Assembly (NCBI GenBank): GCA_948567375.1
Contig: OX419755.1
Coordinates: 71,614,944-71,678,943, forward strand
Direction: 5' to 3'
Source: Lunularia cruciata
Taxonomy: Eukaryota; Streptophyta; Marchantiopsida; Lunulariales; Lunulariaceae
Length of the DNA: 64,000 bases
Below are positions 1-64,000 of the stretch, piece after piece. Under the pieces are notes generated by a model, which had not been told where the DNA came from, did no database searches, and worked only from the letters and a program-made list of their open reading frames with translations. Each line of letters starts with the position of its first letter. Position 1 is the first letter of the stretch. The position numbers and the translations under genes were made by a program.

Positions 1-68
1 TATCCCTTACAGTCTTTGGCTTTTTGCTTGCATTCTCTAAGTCTTCACTGCTCGGCAGAACTCCTTTG
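1..68. other. Left flank, nothing recognised
   Basis: Short stretch outside the left LTR of the first gypsy element. No coding or repeat signal is visible. Confidence 0.5.
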
Positions 69-746
69 GTTCTCTCGGCCTGTCTCTCACTCAGGATAAA
101 CCTCTGATGGCTATTATGGTAGCGCACCATGGACTAAGAAGGCAAGGAACCCCAACTCCATCATACTCCTCCAAGGCTAACACTCCAAGACTCAAGACAT
201 TGCTCACTAGAGAACTCAATGAGAAAGAGATAGTTGCAAAATGAAAGGATGATGAGTAACTCCTCACCCCTTGTTTATATACTTGTGAAATAGTTACGTA
301 CCAAAGTTATTAATTACCGTAGTAACTCAAGTTACTAGACTAAAAGTCAAGTAAAGTCAAAAACTAGAAAGGAATATCCATTTACATGGGCATATTCCCC
401 TAAGCATGTGGTCTTATCTTGACCCAACCACTAAGTCAAGGATTCCTTCACATGGGCTATCCTTGGACTAAAGAAGAATCCAAAACAAAAAGGCTTGCGG
501 GCCCAAGAGTTCTCAACCCTTTCCTCAAAGCCAAACACCTAGGAATAATACCAAGTCAACACACTAAAATCCAAAATAGTGGTGCTCATCTTTTCTACAA
601 ACTCTAAAGTAAGATCCCCTCTATCTTAGCTATGACTAACTTTAGCTAACCATGACTAATATAGAACCATCCTTTATCTCTATATAAATGATATCTCTAA
701 AGTACTTGTAATACCAAGCTAAATATCACGATACCACACACATGCA
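69..746 (-). repeat. 3' LTR of G1-a
   Basis: Near-collinear copy of 7184-7870 over some 670 bp. Its two tips are diverged, so the ends are approximate. It adjoins the end of the integrase region at about 747. Confidence 0.8.
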
Positions 747-948
747 CACTCTCGGACTAAGTTTTCACTTTGTCCTCAAAGTGAAGGTCTCTCTACCTTT
801 TATGGTACATCTTCAACTTATCATGGTTAATCCTATCAAAGTGTCTTCCTCCCAACTCCTTGAGATCATAGGTGTAATTGTCCCACACCTTCTCTACTAT
901 GAAAGGTCCAAAGTACTTAGGCAAAAACTTCTTTTGCACTCTCTTGAA

Positions 949-1961
949 TCAAATGGAATCAAATAACATTACCCAATCACCTTCTTTGAAAGTCTCCACC
1001 TTCTTCTTGCCTTGCCTCTTGTCATAGCTCTCCTTTTGTTTCCTTTGGGCTTGCTCTACTCGAACCATAGCAACTGCTCTTGCCTCTTCCAACTCCATGA
1101 GTTGATCCTTCCTTGACTTCTCTGCATCCCCTCCTTGTGCTTTCTTCAATCTCCTATGAATGATTTGGAAGGTAGGAAGATCAAAGTGAATAGGTAAGGT
1201 AGACTCAATACCATACACCAATTGAAATGGAGAATATCCGGTAGAAGTCTTCATGGTTGTCCTCTATACTCCCACAAAACTGCATGAATCCTCTTATCCC
1301 AATGATGTCTAGACCCCTCTATTTCTGCATCTTTGGCCAACATCATGCACAAGGTCTGATTGGTTCTCTCTGCCAAGCCATTGGAATTTAGCTTATAGGA
1401 TATAGTTACTCTATGTATGATAGAGAAATGTCGTAGCATGGTTGTAGTAATGCTTCTTGTAAACTCTCCTCCTCTATCAGAAACCAACTCCAAAGGGCAT
1501 CTAAACCTAGTGATAATGCGTTCATAAAGAAATCTACCCACTTCATCTTCATTCTTGTCCCTCAATGGTCTAACCTCAACCCACTTGGTAAGGTAATCAG
1601 AAACTACCACAATGTACAGATTGTTCCTTGTGGTTCTATTGAGAGGACCTACAAAATCAATTCCCCACTTCTCAAAAGGTCCTAGTAATGGAATTGATCT
1701 AAGTGGTGGAGTGCATGTAGACTTTCTAGCAAAAGTTTGACAAACATGACAAGTTTTGCAGTAATCAAGACAATCCTTGAAAATCCCTCTCCAATGGTAA
1801 CCTGCATCTAGAATCTTGAAAGCAATCACCTTTCCTGCAAAGTGTCCTCCACATACTAAACCTTCATGAAACTCCTTTATGAGTAGAATAGACTCTTCCT
1901 TACACACTGCTCTTTGAAGTAGATCATCTGCTCCTTGGTGAAAAAGAATATCTTCCACCAT
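949..1961 (-). pseudogene. G1-a integrase region
   Basis: Decayed integrase of the G1 element. The N-terminal zinc-binding region has the paired cysteines CKTCHVC near 1740. The catalytic core shows GIDFVGPL followed by DYLTKWVEV and the block VSDRGGEF, typical of the rve core. The downstream GYSPFQLVYG block is the usual GKR-type C-terminal region of gypsy integrases. It would insert the cDNA copy into host DNA. The match to Ty3/gypsy integrase is clear from motif order; the copy is a fossil. Confidence 0.85.
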
Positions 1962-2015
1962 TGTGTAAGGTCTAGATCTTGCTGCAAGGGCGTTCCTCTC
2001 CCTAGCATGAATCCC

Positions 2016-2780
2016 TTATGGATAGTTACCTCTTCTCACAAAATCCACAATCTCCTTGTACTCCATTGACACCTCTTGAGTGATTGAGATTGCCATGAGC
2101 TCCTCATCCGGGAAGGAATCATCTGCTGGCTCATCTCCATCATGATCATAGGCTCTAGATAACAAATCAGCATTTGCATGTTTCTTTCCTGGCCTATCGT
2201 CAATGGTGTAGTCATACTCAGACAAGAGTATCATCCACCTTGCTAGTCTCCCTTCAACATAAGGCTTGTTGACGATGTACTTCAAAGCCTTGTGATCCAT
2301 GACAATGGTGGCTTTCCCTCCAATCAAGTAGTGTCTAAACTTCTTGAGACCAAAGATCACTACCAACCCTTCTCTCTTTGTGACAGAGTAGTTCTTCTCT
2401 GCTAAAACCATCTGCCTACTAGCATAAGCTATTGGATGATCATGCTCATCTTGGTCTAATTGACTAAGAGTGTATCCTATAGCTACATTAGAAGCATCAG
2501 TGTAGAGGATGAAAGGCTTACTCCAATCAGGTTTAGCAAGAATTGGAGTTACAACAAGGGCTTGCTTGAGCTCCTCAAAAGCTTTGAGAGCCTCCTTGTC
2601 TTCCAAAATCACCATGTAATCTACACCCTTCTTCATGTAGATGGTCAATGCATAAGCCTTGTTGGAAAATGAGAAGATGAACCTCCTATAGTACCCAACC
2701 ATCTCCAAGAATTGGCGTAACTTTGTCAAGCTTGAAGGGAATGGAAGGTCAGAGATTTTCCTCACCTTCCTTAGGATCAA
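2016..2780 (-). pseudogene. G1-a RNase H region
   Basis: Contains the RT thumb/connection, then the RNase H block ILYTDASNVAIG, SVTKREGLVVIF and GKKHANADLLSR, which ends a gypsy RNase H domain. It would degrade RNA in the RNA-DNA hybrid during reverse transcription. It lies directly downstream of the RT region on the minus strand, as expected for Ty3/gypsy. Confidence 0.85.
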
Positions 2781-2841
2781 TTGCTATTCCATCCTTGGAG
2801 ATGATGTGCCCCAAAAGTAGACCTTCTTCACATCCAAAAAT

Positions 2842-3999
2842 TCACTTCTTTGGGTTGAGTGATGCATTTGCCTCATCCAAGCGTTGCAAGACTTTGATTA
2901 GGTGCTCAAAGTGCTCTTCCTTATTCCCATAGACACAAAAGTCATCAATGAAGTCTCTCACAAATTTCCCAATGAAAGGTTCAAATACCTTGTTCATGAA
3001 CCATTGGAATGTGGCTGGAGCATTGCAAAGCCCAAAAGGCATGACCTTGAAAGTGTAAGTTCTCCAAGGTGTGGTGAACGTGGTGAGTTGTTGATGCTCT
3101 GGTGCAATCTTGATTTGGTTGTATCCACTATAATCGACATCTCCAAAACTGTACCTCTCATGACCTGCAACTTCCTCCAAGATCTCATCAATGAATGGCA
3201 ATGGGTAGTAGTCCTTCTTGGTAACAGCATTGAGCTTCTTGTAATCCACACATACTCGAAGCTTGCCATTCTTTTTCTTCACAATGATAATTAGAGACAC
3301 CCATTCTGAATTCTCCACCTCGAAGATAAATCCAGCCTCCTTCAGCTTATCAATCTCCTCCTTCACAACCAAAGATATTGGTGGGCTAATGCGATGTTGC
3401 TTTTGGCAAATTGGTCTTGCATGTGACTCCACCTCTATCTTGTGCTCCTCCAAGGTGACTTCCTTCAAATCCTTGTAACTAAAAGCAAACACATGGATGA
3501 ACTTGCGGAAAATCTCCTCAAATCTCACCTTCTCCTCCTTGGTAACATTTGGGCCATACTTGAGGGTAGCTAACCTTCTCTCTACCTTTTCAAGTGTCAA
3601 TGGTGATTTGTTTGGGTCCTTCAAAACCTCTGGCTTAGGTGCAAAATCCATAGCACACAAGGGGTACACATCTGAATCAAATTCAGATTCATCCTCCTCC
3701 ATGGAAGTCTCCTCTTCCATGCTTGTGTCCACACCTGAAGCTCCTTCTTCAAAATCTGATTCCCAATAATTAGAAGATGGTGTATCTGAATGTGAAGTGT
3801 TGGTGGTGTTAGTCATAGGAACTATGACCCTATGGTTTGATGGCCCAATCCTCAAGAACCCTTTGTGCCATCTATCAGTTGTTTGTGTTGTTCTCAACCA
3901 TGGCCTCCCAAGAAGTAATTCATAGCTTGAATCCTTCAAGACTTGGAAAGTCATGAGATTTTGAACTCCCATAACTGAAACTACCACTTTATCCATCAC
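2842..3999 (-). pseudogene. G1-a protease end and reverse transcriptase region
   Basis: Starts with the C-terminal part of the aspartic protease (ELLLGRPWL). It continues into a gypsy RT with RVCVDYKKLNAVTKKD, PLPFIDEIL, VMPFGLCNAPATFQ and the catalytic box FIDDFCVYG. Order and spacing fit the Ty3/gypsy RT family. It is part of a fossil element. Confidence 0.9.
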
Positions 4000-4008
4000 C
4001 CCTACTGG

Positions 4009-5612
4009 TCAAACTTGTTGCTTGTTTGCCATGCTCACCACAAATGTTGAAGGTCTTGAGGGTATCATACCCAACTTCTTCATCAACCTTTCTGACATGG
4101 CATTCACTTCTGATCCTCCATCAACCAATGCATCCTTGATGTTGTGACCATTCACTCTCACATCAATCTTGGAGGCATATTCACAAGCCTCCCATGGTGC
4201 TGGCTTGGCATCCACCACCCCCATTGATACTGGAGCTTTTGCTTGCTTCTTCTTCTTGCTCCTTGTAGAACTCAAACCACCTCTAAGCTCCTTTCTCAAG
4301 GTAGGGTTCAAAGTAATCAATTGGCCCATTGTGATGTTAGCCTTGTGACTACAAACATCCTCCAACACATTGTAGTTCAATTGTTGCTTTGAAATCAAGA
4401 AATCTTCCATACCCAACTTCTTCCTTGGAGTCTTTGTTGTTGATGGTGTTGAGGTGCGAGTGCTCCTAGTAGACATGGGAGTATCCTTGCTTGGAGTAAA
4501 TCCTTGAGAAGAGTGAACATCCTCTACAAAACGAGCTATCTTCTTCTCTTGTGCCAAAAGCTCCAAATTAAGACTCTTAGAGTTTGAGCACTCTCCCTTC
4601 TCATACTTGCTCTCCACCACATCTATGGATAATATCCCCTTACCTTTATTTGGATTAGGAGCCACTTGGGTTTCACTACCACCCTCTTGCCCTCTATTGG
4701 CTCCCTCATAACCCCTTCCTCCATGGTAAGTGGAATTTGGGCAATTCCTTTGAATATGGCCTCTTCCTCCACAACCAAAACAATTTCTAACATTGAAATT
4801 GTTGGCTGGCTGAACTCCTCTATATGGAAAGTTTCCATAACTCCTAGGCCCTCTCCCTACATTCTGATCCACCTCTCTCTTCTCCCATAGTTGCACCACA
4901 TTGATCTTGAGATCCGCAAGTTGTTCTGTGATGGTTTGAAGTGGATCCTTTGGTGGAGGTGCAAGAATTGGAGCAACTACTACTTGTGTTGCAACCCTTG
5001 TCACCAAAGTATCAGAAGTTCCACCATACTTGTAGCCTTGAGGAGGATGCACAACCTCTTTCACCAACAAATCACTCTCATCTCCTTCCAAACTCTCCTC
5101 CATACGAATTGCAATCTTGATAGCTTCAACCTTGGAAGAAGGTTTCTCATATCTCACCTTGCTTCTAATTTGTGGTCTCAACCCTCCCACAAAATTCTTG
5201 GTGAGCATGGCCCCTATGCCAATCATTGTAGTCTCCACATCATCTCCACCCTTCCTCAACACTATGCGAAATCTGGACTCTAACTTTTCTACTCTTTCCA
5301 CATAGACTCTCACTTTCTCTCCATCTCCTTGCTTGAGAATGTAACCTCACTCATCAATCTCTCATAGAAGAAAGTTCTCAATGAGTGCTGAAGTCAAAGT
5401 CTCCCAAGACTCCTCTTCCCTATCTCTCCTCTCTCTCTTTTGGTATTCTGACTAATACCATGTAAGTGTTGCATCCTCAAAGAAATCTGGTAATAATGAG
5501 GCCCACTCATCCTTCCTCCTCTCATTGTTTCCTATGCAAGTTCTCTTGAAGTCTCTCACAAAGTCCTCCATATCTTCTCCATCCTTGCCAAAGAAAACCA
5601 GAAGTATCCCCA
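4009..5612 (-). pseudogene. G1-a gag and protease start
   Basis: The N-terminal half resembles a retrotransposon gag domain (FGKDGEDMEDFVRDFKR near 5590). A CCHC zinc knuckle, CFGCGGRGHIQRNC, lies near 4750. The C-terminal end has the protease active-site block ALVDGGSEVNAM near 4100. Gag would form the particle and bind RNA; the protease would process the polyprotein. Fossil. Confidence 0.8.
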
Positions 5613-5849
5613 TCTTAACCTCTCACTATCTTTCTCTTCTCTCAATTTTTCTTTTTCTCTTTTCTTTTCTCTCACTCTATAACTCATAGACTATATACAT
5701 GAATAACACCATTTGAGAGTAATCCACCCTAGGGAACCCAAAAGGTTTAGGTTGCTCCAAGATTTCTATAGCAACATCAAATCCTAGAGTGCATATTAAT
5801 CGAACCCTCATGGATAGTTTATGCATAAGTTGAAAGATTATCTCCATCA

Positions 5850-6266
5850 CTAATCTTGAGAACTAGCTGATGAAGGTGGTAGAATTTCTGTAGCTGTTCT
5901 AAGACTCTCTCCAAGATCCTTCACCAAAGTCTCCAAAAGTGATTTTACTCCACTACACTCATGTCCTTTTGGAAGTCTTTCAACTCCACAAACCTCACAC
6001 AACTCCTTGGTCTTAGATCTTCTCCCTCCCAATCTTGGTGAAGAAGGTCCAACATGCAAACCCAAGTCAAGTAAGCCTCTCCTTTCCCTCAATCTCTTGC
6101 TCTCAAAGGTCAGTGGACATGAACTTGCCTTATGTCCCTTCTCTCCACACAGAAAGCACTTAGACTCACTCTTTCCTCCAAGTGGTGTAGGTTTTTGGAT
6201 TCTCTCAATACTCTCTTCAAATTCTATTGTAAACTCTCTTTTCCTCAAATCCACCCCTACAAGCAC
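5850..6266 (-). pseudogene. G1-a accessory ORF with zinc knuckle, upstream of gag
   Basis: A 138-codon open stretch lies between the 5' LTR and gag. It has a CX2CX4HX4C knuckle, CFLCGEKGHKASSC, and a second Cys/His cluster, CEVCGVERLPKGHEC. Canonical gag, with its own knuckle, lies downstream at 4009-5612, so this is an extra nucleic-acid-binding module and not the usual gag knuckle. Whether it is an additional ORF of the family or a captured gag piece is unknown. The flanking leader (5613-5849 and 6267-7183) shows no other recognisable domain. Confidence 0.55.
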
Positions 6267-7183
6267 CTCAAACCCTTAGGGAACCTTGCATAATCTCAAT
6301 TTCTACTCTTGATGACCTTCCATGTTCCCAAGATGAATCTAAACACTCAAACATGCTTTTTGTTGATCTCAAACTCCTCATGCATGAGATCTCCACCCTG
6401 CAGAATTGACCCTTCCTCACAATGTCACTCAAATCTCCCAACCAGTATGTCACAGTCCTCTGAAATTTTGTACACTTGATCACAACTCTAGAGCGTCCTT
6501 CCTTGCAAAATTTCAGATCTTTTCATTGTGCCATTTGGCCTAGACACCTTTCTATTCAGCACACATATTTCAGATTTAGTTTGAAAACCACCCCCCTCAC
6601 TTCAAAAACTCATAACTCCCTGCACAAGAATGATCTCTCTTTCTACTTTTTGAGGCAGCAAGAAGGATACAATGCACTGAATTTTCTTGGAATTTTCAGG
6701 ACAATTCATTGAAAATTGAAGAAATGGCAGACTCTGTACAATTTTCTAGAGAGCATGCAATTATAGGAGCACTTTACCCTATCAACTTTCAAAAATTCTA
6801 GCCCAGTGCACATAGTAGCTCTCACAATAATTTTAAGTGTGCTAACTGAAAGATAACCCAAGCTATCATGTGTAGAAATCTCAAGTCCAGATCTCAAACT
6901 TGAGATTTTGCCCAAAATCACCTTAATCCCCAAAATCTGCAATCCACCTTACATAATCTCTCCAATTCCTCTCATGTGTACAAGATGTACAAAATCACCT
7001 CAAAGACATCATAATGAACTATAGGGTATACAAATGGATCTTGGTTCTCTAAAATAAGTTCAGCACTCTCCTCTCCTAATGTTCTCTCCAAGTGAGCTCT
7101 CATAGCCTCCTTCTGCCTAATGTAGAATTGAACGCGGAATATTATCTTGCCTTCTAGAGAGGTCCGGGCAACAAGACCAAAAA

Positions 7184-7870
7184 TGTGAGCCGGCCTGTCT
7201 CTCACTCAAGATGAACCTTTGATGGCTATTATGGTAGCGCACCATGGACTAAGAAGGCAAGGAACCCCAGCATACTCCTCCAAGGCTAACACTCCAAGAC
7301 TTAAGACATTGCTCACTAGAGAACTCAATGAGAGAGAGGTAGTTGCAAAATGAAAGGATGATGAGTACCTCCTCACCCCTTGTTTATATACTTGTGAAAT
7401 AGTTATGTACCAAAGTTACTAATTACCGTAGTAACTTAAGTTACTAAACTAAAAGTCAAGTAAAGTCAAAAAGTAGAAAGGAATATCCATTCACATGGGC
7501 ATATTCCCCTAAGCATGTGGTCTTATCTTGACCCAACCACTAAGTCAAGGATTCCTTCACATGGGCTATCCTTGGACTAAAGAAGAATCCAAAACAAAAA
7601 GGCTTGCGGGCCGAAGAGTTCTCAACTCTTTCCTCAAAGCCAAACACCTAGGAATAATACCAAGTCAACATACTTAAATCCAAAATAGTGGTGCTCATCT
7701 TTTCTACTTCCTCTAAAGTAAGGTCCTCTCTATCTTAGCTATGACTAACTTTAGCTAACCATGAATAATATAGAACCATCTTTTATCTCTATATAAATAA
7801 TATCTCTTAAGTACTTGTAATACCAAGCTAAATATCACAATACCACACACATGCACAAATGGGTGTTACA
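7184..7870 (-). repeat. 5' LTR of G1-a
   Basis: On the minus strand it starts TGTAACACCC and ends GGCTCACA, a normal TG...CA LTR of 687 bp. The same repeat occurs at about 69-746 and, on the plus strand, at 27995-28680 (686 bp). Agreement of three copies fixes the boundaries. Confidence 0.9.
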
Positions 7871-7939
7871 AATCTGAGGCCTTCAATTTCTATTCCTTTC
7901 TTCTCTCCTCTCCTTGATGCTCTTCCTTCAATTTCTTCC

Positions 7940-9600
7940 TGAACCCTCACTGTTCTCCTGCAAACATTTCTCCTCAAAACATTTTCTCTTCCAAAAATTC
8001 CCTGTCACTTCTCGAAACTCCTCTGCAGCTTTTTGATCTCTCAAAAAAAAACTTCCTGCCAAAACCTCTCTGTCAACCTTCAATTTCTTCCCAAAACCCT
8101 ACTGTCAACCCTCTCAACTCCCAAAACTTCTCATTGAAAAAAATCAACTCCCGGAAGGCATTTCTACTTCAAAACCCCATGTCAATTCCCAAAAACCCTA
8201 CTGTCATCACTCTCAACTCCTGATACTTCTCACTGTAAAAAAAATCAACTCTTGGAAGGCATTTCTCCTTCAAAACCCCATGTAAATTCCCGAAAACCCT
8301 CTTGTCAGCCCTCTCAACTCCCGATACTTCTCACTGTAAAAAAAATCAACTCCTGGAGGCATTTCTCCTTTGAAACCCCATGTCAATTCTTGAAGAGCTT
8401 CTTGTCAGCCCTCTCAACTCCCGAAACTTCTCACTATAAAAAATCAACTTCTGGAAGGCATTTCTCCTTCTCAAAACCCCATGTCAATTCCTGAAGAGCT
8501 TCCTACCAGCCCTCTCAACTCCCGAAACTTCTCACTATAGAAAATCAACTCCTGGAAGGCATTTCTCCTTCTCGAAACTCCATGTCTATTCCTGAAGAGT
8601 TTCCTGCTAGCCCTCTCAACTCCCAAAACTTCTCATTGTAGAAAATCAACTCCTGGAAGGCATTTCTCCTTCTCAATACCCCATGTCAATTCTTGAAGAG
8701 TTTCCTGCCAGCCCTCTCAACTCCCCAAACTTCTCACTGTAAAAAATCAACTCCTGGATAGCATTTCTCCTTCGATTCTCCTTTGCCAATTCCTGAAAAA
8801 ATTCCGGCCCGCCCTACTCAATTCCCAAAACTTTGCACTGTAAGAACTCAACTCCTGGAAGACATTTCTCTCAACTCCTGCTGATCAAAACTCACTCATG
8901 CAGGTCCTTTTCCACTTCCCAAAACTTCCCACTGTAAGAACTCAACTGCTGGATAGCATTTCTCCTTCGATTTCCCTTTGCCAACTCCCAAAGAACTTCC
9001 TGCCAGCCCTACTCAATTCTCAAAACTTCTCACTGTAAGAACTCAACTCCTAGAAGCATTTCTTTCAACTCTTGCTGACCAAAACTCACTCATTCAGGTC
9101 CTTTTCTACTTCCTGAAACTCCCCACTGTAAGAACTCATCTCCTGGATAGCATTCCTACTTCGATTCCCCTTTGCCAATTCCTGAAGAACTTCCTGCCAG
9201 CCCTACTCAATTCCTGAACTTTGCACTGTAAACTCAACTCCTGGAAGGCATTTCTCCTTCTCGAAACTCCATGTCAATTTCTAAAAAGCTTCCTGCCAGC
9301 CCTAGTAATTCCGGAAAACCCTATTGTCAGCCCTCTCAACTTCCGCAGACCAAAACTCACTCATTCAGGTCCTTTTCCACTTCTTGAAACTTCTCATTGT
9401 CAACTCAACTCCTGGATAGCATTTCTCCTTTGATTTCCCTTTGCCAACTCCCAAAGAACTTCCAGCCAGCCCTACTCAATTCTTGAAACTTCTCACTGTA
9501 AGAACTCAACTCTTGGAAGCATTTCTCCTGAAAACCTTTTCTCTCTCAAAAATTCCATGTCACCTCTTGAAACCCCTCTGCCACTTCCCAAAATACTCTT
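7940..9600. repeat. Tandem array, period about 101 bp
   Basis: The phrase atcaactcctgg/actcaactcctgg recurs at about 8143, 8244, 8345, 8443, 8544, 8645, 8745, 8846, 8940, 9041, 9133, 9232, 9403 and 9504. The spacing is almost always 92-101 bp, with one gap of 171 bp. Each unit also carries ggaaggcatttctcc, ccatgtcaattcc and gccagccct. Units from about 8846 on are a variant with tagcatttctcc and ttgccaatt. The outer parts (7940-8140, 9520-9600) are more diverged. Short reading frames inside are by-products of the period. It starts 70 bp after the G1-a LTR. Confidence 0.85.
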
Positions 9601-12185
9601 GAGACCCCCAATAACATGATAATACTCCAACGGTTAAGTGACAAGCAAAAATACCCCAAGCTTATGTAACATTATAGAAAATCCACCACTCAATTTTCTC
9701 CCTCCTTTAACACAAGAGAAAATCCTTGAGCTTACAAGAACACAAAATAACGACCGGTTTCACCATAACATAAACCCTTGAGTTCACTAACATGAAAATT
9801 CACAGCAAATGGCACCAATACTATGTGTAGATTATTTTTCCTATGACAATGTAGTAATTGGCTGCAACACTAGGCCCTTGAGAGCAGTAGTGTCATGCCC
9901 CCAACCACTAGAGGTTCCAACCTCTGTGTGAAAAACTCCCTCCACTCTAGCTGCAAGCTCCACATGTTGTCGTGTTGCGGTTTGCATAGCCCGAAAAAAA
10001 GCGACTTATCAATTTTATCTCCACATTATTGAGGTAGGTTGTCTGCTAGATCCAATGGATAAGATGCTACCATGTGAGAAATGTATGTATCATGATTGAG
10101 GGCTCTAATGAATAAAGATGAGGTCAAGTGGAGAGACGAGGGTGTGTTTTAGTCGAGGAGTCTCGAGGGGGAGGAGGACGCGGGGAGTTAGAGTTGTAGC
10201 AGTGCACGAGTGGTAGAACATCATAGGAAGCATTTGAGCATGAGATGTCCCATGCTCCCAATCTGCCATTCTCAAATCCTTTTCTCATCAAGCTTCAGAT
10301 TTTGCACTATGATGGCTTATGGGACTAGTTGGTGGCATCTTTTGGGGTAGTATTTGTGGAGTCGATGATGGGAAACCCGGATCCTATTGTCCTTTTGGTG
10401 CTTACTTATGAGTATGTCTAGGACTTGAAAATATATGTGTTTCTATAGTTGAGGAATGCCTAAATTTTTTCTCATAAGCTTCAAGGTGGAATTGTGTGGT
10501 CCATTTGTCAAAAAGTAAAAAGATTGAAGGACAAATGTGCAAGAGATTGGGTCCCAAGAGGGAAGTCTGGCGTTTTTTGACCATCAAAGGAGTTCAAGGA
10601 GGCCATTTGGAGAACAAAGGACATGGTTGGATCAAGGAACTGATAGGATAAAATTTGGAGATAGAAATCATACAATTTGAGTTGATATTGGAGAGTGATA
10701 TGATCAATTGAATCAAGGGGGTAAAACTCATACCCAAGAGCACAAAGTAGGCAATTGAGAGAGCTTCTTAAGACATTTTCACTATCTATCAGTGGGATTG
10801 TGGAGAAGACAAAGTGCTTACAGTATTGAGCACAAGACATTTCAGTTTTGGATCAATCTCAAATCAGATCTGGTTGATTGAAGTTGAAGCTCTTGAGGTG
10901 TAAGGTGATGGAGAAGAGCTAGTGATCAGGTTTGGAGTTTTGATCACTCCCCAAGTTGTGGTCTGATATACCTAATGAAAATTTTCAGTCTTGTTATTGG
11001 TTAGGGTGTGCACCTTTGTGTGAATGTTTCATGTGAATTTTTCAAATAGAGAATTCAAGGTCTTGGATCAAGTATACTTGGGTCTGCAAAGCTCACAAGT
11101 TAGCCCAACTCAGGAATTGATCCATATCTAGGGATTGGGGTTGGATTAGGCCATCAAAATTTATAGTGTTAACCAAGAGCACAAAAAAATACTGTGGAAA
11201 ATTTAGTTGGCTCTAGTCTTATAGAGAGTGAGATCTGATGCAACGAGTTTTATTGAAAAGACTATCATAAGCTCGAAGGAGCATTTCTTTCTTCAATCCT
11301 AATTGAATGTCAATTCTCTCATTTTTGTAACTATGATTGAGAGTTCAGATTTCTAGAGTGTCTTGTGAGGATCAATTGTACATCTGATTTAGAAATCAAG
11401 GGAAAGTTGGCAAGAACCAGGGGCAAAACCTAAGGGGATTTTGAAACTAGGGTGAGAGTTGCAAAAACCTGTCCAACTTTGAGAGCTTGTTAGGGGAGTT
11501 TTAGTTCTCTGATTGAGGTCTCTCTTATATCATTGGAGGTTTAATTGAGTTATATCCTATATCTTATAGGCTTTCCATTGAATCCTAGACCACTTGAATC
11601 TAAGCTATACAAAAAGAGTTATGTTCATATGAGCTGCCCAAAGTTTTCCCCATCAAGAAGACATGGAAAATCTCCACATGGAGTACAAATTTTTTGAGAT
11701 AAGAAGTACAGCTTGGAGGAGACTTGGATTATAGGTTGAAATTAGCCTGATGACAGGGTACAAAGTCTATGAAGCTCTTTTTTGACAAAAAGCACAAAGA
11801 GTTGTTGCCGCATTCCTATGATTGGATCCTCTTTGTGCTTGCATGCTTGTTTGTACGCCCAATTGGTTTGGATTGGTGTGTGGGCATTGCGCTTAGGTTA
11901 TTTCCTTCTAGGAGTGTTTTGTATTACTCCTTGGTAATGTTGGAGGTGATGACTAGTAGACAAAGAGTATGTGTTTTGATGACAGATTAGGTTGCCCGTC
12001 ACTACCCTTCCCAATAGCAAAAATACTAATTATGAGAGAGGAGGGTTAGGTAACACGTGTGTTCAGATGATTAGTTACGAGTTTACCTATAGCCTCTAAT
12101 CTATAGTCTCCATAGCTTGGCACCTTGTGTGTTCCCAAAGAGAGAAAAGAAAAGTACGACAACGTCCTCTAGCTACATCTCAAGT
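9601..12185. other. Unassigned intergenic stretch
   Basis: Low-complexity-free sequence of 2.6 kb. It has LTR-like phrasing in places (for example tgtcatgcccccaacc near 9893), but no second copy in the window and no recognisable protein domain on either strand. It may be a further decayed retroelement leader or LTR. Nothing firm can be said. Confidence 0.4.
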
Positions 12186-12385
12186 GGACCAAGGATGTAA
12201 TCCAAGTAGCCCATGCTCACCTAGATCGACTCCAAGTAGACCACTCTCCCTAGTAGCTACTAGTTGTGTCCCAAGAATACCATGTCCACTTGGTCGAGTG
12301 CCCCTAGCATGTGCTTGAATCATCTTGATAAGCATAGGGCTCACAAGTGTCCAAGTGGTGATGCCTATCAAGCGCATCCTACGCT

Positions 12386-15300
12386 TGTGACAACCCGGCA
12401 AATATCACTTTTGCGGTAATCAAGTAAGTAAAGTTCATTCCCGCAAAGATATGATTCAGAATTGGTCAAATATGAAGCAAAGTAACAATCTTCAGTTCTT
12501 CTTGGTTGCGTCTTTAATCTCTTAGGTAGAAACCACACCCAGAAGAGAGTAACAAGCACTGACTCGTAGTCTTGTCACAAAAATTTGTCACACTTAATCA
12601 CAACTCCATCAAATTTTTCCAAACAATCTTGATTGTGATGATTTAGGCTCTCCCAAAAATGGCACTTCATTGCAAAACGACTTTGCCTCAGAATTGTGTT
12701 CCACCCCTCCACTGAAGGCACAACTTCCTTGATCAAAATTGCTTCACATCAACTTTGCATTGCACTCACAAATGCAAAATACTACCAACACTACAATTCC
12801 TCTTAGATCTGTCAAGGCATTGCTCCAATTGCACTTCACTCAGGATCAAACACATAGAAGAAGATCAAGGCTACGGAATCCAACATCCAATGAACACACT
12901 GATTTGCACTTTGAAATTCTCCCAACACTCACAAACACAAACACAAAGTTGATGCTCAGAATCAAGCTCAAGCAACGAGCATTGAAATCAACACTTCACT
13001 TTATCTATTCTTAGAAATTATGAGCACTAAAAAACATAAGACTACAAATGCCACTCTTAAATAGTGAAGCAAATGACAATTACTAACAACTATACCATTT
13101 CCTAACAACTCTTCTAACCTACAGATCTGAAATGACAATGCAACTCTTCATATTTGCCTCTTCAAATCTCAAAACTGTTACCAATCCGATCCAATGTCTA
13201 CTTCTTCTTTGGCTTTCAATCCTGAAGTAACTTCACTCACTACTACTCTATCCTTGGGTTTCATAACTCTTAACTCCTCTACTAATTCTAACATTTCTCT
13301 TTCCTGATCTACAATTCCACCAATGGGTAATCCTTCTAAGTCTCTATCTCCCGACCCACTCTTCTCTAACATCTCCGATGGTAACTCCAAAGACATCTGC
13401 ACTCTTATGTTATCTACTTTGGGTTTTGCTCTTACATCCTTTTGAAGTTCATCTATCTCTAATTTCACTAAGTCTAATCTAATTGTGATATTATCTTCTA
13501 CTTCCAATATCTTTCTATTTACACAAGCTCTGAGACTGATAAATAAAGCATTCAAATCTTTATCCTTCACATTTCTCCTCCTTGTCTCTTGCACCAACAA
13601 CTTCAACTCATGCAATCTTGTTTCTTCAATTCACATGCTGGCTTCTATACTCAGCATTGCATATCATTTTGATCACTATCTCCTTCAATGCCTCCAATCT
13701 CATTCTTCTCTCTCGTTCTTGATCTGCAAGCCAATCTTCTCTGTACATTTCCAATTCTGCTTTGAACTCAGCTTTCATAGTCTCCTTCTCCTTCTCCTTC
13801 TCCTTCTGCAAAATCTTCTCCTCCTGATTGCGAAGTAACTCTCTCAACCTTTCTTCTTCTCTATATCTCACTGTCAACTCTCTTTGCTAGAGCTGCTTCT
13901 TCTCTTCTACGCTCTCCATCACTCTATCGAGCTCTTGCTCTTTCTCTGCAACTCTTGCCATAGCATGGATAATTTCTAATCTTGAATCAGCAAACTGTTG
14001 CTTCAAGATTTGATACTCAGCCACTTGCCTTTCCCTCGCTATGTCACTCTATTCTATGAGTCCCTCTCTATTCCTTGCTTCTCTCTTCAAGTTCTTGATC
14101 ACTTGATTCTGTACTATTGTGTCTACTTGTAGTACTTCCCTTTCCTCCTCACCTCGAGTTATACTCTTCTTTAACTCTGAGGTCTCTTCTTCCAACCAAG
14201 CTAACACTTGCAATACAGTCTTCACCTTCGGACACTTTGACTACATCTCGTTCTTCTTGTGCTCTAACTTCACCAACAATGGGCACACAACCTCTTGCAG
14301 ATACTCTACTCCTTCCCTCACATTCATTTTGACTTGTGGACTTATCTCCTTCTTCACCTCTTCCTCACTCAACACTCATCTTCTAAGTCACAATTTCCTT
14401 ATAAGGATGGATTCTTTGCTCCCCAAACTTCCATCTTTCTCTTCTCTTACCTTACTTGGCCTTGCTCCACACTTTGCCTTTTGTTTGGAACAAACTCCTC
14501 TTTGAATTGTAACTCCTGCTCTGGAACTTTATCTTCCAATTTTGAGTTACTTTTCTCCTCTGTCTCCATCTTGGCTTCCTCCTCTTTGGGTACCAATTTC
14601 ATCTCCACTCCATCATCGCTGTCACTACTCGTGTCTCCACTCTGCAGCGTGAACTCAGGTTATTCCTCCCTCTCTAAGTCTTTGGACTTGCACTTGGCTT
14701 CTCCTTCCGACTCTTCTTCCGACGATGCTACTACCACCAGCTATTTCCTTGGGTTTACCCTTCTAGCCTTCCAAGGTCTTGCTTTCTCTACTTCTTCTTC
14801 TCCTTGTTGACTCCTCTTCTTTGACTTTGGAGTGCTCACTTCTAATTGCACACTCTACCCCGTCTACGCATAGACTCATCACTGCTCTTGATTTGAAGAA
14901 TGTATTGCTGCTCCTCCGTATCGACATCTTTTCTTAAGTTGGGATGGAAATGGGACACCATCTTATTTTTCTTTGCCGCATTGAGCAAGTTCAGCCCTAG
15001 ATAGAAATGGGCTGCAAATGGCACAATGTAATGTGGAGGCGACTTGTCCCGCAAATTCCACACCATCTGTCTTGTCCTCCCATGAAGACACTTCGCCTAG
15101 TTAATTGGCTCTCTTGCAAACATCTTATGGAAGAACACTGCTTGGTGCTTCATCACATAAGTTGTTCTCTCCGGCTTCAAGATTGCCATTAGAGCACTCA
15201 CAATCCCTCTCTTGATAGGATCCTTATAGCTCTCCACTTTGTAGCCATTCTTTGTGCGCTTCAAAGAGAAGGCATCTCTCACTTCTTGGGTTTCTTTGGC

Positions 15301-16144
15301 TACTTCTCCCTTCCCCAAGAACATGGCACCATGCTCTGCGCCTGCTTCTCTCCCAAGTACTAACCTCTAATCCGACTCTGTCCATTGAGCCAGATTTCCT
15401 CTCTTCCTTTCTTCCTCAGAGCCATCGAGACACTTACTCTCGATGATCTCAATCATGAAACTTGGAAAGCTAACATTCCAATTCCATGCCAAGAATGTGA
15501 TCTAAAGCTTGCTCAAGACCTCAATTCTTGCGATCACATCTAACCTCCAAATTGCATGATTCTCACTGCAAATTTGGAGTTCTTCTTCCCACCTCCCATC
15601 TTTCTCTCTTCCACTCTGGGCTGAGGACTATTCTTCCTACTGATTCCCAAATTAACTCTCTCAACTTCCTCTCGACACACCAGTGCATCTGTGACTACAC
15701 TTCTCTTCCCCTGATCTCTTGCATGACAACTTCTTTTCATCGCTTTGTCTTTAGCCCAATTTCTACAGAGTCACGCCTTCTCCGTCTTTCTTCAATTTGA
15801 GTTTCTACCAAGAAACCACACCTCCTGCATGCTCTTGTCCCTATCAAGTGTCCTTCATGCGTATGACCGCCATTTTTGAATGGTACCTTCTTGAATGTCT
15901 AGCCCCAAAGTTGTTATACTGTCCTAACCTCAGGTTGAGCACCCCCATACAAAGACTCCTTACTTCAGGTTGTATGCTAACAAGGCAATTCCGAGTACCT
16001 TGCTTTATGACCCAAAGTCACATTACCTTGGGTTACATCCCAAGGACACTTTTTTTTGCCTTCTTTGGCCATATATGCGCAATTCAACTTCTTTGTACAC
16101 TTCTTCTTCAAAATTGAGAAAAAAACTAAAATGTGGGTACCACA
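12386..16144 (-). mobile_element. 3.76-kb TG...CA mobile unit, copy A
   Basis: A sister of copy B (23555-27311), 3759 bp against 3757 bp, with the same terminal sequences: plus-strand TGTGACAACCC at the left and TGTGGGTACCACA at the right. It is flanked by imperfect 5-bp duplications, acgct and atgct. The matching site without the insert is visible in X2 at about 28870-28885. No terminal repeats, direct or inverted beyond about 4 bp, are seen. The coding direction is minus. TG/CA ends with 5-bp duplication fit integrase-type insertion, so it may be a giant solo LTR or a non-autonomous unit. It is treated as a fossil. Confidence 0.75.
13178..15740 (-). pseudogene. Coiled-coil protein region of unit A
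   Basis: Read leftward, the region opens with a block ending MGGGKKNSKFA near 15590. A conserved globular block follows (15324-14842), with MKHQAVFFHK and HYIVPFAAHFYLGLNLLN. Next is an acidic Ser/Glu-rich linker, and then Glu/Lys/Arg-rich coiled-coil stretches (13877-13178), such as REDWLADQERERR and RLDLVKLEIDELQKD. The same blocks occur in order in copy B. The globular block reminds me of the 'putative plant transposon protein' gag-like family; this is recollection, not a search result. No RT, integrase or transposase motif is visible. The copy is decayed. Confidence 0.5.
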
Positions 16145-16148
16145 ATGC

Positions 16149-17180
16149 TGCTCTACCAAACCAAGGCTCACAATCCAGGTCAAACAATTCAGGTCCATAG
16201 CCTGACCTAACACCTAATGCATGGATGCCTTTGACATTGCTAGGATAGCGGTAATATCGGTGCAAAAACCCATTTCTTGCTCTCTCTCTCTCTCTCTCTC
16301 TCATCGGCGTTGTGCTCTACCAACTGTTGTAATTGTGAGTCCCAAACAAGTCCAAGTCCTGCCTCTCAAAAAGCATGAGAGCATTGGAAACTCATGAGTG
16401 TAGGAAATGTAGCTCTAGGCTATTCAACTAGGTTCACCACTACCATAGGTGACCTATCAGCCACTACCACCATTTGAGACTAACGCCCAACATCCAAGAT
16501 ATCATCAACAAGGATGTGGTCAAGTCATTGAATTCCATTATAAGAACACTATAAAACCTCTCTGGGTAAGGGATTCATCCACCAAAAACAAAGATGATGA
16601 GCCCATGATCCCACTCTAGTTGCATCCAACAATATAGCAGGTCCCATCCAAGGATGGACCTGATGTGTACTCGCCACCACTCAAGTGCAAGAATCACCCA
16701 TCAAAGGAATGTTCTCCACAAGGTAAGTTGGAGAAATGGACTGATGGACCTAGAGATGTCATAGTATCCGTAATGTCTCCCAAAACACACCAGAACAAGG
16801 ATCCTAAAAACCCAAACCTTGGTTAGCACGTATATGTCCCTGACATGGCCATTCAAAAATCACCAAGTGAATATACCCATGTCTCTCTAGATCATGCACC
16901 CCCAATAAGGAAATATCTACTACTAGGGCCTTTTGGTAACCTCTGATTGTTGACATTGGTAATAACTCCGGATACCGATAGGCCAAGTGTGCCACATGAT
17001 GTAGAGAGACTTGCCTAGCAGTCTCATTTCTCTCCACATACAAGTACCTTTGTACTTGTATACCTGTTGTAATATCGCAGCTAGTCCGGTGCTAATCCCA
17101 CCAAACAACTTCAATAGATATATCTCCTCTAGTGGATACTGCCAAGCAATGAGTGTGGTATCCAAAGGTGTCAAAGTAAT
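16149..17180 (-). pseudogene. X1 cytosine-5 DNA methyltransferase domain
   Basis: Read leftward from about 17125, the motifs of a C5-methyltransferase appear in the correct order. Motif I is LKLFGGISTGLAA (about 17085-17120). Motif II is YVERNETARQ (about 17020-17043). Then comes DISLLGVHDLERHG, followed by motif IV with the catalytic PCQ, WPCQGH (16834-16851). Motif VI is VENIP (16705-16719). A motif VIII-like block with a WW pair lies near 16575-16605. Motif X is LGQAMDLNCLTWIV (about 16165-16214). This enzyme class transfers a methyl group from AdoMet to carbon 5 of cytosine. It sits downstream of gag and protease in X, so it belongs to the retroelement and is not a host DNMT gene. It is part of a broken element. 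Confidence 0.8.
16276..16302. repeat. (CT)n microsatellite
   Basis: About 13 CT units inside the C-terminal part of the X1 methyltransferase region. X2 has a much shorter run at the matching place near 28998. Confidence 0.8.
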
Positions 17181-17699
17181 AGACTCTAGAGGCTCATTCT
17201 CACACTCATTTTTGGATGGTATGAAGGCTCCACTCCAAGCCACACCAACCAATCTACATGTTGTTGCAATGCCTCTTCCAAACTCCACAATAGAACATCT
17301 AAGGTGGATGGAAAAATCTCACTCTTACTCCAAATCCAAGTGATCTCCTCTGGTACTAGAGTATCCTCTACATGGGTGTTCCCCTCCAACAAATCACTAG
17401 GCCAAGCAATTGCACCACTGAAAGCTAAAACTGATGTTGTTATGGTCCCAGACTGTAGTGAGCCAAGACTACCACTACTCAAGCGTACTGGTAGGCAACA
17501 TACTCATCTCTCACCAGACTGCCAACTTGGTGTATAGGAAGTTGTCTCCTCCCAATAAACAATGCTGAAATCCATGGGGTATAACATTGCTCTCCCAACT
17601 AGCACATCATATGACTCAACTATTGTTCCAATAGCCTGAGCTCTCACCACCAAGCTATCAGTCGGATGACCAAACTAAACTTGGACAACAAGCTCCCCA

Positions 17700-17880
17700 C
17701 GTGTGATGTATTATGTCAAACCATCACCTAGAGATGTTTGGATCTGAAATGGACACCTCTCCACACCAGTCTTCCATAACTCCAAACCAACTACTACAGC
17801 CTTCCCCAACATAAGGGGCTACGCACTAGAGTCTAAGAAGACTCTCTGTGATGTATAGACCTTCCTTGAAGGTCCCACCA
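17700..17880 (-). pseudogene. X1 aspartic protease block
   Basis: Minus-strand reading shows RVFLDSSA followed by PLMLGKAVVVGLEL. This matches the layout of retroelement aspartic proteases, whose LDSGA-type triad is followed by a PLMLG/PVMIG block in related plant elements. It lies between gag and the methyltransferase. The stretch 17186-17700 between it and motif I shows no recognised domain. Confidence 0.55.
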
Positions 17881-18583
17881 AATGGAGAATCCCCCTCTGG
17901 TTATCCAATAGGGAAACACCAAGTATGAACCGTGCTCTCTCAAAGGCTGGTCTAGCTGGCAAGTCCTCCAGTCTACCCGCTATTGCCTACCAGAAACCAT
18001 TGGTCGCTGAATGGATCCCATGCTTCTCAACCAAGTCAGCTACACTATCAACCACCTCTGCTCTAGTAGTAAGAACCGCATCATCCCTACTCTCACAAAG
18101 CGTGGCAGCCAACCGGAACACTAGGGCTTGGTCAGCTCTCAATGTAAACATGTCATTGGCTGAAAGGAAAGAGCACCGCATAATCAGATGAGCCGCCCCC
18201 AACATCATGCTAGACTTAGTTTGTATAGTAGCAGGTGGCTGACTAGTTGGTAGTCCATCATGCACTCCATCACCACCTACCACATCTGCACTGGGACGTC
18301 TAGGAGCCATGGATATCATGTACAATGCCTCAGATAGTGTGAAAGACCGGGGAAGTCTAACTTATCTCCCAACCTCTCTTCTCTATGAGTCCAACTCCAC
18401 TAATGCTCCTCTAGGCTCTGGAGCATGTACTGCACTCCTAGTCACTACTACAAATGCATCCACTTGTGCTGCTGTGCACATGAAATCCAAAACATCTTTA
18501 TCACCAATATATGAGGTGGAAGCCTCAACACCCGAATCGGATCTCCTCTGAGCAATGGCCATACTAGCCAATCTTTGCTCCAA

Positions 18584-19998
18584 CTACTCAATCCGAGTAG
18601 CCATAGCTATATCAAAAGTAAGGGCAAGTACTACACCTCTACTATGTGTAGATCCTCTACCACCTTGTCCTCCATGAATTGGAGCTCCTCTACTATTTGC
18701 TATAGTAGCCCTACCACTCCGTAACTTTGGGTGTAGGTCAAAGCATTGGTCACTAGTGTGACCAAATCTGTGGCAATGCTCACACTGCCTTTGTGTTGGA
18801 TGTGATGCAATAGAGGTATTAGGTCCATTGCCTTGAGTACACTCTCTCCTATGGTTAGGTCCACCACAAGTCCAACAAGCAACACTACCACTCATTGGTT
18901 CCTATTGACCCAAAAATGAAGGTAAGGGTCTAACTACAATAGGCCTTCCGCTCGTTCCATAGGATCTGGGTTGTCCACCCTATCCTCAAAAACCAACTGA
19001 GTGTGGTGCACTAGGCTGCACTCTAGAAGAAGTAACAACTGTAGATGAGGTCTCCCTACCAAATCTAGATGTCACCACTCTTTCCTCCACCATATTGGGC
19101 TCAATATGCTCAGCCAGACCAAAGACCATTGTCAAAGTGAGCATAGCCTATAACAACGTAACTTCACAAACTCTACGTCGTAACTCGTGTCCAATATCCT
19201 ATTCCAAAATTGGACTGCCTAGGCCTCGGTAACTCCCTAAGTGAAGCTGATCAGCTGCCTCATGGGAGTGTATGCCTTGCGTAGGCCCTCTCTAGCCTTC
19301 CATTGGAACTCCTACAAGCTCCTCAACTTGTCAATCCGCACTCTTTGGTAGTTTTGCCTCAAACACTAGAAGAACTCCATCATGGGGTTAAACCCCAATA
19401 CCACACTACCTCTTGCAGCAGTACCTCCACTTGTGGTAGCACTATCTCCAACTAGTATACCTCCAATAGCTCCACCAACACTACTTGAGCTAGAACTTGT
19501 AGGTACAGCCGATCTTCTCATGGCAACCAAGCCTGAAGTGATGGAGACATAGTTTGGAGACCAATATTGTCTCCATAACTCAATCTCCTCCAAATGAGCT
19601 CTCTTGAACTCATGGTAGTCTTCCATCAATAGACCCTCCAAATGCTGAAACAACCTCTTCCATGCCATGAAGTGTGTAAACAAAGTCAAGTTCCGTATCT
19701 ATTGGGTTTAGAACACCAACTATCAAACTCCTAGATGAAGTCATCCAACTCAATGGTACCCATTGTACCAGAGTAACGCCTAGGGCCTTTGGAGGCCACA
19801 TAAATCTTGTCCATATCCCACAACAATGGTGCGGACATGCCAATTGCACTCTCAACTGAATCAACTCCTATGTCAAACTCCAACTCAGAGTCAATCTCCT
19901 TCCTCATTAGGACTTGAGATACATGTTGATATCAAGCACCATTTTGAGCAAATCCACTATGTACTACAGAGCTATCTCCTCTAGAATCTCCAAAGAAC
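18584..19998 (-). pseudogene. X1 gag with two zinc knuckles
   Basis: Begins near 19998 on the minus strand (MEFFGDSRGD). A gag-like helical region follows (MTLFTHFMAWKRLFQHLEG, about 19689). Two CX2CX4HX4C knuckles then lie between 18895 and 18730: CWTCGGPNHRREC and CEHCHRFGHTSDQC. Two knuckles in tandem are common in plant gag proteins. X2 carries the same layout at 31074-32690. Fossil. Confidence 0.7.
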
Positions 19999-20426
19999 TC
20001 CATTGTGATAAAGTAACCGCAAATTGCAACAGCAAGTACCCCACTAAGTGCCAACACCACTAAGTACCAACACCAACCAAACACCACCAAGTGCCAAAAC
20101 TAATGGAACCCTATCCACTAATGTAACTCTAACTGAGATAACTATACTAGGGGCAAGGGCGATCTGTAACCTGCCATCACAACATGCATTCTCAGGGTCT
20201 ACAGGTCATCACTTCTTGCTTCACCGGAGAGAAACAAATATAGTCGGATTGGTCATCACTCTAGCCTCACTATCAAGAGCACCAACGTTCAAAATTTAGG
20301 GCACCTCACAAACACAATGCACAAACAAGAAGTATTGAATGGAGAGGGTCCAATCACAAGAATGCTAAACAAAAACCCTTCATCTCATAAATCAACATGG
20401 GACTAACTCTGCCACCATTTGGCATT

Positions 20427-21425
20427 TGATATAATTGGAGTACCTATCTACTTCTTGAGCTATGAGGATCACCGAGGATTGGATCAAAGTTCTTCTCACC
20501 AAAATCTGATCGGATCAAAATTCTTCTCACCAAAATCCGCATAAACCCTTCACAAAGTCTGACGTAAAATCTGACATAAATCTAATATAAATCTGACATA
20601 AAATCTGATGTAAAATTTGACGTAAATCCCTAAAAATGGTTGATAGTCAAATCCTCTACTAACTCTTCACTCAAGCCAGATTGGAAAAATAGGTTTTGTC
20701 CAATCTCTAATTTGTGAGGATGTGCTCTCAACTCCACTTTCAATTTTAGTTTTGGAGCTCAACTTGCAACAAATTGGTCCTGAGCTCAAAATTACAACTA
20801 CCACTTGAAAATTACTTCTCCCTAGCTCCAAATTTTGCCAATGCGTCTGCATACACTCTCTCTTAGGGAAATTTGAACTACTCGATCAAGACACCAAGAT
20901 CCACTAAGCTTGGAGATACCACCAACACTCGCAATTCTTGCACCTAATTTCCCCTTGACTCACTTCTTTGATGTAATTAGATTGTTTACAACTCAAATCA
21001 ATTAAACTCAGATCAATACTTGATCTGATCCTTAACAACTTGCTAACAACAGGATTGATTACAATCAAACCACACCCACTCTAGCTAAGAGAATCTATGT
21101 GACTTTTGCCGGCTTTCTGTCCACTATTGTCAGGAACTCGAAGGCTCAACATCAAAGAAGTGAGCTCTCTAGAGCTACACTTCTAGGGTATACTCCTGAT
21201 TTTGACCTAGGTCTCATCCCAATGTTCTTGTTGACGGCACACCTGACGGTACAGACGGTGCGGATGGTGCAAGTGACAATAGGCCCCGCCATGATGTCAA
21301 TACCCTAAACATAAAATCTGACCATCGGAAAGTAGCATATGAGTAACTGGCAAATGCCTCTAACTACTATCACTTGCACTCTAATGTCCAAGCAATCTAG
21401 ATGTGATGCTACAAATGGCGTGACA
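20427..21425 (-). repeat. 5' LTR of X1
   Basis: On the minus strand it runs from TGTCACGCC to ATATCA, 999 bp. The equivalent in X2 is 33113-34048, 936 bp, starting TGTCATGCTATTT. A primer-binding-like stretch, TGGTGGCAGAGTTAG (minus strand, 20403-20417), follows within 10 bp. It resembles the initiator-Met tRNA complement TGGTATCAGAGC. Assignment as an LTR rests on two copies, the TG...CA ends and the adjoining primer site, since no 3' LTR is present. Confidence 0.6.
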
Positions 21426-23554
21426 TCTACCCTCAAGTATGGTCCAAATGTTACCAAGGAAGAGAAAGTGAGATTTGAGGAGATTTTCCGCAAGTTCATC
21501 CATGTGGTTTCTTTCAATTACAAGGATCTAAAGAAAGTTACCTTGGAGGAGCACAAGATAGAGATGGAGTCACAGGCAAGACCAGTCTGCCAAAAGTAAC
21601 ACCACATTAGCCTCCCAATAGCTTTGGTTTTGAAGGAGGAGATTGATAAGCTCAAGGAGGCTAGATTTATCTTTGAGGTGGAGAATTCAGAATAGGTGTC
21701 TCCAATTGTCAATGTGAAGAAAAATAATGGCAAGCTTCAAGGTTGTGTGGATTCAAGAAGCTCAATGTTGTTACCAAGAAAGATACTACCCATTACCATT
21801 CATTGATGAGATCTTGTAAGAGGTTGCAAGTCATGAGATGTACAATTTTGGAGATGGTTATAGTGGATATAACCAAATCAAGATTTCATTAGAGCATCAA
21901 CAACTCACCACATTCACCATACCTTGGGGGACTTACACTTTCAAATTCATGCATTTTGGGCTTTGCAATGCTCCAACCATATTCCAATGGTTCATAAATA
22001 AAGTATTTGAACCTTTCATTGGGAAATTTATGAGACTTCATTGATGACTTTTGTGTCTATGGGAGCAAGGAGGAGCACTTTGAGCACTTGATCAAGGTCT
22101 TGCAATGCTTGGATAAAGCAAATGCATCACTCAACCTAAAGAAGTGAATTTTTGGATGTGAAGGAGGTCTACTTTCAGGGCACATCATTTCCAAGGATGG
22201 AATAGTAGTTGAACTTGAGAAGGTGAGGAAAATCTCAAACCTTTCCATTCCTTTCAAGCTTGACAAAGTTATGCCAATTCTTGGGGATGGTTGGGTACTA
22301 TAGGAGGTTCATCTTCTCATTTTCCAACAAGGCCTATGCATTGATCATCTACATGAAGAAGTGTGTAGATTACATGGTGATTTTGGAAGACAACAAGGCT
22401 CTCAAATCTTTTGAAGAGCTCAAGCAATCCCCTGTTGTAGCTCCAATTCTTGCTAAACCTGATTGGAGTAAGCCTTTCATCCTCTATATTGATGCTTCCA
22501 ATGTAGCTATAGGATGCACTCTTAGTCAATTAGACCAAGATGGGCATGATTATCCAATAGCTTATGCTAGTAGGCAAATGGTTTCAACAGAAAAGAACTA
22601 CTATGTTACAAAGAGATAAGGTTTGCCAATGATCTTTGATCTAAAGAGTTTTAGACACTATTTGATTGGAGGGAAAGCCACCATTGTCACAAATCACAAG
22701 GCTTTGAAGTACATCTTCAACAAGCCTAATATGGAAGGGAGGCTAGTAAGATGGATGATACTCTTGTCTGGGTATAACTACACCATTGAAGATAGGCCAA
22801 GAAAGAAACATGATAATTATTGATTTGTTATCTAGGACCTATGATCATGATGGAGATGAACTACTGAATGATTCCTTCTCGGATGAGGAGCTCATGACAA
22901 TCTCAGTCACTCAAGAGGTTCCAATGGAGTACAAGGAGATTGAGAACTTTGTTACAAGAGGTAACTATCCAAAATGAATGCATGCTAGGGAGAAGAAGGC
23001 CCTTGAAACAAGATCTTGACCTTACACAATGGTGGAAGATATTCTTTTTCACCAAGGAGCATATGGTCTACTTCAAAGAGTAGTGGGTAAGGAAGAGTCT
23101 ATCTTACTCATAAAGGAGTTTCATGAAGGGTTAGTGTGTGGAGTACACTTTGCAGGAAAGGTGATTGCTTTCAAGATTCTAGATGCAAGTTACCATTGGA
23201 GAAGGATTTTCTAGAATTGTCTTGAGTATTACAAAACTTGTCATGTTTTTCAAGCTTTTGCTAGAAAGTCTACTTCCACTCCACCACTTAGATCAATTCC
23301 ATTGCTAGGACTTTTTGAGAAGTAAGGAATTGACTTTGTAGGTCCTCTCAAGGAACAATAGGTACATTGTGGTAGTTACTACTTATCATACAAAGTGGAT
23401 TGAGGATAGACCATTGAGGAACAAGAATGAAGAGGAAGTTGGGAGATTTCTTTATGAACGCATTATCACTAGGTTTAGGTGCCCTTTGGAGTTGATTTCT
23501 AGTAGAGGAGGAGATTTTACAAGAAGCATCACTACAGCTATGCTATGACACTTT

Positions 23555-26500
23555 TGTGGTGCCCACATTTTTTTTTCCTCAAAATAAAGGAGAAGAAGTG
23601 TACAAAGAAGTCGAATTATGCCTGTATGGCCGAAGAAGGCAAAGGAAAGAGTCTTTGGGATGAAACCCAAAGTAAAATGACTTTGGGTCATAAGGTGAAG
23701 TATTCAGAAATGCCCTGTCAGCATACAACCCGAAGTAAATTGTCTTTGTATTGGGAGGAGCTCAACCCGAGGCGAAGACAGTCTAACAACCTTTTGTCAG
23801 GGCAAGAAATTCAAGAAGGGGCCGTTTATAAACTGGCGGCCCATACGCGCAAAGGTTTATTGATAGTGACAGGTGCATGCCGGAGGTGTGATTTCTTGGT
23901 AGAAACTCAAAGCGACAAAAGACAAAGAAGCGCAACTCTATAAAAATCGAAACTGCAACAACGAAATGTTGAGTAATTTTCCTTTGCCGTTGAGAAGTCG
24001 TCTTGCAGGTGATTGGGGAAAGGGAAATAGAGTTGGGATCGTGTTAGTGCGCAAGGGCGAAGTCACAAGAGTGAAATCAAGAGAAAGTGAGAAAGTAGAA
24101 GAGATGGGAGGAGGGAAGAAGAACTCCAAATTTGCAATGAGAAATCATGCGATTCGGAAGTTAGATGTGATAGCAAGGATCAAAGTCTTGAGCCGACTTT
24201 GGATCACCTTTCTGGCATGGAACTGGAACGTAAGTTTTCCAGGACTCATGATAGAAATCATCAAGAGTAAGTGTCTCGATGGACCCGAGGAAGAAGGGAA
24301 GAGAGGAAATCCGGCTCGCTGGACAAAGTCGGATTGGAGACTTGTACTCGGGAAGGAAGCAGGCTTGGAGCAGGGAGCCACGTTCTTGGGAAAGGGAGAG
24401 ATAGCACAGGAAACTTAGGAGGTGAGAGATGCCTTCTCGTCAAAATGGACAAAGAATGGGTACAAGGTTGAGAGCTACAAAGACCTTGTGAAGAGAGGGA
24501 TTGTGAGTGCTCTGATGGCCAAAGAGAATCACTTATGTGATGAAACACCAAGCGGTGTTCTTCCATAAGTTGTTTGCAGGAGAACCAATCAATTGGGCGA
24601 GGTGTTTTCATGGGAGAACAAGGCAGATGGTGTTGAATTTGCGGGATAAGTTGCCTCCACACTACATTGTGCCGTTTGCGGCACAATTCTACCTCGGGCT
24701 CAACTTGCTGAATTCGGCAGAGCGGACTAGGATGGTGTCGCACTTCCATCCAGATGTGCGAAAGGAGGTCAATATCGAGGAATAGCAGTACATTCTCTAA
24801 ATCAGGAGCACCGATGACTACTATGCAAAGACAGGGAAGAACATGGAGGTCGCAGTGAGTACCCCGACGAAGAAGAGGAGTCAGCAAGGAGAAGCCAAAG
24901 ATAGCAAGAAACCTCGGAAGATGCAGAGAAGTAACCCGAGGCGAAGTATGATGGTGATTGAGTCGGAGGATGAGGACTCAGAAGGAGATGCCGAGCTCAA
25001 AATGGAAGACTTGGAACACAAGGAGGAGCCTGAGCTAACGTTGCAAAGTGGAGATACAAGCAGCGATAGTGATGAAGTGGGAGAGATGACCTCGGCGCCA
25101 GCAGCTGACAAATACAAGGAGGAAGAAGTGCACACTGAGATGGAGGCCAAAGACAACACACAGTTGGAGGACAAAGTAACTGTGCTCGAGGAAAGGAAGA
25201 TTGCAGTACAGCAAGGAGTTCGCTCAAGATGTAAGGTGAAGTGTGAAGCGGGGCCAAGTAAAGTGAAGGAAGAGGTCAGAGAAAGCTTGGGCAGTGAGGC
25301 GTCAATTCCGATATGAAGACTGCAAAGGAGAAGGCGAGTATCGGGTAAAGAAGAGGTAAGGAAGGAGATTTCTATGCAGGAAGAAGTAGTTGCAAGAATG
25401 GAGTGGAGGACCTGCAGGAAATTGTGTGTCCATTGTTGGTGAGGTTGGAGCACAAGAAGAGGGAGATGCAGTTGACGTGTCCAGAGGTGAAGACTGTGTT
25501 GCAGGTGTTAGCGCGACTAGACGAAGAGAACTTGGAGTTGAAGAAGAGTGTAACCCGAGGTGAGGAGGAAAGGGAAGTATTGCAAGCGGAGGCAGTAGAG
25601 AGAAGTCAGGTAATTGAAGACCTGAAGAGAGAAGTGAGCTATTGAGAGGAGCTTGTGAAGAAGAGTGACATAGCAAGGGAGAGACAAGTAGCTGAATATG
25701 AGATCTTGAAGCAGCAATTTGTTGATTCAAGAGTAGAAGTTATTCATGCTATGGCAGCAGCGAAGGATCAAGAGCTTGATAGAGTGATGGAGAGTATGGA
25801 GGAGAAGAAACAACTCTAGCAACAAGAGTTGGCGGCACGATACAGAGAAGAAGACCGATTACAAGAGTTACTTTGTAATCAGGAGGAGGAGGCAGTACAC
25901 AAGGAGAAGGAGACGGTGAAAGCCAAATTCGAGGAGGAGTTGGCAATGTACAGAGAGGACTGGCTTGCAGATCGGGAACGAGAAAGGAAGACAAGATTGG
26001 AGCCGATAAAGGAGATTGTCCTCCAGATGAATGCAACGTTGAGTACAAAGGCTAGCGTTCAAATTGAAGAGATGAGATTGCACAAGTTGAAATTATTGGT
26101 GCAGGAGACAAGGCAGAGACAGGCAAAAGACACCAAGATGAATGCCTTGTTGATTAAATTGAGAACTCGTGTAGATAGGAAGATATTAGAGGTAGAAGAT
26201 AATATTGCAATTAGACTAGACTTAGTGAAAATAGAGATAGAAAAGCTTTGAAAAGATGTTGAAGCAAAACCCGAAGTAGATAACATAGGAGTGCAAATGT
26301 CTTCGGAGTTACCAATGGAGACATTAGAGAATAATGGGTTGGGAGATAAGAAGTTAGATAGATTACCCACTAGTGGAATTTCAGATCAGGAAAGAGAATT
26401 GTTGGATCTGGTAGAAGAAGTAGAAGATATGAAACCCGAGGAAAAAATGATAGGAAGTAAGATTACTTCGGGTTTGGGTTTGAAAGCCGAGGAAGAAGTA

Positions 26501-27311
26501 GACATCAGATCGGATTAGTAACAGTTTTGAGATTTGAAGAGGCAGATATGAAAGGTTGCATTGTCATTTTGGATCTGTAGGTTAGAACAGTTGTTGTAGA
26601 ACGGTATAGTTGTTAGAACTGTCAATTGATTCACTACTTAAGAGTGGCATTTGCAGTCAGATGTTGTTCAGTGCTCATTTTCTGAGAATAGATAAAGCGA
26701 AGTGATGTGAAGCAGTGCTTGTTCTTTGAGCTTGATTCTGAGTATCAACTTTGCAATTGTGTTTGTGAGTGTTTGGAGAAATTTGAAGTGCAAGTCAATG
26801 TGCTTGTTGGATGTTGGATTCCACAACCTTGATCTTCATTCTGTGTGTTTGATCCTGAGTGAAGTGCAATCGAAGCAATGCCTTGATAAATCTGAGAGGA
26901 ATTGTAGTGTTGGTAGTATTCTGCATTTGTGAGTGCAGTGCGAAGTTGATGTGAAGAAATTTCAATTGAGGAAGTTGTGCCTTCAGTGGAGGGGTGGAAC
27001 ACAATTTTGAGGCAAAGTTGTTTTGCAGTGAAGTGCCGTTTTTGGGAGAGTGTGATTCATCACAATCAAGATTGTTTGGAAAGATTTGATGGAGTTGTGA
27101 TTAAGGAGTGTTAATTTGTGACAAGACTGCGAATCAGTGCTTGTTACTCTCTTCTGCGTTTGGTTTCTACCTGAGAGATTAAAGACGCAACCAAGAAGAA
27201 CTACATTGTTATTGTTTGACTTTGTATTTGGACATTTCTGACTTGTATCTCTGCAAGAACTAACTTTACTTACCCGATTACCACAAAAGTGATATTTGTC
27301 GGGTTGTCACA
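23555..27311 (+). mobile_element. 3.76-kb TG...CA mobile unit, copy B
   Basis: Begins TGTGGTGCCCACA and ends GGGTTGTCACA, 3757 bp, flanked by acttt on the left and acttc on the right (a 5-bp duplication with one mismatch). The uninterrupted target is seen in G1-a near 1420-1445 (minus strand). A promoter-like TATAAAA at about 23938 precedes the coding region by some 30 bp. After the coding region ends near 26518 there are about 790 bp of noncoding 3' sequence. The two ends do not repeat each other. The unit is broken by a few interruptions, but younger than G1-b, since it sits inside it. Confidence 0.75.
23966..26518 (+). pseudogene. Coiled-coil protein region of unit B
   Basis: Same block order as copy A. 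A basic N-terminal part contains EEMGGGKKNSKFAM (about 24100). A conserved globular block covers 24537-24785 (MKHQAVFFHK, INWARCFHGRTRQMV, HYIVPFAAQFYLGLNLLN). An acidic linker with many Glu/Asp lies at 24843-25316. Long coiled-coil segments cover 25400-26518 (REDWLADRERERK, RKILEVEDNIAIRLDLV). No zinc knuckle, RT, integrase or DDE motif is seen. The acidic linker plus coiled coil suggests a structural or assembly protein rather than an enzyme; that is inference. Confidence 0.5.
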
Positions 27312-27994
27312 ACTTCTCTATCACACATAGAGTAACTACATCCTCTGAGCCAAATTCCAACGGCTTGGTAGAGACAACCAATCAGACCTTGTGCATGATG
27401 TTTGCCAAAGATGTGGAAATGGAGGAGGTTAAAAATCATTGAGACAAGAGGATTCATGCAGTTTTGTAGGAGTATAGGACAACCATGAAGACTTCCACTG
27501 GATATTCTCTATTTCAATTGGTATATGGTATTGAGTCTACCTTACTTGTTCACTTTCATCTTCTTACCTTCCAAAGCATTCATAGGAGATTGAACAAAGC
27601 ACAACAAAGTGATGTAGAGACGTCAAGGAAGGATCAGCTCATGGAATTGGAAGAGGCAAGAGCAATTGCTATGGTTCAAATGGAGCAAGCCCAAAGGAAT
27701 CAAAAGGAGAGCTATGACAAGAGGCAAGGCAAGAAGAAGGTGGAGCCTTTCAAAGAAAGTAATTGGATAATGTTATTTGATTCCATTCAATTCAATAGAG
27801 TACAAAAGAAGTTTTTGCCTAAGTACTTTGAACCTTTCATGGTGGAGTAGGTGTGGGGAAATTACACTTATGATCTCAAAGAGTTGGGAAGAAGACACTT
27901 TGATAGGATTAACAATGATAAGTTGAAGATGTATCATATAAGGTAGAGAGACCTTCATTTTGAGGACAAAGTGAAAACTTAGTCTGGAGGTAAA

Positions 27995-28680
27995 TGTAAC
28001 ACCCATTTGTACATGTATGTGATATTGTGATATTTAGTTTGGTATTACAAGTACTTGAGAGATATTATTTATATATAGGAAAAGGATGGTTCTACCTTAA
28101 TCATGATTGGCTAAAGTTAGGCATTGCTAAGATAGAAAGGATCTTACTTTAGAGGAAGAAGAAAAGATGAGCATCACTATTTTGGATTCTAGTATATTGA
28201 CTTGGTATTATTCCTAGGTGTTTGTCTTTGAGGAAAGAGTTAAAAACTCTTGGACCCATAAGCCTTTTTGTTTTAGATTTTTCTATAGTCTAAGGATGGT
28301 CCATGTGAAGGAATCCTTGACTTGGTGGGTGGTTCAAGGTAAAACCACATGCTTAGGAGAACATTCCCATGAGTATGGATATTCCTTTAGCATTTTGACT
28401 TTATTTGACTTTTAGCATATTAACTTGAGTTACTCTAGTAATTAGTAACTTTGGTGCGTAACTATTTCACAAGTATATAAACTAGGAGTGAGGAAGTACT
28501 CATCATCCTTTCATTTGAAATTATCTCTCTCATTAAGTTCTCTAGTGATCAATGTCTTGGAGTCTTGGAGTGTAAGCCTTGGAAGAGTATGATGGAGTTG
28601 GAGTTCTTTGCCTTCTTAGTCCATGGTGTGCTACCATAATAGTCATCAGAGGTTCATCTAGAGAGACAAGTCGGCTGACA
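27995..28680 (+). repeat. 3' LTR of G1-b
   Basis: TGTAACACCC to CGGCTGACA, 686 bp, matching 7184-7870. A purine-rich tract, gtctggaggtaaa (27982-27994), adjoins it and fits a polypurine tract. The X2 copy begins at the very next base. Confidence 0.9.
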
Positions 28681-28876
28681 AACCAAGGGTGTAATCCAAG
28701 TAGCCCATGCTCACCTAGATGAACTCCAAGTAGATCAATCTCCTTAGTAGCTACAGGTTGTGTCCCAAGAATAACATGCTCACTTGGTCCATCGCTCCCA
28801 ACATGTGCTTAAATTGTCTTGAAAGGCACATAGCTCACAATTGTCCAAGTGGTAATGCTTATCAAGCGCATCTTAC

Positions 28877-29850
28877 ATTGCTCTGCCAAACCAAGGCTCA
28901 CAATCCATGTCAAACAATTTAGGTCCATACCTTGATCTAATACTTGATGCCTAGATGCCTCTGACACTATTAGAATAGCAATAATACATACTTGCTTTCT
29001 CTCTCTCTTATCAATGTTAGGCTCCACCAATTACTATAATTGTGAGTTCCAAACAAGTCTAAGACTTCCTTCTTGAAAGGCATGGGAGCTTAGGAAACTC
29101 ATAAGTGTGGGAAAAGTGGCTCTAGGCTGTCCAACTAGGTTCACCACTACCATAAGTGACCTATCAGCCACTACCACCATCTGAGATTAATGCCTAACAT
29201 CCAAGATGTCATCAACAATGATATGATCTAGTTGTTGAATCCCCTATAACCTCTTTGGGTAAGAGGTTTAGCTACCAAAGATGAAGATGATGAGCCCATG
29301 ATCCCACTCTCGCTGCATCTAACAACACGGTAGGTCCCATCCAAGAATGGACCTAATGCATACTCATCACCACCCAGGTGTGAGTATCACCCATCAAAGG
29401 GACGTTCTCCAAAAGGTAAGCTAGAGAAACGGATTGATGAACCTGGAGATGTCATAGTATTTGTAACATCTCCCAAAAAACACCAAAATAGAGATCATGA
29501 AGACCCAAACCTCAACCATCACGTGTATATCCCTAACATGGCCATCCAAAAATCACCAAATGAATAGGCCCATGTCTCTTCAGATCATATGCCCACAACA
29601 AGGAAATGTTTGTTGGTAGGGCCTTCTAGTAACCCTTGACTATTGACATTGGTAATAACTCAAGATACCAATAGGCCAAGTGTGCCACATGATGGAGAAA
29701 GACTCACATAGTAGTCTCATCTCTCTCTACATACAAGTACCTATGTATACTTGCCTATAGTACCGCAACTAGTCTAGTACTAATCCCATCAAACAACTCC
29801 AATAGACATACTCCCTCTACTAGATACTACCAAGCAATGAGTGTGGTATC
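28877..29850 (-). pseudogene. X2 cytosine-5 DNA methyltransferase region
   Basis: Collinear with the X1 methyltransferase. The motif X region (QGMDLNCLTWIVSLGLAEQ) lies near 28945-28885 on the minus strand, the motif IV and VI regions near 29530 and 29400, and the motif I region near 29760-29820. The copy is more decayed than X1 and is identified chiefly through alignment to it. Its value is as a second independent example that the methyltransferase is part of family X. Confidence 0.7.
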
Positions 29851-32800
29851 CAAAGGTGTCAAGGTAATTGACTTTGGAGGCTTATCTTCACAATGGTCAC
29901 GTAGTGGTACAAAGGCTCCACTCCAAGCTTGTTACACAAACTGATCTGCGTGCTATTGCAATGCTTCCTCTGAACTCCACAAAAGAACATCTAAGGTGGA
30001 TGGAACAATCCCACTTGTACTCCAAATCTGAGTGATCTCCTATGGTACCGAAGTATCCTCTGCATGGTTGTCCCCCTCCAACAAATCATCAAGCCAAGTA
30101 ATAGAACATTGAAAGATAAAATTGAAGTTGCCATTATCTTGGACTATAGTGAGCCAAGACTACCACAATTGAAGCGTACAGGTAAGCAACACACTTGTCC
30201 CTCACCAGACTGCCAACCTGGTCTATAGGAGGCTATCTCCTCCTAATAGACAATATCAAAACCCATGGGGTACAACACTACTCCTCCAATTAACACATCA
30301 TACGACTCAACTATGGTCGTAATGGCCTAAGCTCTCACCATAGAGCTATCAGTCTAATGACCAAGCTGAATCTAAACAACAAGCTCTCTACATGTGATGT
30401 ATAGTGTAGAACCATCACCTAGAGATGTCTGGATCTAAAATGGACACCTCTTCACATTGGTCTTCTGTAACTCTAGACCGACAACTATAGCCATCCCCAA
30501 TATAAGGGGTTGCGCACCAAAGTCAAGTAAGACCTTCTATGGTGTATAGATCTTCCTTGAAGGATCTATCAACCAAAAAATCCCCCTCTAGTTATCCAAC
30601 AGGACAATCCCAAGTGTAAATTGTGCTTTCTCAAAGGCCAATCTAGCTGGTAACTCCTCCAATCTAGCCATTGTTGCTTGCCATAAACCATTGGTTGCTG
30701 AGTGGATCCTATGCTCCTCGACCAAGTCAACTCCACTATCAACCACCTCTCATCTAGTTGTAAGAACCACATCATCCTTGTTGTCACAAAGTGTGGCAGC
30801 CAACCAAAACACTAGGGCTAGGTCAACTCCCAATGTATACATGTCATTGGCTGAGAATAACGGAAAGCACATAATAAGGTGAGCCACCTCCAACATCGTG
30901 CTAAACTTGATATGTGTAGTAGCAAGTGGCTAACTAGTAGGTAGTCCGTCATGCACCCCATCACCACCTACCACACCTGCACTAGGATGTCTAAGAGCCA
31001 TGGATCTTGTCTACATTGCCTCAGAGAGTGTGAAAGACTAGGGAAGTCTGACCTATCTACCAGCCTCTCCTCTCTATGGGTCCAACTCCAATGATGCTCC
31101 TCTAGGCTCTGGAGCACGTACTACACTCCTAGTCACTACGATAGATGCATCCACATGTGCTACTCCGCACATGAAATCCAAGGTGTCTCTATCATTAGCA
31201 TATGAGGTGCCAGCCTCAACACCTAAATTTGATCTCCTTTGAGCTATGGCCATGCTAGCCAATCTTTGCTCCAATTGCTCAATGCAAGTAACCATGGTTG
31301 TATCAAAAGTAAAGGCAAGTACTACACCTCTACTAGGTGTGGATCCTCTACCACTACCTTTGCCACCTCATCTTCCATGACCTGGAGCTCCTCTACCACT
31401 TGCCATAGTAGCTCCACCGCTTTGTAACTCTGGGTGTAGGTCAAAGCACCAATCACTAGTGTGATCAAATCTACAGCAATGCTCACATTGTCTTTGTGCT
31501 GACTGAGATCCACTATAGGTATCAGGTCTGCTGCCCTGAGTGCACTCTCTCTTGTAATGAGGTCCACCATAAGTCCAACAAGCAACACCACCACTCACTA
31601 GTTGTTGTTGATCCAAAAATGAAGGTAAGCGTCTAGCTGCACTAGGCCCCCACTTGCTCCATAGGACGTAGGCTATCCACCTTGTCCTCAAAAACCAACA
31701 TGGCATGATACACTCTACTGCACTCTAGAAGAAGTAACTATTGTGGATGAGGTCTCCCTACCAAATCCAAATGTCCCCACTCTTTCCTTCACCATGTTGA
31801 GCTCAATATACTCAACCAAACCAAAGACCACTGCCAAAGTAGGAGAAGTAGCATGTAACAGCATAGCATCCCAAACTCTATGCCGCAACTCCTTGTCCAA
31901 TATCCCATACCAAACTTGGACTGCTTGGGCCTCAATAACTCCCCAAGTAAAATTGATCAGTTGTCTCATGCAAATGTACGCCTCAAGTAGACTCTCTCTA
32001 GCCTTCCATTGGAACTCTTGCAAGATCCTCAGCTTGTCAATCCGCACTCCTTGATAGTTCTACCTCAAAAACTAGAAGAACTCCACCATGGGGTTAAACC
32101 CCGGTACTACACCACCTCTTGTAGTAGTACCTCCACTTGGAGTAGCACCATCTCCAAGAGATCCACCAACGCTACTAGAGCTACAACTCATGGGTACATC
32201 CAATCTACTCCTAAGAATTCAGCCTGAAATGATGGAGACACAGTTTGGAGACCAATATTGTCTCCATAGCTCAATCTCTTTCAAGTGAGCTCTCCTGAAC
32301 TCATGGTAGTCATCCATTGGCGGACCCTCCAAATGTTGAAACAACCCCTTCCATGCCATGAAAGGTGTGAACAAAGTTGGGTTCCGCTTTGCTATAGGTC
32401 ACACTAACTATCAAGCTCTTGAATGAAGTCATTTAACTCAATGGTACCTACTATACCAAAGTAGCACCTGGGACCTTTGGAAGCCCCATAAATCTCATCC
32501 ATGTCCCACAACAACAATGTGGACACAACAAGTGCACTCTCAACTTAATCAACTCTTGTGTCAAACTCCAACTTAGATTCACTCTCCTCCCTCATTTAAA
32601 CCTAAGATACATGCTAATATTGAGCGCCACTTTGAGTAAACCCATTTCATATAGTAGCGCTATCTTCTCTAGAATCCCCAAAGAACTCCGTTGTGACAAA
32701 GCAACCAAAAACTACAACCTACAATTGTAACCTCCGCAAGTACTCCACCAAGTGCCAACACCACCAAGTGCCAACACCTCCAATCGCAAACATCACCAAC

Positions 32801-33112
32801 TAAACGTCACCGCCAACTATAGCTTTAACTACAACAACTACACTAGGAGAAAGGGCAACCTGTAACCTACCATCACAACATGCACTCTCACAATATGCAA
32901 GTCATCACTTCTTGCCTCACCAAAGAGAAACATAGGTAGTTTGACTAGTCATCATTCCAACCTCACTATCGAGAGCACACCAAAGCACCTCACACAAACA
33001 TGGTGCACAAATAGGAAGTAGAGAATGGAGGAGATCCAATCACAAGAAGGCTAAATGAATACCCTTCATCTCATAAATCAACACCGGATTGACTCTACAA
33101 CCATTTGGCATT

Positions 33113-34048
33113 TGAAATAACCAGAGTACCTATCTACTTCCTGAGCTACAAGGATCACCAAGAATGGGATCAAAGTTCTTCTTGCCAAAATCTTACATAA
33201 ACCCTTCACAAAATCTGACATAAATTTGACGTAAAATCTGACATAAATCCTTAAAAATAGCTGACCACCAAATCTTTCGCTAACTCTTCACTCAAGCCAA
33301 AATGGAAATATGGGGATCATCAAATCTCTCATTCACGTGAATGGGTTCCCAATTCTACCTTCAATTTCATTTTTTGAGCTTGCACCAAATTGGTCATATT
33401 TTCACTCTTGAGCTCAAAATCACAACTACTGCTTGGAATCAACTCTCTCTGGCTCCAAATTTGACCAGCACTTTTGCACACAATCACTCCCAAGGAAATC
33501 AAAATTGCAACCAAGGTACCACGATCCATGGAGCTTGGAGATACCACCACCACCCTTAGTTCTTGCACCCAATTTCCCCCTGACTCTCACTTCTTTATTG
33601 TAATCAGTTCGTTTACACAACTCAAATCACACTCAATCAAACCAATACTTGATCTGTCACTCAATAATCTGCCAACAACTAGGCACTGATTGTAGTCAAG
33701 CCACACCCACTCTAGCTAAGAGACTCCAAGTGACGCTCATCGGCTTTCTATCCACTCTAGCCAAGAACTCAAAGGCTCAACAACAAAGAAGTGAGCTCTT
33801 TGGAGTTGCACTTCCAAGGTATACTCTTGATTTCAACCTAGCTCTCACCCCAATGGTCCCATTGATGGCACACTTGACGGTGCAAACGGTGCAAGTGACG
33901 GTGGGTCCCACCATGTAGTTAGTACCCAAAACACAAAATCTGACCGTTTGAAAGTAGTCTATGAGTCACTGCCAAAATACCTCTAACTAATATCATTGCT
34001 ACTCCAGTGTCTTAGCAATCTAGATGCAAAGCTACAAATAGCATGACA
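33113..34048 (-). repeat. 5' LTR of X2
   Basis: Minus-strand TGTCATGCTATTTG to TTTCA, 936 bp, alignable with 20427-21425. Beyond 34048 the sequence no longer matches X1 flanks, which fixes the outer end. Confidence 0.6.
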
Positions 34049-34899
34049 TCTTAGACTTTCTCAAAAGCTACCTATATTTGTATATAGAAATTTTGCTAGT
34101 TTTCTAACACCATCAAAGTGATAAAGGAAATTAACTTCTACCAAATCATTTTCTCATAATTAAGTTCTCCATATACTCTCACCAAAACAACTTATAGATT
34201 TAGAAAGTAAGAAGAAAATTCAATTAAGAATTTTAATTAGTTAAGAAGCTAATAATCTTTAGATCTTACTAATATGCACTCACTCACAAAACATACATGT
34301 AGGATAATAAAAGCTCCAAAACTTACAATATATATTCAATCCCTCCTTCTCTTAGATCAATTGTCCATGTCATGGACTTAAATCAAAAGAGTGATATCTT
34401 TCAGCAATTTTGCAATTTATAGACTAAAACTAATTTCAACTAAAGATTTTGTTGATTTATAAAATTTAGTCAGCCAAAAATTTTGCTTTGACTTGAACAC
34501 TATAAAATAGAACCAGTACACTTGACTTGACTACTTTGATTATAATTGGAGAAATCAATGAAGTCTTTAGCTATTCAACAACTTAGGTAAGAATTATTTA
34601 TGAATAGATTTATATCATTTTTATTATGCTACTTTAATCAATCAGTCGATCACTAACAAAGAATTTTGGAATTTCATAAAAATATTCATAACTGAGATTT
34701 GTAATTTGATCCCATTTAGCTTAATCATCTACTTTAAAGATATAAGGAGAATATATAAATCATTATTATTTTACTAAAAATTTATTTTTTTATTTTTTTA
34801 CATCATCCAACTATATAAAGTAAATATGTAGTCCATACTTGTAGTTTGATGTCTAAGTAAGTAGTAGGCTGATCCTTGGGTCTATTTAACTTCAAGCAA
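34049..34899. other. AT-rich sequence without recognised features
   Basis: Strongly AT-rich, with many poly-A/T runs. No open frame of note on either strand and no repeat partner in the window. Confidence 0.5.
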
Positions 34900-36060
34900 T
34901 AAAGAGAATTTTATATTTGATTTCAATCAATGAAGGATCCAAGGAGAATTTATGATGTAAAAGAGTCACGTTCACAAAAACTTAGAAGAAAGGATTGGCT
35001 CCTTCTAAGTGGTGAAAAAGATAATGACCATCTATGATATGGGTTTTTACACAAATGGTAATATATATTCAGACTGCACATCTACACTTTAGATAAAATA
35101 TGATGGATTCATTAGTAATATAAAAGGTCCTACATTTTATAGACATTTACTTGATTCTAGTTGTTATATGGAATATGGTCAATGTTTATTATAGATAAAT
35201 AGGATAAAAAGACCATCATCACAATATGAATCAATTGATGTGAAAAAATTGGCAAGAGAAGCACTTTTAGTTTCTTATCTTGATGTAGAATTTAGAGAAG
35301 AGTCTTCTTTTTTGGCCTTTGTGCCACTACTTGATATGAATAATGCTTTCCTGTAAGAACTATATTGAAGATTACAAAAAAGGTTGTGATCCCTTACCAT
35401 AACTAATGTGTTGAAGATTAGAAAACTCCAAGGGCTTTCCCAAGCAAGGCTATATTAATGATCTCAAAAACCAATTAAATAAGTAAAAGAATGTAGAAAA
35501 ATATATTCATATGTCAATAGATGTGTCTTATTATCATTCATTCTTATTAGAGCATGGATATTGAAAATCAGTTCGTAAGACTTTTGTGCATAGTTGCATC
35601 AATAAGGTCCATTGTTGCTTCAAATATTGACCTATTTATATATGCGTATTAAACTTATATAAGCAAGAATATCTACCAATATTAAGAAGATTATTCTTAG
35701 TTAATGACCTACTTATATTTAGTCAAATGCAAATTTGGGTATGGTTAACACTTTAGATCAAATTTTTGTATTGGAGAGACCTTCCATTTTCAAACATTTA
35801 CTTTAGTTGGATTTTTTCAATACAAGCAACCATAACCTTGATCAACAATTCAAGAACAACCAATTTTAACCTTAGTTAAGGATTCTATTCTTAATAATAT
35901 CAATAATGAAAGTCTTAAGACTTACTTCACTTAGTTACCTTTTATGCATATGTTTTAATTCCTTCCATTAGATACATTGTTATCAAGTTATTTGCTTGAA
36001 AATTACCTTCATCATTAGAAGGTTGTAGCTTGCTTTTGTAACGAGTTGTGATGTTGAACA
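34900..36060 (+). mobile_element. Very decayed Copia-like fragment (tentative)
   Basis: Short plus-strand blocks appear in the order expected for a Copia RT: a LLDMNNAFL-like block near 35325-35345, a block resembling the KLxKxxYGLKQA region near 35405-35450, and VNDLLIFSQ near 35701-35730. Each is weak by itself; the order is the main support. No LTR pair was found. If real it is among the oldest fossils here. Confidence 0.3.
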
Positions 36061-37028
36061 AAGCCTTAACAGTGAAGATTTTAGCTAAGGTTCTAAAGAT
36101 AAGGTTATTAAGGTGCTAAGTTATGAGTCTAAACAGTTAGAGGAAGAGTTCATCACTTTGGATATAAAATATTTCTAGAAAATAACTTGATAAAGATTGT
36201 GACTTTTGAATAATTGTAAATGATTTTTTATCCTTAATCTATAGTGATGAAGGTATCATCAGAAAGATCTTTTTATATTGATAAAAATTGATCTTAACAA
36301 GTATAAAATTTTCACACAGTACTCAAATTTTAGATAAATCATCCTTATAATTCTGGATTCAAAAATCACAATATTTTGTATATCTAACTAAACTTACCAA
36401 ACTTAATTTTCCCAAAATTGTGAAAAGGATGTTTACCCCTTCATCAGGGTTTAGAATCTTGAACGCAAGATTTAAGATTAAGTAATCTCTATCTCTAACT
36501 GGGCCTAGTGGCGAAAGTTTTTGTTTTTAAACCATAAAAATTTTCTTCTAAGAATCTTGAAGGTAATCTCTAATAAAAAATAACATCATTAGGTTTCAAT
36601 CGAGTACTTTAATGGGTATATATGATATCGGAGTTTAGTTTCCAAAAAATATTGATGTGTACCTATAATTGATCAGAGAGCAATCATTAAGAGGACCTCT
36701 AAATTCGTTCCGTGTACTTCAAGAAATCTTAGATGTGAGTACATGACAAAAGAACTCCGAATGTTATCACTAAGAGAAACACCTCACAAAATATTATAGA
36801 TCCCCTCTGATATATTATAGAGGACCTATGAAGGTCAGCTATACAAATCTTATGGAATATCCATAAATATTACGGGATTTTTATGGATACCCCCAACAAC
36901 TTTTTATAATAATATGGAAGTCCATGATACATACCTCTCTATAGAAATTCACTCCAGCCTTTGCCTTTAATTTCCACTATCAATAAAAAAAATTAAAGAA
37001 TTTGATATCATGATATATCCCCCTTTAT
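36061..37028. other. AT-rich sequence without recognised features
   Basis: No coding signal. It runs up to the outer edge of the foldback element. Confidence 0.4.
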
Positions 37029-37420
37029 CATTCGATAAACATACTATCATTCTTTAAGTAAGAATTCACTAATACACTTAAATGATTCATCTTAGTGATA
37101 CCACTGTCTATTTTATTAGGGAATTCCGTCACACGGTGAAAAGGATAGTGTTAAAATGTTAATCTAATTGATAGTTAGAACATTACTGATAACTTGAACA
37201 TCAGGTTTGTAGCTAGGAATGGAAAACCAACTGTAATACAAACCTGCTGTTTAAGTCATCAGTAATGTTCTAATCATCAATTAGATTAACATTTTAGCAT
37301 TATCCTTTTCCCCGTGGGATGGAATTCCCTAATAGAATAGACAAGTGGCATCACTAAGATGAATCATTTAAGTTTATTACTGAATTTTTACTTAAAGAAT
37401 GGTAGCATCTTTACCGAATG
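37029..37420. repeat. 392-bp foldback (inverted repeat), MITE-like
   Basis: The left arm 37029-37211 and the right arm 37237-37420 are reverse complements with a few mismatches. They share cattcggtaaa at the tips, ctttaagtaa, aaatgattcatcttagtg, attagggaattcc, aacattactga and, next to the loop, caggtttgta. The spacer is about 25 bp. A transcript would fold into a hairpin of about 180 bp. It lies exactly where AT-rich repeat DNA gives way to the gene island. Confidence 0.85.
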
Positions 37421-40181
37421 CTACCGGAGCATATATCATAATATCAATTTCTTTATTTTTTATTGCACATCATACTTTTGCTACTTTTTTTTTGCACATC
37501 ATACTGTACCGTATTTTACTTTGCTTTCAGTTCCTTTTCAGATCACTACTCCAGCAAGGTTGATTATGAATGGATGTGACTAACCACCCTTGGAAGATTG
37601 CTTCCGTTGTGCTTCCAAAGTTTTGGATATGAAGGAGAATAATATCGACTACTTTCTTTCCAATGAAGTGTATGCTACTCTCCTTGTACTTCAACAACCA
37701 TGTTCACTGCGCTGCTTCAATTATGAAAAGCGAGAGTACTCGCACTATTCACAACATACATTCCACAGCGAACTGATTCTTACCGTTAAACTGATGGATT
37801 AAACCCACGTGAACATGGACAACAGAGAAGATAAAGGGGGTTAATCAGGGATGCAAGAAAGGAGGCAGCCAGAACTATGGATGTACTCCATGAGTTCAGG
37901 ACATTCCGTATGTATGTGCTTTTCACAAGACATGTGTTCGCCTTTGTTGCTGTTCCTTGTCGGTTTGTAAAGCGAACATCCTTGCAGAACCTGGGTTCCC
38001 CTAGGAAGACACATCTACAGTAATGGAACCACTTGCTTCAGGTAGTTGTGCAGGATACCATCGCAAATCTTTCAATGCTAAGTTTTGATTGAGCTCGCTG
38101 TCAGGTCGGCAAGGACAATGGGTTTTCATCGATCTGTTAAAGGGGTGAAAGCACAGGTTGGAGTCATATCCATATTGCTATGAATTAATTGATTGCGGCA
38201 GATTGCGTTCAAAGTGAATTACGGCATATGTCTTTTAAGTCTAGATCGGTTCTGTGACACGCACCACGATCATCTTTCATACACATAGTGGTGTAAACCT
38301 GACAATGGTATGCTGTATTGAACTTTGAACATTAAGTAGAACTCGAGTCCAAAGAGATCTGAAGAAAAGATAGATACCAAGTTTCATGGATCCACTGTGC
38401 TGTACATTTGAAGGATATTTGAGATGGTCTGAGTAATCTTCAGCCTTTGATGTTCACACTTCTGGATGCTTCAAAAATATGTCCGGCAGAATGAAGACAG
38501 GGGTCATAAAATTGGAGGCAGATGACGGGGAAAAGGGAGTAGATGTGGAGGGAAAGTGATTCTAGACCCGAGAAAAGGGGAAGCAGGGTGAGTAAAAGGA
38601 GAGGTAGGAAGAACAGAGAAGATGGGGAGAAAAAATGCACTCGAGGAAAAAGAAACATGAGAAGTCTACGCATTCGTAACTTGCAAAATTAGATTGTCCA
38701 GCTGTTGCAAAGGAAGAGAAAGACAGTGGTCAGTCTTGAACAGGATTAAGAGGGTCCTGGAATTTGCGAACACAGGAGCCCTTGGCGAGAACCTGCAAAG
38801 ATGATACTGGAGTGATCGTGACATGTTGTGCTGAGACAGAAAGACGAACGGAGAACAATTTCAGTGACTCAAACAACTAGAATAACGGGAAGATCAAACT
38901 CAAGTGATGGAAACTGAATTGAATTTACTACTCGTGCTCATGCAACGAAAGCAAACCGTGTGTGAAATCTCCAAGTTTGATCAGTGGAAGAAGCGTTGGA
39001 CTTCGATAGGTTGCCGGATGAATACTCTGATATTTCATCTACTACGCAGGTCTCAGTGACAGATTTTGCAGGTTACGGACTCTGCCTTGGGATTGAGCCT
39101 GAATTGCCTGAAACCTTCGAAACAAAACCAACACCAAGGTCAAGGCTGCGAACTGGAGGCAGCATAGCAGAACTTCTAGACAATGTGAATTATGCCTTCT
39201 CGCCGGAGTCAGCGCACCAAGGTTGAAATCATTTCAGTTTGAAACCCAAGACAGGAGCGGAAGCAAGGGGCAACGGACAATGGCGCAATTTAGTTGTACT
39301 CTTCCTTACTGAAAGAAAACTTGGTATGAAGAAACATGGTGATCAGTAGACTATCGTAGTCTAATCGAAGTTTCTTGGCTAAAAACACCACAACTTCCTC
39401 GATAAACTTTGAATGAACAAGCAGAAGAGCTTCAGCGAAGTAGGGCTCATAAACACAAAGAATAAGTACAGAGGGCACACATTGCTTAGATTGATTGTTT
39501 ATAGAGTTACACCATAAATACAAGTTACAATAGCGACCCCTACTGCTAGTTGAAAGGGGAGCTACACAAAAGTTTGCCATGCGTGCTACATCTTAAATAA
39601 CTTTTGAACATCTCGGGAATTCCTGTAGATTTGTGCTGCCTTCTTGCCAGATTAACTAATGCTTCTTGCAACTACTAAGAAGGAATTCGACGCCTAGCAC
39701 TGCATGGTGGAACTTGGAATTCGACTTGCGTCTCCTGATACGGATATGCGCGTGTTTCAATTTGTCCTCCCAGCTGTAACAGTTTCAGCCGCTTTAACTT
39801 TGGTTTCCTAAAATACAAGATCGATACTCTTCCGGACAACCAAAGGGGTATAAGAAGTCTGCTAGTCTCCGGTTAGAAACTTCCTGCGAGGGGAGCAGTA
39901 CCTTGATCCATGAAGTCCGTAAAGACGCCAGATTTCCAGTCTCGCAAGACTGCCAACTTGATTGGTTCCTCAAAGAAAACATTGCTCTGACAAAACATTG
40001 AACTCTGCTGTTAGCGAACGTTGATCAAGCACTTCTTTCGTTTGCTTGCTTGCTCTTAATAGGATCTGGACAAGGCTTGATTGATACAATTGCTCGTGAA
40101 AAAACTTTCGCACCTTCCACCCAGAGAACTCTGATTCCTAACACAGTACACGTGCCCCATCTATTCTACGCCCAGACAGTT
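37421..40181. other. Gene-island sequence, no firmly supported gene
   Basis: Balanced composition, unlike the AT-rich DNA to its left. Short open frames exist (37590-37802 plus, without ATG; 39290-39580 minus), but none is recognisable. A purine-rich tract spans about 38495-38660. The segment just left of 40182 is likely the 3' untranslated region of the BPS1-like gene. Confidence 0.4.
38984..39226 (+). CDS. Possible terminal exon, unknown protein
   Basis: An 80-codon open frame follows an in-frame stop. It has no ATG at its start, so if real it would be a 3' exon entered by splicing (AG at 38983-38984 or inside). The predicted end, SIAELLDNVNYAFSPES, is acidic and amphipathic and looks protein-like. 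No upstream exon was found and the family is not recognised. Chance is a fair alternative. Confidence 0.2.
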   Translation: MEEALDFDRLPDEYSDISSTTQVSVTDFAGYGLCLGIEPELPETFETKPTPRSRLRTGGSIAELLDNVNYAFSPESAHQG

Positions 40182-41222
40182 TCATCTTGTTGAACTGCTG
40201 ACAATATTCAGGAGCTTGTTGCGTCCTTCAACTATTTCATCAAATAGGTCATTGACGTGCCAATCGACGGCCTCTACCCCAGTCTGGAACTTCTGAGAAA
40301 TTTGTTTCAGAGTCAAAACATGTAGTCTAATTTTCCCTAAATCGTCAGTGGTCGGACCTGGTCCTCTCATTCCAGTTGTGATCAGGGATCGAATTTCATC
40401 CAGCGTGGTCTCCAAAACCTCCATTTCATTAGACAACATAGTGGTACACTTCCTGACACTCCGGGTTTTTGAAATCTCCTCGTTCACGCGCTGGTGCAAC
40501 TTCACTAGGGAGCAGGCCCAGGGTAGCCTCACGGAAACAACCTCAAGATTCAAAGACAGAATCGGCCCCGCATAAACAATGGCGGAGAGAAGTAATCGAC
40601 AAATGTAAGAGCTAGTAATCTTAGTGGCGAACAGGACGCCCCAAAATCCATTCCATTTCACAAACTTATTCTCAACATGCTTATCGCCGAGGTTGTTGAC
40701 AGTGAGCTTCCCTTCTGCTTCAATCTTCGAATCCATCAAATTCTTATGCTCATTCTCAATCCGAATCATTTCTTGCTTGCAAGCGTTCAGACCATGCAAA
40801 CCTCGTTGGCCCTGAGTTCTGAAGTTCGTCATCGTTTCCACAGATCTCGCGAACGCATCGGCCAACATCTGATACTGCTCTAGGCCGGAAACCCCGACTT
40901 TCAATACGTTGCAGACGTCTAGCAGTTTCACAGTCTCGTCCATGTATTCGTTCAGCCACTCTTCGCCTTTGGCACATATGGGGAGCCGCAACTTCTCGAT
41001 CAAAAGAAGTACTCCTGTATGAGACAATCTTAGTAGATCTATCCCCATCCCCAAAACGGCAAACGACAATCCATCCGTCGCGATGGCCTTCTCCAAATTA
41101 TCGAGGCCCTTGGTGAGGGTGGAGTAAAAATTGTTGACATCCTCGTTATAATGGTGGCAGAGCTTCCCTGCGCTGGGCTGGAAGCTCTGATGACGGAAAG
41201 GAAATAGTATCACCATCTTCAT
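40182..41222 (-). CDS. BYPASS1 (BPS1)-like protein
   Basis: A single-exon gene of 346 codons. The start is the ATG at 41222 (MKMVILFPFRHQSFQP); an upstream in-frame GTG is not used as a start in nuclear genes. Length and layout fit the plant BPS1/ROH1-like family (about 350 aa in Arabidopsis). The shared features are an N-terminal PFRHQSF segment (residues 8-14), a helical region with LTKGLDNLEKAI (37-47), the block EEWLNEYMDETVKLLDVCNVL (87-107, cited in part), a hydrophobic segment around 193-224 (FWGVLFATKI...YAGPI) and the C-terminal DLFDEIVEGRNKLL (325-338). In Arabidopsis BPS1 limits a root-derived mobile signal that arrests shoot growth; that role is not proven for this copy. The frame is intact and unbroken, in contrast with the surrounding fossils. 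Confidence 0.8.
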   Translation of the reverse strand: MKMVILFPFRHQSFQPSAGKLCHHYNEDVNNFYSTLTKGLDNLEKAIATDGLSFAVLGMGIDLLRLSHTGVLLLIEKLRLPICAKGEEWLNEYMDETVKLLDVCNVLKVGVSGLEQYQMLADAFARSVETMTNFRTQGQRGLHGLNACKQEMIRIENEHKNLMDSKIEAEGKLTVNNLGDKHVENKFVKWNGFWGVLFATKITSSYICRLLLSAIVYAGPILSLNLEVVSVRLPWACSLVKLHQRVNEEISKTRSVRKCTTMLSNEMEVLETTLDEIRSLITTGMRGPGPTTDDLGKIRLHVLTLKQISQKFQTGVEAVDWHVNDLFDEIVEGRNKLLNIVSSSTR

Positions 41223-43938
41223 GCAGTCAGAATCGACCACCTTTCAAGCCCTGACCTGGCCTGACCGAACCGATAGGTCAACTTTCTTGATTAGAGAATC
41301 ACACTCCAACCCTGTCTGTTCTTAACGAAAGCGTAAATTCAGAACAAGATTTCTGTCTGCTGGAAATCAACGCATCATATATCAGCAAAATTCAAGCACC
41401 CTGCGATGACGGTATACACGGCCTGTTACGGCGCACAACTTCCATCTCAACTCGTCCTCCACGAACAAATTCAGGTGCCTCCGTAACATGTGTGTCGAGG
41501 CACTCCCTGACTAGATTACACAAGAGTGCGTCTGTCGTGCCCTAACCCTCGTTTCTCCCAGTCTACTCAGCGCTCGCCGTGCCAATTCACATCGCAACTC
41601 CGCTTCGTTCTCGTAGAACTAGCTGTTGTTGATCGTGTTCCATGCCAACCATTCCTTCGTCGGCATGACAGATGCTTCGCTTCTCCATTGGCCAGCCGCT
41701 CCACTATACCCGTTGTTCTATTCGACTTTTGCGCACTTCTTTCTAGCTCTTCCGAACGCGACTACTGACGATTGAAGCCCGTCTTCCTTCAGTCTCTCTA
41801 TTTTTCGTTGTTCCCTCTGCTGCGTAAAACACGACAAAGACATTTCCCGCAGCCCAGAGCATCCCTCTTAATAGAACCGGGATTGTTTACGACGTCTTGC
41901 AGCCGCCTGCTAATCATCACCCGCCAGCGACGGTCGGTCCGCATAGTCAATGGCTATGGCTGCCGACTCCTCCTGCTTCGTCCTCTGCCCTCTTTCGCCT
42001 TCTGCTGCTCCACGCTAAACTGGCTACTGTAGCGACCGACGAATCCCTGGCTACTGTCACCGGTGCTTCCCAGCGCGACCGCCAGGTGTCCGCCTCTCAC
42101 GCGCTATCGTTTGTACCAGCCATCCGTCGCTATTACTTCTGTACTATTCTGTCAAGGCACAGATAGAGCTGTCTTCTCGTTCCTTCCAGCGCATCTTCCA
42201 AATGTACCAATATTTCCATGGACATTGATTCTCGTAGGTATTTAGTGTATGTTTATCTTCTGAAGACGAAGAGGAAGGAGCATGTGAACATACGTGAACA
42301 ATACACCGTATCATGGATCTGAAACTAAACTATAGCAGTTGATGAATACTATTCTGTTTCTGGATTCTTACCATCTCTCGTTGTTTTATTGTCCTGCTCA
42401 TTGTAAAGATTAACCTTTTCTATCAGAAGTGACGCTGGACTCTTTAGTTTGTTGCATAGTTTCACATCTCATCTTCGACCGATGAAGTATCTGAAGTTCC
42501 TACGCCATTGTCAGCGGGATGTATTTCTAGAAAGAGAGACAAGGAAATTAAAAAGCCAATTCTTTAACAGGTCTATAGTCACTCTTTGCTCGTGGATATC
42601 ACACGTTCTTTGAACCCTACTTCCCCCATACAAGACATATTATAGCTAGAGGCAAAGGTGTTGAATCCACTATTGTAAGGGAGCATAACACAAAAACACC
42701 TTGAACGGAAAGTTTGACTTAAGGGAAAGCCATAGAAAATAGAAGCTGGATCTTGTTAGCAAACAAAAAGGATTGTTTAACTGTGGAACGGAAAGTGGGT
42801 AAATTTTCCAGATAATGTGAGAACGCGTGGTGAGCATGGTAAGTATCTGAACTTTCTGTAAAAACAGTCAAATTTATAAAAGTCATGATCAATTCACGGA
42901 GAGAATGCAGCATATTCATCGGCCAACGGTTTATAAAACCATCTTCTTCTGCACCAAAATATACACTTTGCTTTTCATTCAGTTATTACAACAGAAAGAT
43001 CCTATTGACTACACAAGTTTCATTAGATCTTGAGTATGCGTGGAAGCAACGAGAAAACGCCTCCGTACCTTGACAGTACAGTGTTTGGGCCCCGTGCACA
43101 ATCAGTTTATATACATATATATATATCTATCGAGCGCAGTAGAATGCTCAGAAGGCACATAAAACAACAATTCAAATATGCTCGAGCTGCTAACCACCAA
43201 GTTTGTAGCTGAATCAGCCATATTTCAAGTACTTGAGCGTATGGGTCTCTTGTACTTACGTTATGAAATGCATCCCCACAACCATGGCATTCATCAATGA
43301 TGGATAAACTAGCTTGTAGTACAGATAAAGGCATACTCTTTTAAGAACCATACCAACCATACGCCTTGGCCAAGGAGCTTGACAATGAGACTATCAACTG
43401 TATCGTTCACTTAGATACTTGCAAGCATGATTTGCATGAAAGGAATGTTCTCTTACAACTTAGTCAAAATGTGATGAGATTTGCTCAACACAGCGTTTAA
43501 GTTGCCCCTTGACCACATGATGTAGCTTAAGGTTGAATTTCTACCCAATTTTTAAAAAGTAGTTTCCCCCCTAGATGATAATATACCTTCAGTGGCATGG
43601 ATTCTTATTGTAGTGACTTCACACGATCGTTTTCTGTTTATGGTCATCTTTTTGTCCTTTGCTCTACATAATTCCCCCGCTTACAGTAGTCTCCAACTTA
43701 TTGACTTCGATGCTACTAGTAATTTTCCTCCTTATTGAGAAATTTCAATGTGAGTGTGTCGTGAGTTCTTCCCTCGCAGCCTTGTAGTGAGTGCAGCGGA
43801 AACTTTTCCCCTCCTTGACAGGTAGTATACATGAGACTTTTTATATGTTGATCGACTTAATACTGGGATGAAGCATGCACGATATGAAATCCGTCAAGAT
43901 TGTTTGTTGATGCCTGCAATTCTCTCAAACGGTCCAGC
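41223..43938. other. Upstream region of the BPS1-like gene and intergenic DNA
   Basis: 41223 to about 41500 should hold the 5' untranslated region and promoter of the minus-strand BPS1-like gene. A GC-richer stretch at 41450-42230 has overlapping open frames on the plus strand (41526-41768, 41772-42032, 41897-42166), none recognisable. The rest shows only short TA-repeat runs (43112-43130). Confidence 0.35.
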
Positions 43939-44295
43939 TCACGTATCCAGCTCACGAGTTCCAAACATTCCATTGAGTCTGGGAACTCGAAGTGGTGCAG
44001 CCCTGTCTCGGCGCTGCCTGCTGCTTGTGGAGGCGTCTGCCTGCATGTCTACAGGTGGGTGGTGATTAGAATTTGAAGAGCTTTGAAACAGCTTTGGAAG
44101 AAATATGGAAAGCAAAGCCGTAAATGGTGAGGACGTGGAGATCTTTATTGATACAAAACGTCTACGTTGTGTCTCGAAAGGAGGCAACGAGAAGACGTAC
44201 GGTGGGTACATAGACAGCTGAGCGAGAACGCGTGAGAGTGGGTCATAAACTATGCTCTCTGAGGGACGTTTCGTGGTTGACGGCGGCGATGCCAT
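43939..44295 (-). CDS. Hypothetical 118-aa ORF
   Basis: ATG-started frame (MASPPSTTKRPSESIVYDPL) ending RELDT. Composition is Ser/Pro/Arg-rich and may be disordered or a targeting peptide. The family is not recognised. An alternative 38-codon frame on the plus strand (44104-44220, MESKAVNGEDVEIF) overlaps it, so the strand is uncertain. It lies at the end of the first gene island. Confidence 0.25.
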   Translation of the reverse strand: MASPPSTTKRPSESIVYDPLSRVLAQLSMYPPYVFSLPPFETQRRRFVSIKISTSSPFTALLSIFLPKLFQSSSNSNHHPPVDMQADASTSSRQRRDRAAPLRVPRLNGMFGTRELDT

Positions 44296-44340
44296 CTATC
44301 TATCTACCCATATGTACGGCTGCTACATAATGAGCATGAT

Positions 44341-44359
44341 GGGGTGGGGGTGGGGGTGG
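44341..44359 (+). other. G-run cluster, possible G-quadruplex
   Basis: GGGG, GGGGG, GGGGG and GG runs separated by single T residues. Three long runs plus a short one could form a two-layer quadruplex. Confidence 0.4.
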
Positions 44360-45204
44360 CAACGGACTCAGTCAGTCTCTATCTAACTTGTGAGATCCAA
44401 GAGGACAATGATAGGGATTCTCCATTACATATTTACGGAATTGCTAAGGATATCTTAGGGAAGTACTGCAGATTTCTTCTACGAATATTATTGAGTTCTA
44501 GCTCTATTCTAACTTCTTTGTCTCTCCTTGTATTGTTTGATAAGATCTTCCATTCCTTCTTGTGGTCTGTGAAAGTGAAATCATCTTTAACAAAAATTGA
44601 TGAGATAAATCCTTAGATATTAAAGGCAGACAAAATGGAGAGGTTACAAAATGAATGAACCATATGTTTTTATTTAGGACACCAGAATTGCATGGTTAAT
44701 ATATCTGTCAAACATCCATACAAAAGTTATTCTTTAGAGCTATAATTTGTAGTCTCATTGATAAATTGTTTGAAATATATTATAGGAGTGAGAACAATAC
44801 CTTTACGACCAAGTATGGTAGATTTTTTATAAAATATATTAAATGTCTTGATATCTATGAGTACATTTTATAAGAAATTTAGAAAAAGGATATTTTTACA
44901 TTTTATCTCTATATAAAATAGGAAATTATATTAATAAATGTAATTATATTTTATAATAAATTTAAAATTTTCTGATTTTTTTACATTTTTACACCCTCAA
45001 ATATATTATATATATAATCAAGTCCACTCTAGAAAACTTCAATCACTTCTTTTGGAAATTTCCATGTCAACATTAAACATCAAGGTTATAGAATTAGAGT
45101 AAATCTTTTAGTAGTTTATTTTCAATCTAGTCACTATTACATCCATCATCAAAATCATAGAGTGAGATGTTTCATAAACATGCATTACATCCTCTATGTG
45201 GTGA
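44360..45204. other. AT-rich sequence left of the non-LTR element
   Basis: No gene is recognised. From about 45110 to 45200 it carries a segment similar to 55109-55195 (see the repeat entry). Confidence 0.4.
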
Positions 45205-45225
45205 TATTTAGACCTTCTAATGAAC
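45110..45225. repeat. Flanking direct repeat, left copy
   Basis: ttagaccttctaat (45208-45221) recurs at 55096-55109. The preceding segment (tttcaatc...atagagtgagatg, 45119-45160) matches the sequence that follows the right copy (tttcaatcc...atagagcgagatg, 55117-55165). The 14-18 bp core could be a target-site duplication of the non-LTR element. Confidence 0.45.
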
Positions 45226-46639
45226 TACTTTCCATTTTATCTCTTTGGTCTTGGTACAGCTTCATCAAGAAGAGAGTGAACAAAAGAGGGCAAAATGAGG
45301 AGAGGATATTCTAGAGTTTAAGAGAGCTCATTTGCATACCTCATTGGAGTGAATAGTTGATTTTGTTTGCTTTTCAATTTTGGTTCCATTGGTACCTAGC
45401 TTGAAAGCTATGGAGAATAGAATATAAAGTTATGAGTACTATTAGGGTTTAGAGTGACTACTTCACATTTAGAGCGATGGATCTGGAATTTTCATTTTGA
45501 ATCTCTTTGTATTCATGCTTGAGCTCCATGGTAACTTAGTTTTAAAATTTTGGAGATGGAAATTGAAAGTTATGAGAGTTTATAATTTTTAGTGTTTAGA
45601 GAGAGATTGTTTTTACTCTTGTGAGTTGGGATGTGAATGGTTGTGATTTTGTAGGTATGAAGAGATCTGGAGAAGAGCATTGTGTGTTACAATTGTTATT
45701 CTTGTTCTAACCATGGCTACACTTCTCCATATGGGGCCGCTTATAGTGGCTCGGGGTACACCATGTTTGTGTGTCATCAATGCTTTACCTCGCAAGGGGT
45801 AAAGATCTATGTGGGAAGGATGCACAAGGACTATGATTGGACCACTTGGGATGCTCATGTGAGATGAACGACCACATCGATAGTGGTGACACTTGAGATT
45901 ACACATGCTTCCTCTATCCATGTGTTGGCCATTTTAGGGATACTGATTGAGTTGTGAGAATGGTTAGCTTCTTAGGCAGGTTGTATTTTGGGGTTACTCA
46001 AGACTAGTTTTCCATATCCAACTCTATTCCATAGGCTACCCCATACATTCTATGATGAGGCTAGATAGGCTCTTTGCCTACCAATTGATCGTTTGGCACG
46101 TGATCCCTTGGACAAGTTAGCATGGTTCTTATTCCTCTTACTCCCTTGATGGTGCCTTTGTTATGCTAGAAGGAGATGTGTGAGGCATAGAGAGGTGGTT
46201 GCTAGATTTTGTCAATTTTTAGCAAGAGATTGGGTTGCTCTATAGGAGGAGTTGGTTAGGGTTGCATATTCTAGGAGACAAATTCTGCCATAGGATACCA
46301 TAAAGTCCACTCAATTATAATAGTGTAGGACATTTGGTCAGGCAAGAGAGTTTAGTAGAGCAGTATGAGCACTACATCCTTTGTCTATGGCTAATCCCAC
46401 TAATGAGACTATGTATTCCCTATGCTCACTATACCCTATGGCAAGAGAGAGAGAGTATAATAAGAGGTCTTAGATTATTAACTTAAGTAGTTTTTAGGTG
46501 GATGTAGTATTAGCAAGAGGAGATATTCCTACATCAGTTAGTCTTGTGTTAGGGGCTAGTCAACTTCTTGTGATGGAGAAGGGCACAAGAGCATTAGACC
46601 AATTGATATTGTAGAGATCTTTTTGCATTTAGTTAGCCA

Positions 46640-47420
46640 CACCATTGTCCTCCAACATCAATCTCACTTCCAAGAGCACCTCAATCCATATCAGTTTGGA
46701 GTAGCTACACCTAGAGGTTGTGAAGCTATTTCTTTAAGCATCAAGGCAATCCTAGATATCCATCTGGAGTGGGTTGTCCTATATGTGGATTTTGAGAATA
46801 ATTTTAATAGCATCTCTCAAGCATCTATATTTAGAGAGCTTAGTGAGACCGGTGAATCCTTGGTGAGTTTGATTCCCTTTGTGTGATTGTTATATGGCTC
46901 TTCTACCTCCCTTTACTACCAATATGGGAAGTCACAAGAGGGAGTCACCATCTTGGAGTTGATTGGAAGACATAATGGTTACATAATAGGGAGATCTTAT
47001 AGGAGGACCTTTGTTTCCTATGGCTCACTTCAAATCTCTCTTATCTACTACTTTAGCCATGCTAGGTTGTGTATTTCTCTCCTTAGCAAACAATACACAC
47101 ATTGGGAGTCCCATATATCAGATTAAGTAGACTTTGATCATTTGACTACCAAGCTACATCTTGTAGGCTTGAGAGTCAAGGTGTCAAAGTGCAGAGCACG
47201 GTCCTCTTTAGGTATCCCTCCCCACCTTGAGCTACAAGAGGGGTGTGTCATATCTACATATGGACTATGTATTCTTGGAGTGCTAGTAAGATCCAAGGAT
47301 TTTGTCACATGCTTCTTAGATGCTATTCTTATAGAGGATATTGTCCATGTGGATGACCTTCCTCTACTAGGAGATCCACAAGTGGCATTTGGTGTTCTTT
47401 CCTTTAGTATTACCAATTGA
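46640..47420 (+). pseudogene. RT domain of the LINE-like element
   Basis: Blocks in order are NPYQFGVATPRGCEA (46696-46740), VVLYVDFENNFNSIS (46768-46812, the first catalytic aspartate region) and LANNTHIG (47083-47106) where relatives have LADDTHI. The two catalytic aspartates are therefore both Asn (codons 47089-47094). After it come VGLRVKVSKCRA and YGLCILGVL. A stop and a frame change fall between the second and third blocks. The copy cannot encode an active enzyme. Confidence 0.65.
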
Positions 47421-48163
47421 CCGGCTTACCTTCTCCACACGGTTCTTCCTTCCTTGACTTTCCTATCATGTTTGAGGGCTTTTGATAGGAGGATTATTGG
47501 AGTCTTTGTGATATCATTGGAGCAAGGACATTTGAGTGTGAGTGACAAGGGATTTGGCATGTAGATAGACATCTCTACCAATCTTGTGTATAGGGGTAGG
47601 CCTATTATCTATGGAAGAGATAGCACCTATAGCATTTTTGGGTAATTGTGCTCTCTTGGCACCCTTACTTTCTTCTCATTTTGTGGTTGTTGATAGGCCA
47701 ATTTTGGAAACTTGTGTGAGTGAGTTCTTCGGAGGAGGGATGTTTTTCTCTCCAAGTGTTTTTGTAGCAGACAAGAGATGGTCTATCTCCATGGTCAAGG
47801 GAGGACCTTCCATCCTGTGCTTCACTACTATCAAATTGGACCAAAGGTTTGTAGTCCTCCTTGATGGAGCAATAATATCAGCATATGCTACATTCTCTTG
47901 TAGTTGACTTGTCCATTCCTTGGGCCACAAGTGCACGTCTTTGTTGTTGCTCTTGCAAGGATGCAAGCTCTTGAATCCTAGCTTGATAGTGCATTAGGGC
48001 ATTTTGACTTGCACTAGCCACTTTCTCCACAATGATGAGGTTCTACCTAGGTTTGGTCCGCCAGTCTACATCTATGTTACTCACTTGTGAGTGTGGTTCT
48101 ACATTAGATGCAGCAGCGGTCCATATGACACAATTTTCTTATGGAGGACAAAAGATAGCTACT

Positions 48164-48590
48164 TGTAACAATATGGAATTTACAAACAAATTAGTTGAGA
48201 CTAATGAAGAAGCAAATAGGCCAAATTAGCCAAGAATTATAAGAATATTTTAGAAGCATCCAAGAAGCTACTTGGTATCTTCCAAGTAATGTGTATGCCA
48301 AGTGGTGACTTCTAGAAGAAGCTTCTTGGGAAGCTTCTTGGCTAGTTAGCTTGCATGCCAAGTAGGTAGGTGGCTTCTAGAAGGAAGTTTCTTGAGAAGC
48401 TTCCTAGTTATCTTACCTTGCATTCTAAGAAGATGGTTTTTAGGAAGCTTCTCAAGCGCCTTGTATGTTTCCTATAAATAAAAAAGCCCATGATCATGCT
48501 AAGCATCTAGAGTTTCCCTTGTTCAAGAATCACAATGTGATCTTTCACTCCAATCTTCCATTCTTTTATTTCTATCCTTGGTCTTTTACA
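48164..48590 (+). repeat. 5' LTR of G2
   Basis: TGTAACAATATGG to GTCTTTTACA, 427 bp. It contains several internal copies of agaagcttcttgg-type words and a TATAAATA (near 48474) that would serve as promoter. The primer-binding-like TGTTATCAAAGC follows one base later. Confidence 0.85.
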
Positions 48591-50029
48591 TTGTTATCAA
48601 AGCAAGAATGGAATGGATGGAATTTATAGATTTCCAATCCATTTCTACCAAACCATTGGGATTTTTTTTTCCATGTACTACCCAAGCATCATTTCACACA
48701 ATTCATCATCTCACACTTTGGGTATAATTTTTTGAATACAATCATCTTGTCCGATGAACCCTTTGTACTTCTGATTGTAACTTATGGAGAACAATGGACA
48801 TTCTGCATCTACGTGTTAACTTAGCAAAGTGCAGGTAGTTTGATAGAGTAATAGCCATGGAGGCAATGCCCAAATTATTCTTATGCAACAACAAATCAAG
48901 CACCTTACTTGATTGTTGGAAGAACAAGACCGTCAACAACAAGAGCATGTAGAGAGAGCACAATTTTGAGAAAGATTTGAGCAAATCTGATTTCCAAAGC
49001 CCAAGTATTTGAAGGAAAGAATTTGTCATGTGCAATGGAGAATTTTGTGTTTGATTGCAAATGTTATCTTGAAACTACAAATCTCCAAGATGAATGCAAA
49101 TAGATTCTCTTGGCTTCAAGCCAATTGGATGGAGTGACAAAACTATAGTGGCAATTCCAAGTGGAGCAAGTTGAACGGCAATTTGTTTCGCAAATCTCAA
49201 CATGGAAAGAATTCAAGAGTGGAATAATTGGGAGATTTCAAGCTATAAATGCCACACAAGTTATCTATCAATGCAGTCATTATTATGAAGGTACGTTATC
49301 TTTATATATGTTAGTGGATATTTCCATTTCCATTCCTAGTCACACCGACATTGCGTCTAAACCTCACTTCTTAGTTTGATTCTATTAGGTGAAGTCTTAT
49401 GTTAATGATATTTTTGGATAGGTATGATTGTCATATATTGGCATGAGATTAGTTGCACAAGATAGATTAGTAGAATTGAAGCAAATTGATTTTTTTAAGA
49501 AGCTCATCACTCAATTCTAGAACATCATAATGCAAATTCCAAATTTACTAGATGGTGAAGCTATAGATAGATTTGTGAGGGATTTAAATTCACACACCAA
49601 ATTGGAATTGACCATGTGGGAGCCAAACACTTGGAGGAAGCCAAGCAATTGGCTGAGCACTTTGATTCCTTGGTGGCAACAAATTGGTCTCAGCTTTGAC
49701 ATTCACAAAACCTACCAATACCCTACAAGCATGGAAGAACCTACACCAATGGAGATGACTTGGCACTATAGATAGGGAAAGATTGTGACAAAATGGTGGT
49801 TGCTTTTATTATTGCCAAATTGGACATTGTATTGTTGAATGTCTACTCAAGAATATACATCTCTAACAAATTGCACAAATAGAGTTTGTAGAGTGTGATG
49901 ATCAAGGAAACAAAGAATCTTAGTAAAAGAATTTGAGCCACCTATTGGGAACTTGATTATTTCCAATAGGATTGAAGGCTTGAACTATGTAAATTTATTT
50001 CACTTGCAAGGTATGATACTAATCATGGT

Positions 50030-50370
50030 TGTAGGATTTTGGTTGATTTTGGAAGTTCAAAGAATTGCATGTCCATGTAATTATCAAAAGAATTTGGTAT
50101 TCATATCAAGTCAATAATTGGAAGTAGATTAATGATAATGGGTGGTAGAAAAGGTTCTACATTCCATACCTCACATCTTGGTACATTTAAGATTGGGAAG
50201 GAGTATTTGGAGTGTATAAGATTTGTAGTGGCACCTCTACACTATGATGTCATCCTAGGTTTTCTTTTGCTTGAACGTCATAAAGTTCAATGTGATTGGA
50301 CCAGATGGCAAATTCAAATACAACACCAAGGTAAGAATTATCAATTAGGATGTGTGGCACTTTTGAGTAA
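50030..50370 (+). pseudogene. G2 aspartic protease region
   Basis: ILVDFGSSKNCMS resembles the VLVDSGATHNFIS active-site block of gypsy proteases. HYDVILGFLLLERHKVQCDW matches the downstream VLGxxWL block. It lies between the gag and RT regions of G2. Confidence 0.6.
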
Positions 50371-51672
50371 GACACTTGAGAATAGTCCATCCCAAGATGG
50401 AAAGTTTATCATTAAAGCAACCATAGAGCAAGCTTTGGAGGAAGATAGTCCTACTTTTGCAATGTGGATCAAGCCAATTGTGCATGGAGAATCTAATGAG
50501 GGCCAAAAATCTCATGAAGCAATGGTTGATCAAATAGTTCAAGAGTTTGCAAATTTTTTTTTGGATAATCTACCAAAGGGATTGCTCTCCAATTGTGATA
50601 TGCATTTCAAGATTGAGTATTGCTAAGAAATACTCTAGTGAATAGATCAATATATCAACTCTCACCAAAGGAGTTAGAAGAGCTTCAAACAACACTAATG
50701 GAGTTATAAGAGAAATATTTCAAGCAACATAGTACATCTCTTTGGTGAGCATCAGTTCTATTTTTCCCAAAGAAGGATGGGGGACTTCACTTTTGTATTG
50801 ATTATTGTGACCTCAATAAATAAAAAATAAAGAATGCATGTCATTTGCCTCAAGTTGATGACTTGCTAGATCAATTGAGTAGAGCACAATATTTCTCCAA
50901 GTTGGATTTCTAAAGCAACTATTGGCAAATTCCAATTGATAGGGAGAATGTGCAAAAGACTACCTTTTGGACAAGGTATGGGTATTTTGAATAAAGAGTT
51001 CTACCATTTGGGCTCATTGATGCTCTGGAAATTTTCATAGATCAGATGCATCATGTGTTGGATGGGCTATTAGATTGATATGTGATGTTTCTTGGATGAT
51101 ATTTTAATCTATAGTAAGATATAGACAGAACACATGAATCATATGTAGAAAGTTTTAAGTCAACTACATCAATGGAAGTTTTATTGCAAGAAGCCAAAGT
51201 GCACCTTTTGGCAAAAGGAAGTTACCTTCTTGGATCATAAGGTCTCATTGTAGTGGATCCAAATGGAAGAGGAGAAAATCAAGGCCATTATTGATTGGCC
51301 TACTCCAAAGGATACCACAAACGTGTAGGCATTTAATGGATTCATAAGTTTTTACCGATGGTTCATACACTACTATGCTCATATGGTCACACCATTGACC
51401 ACTCTCTTTGGGAAGACCTCAAGCTTTCAATGGACCACCAAGCACAAAGAAGCATCTTGGAAGCTGAACTATATGGTGTCTTCAAGACCCATTCTTCAAC
51501 CATATGATCCTCAACTACCTTGTGTGGTTGATTTTGATGCTTCTAACTTTACCTATGGAGCTATGTTGCAATAGAAATTTCCATATAGGTTACATCCCAT
51601 TGCCTTTGTGTCTCACCAACTAAACATCACATAAAGAAACTACTCTATTTGAGATTGAAAACAACTAGCAAT

Positions 51673-52087
51673 TATAACAATATGGAGTTTAACAACAAAG
51701 TTAGTTAAGCCTAATGAAGTAATGATTAGGCCAAATTAGCCTAGAATATTCCAAAAGTATCTAAGAAGCTTCTTGGGAAGCTTCCAAGCTAGTTTAACTT
51801 GCATCCCAAGTAGGTAGCTGCTAGAAGCTTCCAACTAGCTTGGCTTACATGCCAAGTAGGTGGCTTCTAAAAGGAAGCTTCTTGAGAAGCTTCCTAGTTA
51901 ACTTGGCTTGCACTCCAAGAAAGTGACTCAAGGAAACTTGTTTAGAAGCTTCTCAGGAGCCTTGTATGCTTCTTATAAATACCAAAGCCAAAGTTCATGC
52001 TAGGTATTTGGAGTTTTCCCATACTCAAGTGTCCCAATATGATCTTCCATTCTCTTATTTCTCTCCTTGATCTTGGTCTTTTACAAC
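51673..52087 (+). repeat. Solo LTR of family G2 inside G2
   Basis: A 415-bp copy of the G2 LTR (TATAACAATATGG to TTTTACA) flanked by gcaat and acaat, a 5-bp duplication with one mismatch. The G2 RNase H region continues on either side, so the solo LTR arose from a later insertion of the same family followed by LTR-LTR recombination. Confidence 0.85.
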
Positions 52088-52539
52088 AATGGTATATGCC
52101 ACCAAATTGTGGAGGTATTATCTCTTGGAGAAACAAGTGATCATGTGAACCAATCACAAACCTTTGTTGTAGATATTACATTTGGAGCACATGAAGAGTA
52201 GACATCATTGATGGGAGAAACAACTACATTTGTTTGATGTCAAACTTGAGTATAAACTTGGTAGGTTCTATGTCATCCCTAATGCCTTATCATGAAGCTC
52301 TAATTTGAAGACTCTTCCTCTCATCACAATAGCATTTATGATAGTTTCCATTGACTCAAAAGTCCAAATTGAGTTAAAGACCGCTTTACAACAAGACCCC
52401 TTCTTTCAGATGGTATAAGGTAGTCTTGCAACACATGACAAGGAATACAACATCTTCTCCTTCAAGTAAGACCTTCTATTTTGTGAGAATTTAATCTATA
52501 TTCCAGCCAAGGGTGATCTACAACTTGTATGCTTTCAAG

Positions 52540-53810
52540 AAGCCCATGATTTACCAATCATTGGTCACATGGGGGTGGACAAGACCTTGGGTACCTTACA
52601 ATGCCAATGGTGGTGGCCTAACATGGCACAAGATGTTCAAGGATTTTTCCGATCTTGTGAGAGTTGGCAATGCAACAAGCCCAACAACCAAAACCAAGTG
52701 GACTCCTTCAACCACTTCCCATCCCATTTGCTTGATGCAAACAAGTGAGCTTAGATCTCATCACATCATTGCCCAAGATAAAGCAATGTCATATAGCAAT
52801 CTTGATGTTTGCTGATAAATTTAGTAAACAGATCCATTTGGCACAACCTTTGATACAATGGATGCTCTAACATTGGCCATATATACTTTGACAATGTCTT
52901 CAAGCATAATTGGATATCTTGTGTACTCATCTCTGACCATGATCCTAGATTCACTAAAGAAACTTGGCAAGCATTATTCTAGCTAATTGGCACCAAACTT
53001 GACATTGTCCATAGCCTATCATCTTCAAATTGATGGACAAACTAAACATGCAAATTGTACCTTAGAGGATATATTTTGTGCCTTGGTCAAAGTTCATTAT
53101 ACCAATTAGTATGAATGTCTTGCAGTTGTTGAGTTTGCTTACAATAATTCCAATCATGTAAGCACCGGATTCTCTCCTTTCTTCTATAATTTTGGCTAAG
53201 ACTCACTTGTTCCATATTCTATTCTTGCTCCTCCTCTTTCTCATGTCCCTCATACTTCTACTTTCTTGACCATAATACCCCACTCCTTACAACAAGCCAA
53301 ATTTCATCTCCTTGTTGCTAAAAGTTGTCCAAAAAAAAATGTGGCCCAACATTGTTGTGATCTCATCTTTCAACTCATTGATAAGGTCATGCTTTCTTCT
53401 AGTAACCTACCCCTCCCACTTTATACCTAAGTTTGTAAACTTTCTCCTAAATAGATAGGTCCATTTGATGTTACCCAAATCATTTCTCCTGCTGCTTATC
53501 AACTTGCCTTACCTTACCATATGCAAATCCACCTTGTCTTTCATGTTTCCAAGTTGAAACCCTTTGTTTGTAATCCATCTTCCTTTTCTACTTATGTCCA
53601 ACCTCCTCCTCTTCCCATCTCTATCAATGACCATGAGGAGTATGAAGTTGATCATATCCTTGCACATTGCCACATTCAACACGGTCGCCAATAATATATT
53701 GAGTACCAAGTCCTTTGGAAAGGGTATCCTCTTCATGATATTGCTTGGAAGCCTTTTTTCATTTCTAGAATGCACAAATGGCCATCCATGAGTTTGAAGC
53801 TTCCATGGTG
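52540..53810 (+). pseudogene. G2 integrase and chromodomain region
   Basis: The zinc-binding start shows IGHMGVDKTLGTLQ and CESWQCNK. The core block is LISDHDPRFTKETWQ (about 52925-52970). At 53630-53790 the C-terminal part shows YEVDHILAH followed by YQVLWKGYPLHDIAWKP. This has the chromodomain signature with the W-K-G-Y block that targets chromoviruses to heterochromatin. Fossil. Confidence 0.75.
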
Positions 53811-53843
53811 ACAAGGACGTCACCAATTAGCAATAAGAGAATA

Positions 53844-54323
53844 TGTAACAATATGGAGTTTATATGCAAGTTAGTCAAGACTAACAAAGTAGCAAATATG
53901 CCAAATTAGCCAAGAATTATGAAAATATTCTAGAAGCATCTAGAAAGCTACTTGGTACCTTCTAAGTATCAAATAATGTGCATGCCAAGTAGTAATTCTA
54001 GGAAGAAGCTTCTTTGGAAGCTTCTTAGCTAGCTTAGCTTGCACGCCAAGTAAGTAGTTTCTTGGGAAGCTTCTTGACTAGCTTATTTTTCATGCCAAGT
54101 AAGTAGCTTTTAGAAGGAAGTTTCTTGGGAAACTTCCTAGTTAGTTTGGCTTGCACTCTAAGAAGATGGCTTTTAGGAAGCTTCTCAAGAGTCTTGTATG
54201 TTCTCTATAAATACCAAAGCCCAAGCTCATAATAGGTATCTAGAGTTCCCCTTGTTCAAGAGTCCCAATGTGATCTTTCACTCCAATCTTCCATTCTTCT
54301 ATTTCTCTCCTTAGTCTTTTACA
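53844..54323 (+). repeat. 3' LTR of G2
   Basis: TGTAACAATATGGAG to GTCTTTTACA, 480 bp, somewhat longer than the 5' LTR because of added copies of the cttcttggaagc-type motif. The sequence of the LINE-like element resumes at once (HDAIRDLVFAMAQE). No clean 5-bp duplication is seen at the outer edges (ctact / ctatc). Confidence 0.85.
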
Positions 54324-54917
54324 CTATCCATGATGCCATAAGGGATTTAGTGTTTGCTATGGCACAAGAGAGTGAATACCTTGCTTGGAAGGAGTATTCA
54401 TATTCTTTGTAGATGACACGGGTCAAAGTAGACTTAAACTTGGTCCAAGATGATCATGTGATAGTGGTGGATGTTGTGGTTACAAACCCTGTACGTGATG
54501 CAATTTTGGAGGTAGTAATTACTCATCCTCCTAGATGGACGACAAGTGGAGCAACAACATGCAAGGTCTCCAAGTATAGGGGTATGCAACAAGGTCACCT
54601 CTTTGTTCCTCTAGCCTTGGAGTTATATGGAGTGATAGACATGGCATTCAACACATTTGTCAAGGATTGCATGAGAGCTTATCATATTAGACACCAAGGG
54701 GTACCACTCTCACTCTCATACTTTGTAGCATACTTAAGACAACGTGTGTCCATTGCTCTATAGAGAGCATTGGCTGGTGCAATCCATAGAAGAACAATCA
54801 CTCTAGGTGATGTTTTTTTGGATGCTCCAATAGTTTGTAGACCTTACGACTTGCATAGCTTGGATATCTTAGGTGCAGTGGGGCAGATTTCTCATATCCA
54901 TACTATTGGAGCCTAGC
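54324..54917 (+). pseudogene. C-terminal domain of the LINE-like element
   Basis: Begins HDAIRDLVFAMAQES, which follows on from the CEC...H block left of G2. It continues with VDLNLVQDDHVIVVDVVV (54425-54480), FVPLALELYGVID (54601-54640) and YLRQRVSIAL (54733-54762). I recall the same block order at the C-terminus of related RT proteins in non-seed plants. A stop follows SIAL, after which recognisable sequence continues to about 54917. Confidence 0.55.
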
Positions 54918-54942
54918 CCCTTTCTACCTCTTTTGTCTCTCT

Positions 54943-55086
54943 CTTATACGGCTTGATGAGGTCTTCCCATCCTTCTTGCGTTGTATGTGGTTGCCTTCTT
55001 GCTTTGTTCTCTCCCTTGTATGGCTTGATGGGGTCTTCCCATCCTTATTGTGTTTTGCATGGTCACCTTTCTCTTTCCAAAAGAGG
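54943..55086 (+). repeat. Two-unit tandem repeat in the element tail
   Basis: cttatacggcttgatgaggtcttcccatcc-type sequence at 54943 recurs at 55015, period about 72 bp. It lies between the end of the coding remnant and the putative target duplication, as in many LINE 3' tails. Confidence 0.7.
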
Positions 55087-55094
55087 GTGTAATA

Positions 55095-55195
55095 ATTAGA
55101 CCTTCTAATAACTCACTTTCAATCCAATTGCTACCACACCCAACATTAACATAATAGAGCGAGATGCTTTATGGACAAACATTCCATATGGTTCC
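55095..55195. repeat. Flanking direct repeat, right copy
   Basis: Carries attagaccttctaataact (55095-55113) and then a segment resembling 45119-45200. It marks the right edge of the LINE-like element. Confidence 0.45.
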
Positions 55196-55722
55196 AATAC
55201 TAGAGAACCATTTCCAAAAAGGTTTGTGATAATAAATTGTTTCATTATATATAGAGAGGGTAGAAATATCGATTCCTTAAACTTAAAATCATTAAAAAAG
55301 TAAAACTTATATCATTGTTAGTCTCTTCACATGGAAATTGTGGAGTTTACTTTTGAATCTTAATGCATTTTTAGACTTTAAAATCTTTGTTATACTTCAA
55401 AATTTTGGTTATTTATCTCACACACTCAACAAGATATATAAGGATTCTTCTAAAATTCCATCTTGTGTAAGATGTATAGTATTTGTAATTATGATCTGGT
55501 CTTGATAGGTACCATTGTTTCAAAAATGCAAATTTGTGTGAGATTTTTAATTTTTATATCATGAATGCTGTTTTAAAATCATATACAAAACAATTGTATT
55601 TACATGTTTTTATAAGGTGTACCATGTTAAGTATCCATTCTCTTTTAATAGTAAATTTTAAATTTTCAACATTATGTAAATTAATATTCTACCTTGTGAA
55701 TATTCTGGATCACATGTATTCT
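55196..55722. other. AT-rich sequence, nothing recognised
   Basis: No open frame of note and no repeat partner seen. Confidence 0.4.
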
Positions 55723-56260
55723 TAATACATCTAAAACACCACCACACACCATCATTAAGTGAATAATAGCAATACAGATAGTCAAAACAAACCCAAACAA
55801 ACTTCAGCGCTCTGAAAAAGCTTCTAGTGCAATAAACTAATGAGATTACTTTATGATATATCTGCCTTTTGTTCCAAGTTCTATCGCATAAAAATAAATA
55901 TTAAATGTAACTAGTCATAGCTTGGAGATTACAAATTTACTTATCCTGGACAGACGAGGGTGTATACATACCGAAATACTTTTAGCAGAATAGAAGATTT
56001 CTTATTATCTCTTAGATTTCTCAATGCATCTACGACACCACAACACACCACCACCAAATGAATAGTCGAAACTAACCTAATTGCTCTAGAAAAGCTTCTA
56101 GTACAATCATATAATGAGATTACTTTATGATATAATTTGCCTTTTGTGTAAAAAGATTAAATATTAAATGTAAGTAATCTTTCTTTGGAGATTAGAAACT
56201 TATCCTAGACAGATGAGGTGTATACATACCGAAATAACTCTAGTGGAGTGGAAGATTTCT
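55723..56260. repeat. Tandem duplication, unit about 300 bp
   Basis: Unit 1 (55723-56023) and unit 2 (from 56024) share, in order, catctaaaacaccac/catctacgacaccac, aaaagcttctagt, aatgagattactttatgata, atattaaatgtaa, ggagatta, atcctggacagac/atcctagacagat, gtgtatacataccgaaata and gaagatttctt. Unit 2 is shorter through small internal losses. Confidence 0.8.
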
Positions 56261-59031
56261 TGCTCAAATGTCACAGTAAATAGCTGTGAGTTCATTTAAA
56301 TCTCAACAGGTATGCTAGATAGATGTTCGAGGCGTAAACTCTTGATATTTATGTGATAAGGGGAGTTCACATCAATGCTTTGTTAGTTCCTTCTTCCAGG
56401 TCTACTGTACTTGTATTTGTGCTCGCAATTCCCCAGCAAATTTGGGTGCAAATTTCACCGCTGAGGAAGACTCGGAGTACTGTATATGAGTAAGGGAAAC
56501 TGAAATTTTCTGCACTGCCTTCTTGTAAGGAAAACTCGTGCTACGTGACAGTGTGATAGCAGAAATCAGATCTATTACAGTTGCTAGGCTGGCAGAAACG
56601 CAATCGGGTAATGCCACGTAGCCTAGGTCGAATCTCACACGGAAGAACCAGCGAACTGTATGCAATCTCACAATCTCGATGGAACATCTGAGTTCATTTT
56701 TGCCGGGTAGGAAATGAACTACAGTGCTGTTGTACTGAGTGAGTGATGAGCGTAATTTCTCCTCGTGCGCTGCACGGAGTGGAGCAACGACCTGGAGTAT
56801 GGACTGTAGGGAGACTCAGTCGTCCGAGCATGGAAAATGCCGGAAGAGATCTCATTAAACTACTGTGTAAGTGGGACGCTTTCATTTATTTGGGTTCTCA
56901 ATCAATGTCTGCGTTTGAGAGCGAGTAGTCTCGCTTTGGTTCTTCGTGTACAAAGGTATACAATCCAATTAAGAGCAGGACATGGTTGAACCCGCATACG
57001 CCGGGTCCCAAGGTAGATCATAAGCCGTTGAGGTTTATAATTTGAAATTCAGTGGTTTTTGTTTGTTATTCTTCACTCTGACCTACCTCTGCTTATATCA
57101 ATCTGTAAAGGAGTCGCAAAGACTAAGAAATTTATTTTATCGTCTAATTTCAACTGATGAAACGCATCAAAATCTACTAATGTAATGGGGAGCCCGAAGC
57201 TTTCAAGGACCGAGGAGCTTTCAAGGACTCTACTGGAGACTCGCTGTAACATATACAACAGTTCTTCTTTTACGTGCCGTCATCAAAGCGAAAACATATC
57301 CCCGACTGATCTCTTTCACGAAGAGATCACGGATTTTGCTTACAAGAATCAAACAAAAGTCCGGTAAAACATAATCCTAGTGTTCCATGCATCTACAGTA
57401 GGCCATACGTTTAGGGCCGGAGACGGCGAAGATGGAATGATCGACACCCAGTTCACTTTCATCCACCTTCTGAGTCTGATTATGGTTTTAGATATCTATT
57501 TGTGAAACAAGCGGAGCACAACACGTCGTATTGGAAGTTGAAATAGATGAGGGCACGGAATCTCACAATTTGACGAATCTCACTACTGTTTCAATGTCCA
57601 TCGATTGCCAGCTATCTCTTTTGGGAACTGGGTTGTTCATGTACTCATCGGTGGAGATGTTTTAAATCGCCCAGATAATAGAGTAACATGATAACTTGGT
57701 ATAGGTAGTTGCATATATTCTACAAATCCAAAGCTTGGGTTTAGATTCTCAGAGCATCCATGGGTGCTATTGCTACGAGCAGGTGCTAGTTTGTTTTCCT
57801 TGATATGTTCAGAACATGCAGTTTTATCTTAGTTATATCACGTAACAAACACTTTGTAAATGGGGTTACAAATGGGCAAGGCGCTTGGACGAGGCCAGCA
57901 CTTTGAGTGAACTTTCTTTGACGTGTGAAAACGAAGTATCAATTATGTGCTAGATCGGATTCAACGTTTCCATCCGTGTTATCAAATATTGGATGCATTT
58001 CTTTCTTTCTTTCTTTCTTCTTTTTTTGTTTACAAGAATTATATCAACTAGAGCGAATGCCATCATGTTTGAAGCATGCATGAGTACACTCAGTAAAGTT
58101 ATTGTATCTCTCTTCAAAGTTCAGAATAAGTGTTTCATGTTCGTCACCTTAATGAAGGGCTTTCTCGACATGAGTTCAATAGAAAGTGAAAAAGCATGAT
58201 GTAAAATGATTATGGATGTGAAATGTAGAGTGTAGTAAACTCTGGAGGATAAAGAAAGCATTTACGACTCTTTCATTCCATATCTAAGGAGACTAACACG
58301 TGAAGAAGGAACAGACGTCAACATGCATGCAGAGAGCCATCTCCCGTGTTGCACTCTTTCCTGAAGATCGGACCCATGATAACCACGACATGGCGTGATG
58401 CAGTAAGTACGGCCACTCTGACGGACAGTTACCGTGTGGTCGAAACATACGTGGTTAGTGAGCAGCAGGAAATCGTGCGGCCATGAAATAGCCGGATCCG
58501 ATGGGTGGAATTCGCTTCAAGCGGTTTCTGTGGCTGGGAATGGAGATTTTGTTCACAGACAGAAGTCGCCTTGTTGGAGAGGCAATCGTATTGCTTGAAA
58601 TTTACTAAATCCTTTGGTCTCAAATTCGTCATCTTGGGAATCAGTCAATTTGACCGGGGAAGTTAGAGGAAGAGGAGAAGTTGTGTGTCTGTCTGTAGTG
58701 AGAAATTGTGGAGTTGAACTTGAAGAGAAGGTACAGTGAAAATTGCTAGCGTGCAAACATGACGGGGTACATGTCACCTCGGTTTTTCGTGGGATCGATC
58801 GTTCTGGGTCTCGTGTGTTTGCTGTTGTTTTTCATGGCTTTTTGCGAAGGTGATAGGATGAATATTTGGAAGAAAGGTAATACTGCGGAACATCGGAGAT
58901 TGATGATGTGCACAGATTTTTTTGAGCGGTTTATTGGATCAATTGAGAACGTATAGCGTCTTGTCCTGCGATGATGTTTCAAGGTAATCCGGGGAATCTT
59001 GTGGTAATTTGGAACTGCCAACTCTTTGAGA
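56261..59031. other. Second gene island, left part; no firm gene
   Basis: Balanced composition. A frame from ATG 56746 (MSVISPRALHGVEQRPG) reaches a consensus donor GTAAGT near 56869 and could be a first exon, but no partner exon was identified. A 65-codon ATG frame at 58759-58956 has one hydrophobic segment (FFVGSIVLGLVCLLLFFMAF). It lies 75 bp upstream of the DNL gene start and may be an upstream ORF or chance. The remainder should include the promoter and 5' leader of the DNL gene. Confidence 0.35.
57998..58027. repeat. (TTTC)n microsatellite
   Basis: Five to six TTTC units followed by a T run. Confidence 0.8.
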
Positions 59032-61353
59032 ATGGGCACGGGACTATTGCTGCTGCCAAGCAGTTCCAGAGTTGCTGTTGATGGTGCATCTACAGGACTG
59101 GTATGTCTATGACCTAGCTTGTTGACTTCCAGGTGCCATCCATTACTTGCTTTGAATTTTATGTAGTTTTTCGCAAGGTAAAGGAAGGGGAGTTGCCTAA
59201 TTTCTCCGGCCTCTGTTGTCGATCGCAGGTCGGGAACAGATTGATCCAGGATTTTCGTTATGAAGGAAGCCTGCACAGCCTGGTTATCCGTCGTGAGGGA
59301 CTTGTGCTCACTCACTCATCACGGGCCACTCCAGCTGCATGGTTCATTGGAAAATCGGGGAGGAGGATGACAGCTGCGTCCGTTAGAGCGGTTGCATTCG
59401 CCAGGTAATTTCACAAAATAATGTCTTTGATGAAGACGGATGAGGAGCGAGGATTTTGTTATACCTGTAACCTTCTTCAGGTCGCAGCTCTGCAGTGAGC
59501 TCTCTGGTCGCGAAGGTCTTATTTGCGTGTTATCTCTCTCATTTTCTCAACTTTTTGTGTAATTTGTTCGAGAACTTTTAAAACTTTTGAGATATCTCAT
59601 AAGGAAGTCGATTTAATTGTCAATCTAAAGTTTGTAAAACGATGACTGCGAAGAAGGCACACTAGAGACCACAATATGCGTCAGCTGTTCCATTCGTGCT
59701 GAAGACGCCAGGCTTAGTGCCTGAGTACGAAGCCAATGTAAGGGAAGCTTACGATGAGCAAGAGACTATAGGGAATAAAATTATAGAAACTCGCTATATT
59801 ATAAGATCAGTCAAATATGGCCGTTTTGAAACCTTCGACTAAGAACAACAGGGAAGTAGATGGAGTCATGGAAAGATTTCTTTCTGGGCAGTGGAAGGTA
59901 TTTTAGTAGCTGTAGAAGTCTTCGGGAACGAATGACATGCTTCTCTGCATGTGGAGGGTTGGGATATAGAAATTGGGGGATAGTCTGCGCTTGCCAATTA
60001 TTGTAGGGTAGGGGACAGTACGATATGCGTCAATAGTGGTGGACTGTGCGGGTCGACGATCGATTGTGGAATGAGAAGGATTTCATGATTAGGAGATACC
60101 GTATTACTTGGGTTTTCAGCTCATAAGACTCTTCTTGTCTATAGTGCACAGTGAACAAAATTGGTAACTGCAAAATTCGTTGGACAATAGGCTGTAGAAA
60201 CTGAAGGGAGGCGTTGATATTTACCCAGAACGTGTATGAGTTCCAGAAGGTCTCTATACAATAGTTGTGTTCTAGGTCTCCCGGTGATTCACTTTCTGTC
60301 CACCAGCGAAAAGCACTGTTTCTTGCATGTTCATTACAGGTAGATTACAAAATTGTCTCATGCTAGTCAGATGAGGATAATATATTTCCCGGATGACGAC
60401 TTGACAACATACAGTCCTTGCAGGCCCACTGTTATAACAGCATGCTCAATTCGAGGGGTTAACTCTTTTCAATCATCGAGAAGAAGAATGCAATGCAGGT
60501 GCATGCCTGAAAGTAGGTTCCCTTGAGCAAAGTATATGGGAATCACGTACTCGTTCTTGCTCTAGCCAAGACGACGAAATTGTTGCCGTGCTCGTAATAC
60601 TCCACGGACTTCACTCCTGCAGGACAAGATGGATGAGTGACTTTCTGATGTGTATACATGTGGCATCCTGGGTTCCCTTTATTTACGTCAGTGTACTCCA
60701 TGATCCTGCAGACCAAAATGAGGAAAGCTTTAGTATTGAGAGCTTTTCGACCTCTAGTGGAGCTTGGAATGAGGAGCAAGAGAATACAGAGTCAACGTCT
60801 GACCAATCGTTCTTCCAGGTCAGTTTTGATCTCATTCTTAAAAGATTTATTTTCACTTCATCAGTACATTCTACCGATTATTCAGCTATACCTCTTTATT
60901 TGGGAAACTCACTCACGATCTGATCTATCAGGATGTCAAGATTGACCTCAATCTTCCAAGGCGGAGGATGTTAGTTGAGTTTACTTGCAATGTGTGCGAA
61001 ACACGAACTCAGCGTCTTGTCAACCCTGAGGCCTACGAACGTGGAACCGTGTTTGTACAGGTATGCTTGTACTGATCTGGTACCTTCCATACATCGAAAC
61101 GGCACTCTTTTGGCAGCTTGGAATAATAGTCATTATCGTTTGACACCTTCGAAGCCCGCATTCCTCTTACTGATCGGTCCCATGGATGAATGCAGGGCCC
61201 TAACTTTACTTTCTGTTCCTTCGTAAACTTGGTCTATATTGTCGTTGGTGAATGCAGTGTGCGGGTTGTGAGTCTTATCATCAGCTTGTGGATAACTTGA
61301 ACCTCATTCAGGAGTATGACTTCAGGAAACAGAATGATGAGAATCCGTCGTAG
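59032..61353 (+). CDS. DNL-type zinc-finger (Zim17/HEP-like) organellar protein
   Basis: Spliced model: 59032-59100, 59229-59404, 59481-59515, 60712-60818, 60932-61060 and 61258-61353, all introns GT-AG. Phases agree at every junction, giving 203 aa. The start MGTGLLLLPSSSRV and the Ser/Arg/Ala-rich exon 2 (SSRATPAAWFIGKSGRR) look like an organelle transit peptide. An acidic linker follows (QNEESFSIESF). The zinc finger has CNVC (Cys148, Cys151) and CAGC (Cys173, Cys176) with VDNL (184-186), the DNL signature, and LPRRRMLVEFTC, AYERGTVFVQ and EYDFR around it. Proteins of this family assist organellar Hsp70; plant members act in plastids or mitochondria. The last three exons are secure. Exons 1-3 are inferred, an optional exon at 59133-59177 is possible, and the 1.2-kb third intron could hide another. 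Confidence 0.8.
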
Positions 61354-61847
61354 AGCCGGTTATTAGAAGACTGATTTGTTGAGACGCTTACAGCCACCTT
61401 CTGAATAGCCTGAATCTCGTAGTAGGGTATCCGTTAAAAGATAGTGAGGTTTAACATGAGATTTCGGGTTTGTATATTTTGGTTCTCGTAGATATCAGCG
61501 ATACTCCCACCATGTATTACGTACAAAAGTATGATCACATGTGATGCCCTTTCATCAGCCCTGAATATAGGATGTGATGGTGCTTACATAGTTTGGACAG
61601 GCTTGTAACTTGTCTCTTCCATCTTGGATCCATCGACTGAATTCGGAACCGCAGGCCGTGGTTTAATCCATTGATCGGTTGTCATTTGTTGATGAGAACA
61701 ACTCGCCAACTAGTGACAGGACATGGGAAGTATTCTTTCATAGTTGAGGGAAGTTTGAGAGATATACAAAACATGTATCTTTCTCTGTTACCGGGTAATC
61801 GGACACACTAGTCTTGGAACTGCACGAACGAGACGGAGTACTAAAGT
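61354..61847. other. 3' region of the DNL gene and intergenic DNA
   Basis: Likely the 3' untranslated region in its first part. No other feature is seen. Confidence 0.4.
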
Positions 61848-61848
61848 G

Positions 61849-61856
61849 TATATAAA
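61849..61856 (+). promoter_or_regulatory. Possible TATA box
   Basis: TATATAAA lies 107 bp upstream of the ATG at 61963, at a normal distance for a short 5' leader. Confidence 0.35.
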
Positions 61857-61962
61857 GTGTATCTGGACATACAACTCTTCTTTTAACCCATAAATTCCTT
61901 CTCACTTTCTAAACTCGCTCAAGAGGAACACACCCATGTAACACACTTCGGGCTTGAAAACC

Positions 61963-62157
61963 ATGTTTGCTTTTGACTTTCGACCCGCGTTAACCCGTTT
62001 TGAGAAGATAATGGATGGACTGGCCGGGAACACAAACAGGGCGAATTGGAACGCGAGACAGAGTGAATTGAGTTTTGACGAAGGTAGAATAGTAAACCCT
62101 AAACTCGTTCGCTCTACGTCGTTTGGAGTGAGTGAGAGTTTGTCGAAATTAAGATGA
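61963..62157 (+). CDS. Hypothetical small protein, 64 aa
   Basis: ATG frame MFAFDFRPALTRFEKIMDG...SFGVSESLSKLR. It is led by a TATA-like box at a fitting distance and has a balanced amino-acid make-up (charged and amphipathic, no membrane segment). The family is not recognised. A 163-codon frame covers the same DNA on the opposite strand but has a less protein-like composition. It may be a complete small gene, a first exon or chance. Confidence 0.3.
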   Translation: MFAFDFRPALTRFEKIMDGLAGNTNRANWNARQSELSFDEGRIVNPKLVRSTSFGVSESLSKLR

Positions 62158-63119
62158 AGACATGGCCTTACTTTAAATCGGTTTATGAGGAATTTTGTCC
62201 CGTCAACTTTCTCTACAAAACGAGATTTTGAAACTGTCGACCTAGATGCAGGCACATCATTGTCCTGGCCCAACACCAGACATTGTTGAGTTGTTACACA
62301 AGCACAATTATGACGTTGCATGCCATAGAGATGGCGAAACAACAAATTGTTGGCTACATGTAGAAAATATGTAGTAAACTTCACACCGTCCACAACAACG
62401 GTCAGAAAACTGGTTCTTTCGAATGGTCAGTTCAAGAACGAAGTATTTCGCGAACTCTAGGAAGAGCTCTTTCGAGTTTGAATCTTCCTAACGGATTCAA
62501 AAGTTAAAGACCATGCAGGGACTTGGAACAAATCCAACATGGATTCATCACCGCCTGTCATAGTACTACCAAAGTGAGGGTACAGATCTAAATTTCGATA
62601 AACGTTGTTATTCCACTGTCTTAAAAGGGGCAATCTAACTTGGTACTCAAAACTGTCCACAGGACTGAAAAAATGATCGCTGTTGCCTCCTAAAACAAGT
62701 CTGCAAGAGTATTGTTAGATCTAGTAAAGCATAAAATAAACGTCAAACATTTCCTGTTCAGCCCGTGGAGGTGGTGGGGAATGGCAAGTACGAGAACGAA
62801 CAAATAGTAGGCCTACAGGACCCTGGTGAGCTTGAATTGAAGAGAACGAAATAAGCTTTACTTTTAGCCATGGAAAGGGTGGCAGCTATCAATAGCCACT
62901 TTACTTCTGATGAACGAGTTCAACGACTGATTACAAAATCGCCGTTTACACACACAACCGTTTCGACGGCAAAATTTCTCGGAGCCACTGACTCACTTAA
63001 CATACATTACCGGTACAGTATAGTGTGAGAACAAGTAAATCCAATGGACAATTGGCACAAGTCGGATTAAGGTCGGAAATGCCTTCAGTATGATACTGAC
63101 ATCGTCACACATGTGAAGG
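62158..63119. other. Intergenic, nothing recognised
   Basis: Only short frames on both strands, none with recognisable motifs. Confidence 0.4.
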
Positions 63120-63290
63120 ATGTGCGAAGGCTCCGATGGCACTTCCACGTCTAATGTCAGCACTCAGATAATCAAAGCGGAGCAGCTTAACGGAGCTACA
63201 GCAGACGTCTTTCCTCGACAAAATTCCTCTTCAGATCTCCCCCTCTACGCAATTTGCATTCTCGTGAGTGCCTACATGCTATTAGTTCAG

Positions 63291-63614
63291 GAAAATTTCG
63301 GTAGATTCGGCGGCCCAGTTTCAGCAAAGCAGGTACTAGAACCTGCTGCATATTTCTGAGGGTATACCATGCGATCATGTGTCTCAGGGCCGCCACCAAC
63401 TTCAATCGACCGTCAGCCATGCCGATCGGTTGAAGACAATGAACATTGATACACTTCGTATTTGTCGTTGGTTAACCGACCCAGTCCAATCCTATCAGGA
63501 CACCCCTATACATGCACTAGCCCTTCCAGAAATTATAGATGCTCTACCATCATCTTTGCGTCCCGGAGAGAATTATACTCCAGCAACAATCCTTACTGAG
63601 TACGTTAAATTTAG
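63291..63614 (+). CDS. Two exons of an unknown spliced gene
   Basis: A pyrimidine-bearing acceptor (ttagttcag) opens exon 63291-63332 (ENFGRFGGPVSAKQ), which ends at GTACTA. A second acceptor (gtgtctcag) opens exon 63388-63614 (GRHQLQSTVSHADRL...ILTEYVKFR), which ends at TTTAG|GTCATG. The frame is preserved across the 55-bp intron (phase 0 to 0). The next exon would enter in phase 2 and probably lies near or past the window edge. The open frame extends left to an ATG at 63120, so the first exon may instead be longer. The family is not recognised. Confidence 0.4.
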
Positions 63615-64000
63615 GTCATGATCAGAGGTGGAATAGTTCGCTCCAGAACTGCTGGAAGATAGGCACTGCAGTGTACACTCGAGTAATTTGGTTTCATAGC
63701 TCGTTAACTGGACATGCTAGATACGACCAGGATGAGCCTTCACGTATCTAGATCAAATCAGGATTTTACATCCATGAACTTAAGTAAGAACAGGCTCCTA
63801 ACAGCAAGGCTGCATTGCAGATGATCATCCAACCTTTGCCGTTTCCTCATTTACTGGTAAGGGGGTTTCAGCTTCTGCACTAGCTCGTGATTCGTTCCCG
63901 CATGCCTGAGCAACAAGCTTTGTTGACACGTCTGGCGACCACCATCGAGCCATCTTGATATCATCTTCCTTCATTTGATTCCCATATTCCGAAAAATTGA
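63615..64000. other. Right edge, probably intron or exon of the same gene
   Basis: No clear exon could be placed. The window ends here. Confidence 0.3.

What the first reader, a model, noticed from the sequence alone, without database searches (positions are those of the whole stretch)
16149..17180. A cytosine-5 DNA methyltransferase carried by an LTR retroelement in a land plant
Seen directly: in minus orientation, motif I (LFGGISTGLAA), II (YVERNE), IV with PCQ (WPCQGH), VI (VENIP), a VIII-like block and X (LGQAMDLNCLTWIV) occur in canonical order within 1 kb. They lie downstream of a retroelement protease block and a gag with two zinc knuckles, inside a unit with an LTR. Known: retroelements that captured C5-methyltransferases are described from charophyte algae and dinoflagellates (from memory). 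A land-plant example would extend this, and could mean that an element methylates, and so hides or marks, its own copies.
Basis: partly seen in the sequence, partly recalled or inferred. Interest (0 to 1): 0.9.

Follow-up and report, generated by a model that had tools for sequence, protein, structure and literature searches.

The report
Plant jumping gene carrying DNA methyltransferase
The window holds two dead copies of a jumping gene that, in this and other moss- and liverwort-type plants, carries its own DNA-methylating enzyme, a combination described so far from algae and said in print to be missing from land plants.

Summary
Confirmed and extended. Window 16145-17174 (-) is a decayed C5-methyltransferase (10 stops, two frame changes) of DNMT3 type, motifs in unrearranged order, in a dead retroelement copy (W1); a second dead copy (W2) lies at 28.7-34.0 kb. 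Young relatives in the same 566 Mb genome are open: gag-protease-MTase in one ORF (1428 aa in two fetched copies), a conserved TAG-CAG stop, then RT-RNaseH-integrase-PHD finger. End junctions number about 1,300-2,300 genome-wide. The ends are split direct repeats (A1...B1-A2-B2) with 4-bp target duplications, not ordinary LTRs. Related proteins occur in Marchantia, Riccia, Calypogeia, Sphagnum and the alga Closterium. The retroelement MTases form one clade (100/100) apart from the host's own DNMT3; uniting the bryophyte elements with host DNMT3 is rejected (p-AU 1.8e-6). So this is an old inheritance, not a local capture. It is the kind known from Klebsormidium (KnitGypsy-Dnmt3), here in a non-flowering plant at high copy, with the enzyme on the Gag side of a probable readthrough stop. 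Enzyme activity and self-methylation of cDNA are inferred. Old copies decay by C>T at CG and CHG much like a gypsy without MTase, so I see no sign of escape from host methylation.

The parts
16145..17174 (-). Decayed DNMT3-type C5-methyltransferase domain of element copy W1 (motifs I to X), pseudogene
   Evidence: tblastn to open copy L009 ORF1 residues 985-1323; PF00145 and DNMT3A matches of the open copy
17498..17890 (-). Retroelement protease remnant (W1)
   Evidence: aligned to L009 ORF1 residues 740-870 by tblastn; protease by motif, no Pfam hit in this family
18743..18877 (-). Two CCHC zinc knuckles of gag (W1)
   Evidence: ORF 18584-18901, weak zf-CCHC match E 0.26
18938..20054 (-). gag remnant (W1)
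   Evidence: tblastn to L009 ORF1 residues 19-390; L009 ORF1 has only a weak Retrotrans_gag match, E 0.07
20985..21425 (-). A1 terminal repeat arm of W1; element start TGTCAC at 21425
   Evidence: blastn to the A repeat
12162..12392 (-). Tail of the W1 ORF1 after the MTase, cut off by an insertion
   Evidence: tblastn ORF1 residues 1320-1396
9868..9978 (-). Last piece of W1 ORF1; RT and integrase are missing beyond
   Evidence: tblastn ORF1 residues 1392-1428
12386..16146 (.). 3.76 kb insertion of another transposable element into W1
   Evidence: break in homology with 3-bp overlap; second copy at 23554-27311
9963..12161 (.). 2.2 kb insertion into W1
   Evidence: break in homology
28683..32796 (-). 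Second dead copy (W2): gag-protease-MTase ORF remnant
   Evidence: tblastn ORF1 residues 1-1387 in pieces
28812..29862 (-). Decayed MTase domain of W2
   Evidence: tblastn with the MTase domain, 9 and 3 stops in two pieces
33618..34048 (-). A1 terminal repeat arm of W2
   Evidence: blastn to the A repeat

Best explanation
The finding is a dead copy of a large, recently active family of integrase-type (Ty3/Gypsy-related) retroelements that carry a DNMT3-type C5-methyltransferase inherited within the element lineage since before the liverwort and moss elements split. Shown: the unit gag-PR-MTase / TAG stop / RT-RNaseH-IN-PHD, split direct repeats with 4-bp duplications, and conserved catalytic residues. 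Less certain: selective constraint on the enzyme, because the copies were sampled by protein similarity or open frame. Inferred mechanism: the MTase is made with every Gag-PR precursor, because it lies before a leaky stop. It enters the particle and methylates the element's own cDNA, so that insertions arrive pre-methylated. Host CG and CHG maintenance then keeps them methylated, while the integrase-linked PHD finger steers insertion to suitable chromatin.
For: Open ORFs and domain order. DNMT3A best PDB match. 113 of 113 scored MTase matches full length at 96-100% identity, 69 of 113 without stops by my count of the listing. RT matches equally fresh, 150 of 150 scored at 97% or more. Split repeats in five fetched elements (one with a shortened A1), 4-bp duplications in 4 of 5; genome-wide, 46 of 89 A1 junctions have an A2-B2 junction 8-11.5 kb downstream, 0 of 89 in the opposite-strand control. 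TAG-CAG at the ORF1/ORF2 border in 38 of 38 loci (37 separate copies). pN/pS of the MTase 0.26-0.39. Retroelement MTase clade 100/100; union of bryophyte elements with host DNMT3 rejected, p 1.8e-6. Catalytic Cys kept in 67 of 69 rows with a letter there. The self-methylation model follows de Mendoza 2018, which reports de novo CG activity of retrotransposon DNMTs (PMC5890265, abstract and discussion read).
Against: No activity, expression or methylome data. Old copies decay by C>T at CG and CHG at rates like those of a neighbouring gypsy family without MTase, so no element-specific mark is visible in integrated DNA. The selection estimates are biased: the 30 copies were the best protein matches, the five loci were picked for long open frames; singleton variants give 0.50 and gag gives 1.59 on few changes. 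The readthrough motif CARYYA is recalled, not looked up. No structure model: every structure prediction found the queue full.
Confidence: 0.55

Rival explanations
1. Recent local capture: the element picked up the host's own DNMT3 (or DRM) gene as a processed copy.
For: The host has a DNMT3 and a DRM, and the retroelement MTase is of the DNMT3 type.
Against: 75 retroelement MTases form one clade (100/100) apart from host DNMT3, DNMT3A, DNMT3C and DRM. Holding eight bryophyte-type element rows together with host DNMT3 costs 50 log units, p-AU 1.8e-6 (the first tree had been seen before this group was named, but the rival itself comes from the finding). Host DNMT3 has DUF3444 and, by its split frames, introns; the element MTase has neither.
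Confidence: 0.03
2. The MTase acts on something other than the element's cDNA: element RNA, rival elements or host DNA, as a weapon or a regulator of host silencing.
For: Open enzyme in many copies. Position on the Gag side suggests a high dose. De Mendoza 2018 discusses RNA methylation for the LINE-type enzyme.
Against: Arrangement with Gag and protease favours action inside the particle; nothing here tests the substrate.
Confidence: 0.2
3. Passenger: the MTase was useful once and is now carried along without function.
For: 15 of the 70 retroelement rows with a letter there have Glu instead of Pro before the catalytic Cys. Singleton variants give N/S 0.50 per site.
Against: Shared variants among 22 stop-free copies are 15 synonymous to 6 non-synonymous (copies picked by protein similarity). 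Identity to the Marchantia model P0121 is 69% in the MTase against 64% in gag and 63% in PR. Catalytic Cys kept in 67 of 69.
Confidence: 0.12
4. Ordinary LTR retrotransposon, the split repeats being an artefact of recombination or nesting.
For: Of five elements one is nested in another copy, one has a shortened A1 and one lacks a matching duplication.
Against: 4 of 5 elements have 4-bp duplications exactly at the outer ends of A1...B1-A2-B2. 1,998 A1|internal, 1,283 B1|A2 and 2,310 A2|B2 junctions genome-wide, 0 in reversed-pattern controls; pairing at a spacing near 9.3 kb in 46 of 89.
Confidence: 0.05

Closest known systems
KnitGypsy-Dnmt3 of the charophyte alga Klebsormidium nitens (de Mendoza et al. 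2018, PMC5890265)
   Same: Gypsy-type pol, intronless unrearranged Dnmt3-type MTase in the element, repeat structure described as like DIRS, purifying selection on the MTase (passages read)
   Different: Here in a non-flowering plant and its bryophyte kin; about 1,300-2,300 end junctions (the paper speaks of fewer copies in K. nitens than in Symbiodinium); MTase placed with gag-PR before a TAG stop (the paper says within the Pol ORF; its figure was not seen); a PHD finger on the integrase (the word PHD is absent from the paper's main text). K. nitens sequences were not recovered, so homology could not be tested.
PAT/DIRS-group retrotransposons with split direct repeats A1-B1-A2-B2 (definition: PMC4157794, passages read)
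   Same: Same repeat arrangement
   Different: Those use a tyrosine recombinase; this element has a DDE integrase and 4-bp target duplications in 4 of 5 elements
SymbioDIRS-Dnmt3 of Symbiodinium (PMC5890265)
   Same: Dnmt3-type MTase in a retroelement
   Different: DIRS pol with tyrosine recombinase; the authors regard the two captures as independent
Unnamed 'architecture B' elements (P0143-P0157, P0159-P0162, P0164; ENA, JGI and other records)
   Same: Homologous MTase, RT and integrase and, in many, a PHD finger
   Different: MTase sits between RNase H and integrase instead of between protease and RT
Plant host DNMT3 (MTD + DUF3444; PMC6453930, passages read)
   Same: DNMT3-type MTase with motifs in unrearranged order
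   Different: DUF3444 and split frames (introns) in the host gene; separate clade

Membership tests
DNMT3-bearing Gypsy retroelements (KnitGypsy-Dnmt3 kind) | Gypsy-type pol: RT, RNase H and DDE integrase | tested here: met
   PF00078, PF17917, PF17921, PF00665 in L009 ORF2
DNMT3-bearing Gypsy retroelements (KnitGypsy-Dnmt3 kind) | Unrearranged, intronless DNMT3-type MTase in the element | tested here: met
   PF00145 in a 1428-aa open ORF; DNMT3A best in the PDB
DNMT3-bearing Gypsy retroelements (KnitGypsy-Dnmt3 kind) | Repeat structure like DIRS elements | tested here: met
   A1...B1-A2-B2; whether K. nitens has the split or the inverted form was not seen
DNMT3-bearing Gypsy retroelements (KnitGypsy-Dnmt3 kind) | MTase inside the Pol ORF | tested here: inconclusive
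   Here it is in the gag-PR ORF, before a conserved TAG; the K. nitens figure was not seen
DNMT3-bearing Gypsy retroelements (KnitGypsy-Dnmt3 kind) | MTase in one clade with K. nitens element MTases | not testable with these tools
   No K. nitens protein among the listed hits of three searches
Canonical LTR retrotransposon | Identical full-length LTRs at both ends | tested here: not met
   The 5' end has A only, the 3' end has B-A-B in the elements fetched
DIRS/PAT tyrosine-recombinase retrotransposons | Tyrosine recombinase (the absence of a target duplication in these is recalled) | tested here: not met
   Integrase rve domain, no recombinase in the Pfam listing; 4-bp duplications in 4 of 5 elements
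Host plant DNMT3 | DUF3444, introns and DNMT3 clade | tested here: not met
Plant DRM | Rearranged motif order (VI-X before I-V) | tested here: not met
   Motif order I-X in the element; the host DRM (L017) is rearranged
Chromovirus | Chromodomain at the integrase C-terminus | tested here: not met
   PHD finger instead (PF00628 E 6.3e-11), no chromodomain in the Pfam listing up to E 1

The most novel reading that the evidence does not exclude
DNMT3-carrying retroelements are not a curiosity of two algae but an old, inherited lineage of streptophytes that still makes thousands of insertions in bryophytes. These elements make the enzyme at Gag dose by stop-codon readthrough control, so that their cDNA is methylated before an integrase with a histone-reading PHD finger inserts it. 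A land-plant parasite would thus write the host's silencing mark on itself before it arrives.
Probability: 0.33. Interest if true: 0.87.

Novelty: new variant of a known kind. Interest (0 to 1): 0.73.

Why it matters
[quoted passage not shown] The elements here, and unannotated proteins of Marchantia, Riccia, Calypogeia and Sphagnum, contradict the statement for bryophytes. They also question the view that the charophyte capture was private to the Klebsormidium lineage: a Closterium element and bryophyte elements lie in one retroelement MTase clade. Marchantia is a tractable model, so whether a retroelement pre-methylates its own cDNA becomes directly testable. Counts of bryophyte DNMT3 'genes' may also need these elements removed.

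Tried and rejected
Local capture from host DNMT3 or DRM: rejected by tree and AU test. Ordinary LTR element: not borne out by end structure. A methylation footprint special to this family: looked for, not found; the neighbouring gypsy without MTase decays alike (that control is polarised by a single reference copy). A first selection run had some copies in the wrong orientation and is superseded. Looking for Klebsormidium with a four-protein alignment: 20 hits, none named Klebsormidium. Viral-contig scan: seven loci, matches of 34-40% identity over about 40-70 residues on IMG/VR records, dropped without further study. Naming the host: genome size (566 Mb) and gypsy burst resemble the published Lunularia cruciata (580 Mb, PMC9985172, passages read), but this is a guess. 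A LEAFY search to place the host did not complete. A structure model of the MTase could not be run. REM1 of Chlamydomonas (PMC1291216) is not held. The RT tree (27 rows) left out Closterium and Marchantia P0127 because of its span filter. The MTase tree kept 74 of 170 proteins that matched the profile, by a coverage and length rule, plus the own row and four host/PDB rows; its bootstrap had not fully settled. The 32-row repeat was a hand-thinned set without DRM and five long or poorly filled rows.

Full report
OBSERVATION. The domain is broken: three matched pieces in three frames with 0, 9 and 1 stops. On their own the pieces give no Pfam hit. They are 69-79% identical, piece by piece, to an open MTase in the same genome (L009), which passes Pfam's cut-off for PF00145 (31.2 bits against 22) and has DNMT3A as its best PDB sequence match (E 1e-11; of 54 sequences listed up to E 10, the first 29 by rank are DNMT3A, 3B or 3C). 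Window copy W1 keeps A1, gag, protease and MTase, is split by two insertions and has lost RT and integrase. A second dead copy, W2, lies at 28683-34048. Weak points of the annotation: the gag match to Pfam is below cut-off (E 0.07), and the protease is called from its motif and from alignment, without a Pfam hit in this family.

THE LIVING FAMILY. Of ten stretches fetched, picked mostly for long open frames, L009-L015 and L018 carry the element and L016, L017 are host genes. Five copies (L009-L013) have one open frame of 937-1428 aa ending with the MTase; RT-RNase H-integrase with a C-terminal PHD finger is open over 966 aa (L009) and 1037 aa (L013). A protein search of the genome scored 113 of 14,109 candidates: all 113 cover the whole MTase query (one of them 360 of 361 residues) at 96-100% identity, and 69 of 113 have no stop by my count of the listing. 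An RT query scored 150 of 40,747, all at 97% or more. Only the best candidates are scored, so these are lower bounds. Junction patterns with up to one mismatch occur 1,998 (A1|internal), 1,283 (B1|A2) and 2,310 (A2|B2) times; reversed-pattern controls gave 0. At 9.6-9.9 kb each, 1,300 full copies would be roughly 2% of the genome (my estimate; many copies may be partial).

ENDS. Five elements were fetched with flanks. They read A1 (about 450 bp), internal part, B1 (107 bp), A2, B2; in L011 only 77 bp of A1 remain, and L014 sits in another copy whose end is tandemly duplicated. The outer ends are TGTC and GACA, and 4 of 5 have a 4-bp target duplication (CATA, TCTT, TAGC, ACTC); the fifth, L013, has none. 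The B1|A2 junction reads GACA-GC-TGTC, a palindrome of the two outer ends with two extra bases, in 4 of 5 and decayed in the fifth. This is the split direct repeat plan of PAT elements (PMC4157794, passages), but with a DDE integrase. On contig C1, 46 of 89 exact A1 junctions have an exact A2|B2 junction 8-11.5 kb downstream on the same strand, mostly 9.26-9.39 kb, and 0 of 89 on the opposite strand; 26 of 89 have an exact B1|A2 junction downstream, and 28 of 41 B1|A2 junctions have an A2|B2 junction 420-470 bases on. My inference: the B-A junction is what a circular intermediate would show, and integrase trims two bases.

THE STOP BETWEEN MTase AND RT. In 38 of 38 loci examined (37 separate copies, L009 and L029 being one) ORF1 ends with TAG followed by CAG, with RT-side sequence following in the same frame; 37 of 38 fit TAG-CARYYA. 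That this is the leaky-stop context of tobacco mosaic virus is recalled, not looked up. Two Marchantia gene models (P0121, P0123) and two unnamed ones (P0132, P0134) also end soon after the MTase, while four other gene models (P0124, P0127, P0129 of Marchantia, P0141 of Sphagnum) run on into RT and two further proteins (P0169, Closterium P0163) hold both in one frame. So the stop is not universal in relatives. If readthrough is the rule here, the MTase is made at Gag dose and RT-IN at low dose.

RELATIVES. Two MTase searches gave 158 (120 listed) and 46 proteins. Named sources include Marchantia polymorpha, M. paleacea, Riccia sorocarpa, Calypogeia fissa, Sphagnum troendelagicum, S. tenellum, S. 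jensenii, S. fallax and the alga Closterium; one is labelled a Candidatus Obscuribacterales assembly (P0023), probably a stray plant contig; the rest are unnamed ENA, JGI, NCBI and other records, probably mostly environmental. Two architectures exist: MTase between protease and RT (bryophytes, Closterium and some unnamed records), and MTase between RNase H and integrase (unnamed records only). In three Marchantia models (P0121, P0123, P0124) MTase identity is 66-69%, gag core 62-65%, protease 62-63%; RT is 68-79% in three Marchantia models.

TREES. In 79 rows, all 75 retroelement MTases form one clade at 100/100 against host DNMT3, DNMT3A, DNMT3C and host DRM; 25 rows that hold the window's family and every named bryophyte row form a clade at 100/100. 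The Closterium and host rows have long branches and the bootstrap had not fully settled. In a hand-thinned 32-row repeat without DRM the same split is 100/100, and forcing eight bryophyte-type rows together with host DNMT3 is rejected (log-likelihood 50.1 lower, p-AU 1.8e-6). The RT tree (27 rows, 7 of 24 inner branches well supported) groups this family with Marchantia P0135 and with P0169 (94/93) apart from the second architecture (89/95). So the MTase has most likely travelled with the element, and its place in the element changed at least once, or it was taken up twice from related elements.

SELECTION. Thirty copies give pN/pS 0.26, 22 stop-free ones 0.27. Shared variants are 15 synonymous and 6 non-synonymous, singletons 35 and 53 (0.50 per site). 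Five loci picked for long open frames give 0.39 for the MTase, 0.44 for the protease region and 1.59 for gag (three copies, few changes). All these sets were chosen by similarity or open frame, which lowers the ratio. Motif residues are largely kept: catalytic Cys in 67 of 69 rows with a letter at that column.

DECAY. At sites where at least four of the five young copies have a letter and all those agree, W1 shows C>T at 61 of 201 CG, 132 of 435 CHG and 114 of 1,420 CHH sites; W2 shows 85 of 205, 160 of 445 and 139 of 1,495. Copies of a gypsy without MTase in the same window, polarised by one reference copy, decay alike: w21997 5 of 16, 22 of 58, 41 of 587; w27314 7 of 16, 6 of 24, 52 of 518; two less diverged copies show less (w76 3 of 32, 11 of 83, 32 of 1,107; w7184 1 of 10, 2 of 10, 7 of 252). 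Integrated copies have thus, by this footprint, been methylated at CG and CHG like their neighbours. This speaks against escape from host methylation and does not test methylation of cDNA.

HOST. The genome has a DNMT3 gene in several frames (introns, inferred) with DUF3444 (E 4.6e-8) and a rearranged DRM. DNMT3 with DUF3444 is reported for non-flowering streptophytes and was not found in flowering plants (PMC6453930, passages). DRM is reported as restricted to streptophytes (PMC12344493, passages). The element's closest named kin are liverworts and mosses. A bryophyte is most likely; a streptophyte alga or another non-flowering plant is not strictly excluded.

LITERATURE. Nine searches of the open library showed no report of MTase-bearing retroelements in a land plant in the listings and passages seen. 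The nearest is de Mendoza 2018 (abstract, discussion and passages read). PMC12344493 (passages) mentions DNMT3s in retrotransposons of streptophytes by citing that paper. PMC6338049 (one section part and passages) says land plants lack them. Subscription papers and preprints are not covered, and figures and supplements were not seen.

Noticed in passing
window 12386-16146 and 23554-27311: Two copies, about 80% identical, of another transposable element; three of its ORF pieces had no Pfam match. One copy sits inside the dead MTase element W1, the other between two pieces of a gypsy.
   Followed up: partly
window 76-2996, 7184-7870, 21997-23554, 27314-28680: Copies of a gypsy family without MTase, very poor in CG and CHG (observed/expected 0.13 and 0.42 in the copy at L012), while the one young MTase element measured (L009) has CHG at 1.1-1.2.
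   Followed up: partly
P0144, P0161 (unnamed relatives), C-terminal 200-400 aa: After the PHD finger these proteins carry a further region with a DPW-like motif that resembles, by eye only, an adenine or N4-cytosine methyltransferase; Pfam finds nothing there.
   Followed up: no
P0163 and other relatives: Motif IV reads E-C-Q instead of P-C-Q in Closterium; 15 of the 70 retroelement MTase rows with a letter at that column have Glu before the catalytic Cys.
   Followed up: no
L026 / G000 C6:23476041-23477541: A 750 bp tandem duplication of an element terminus (x-B-A-B unit), where one element copy is inserted in the 3' end of another copy of the same family.
   Followed up: partly
G000: A2|B2 junctions outnumber B1|A2 junctions (2,310 against 1,283), which may mean solo A-B ends or faster decay of the B1|A2 palindrome.
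   Followed up: no
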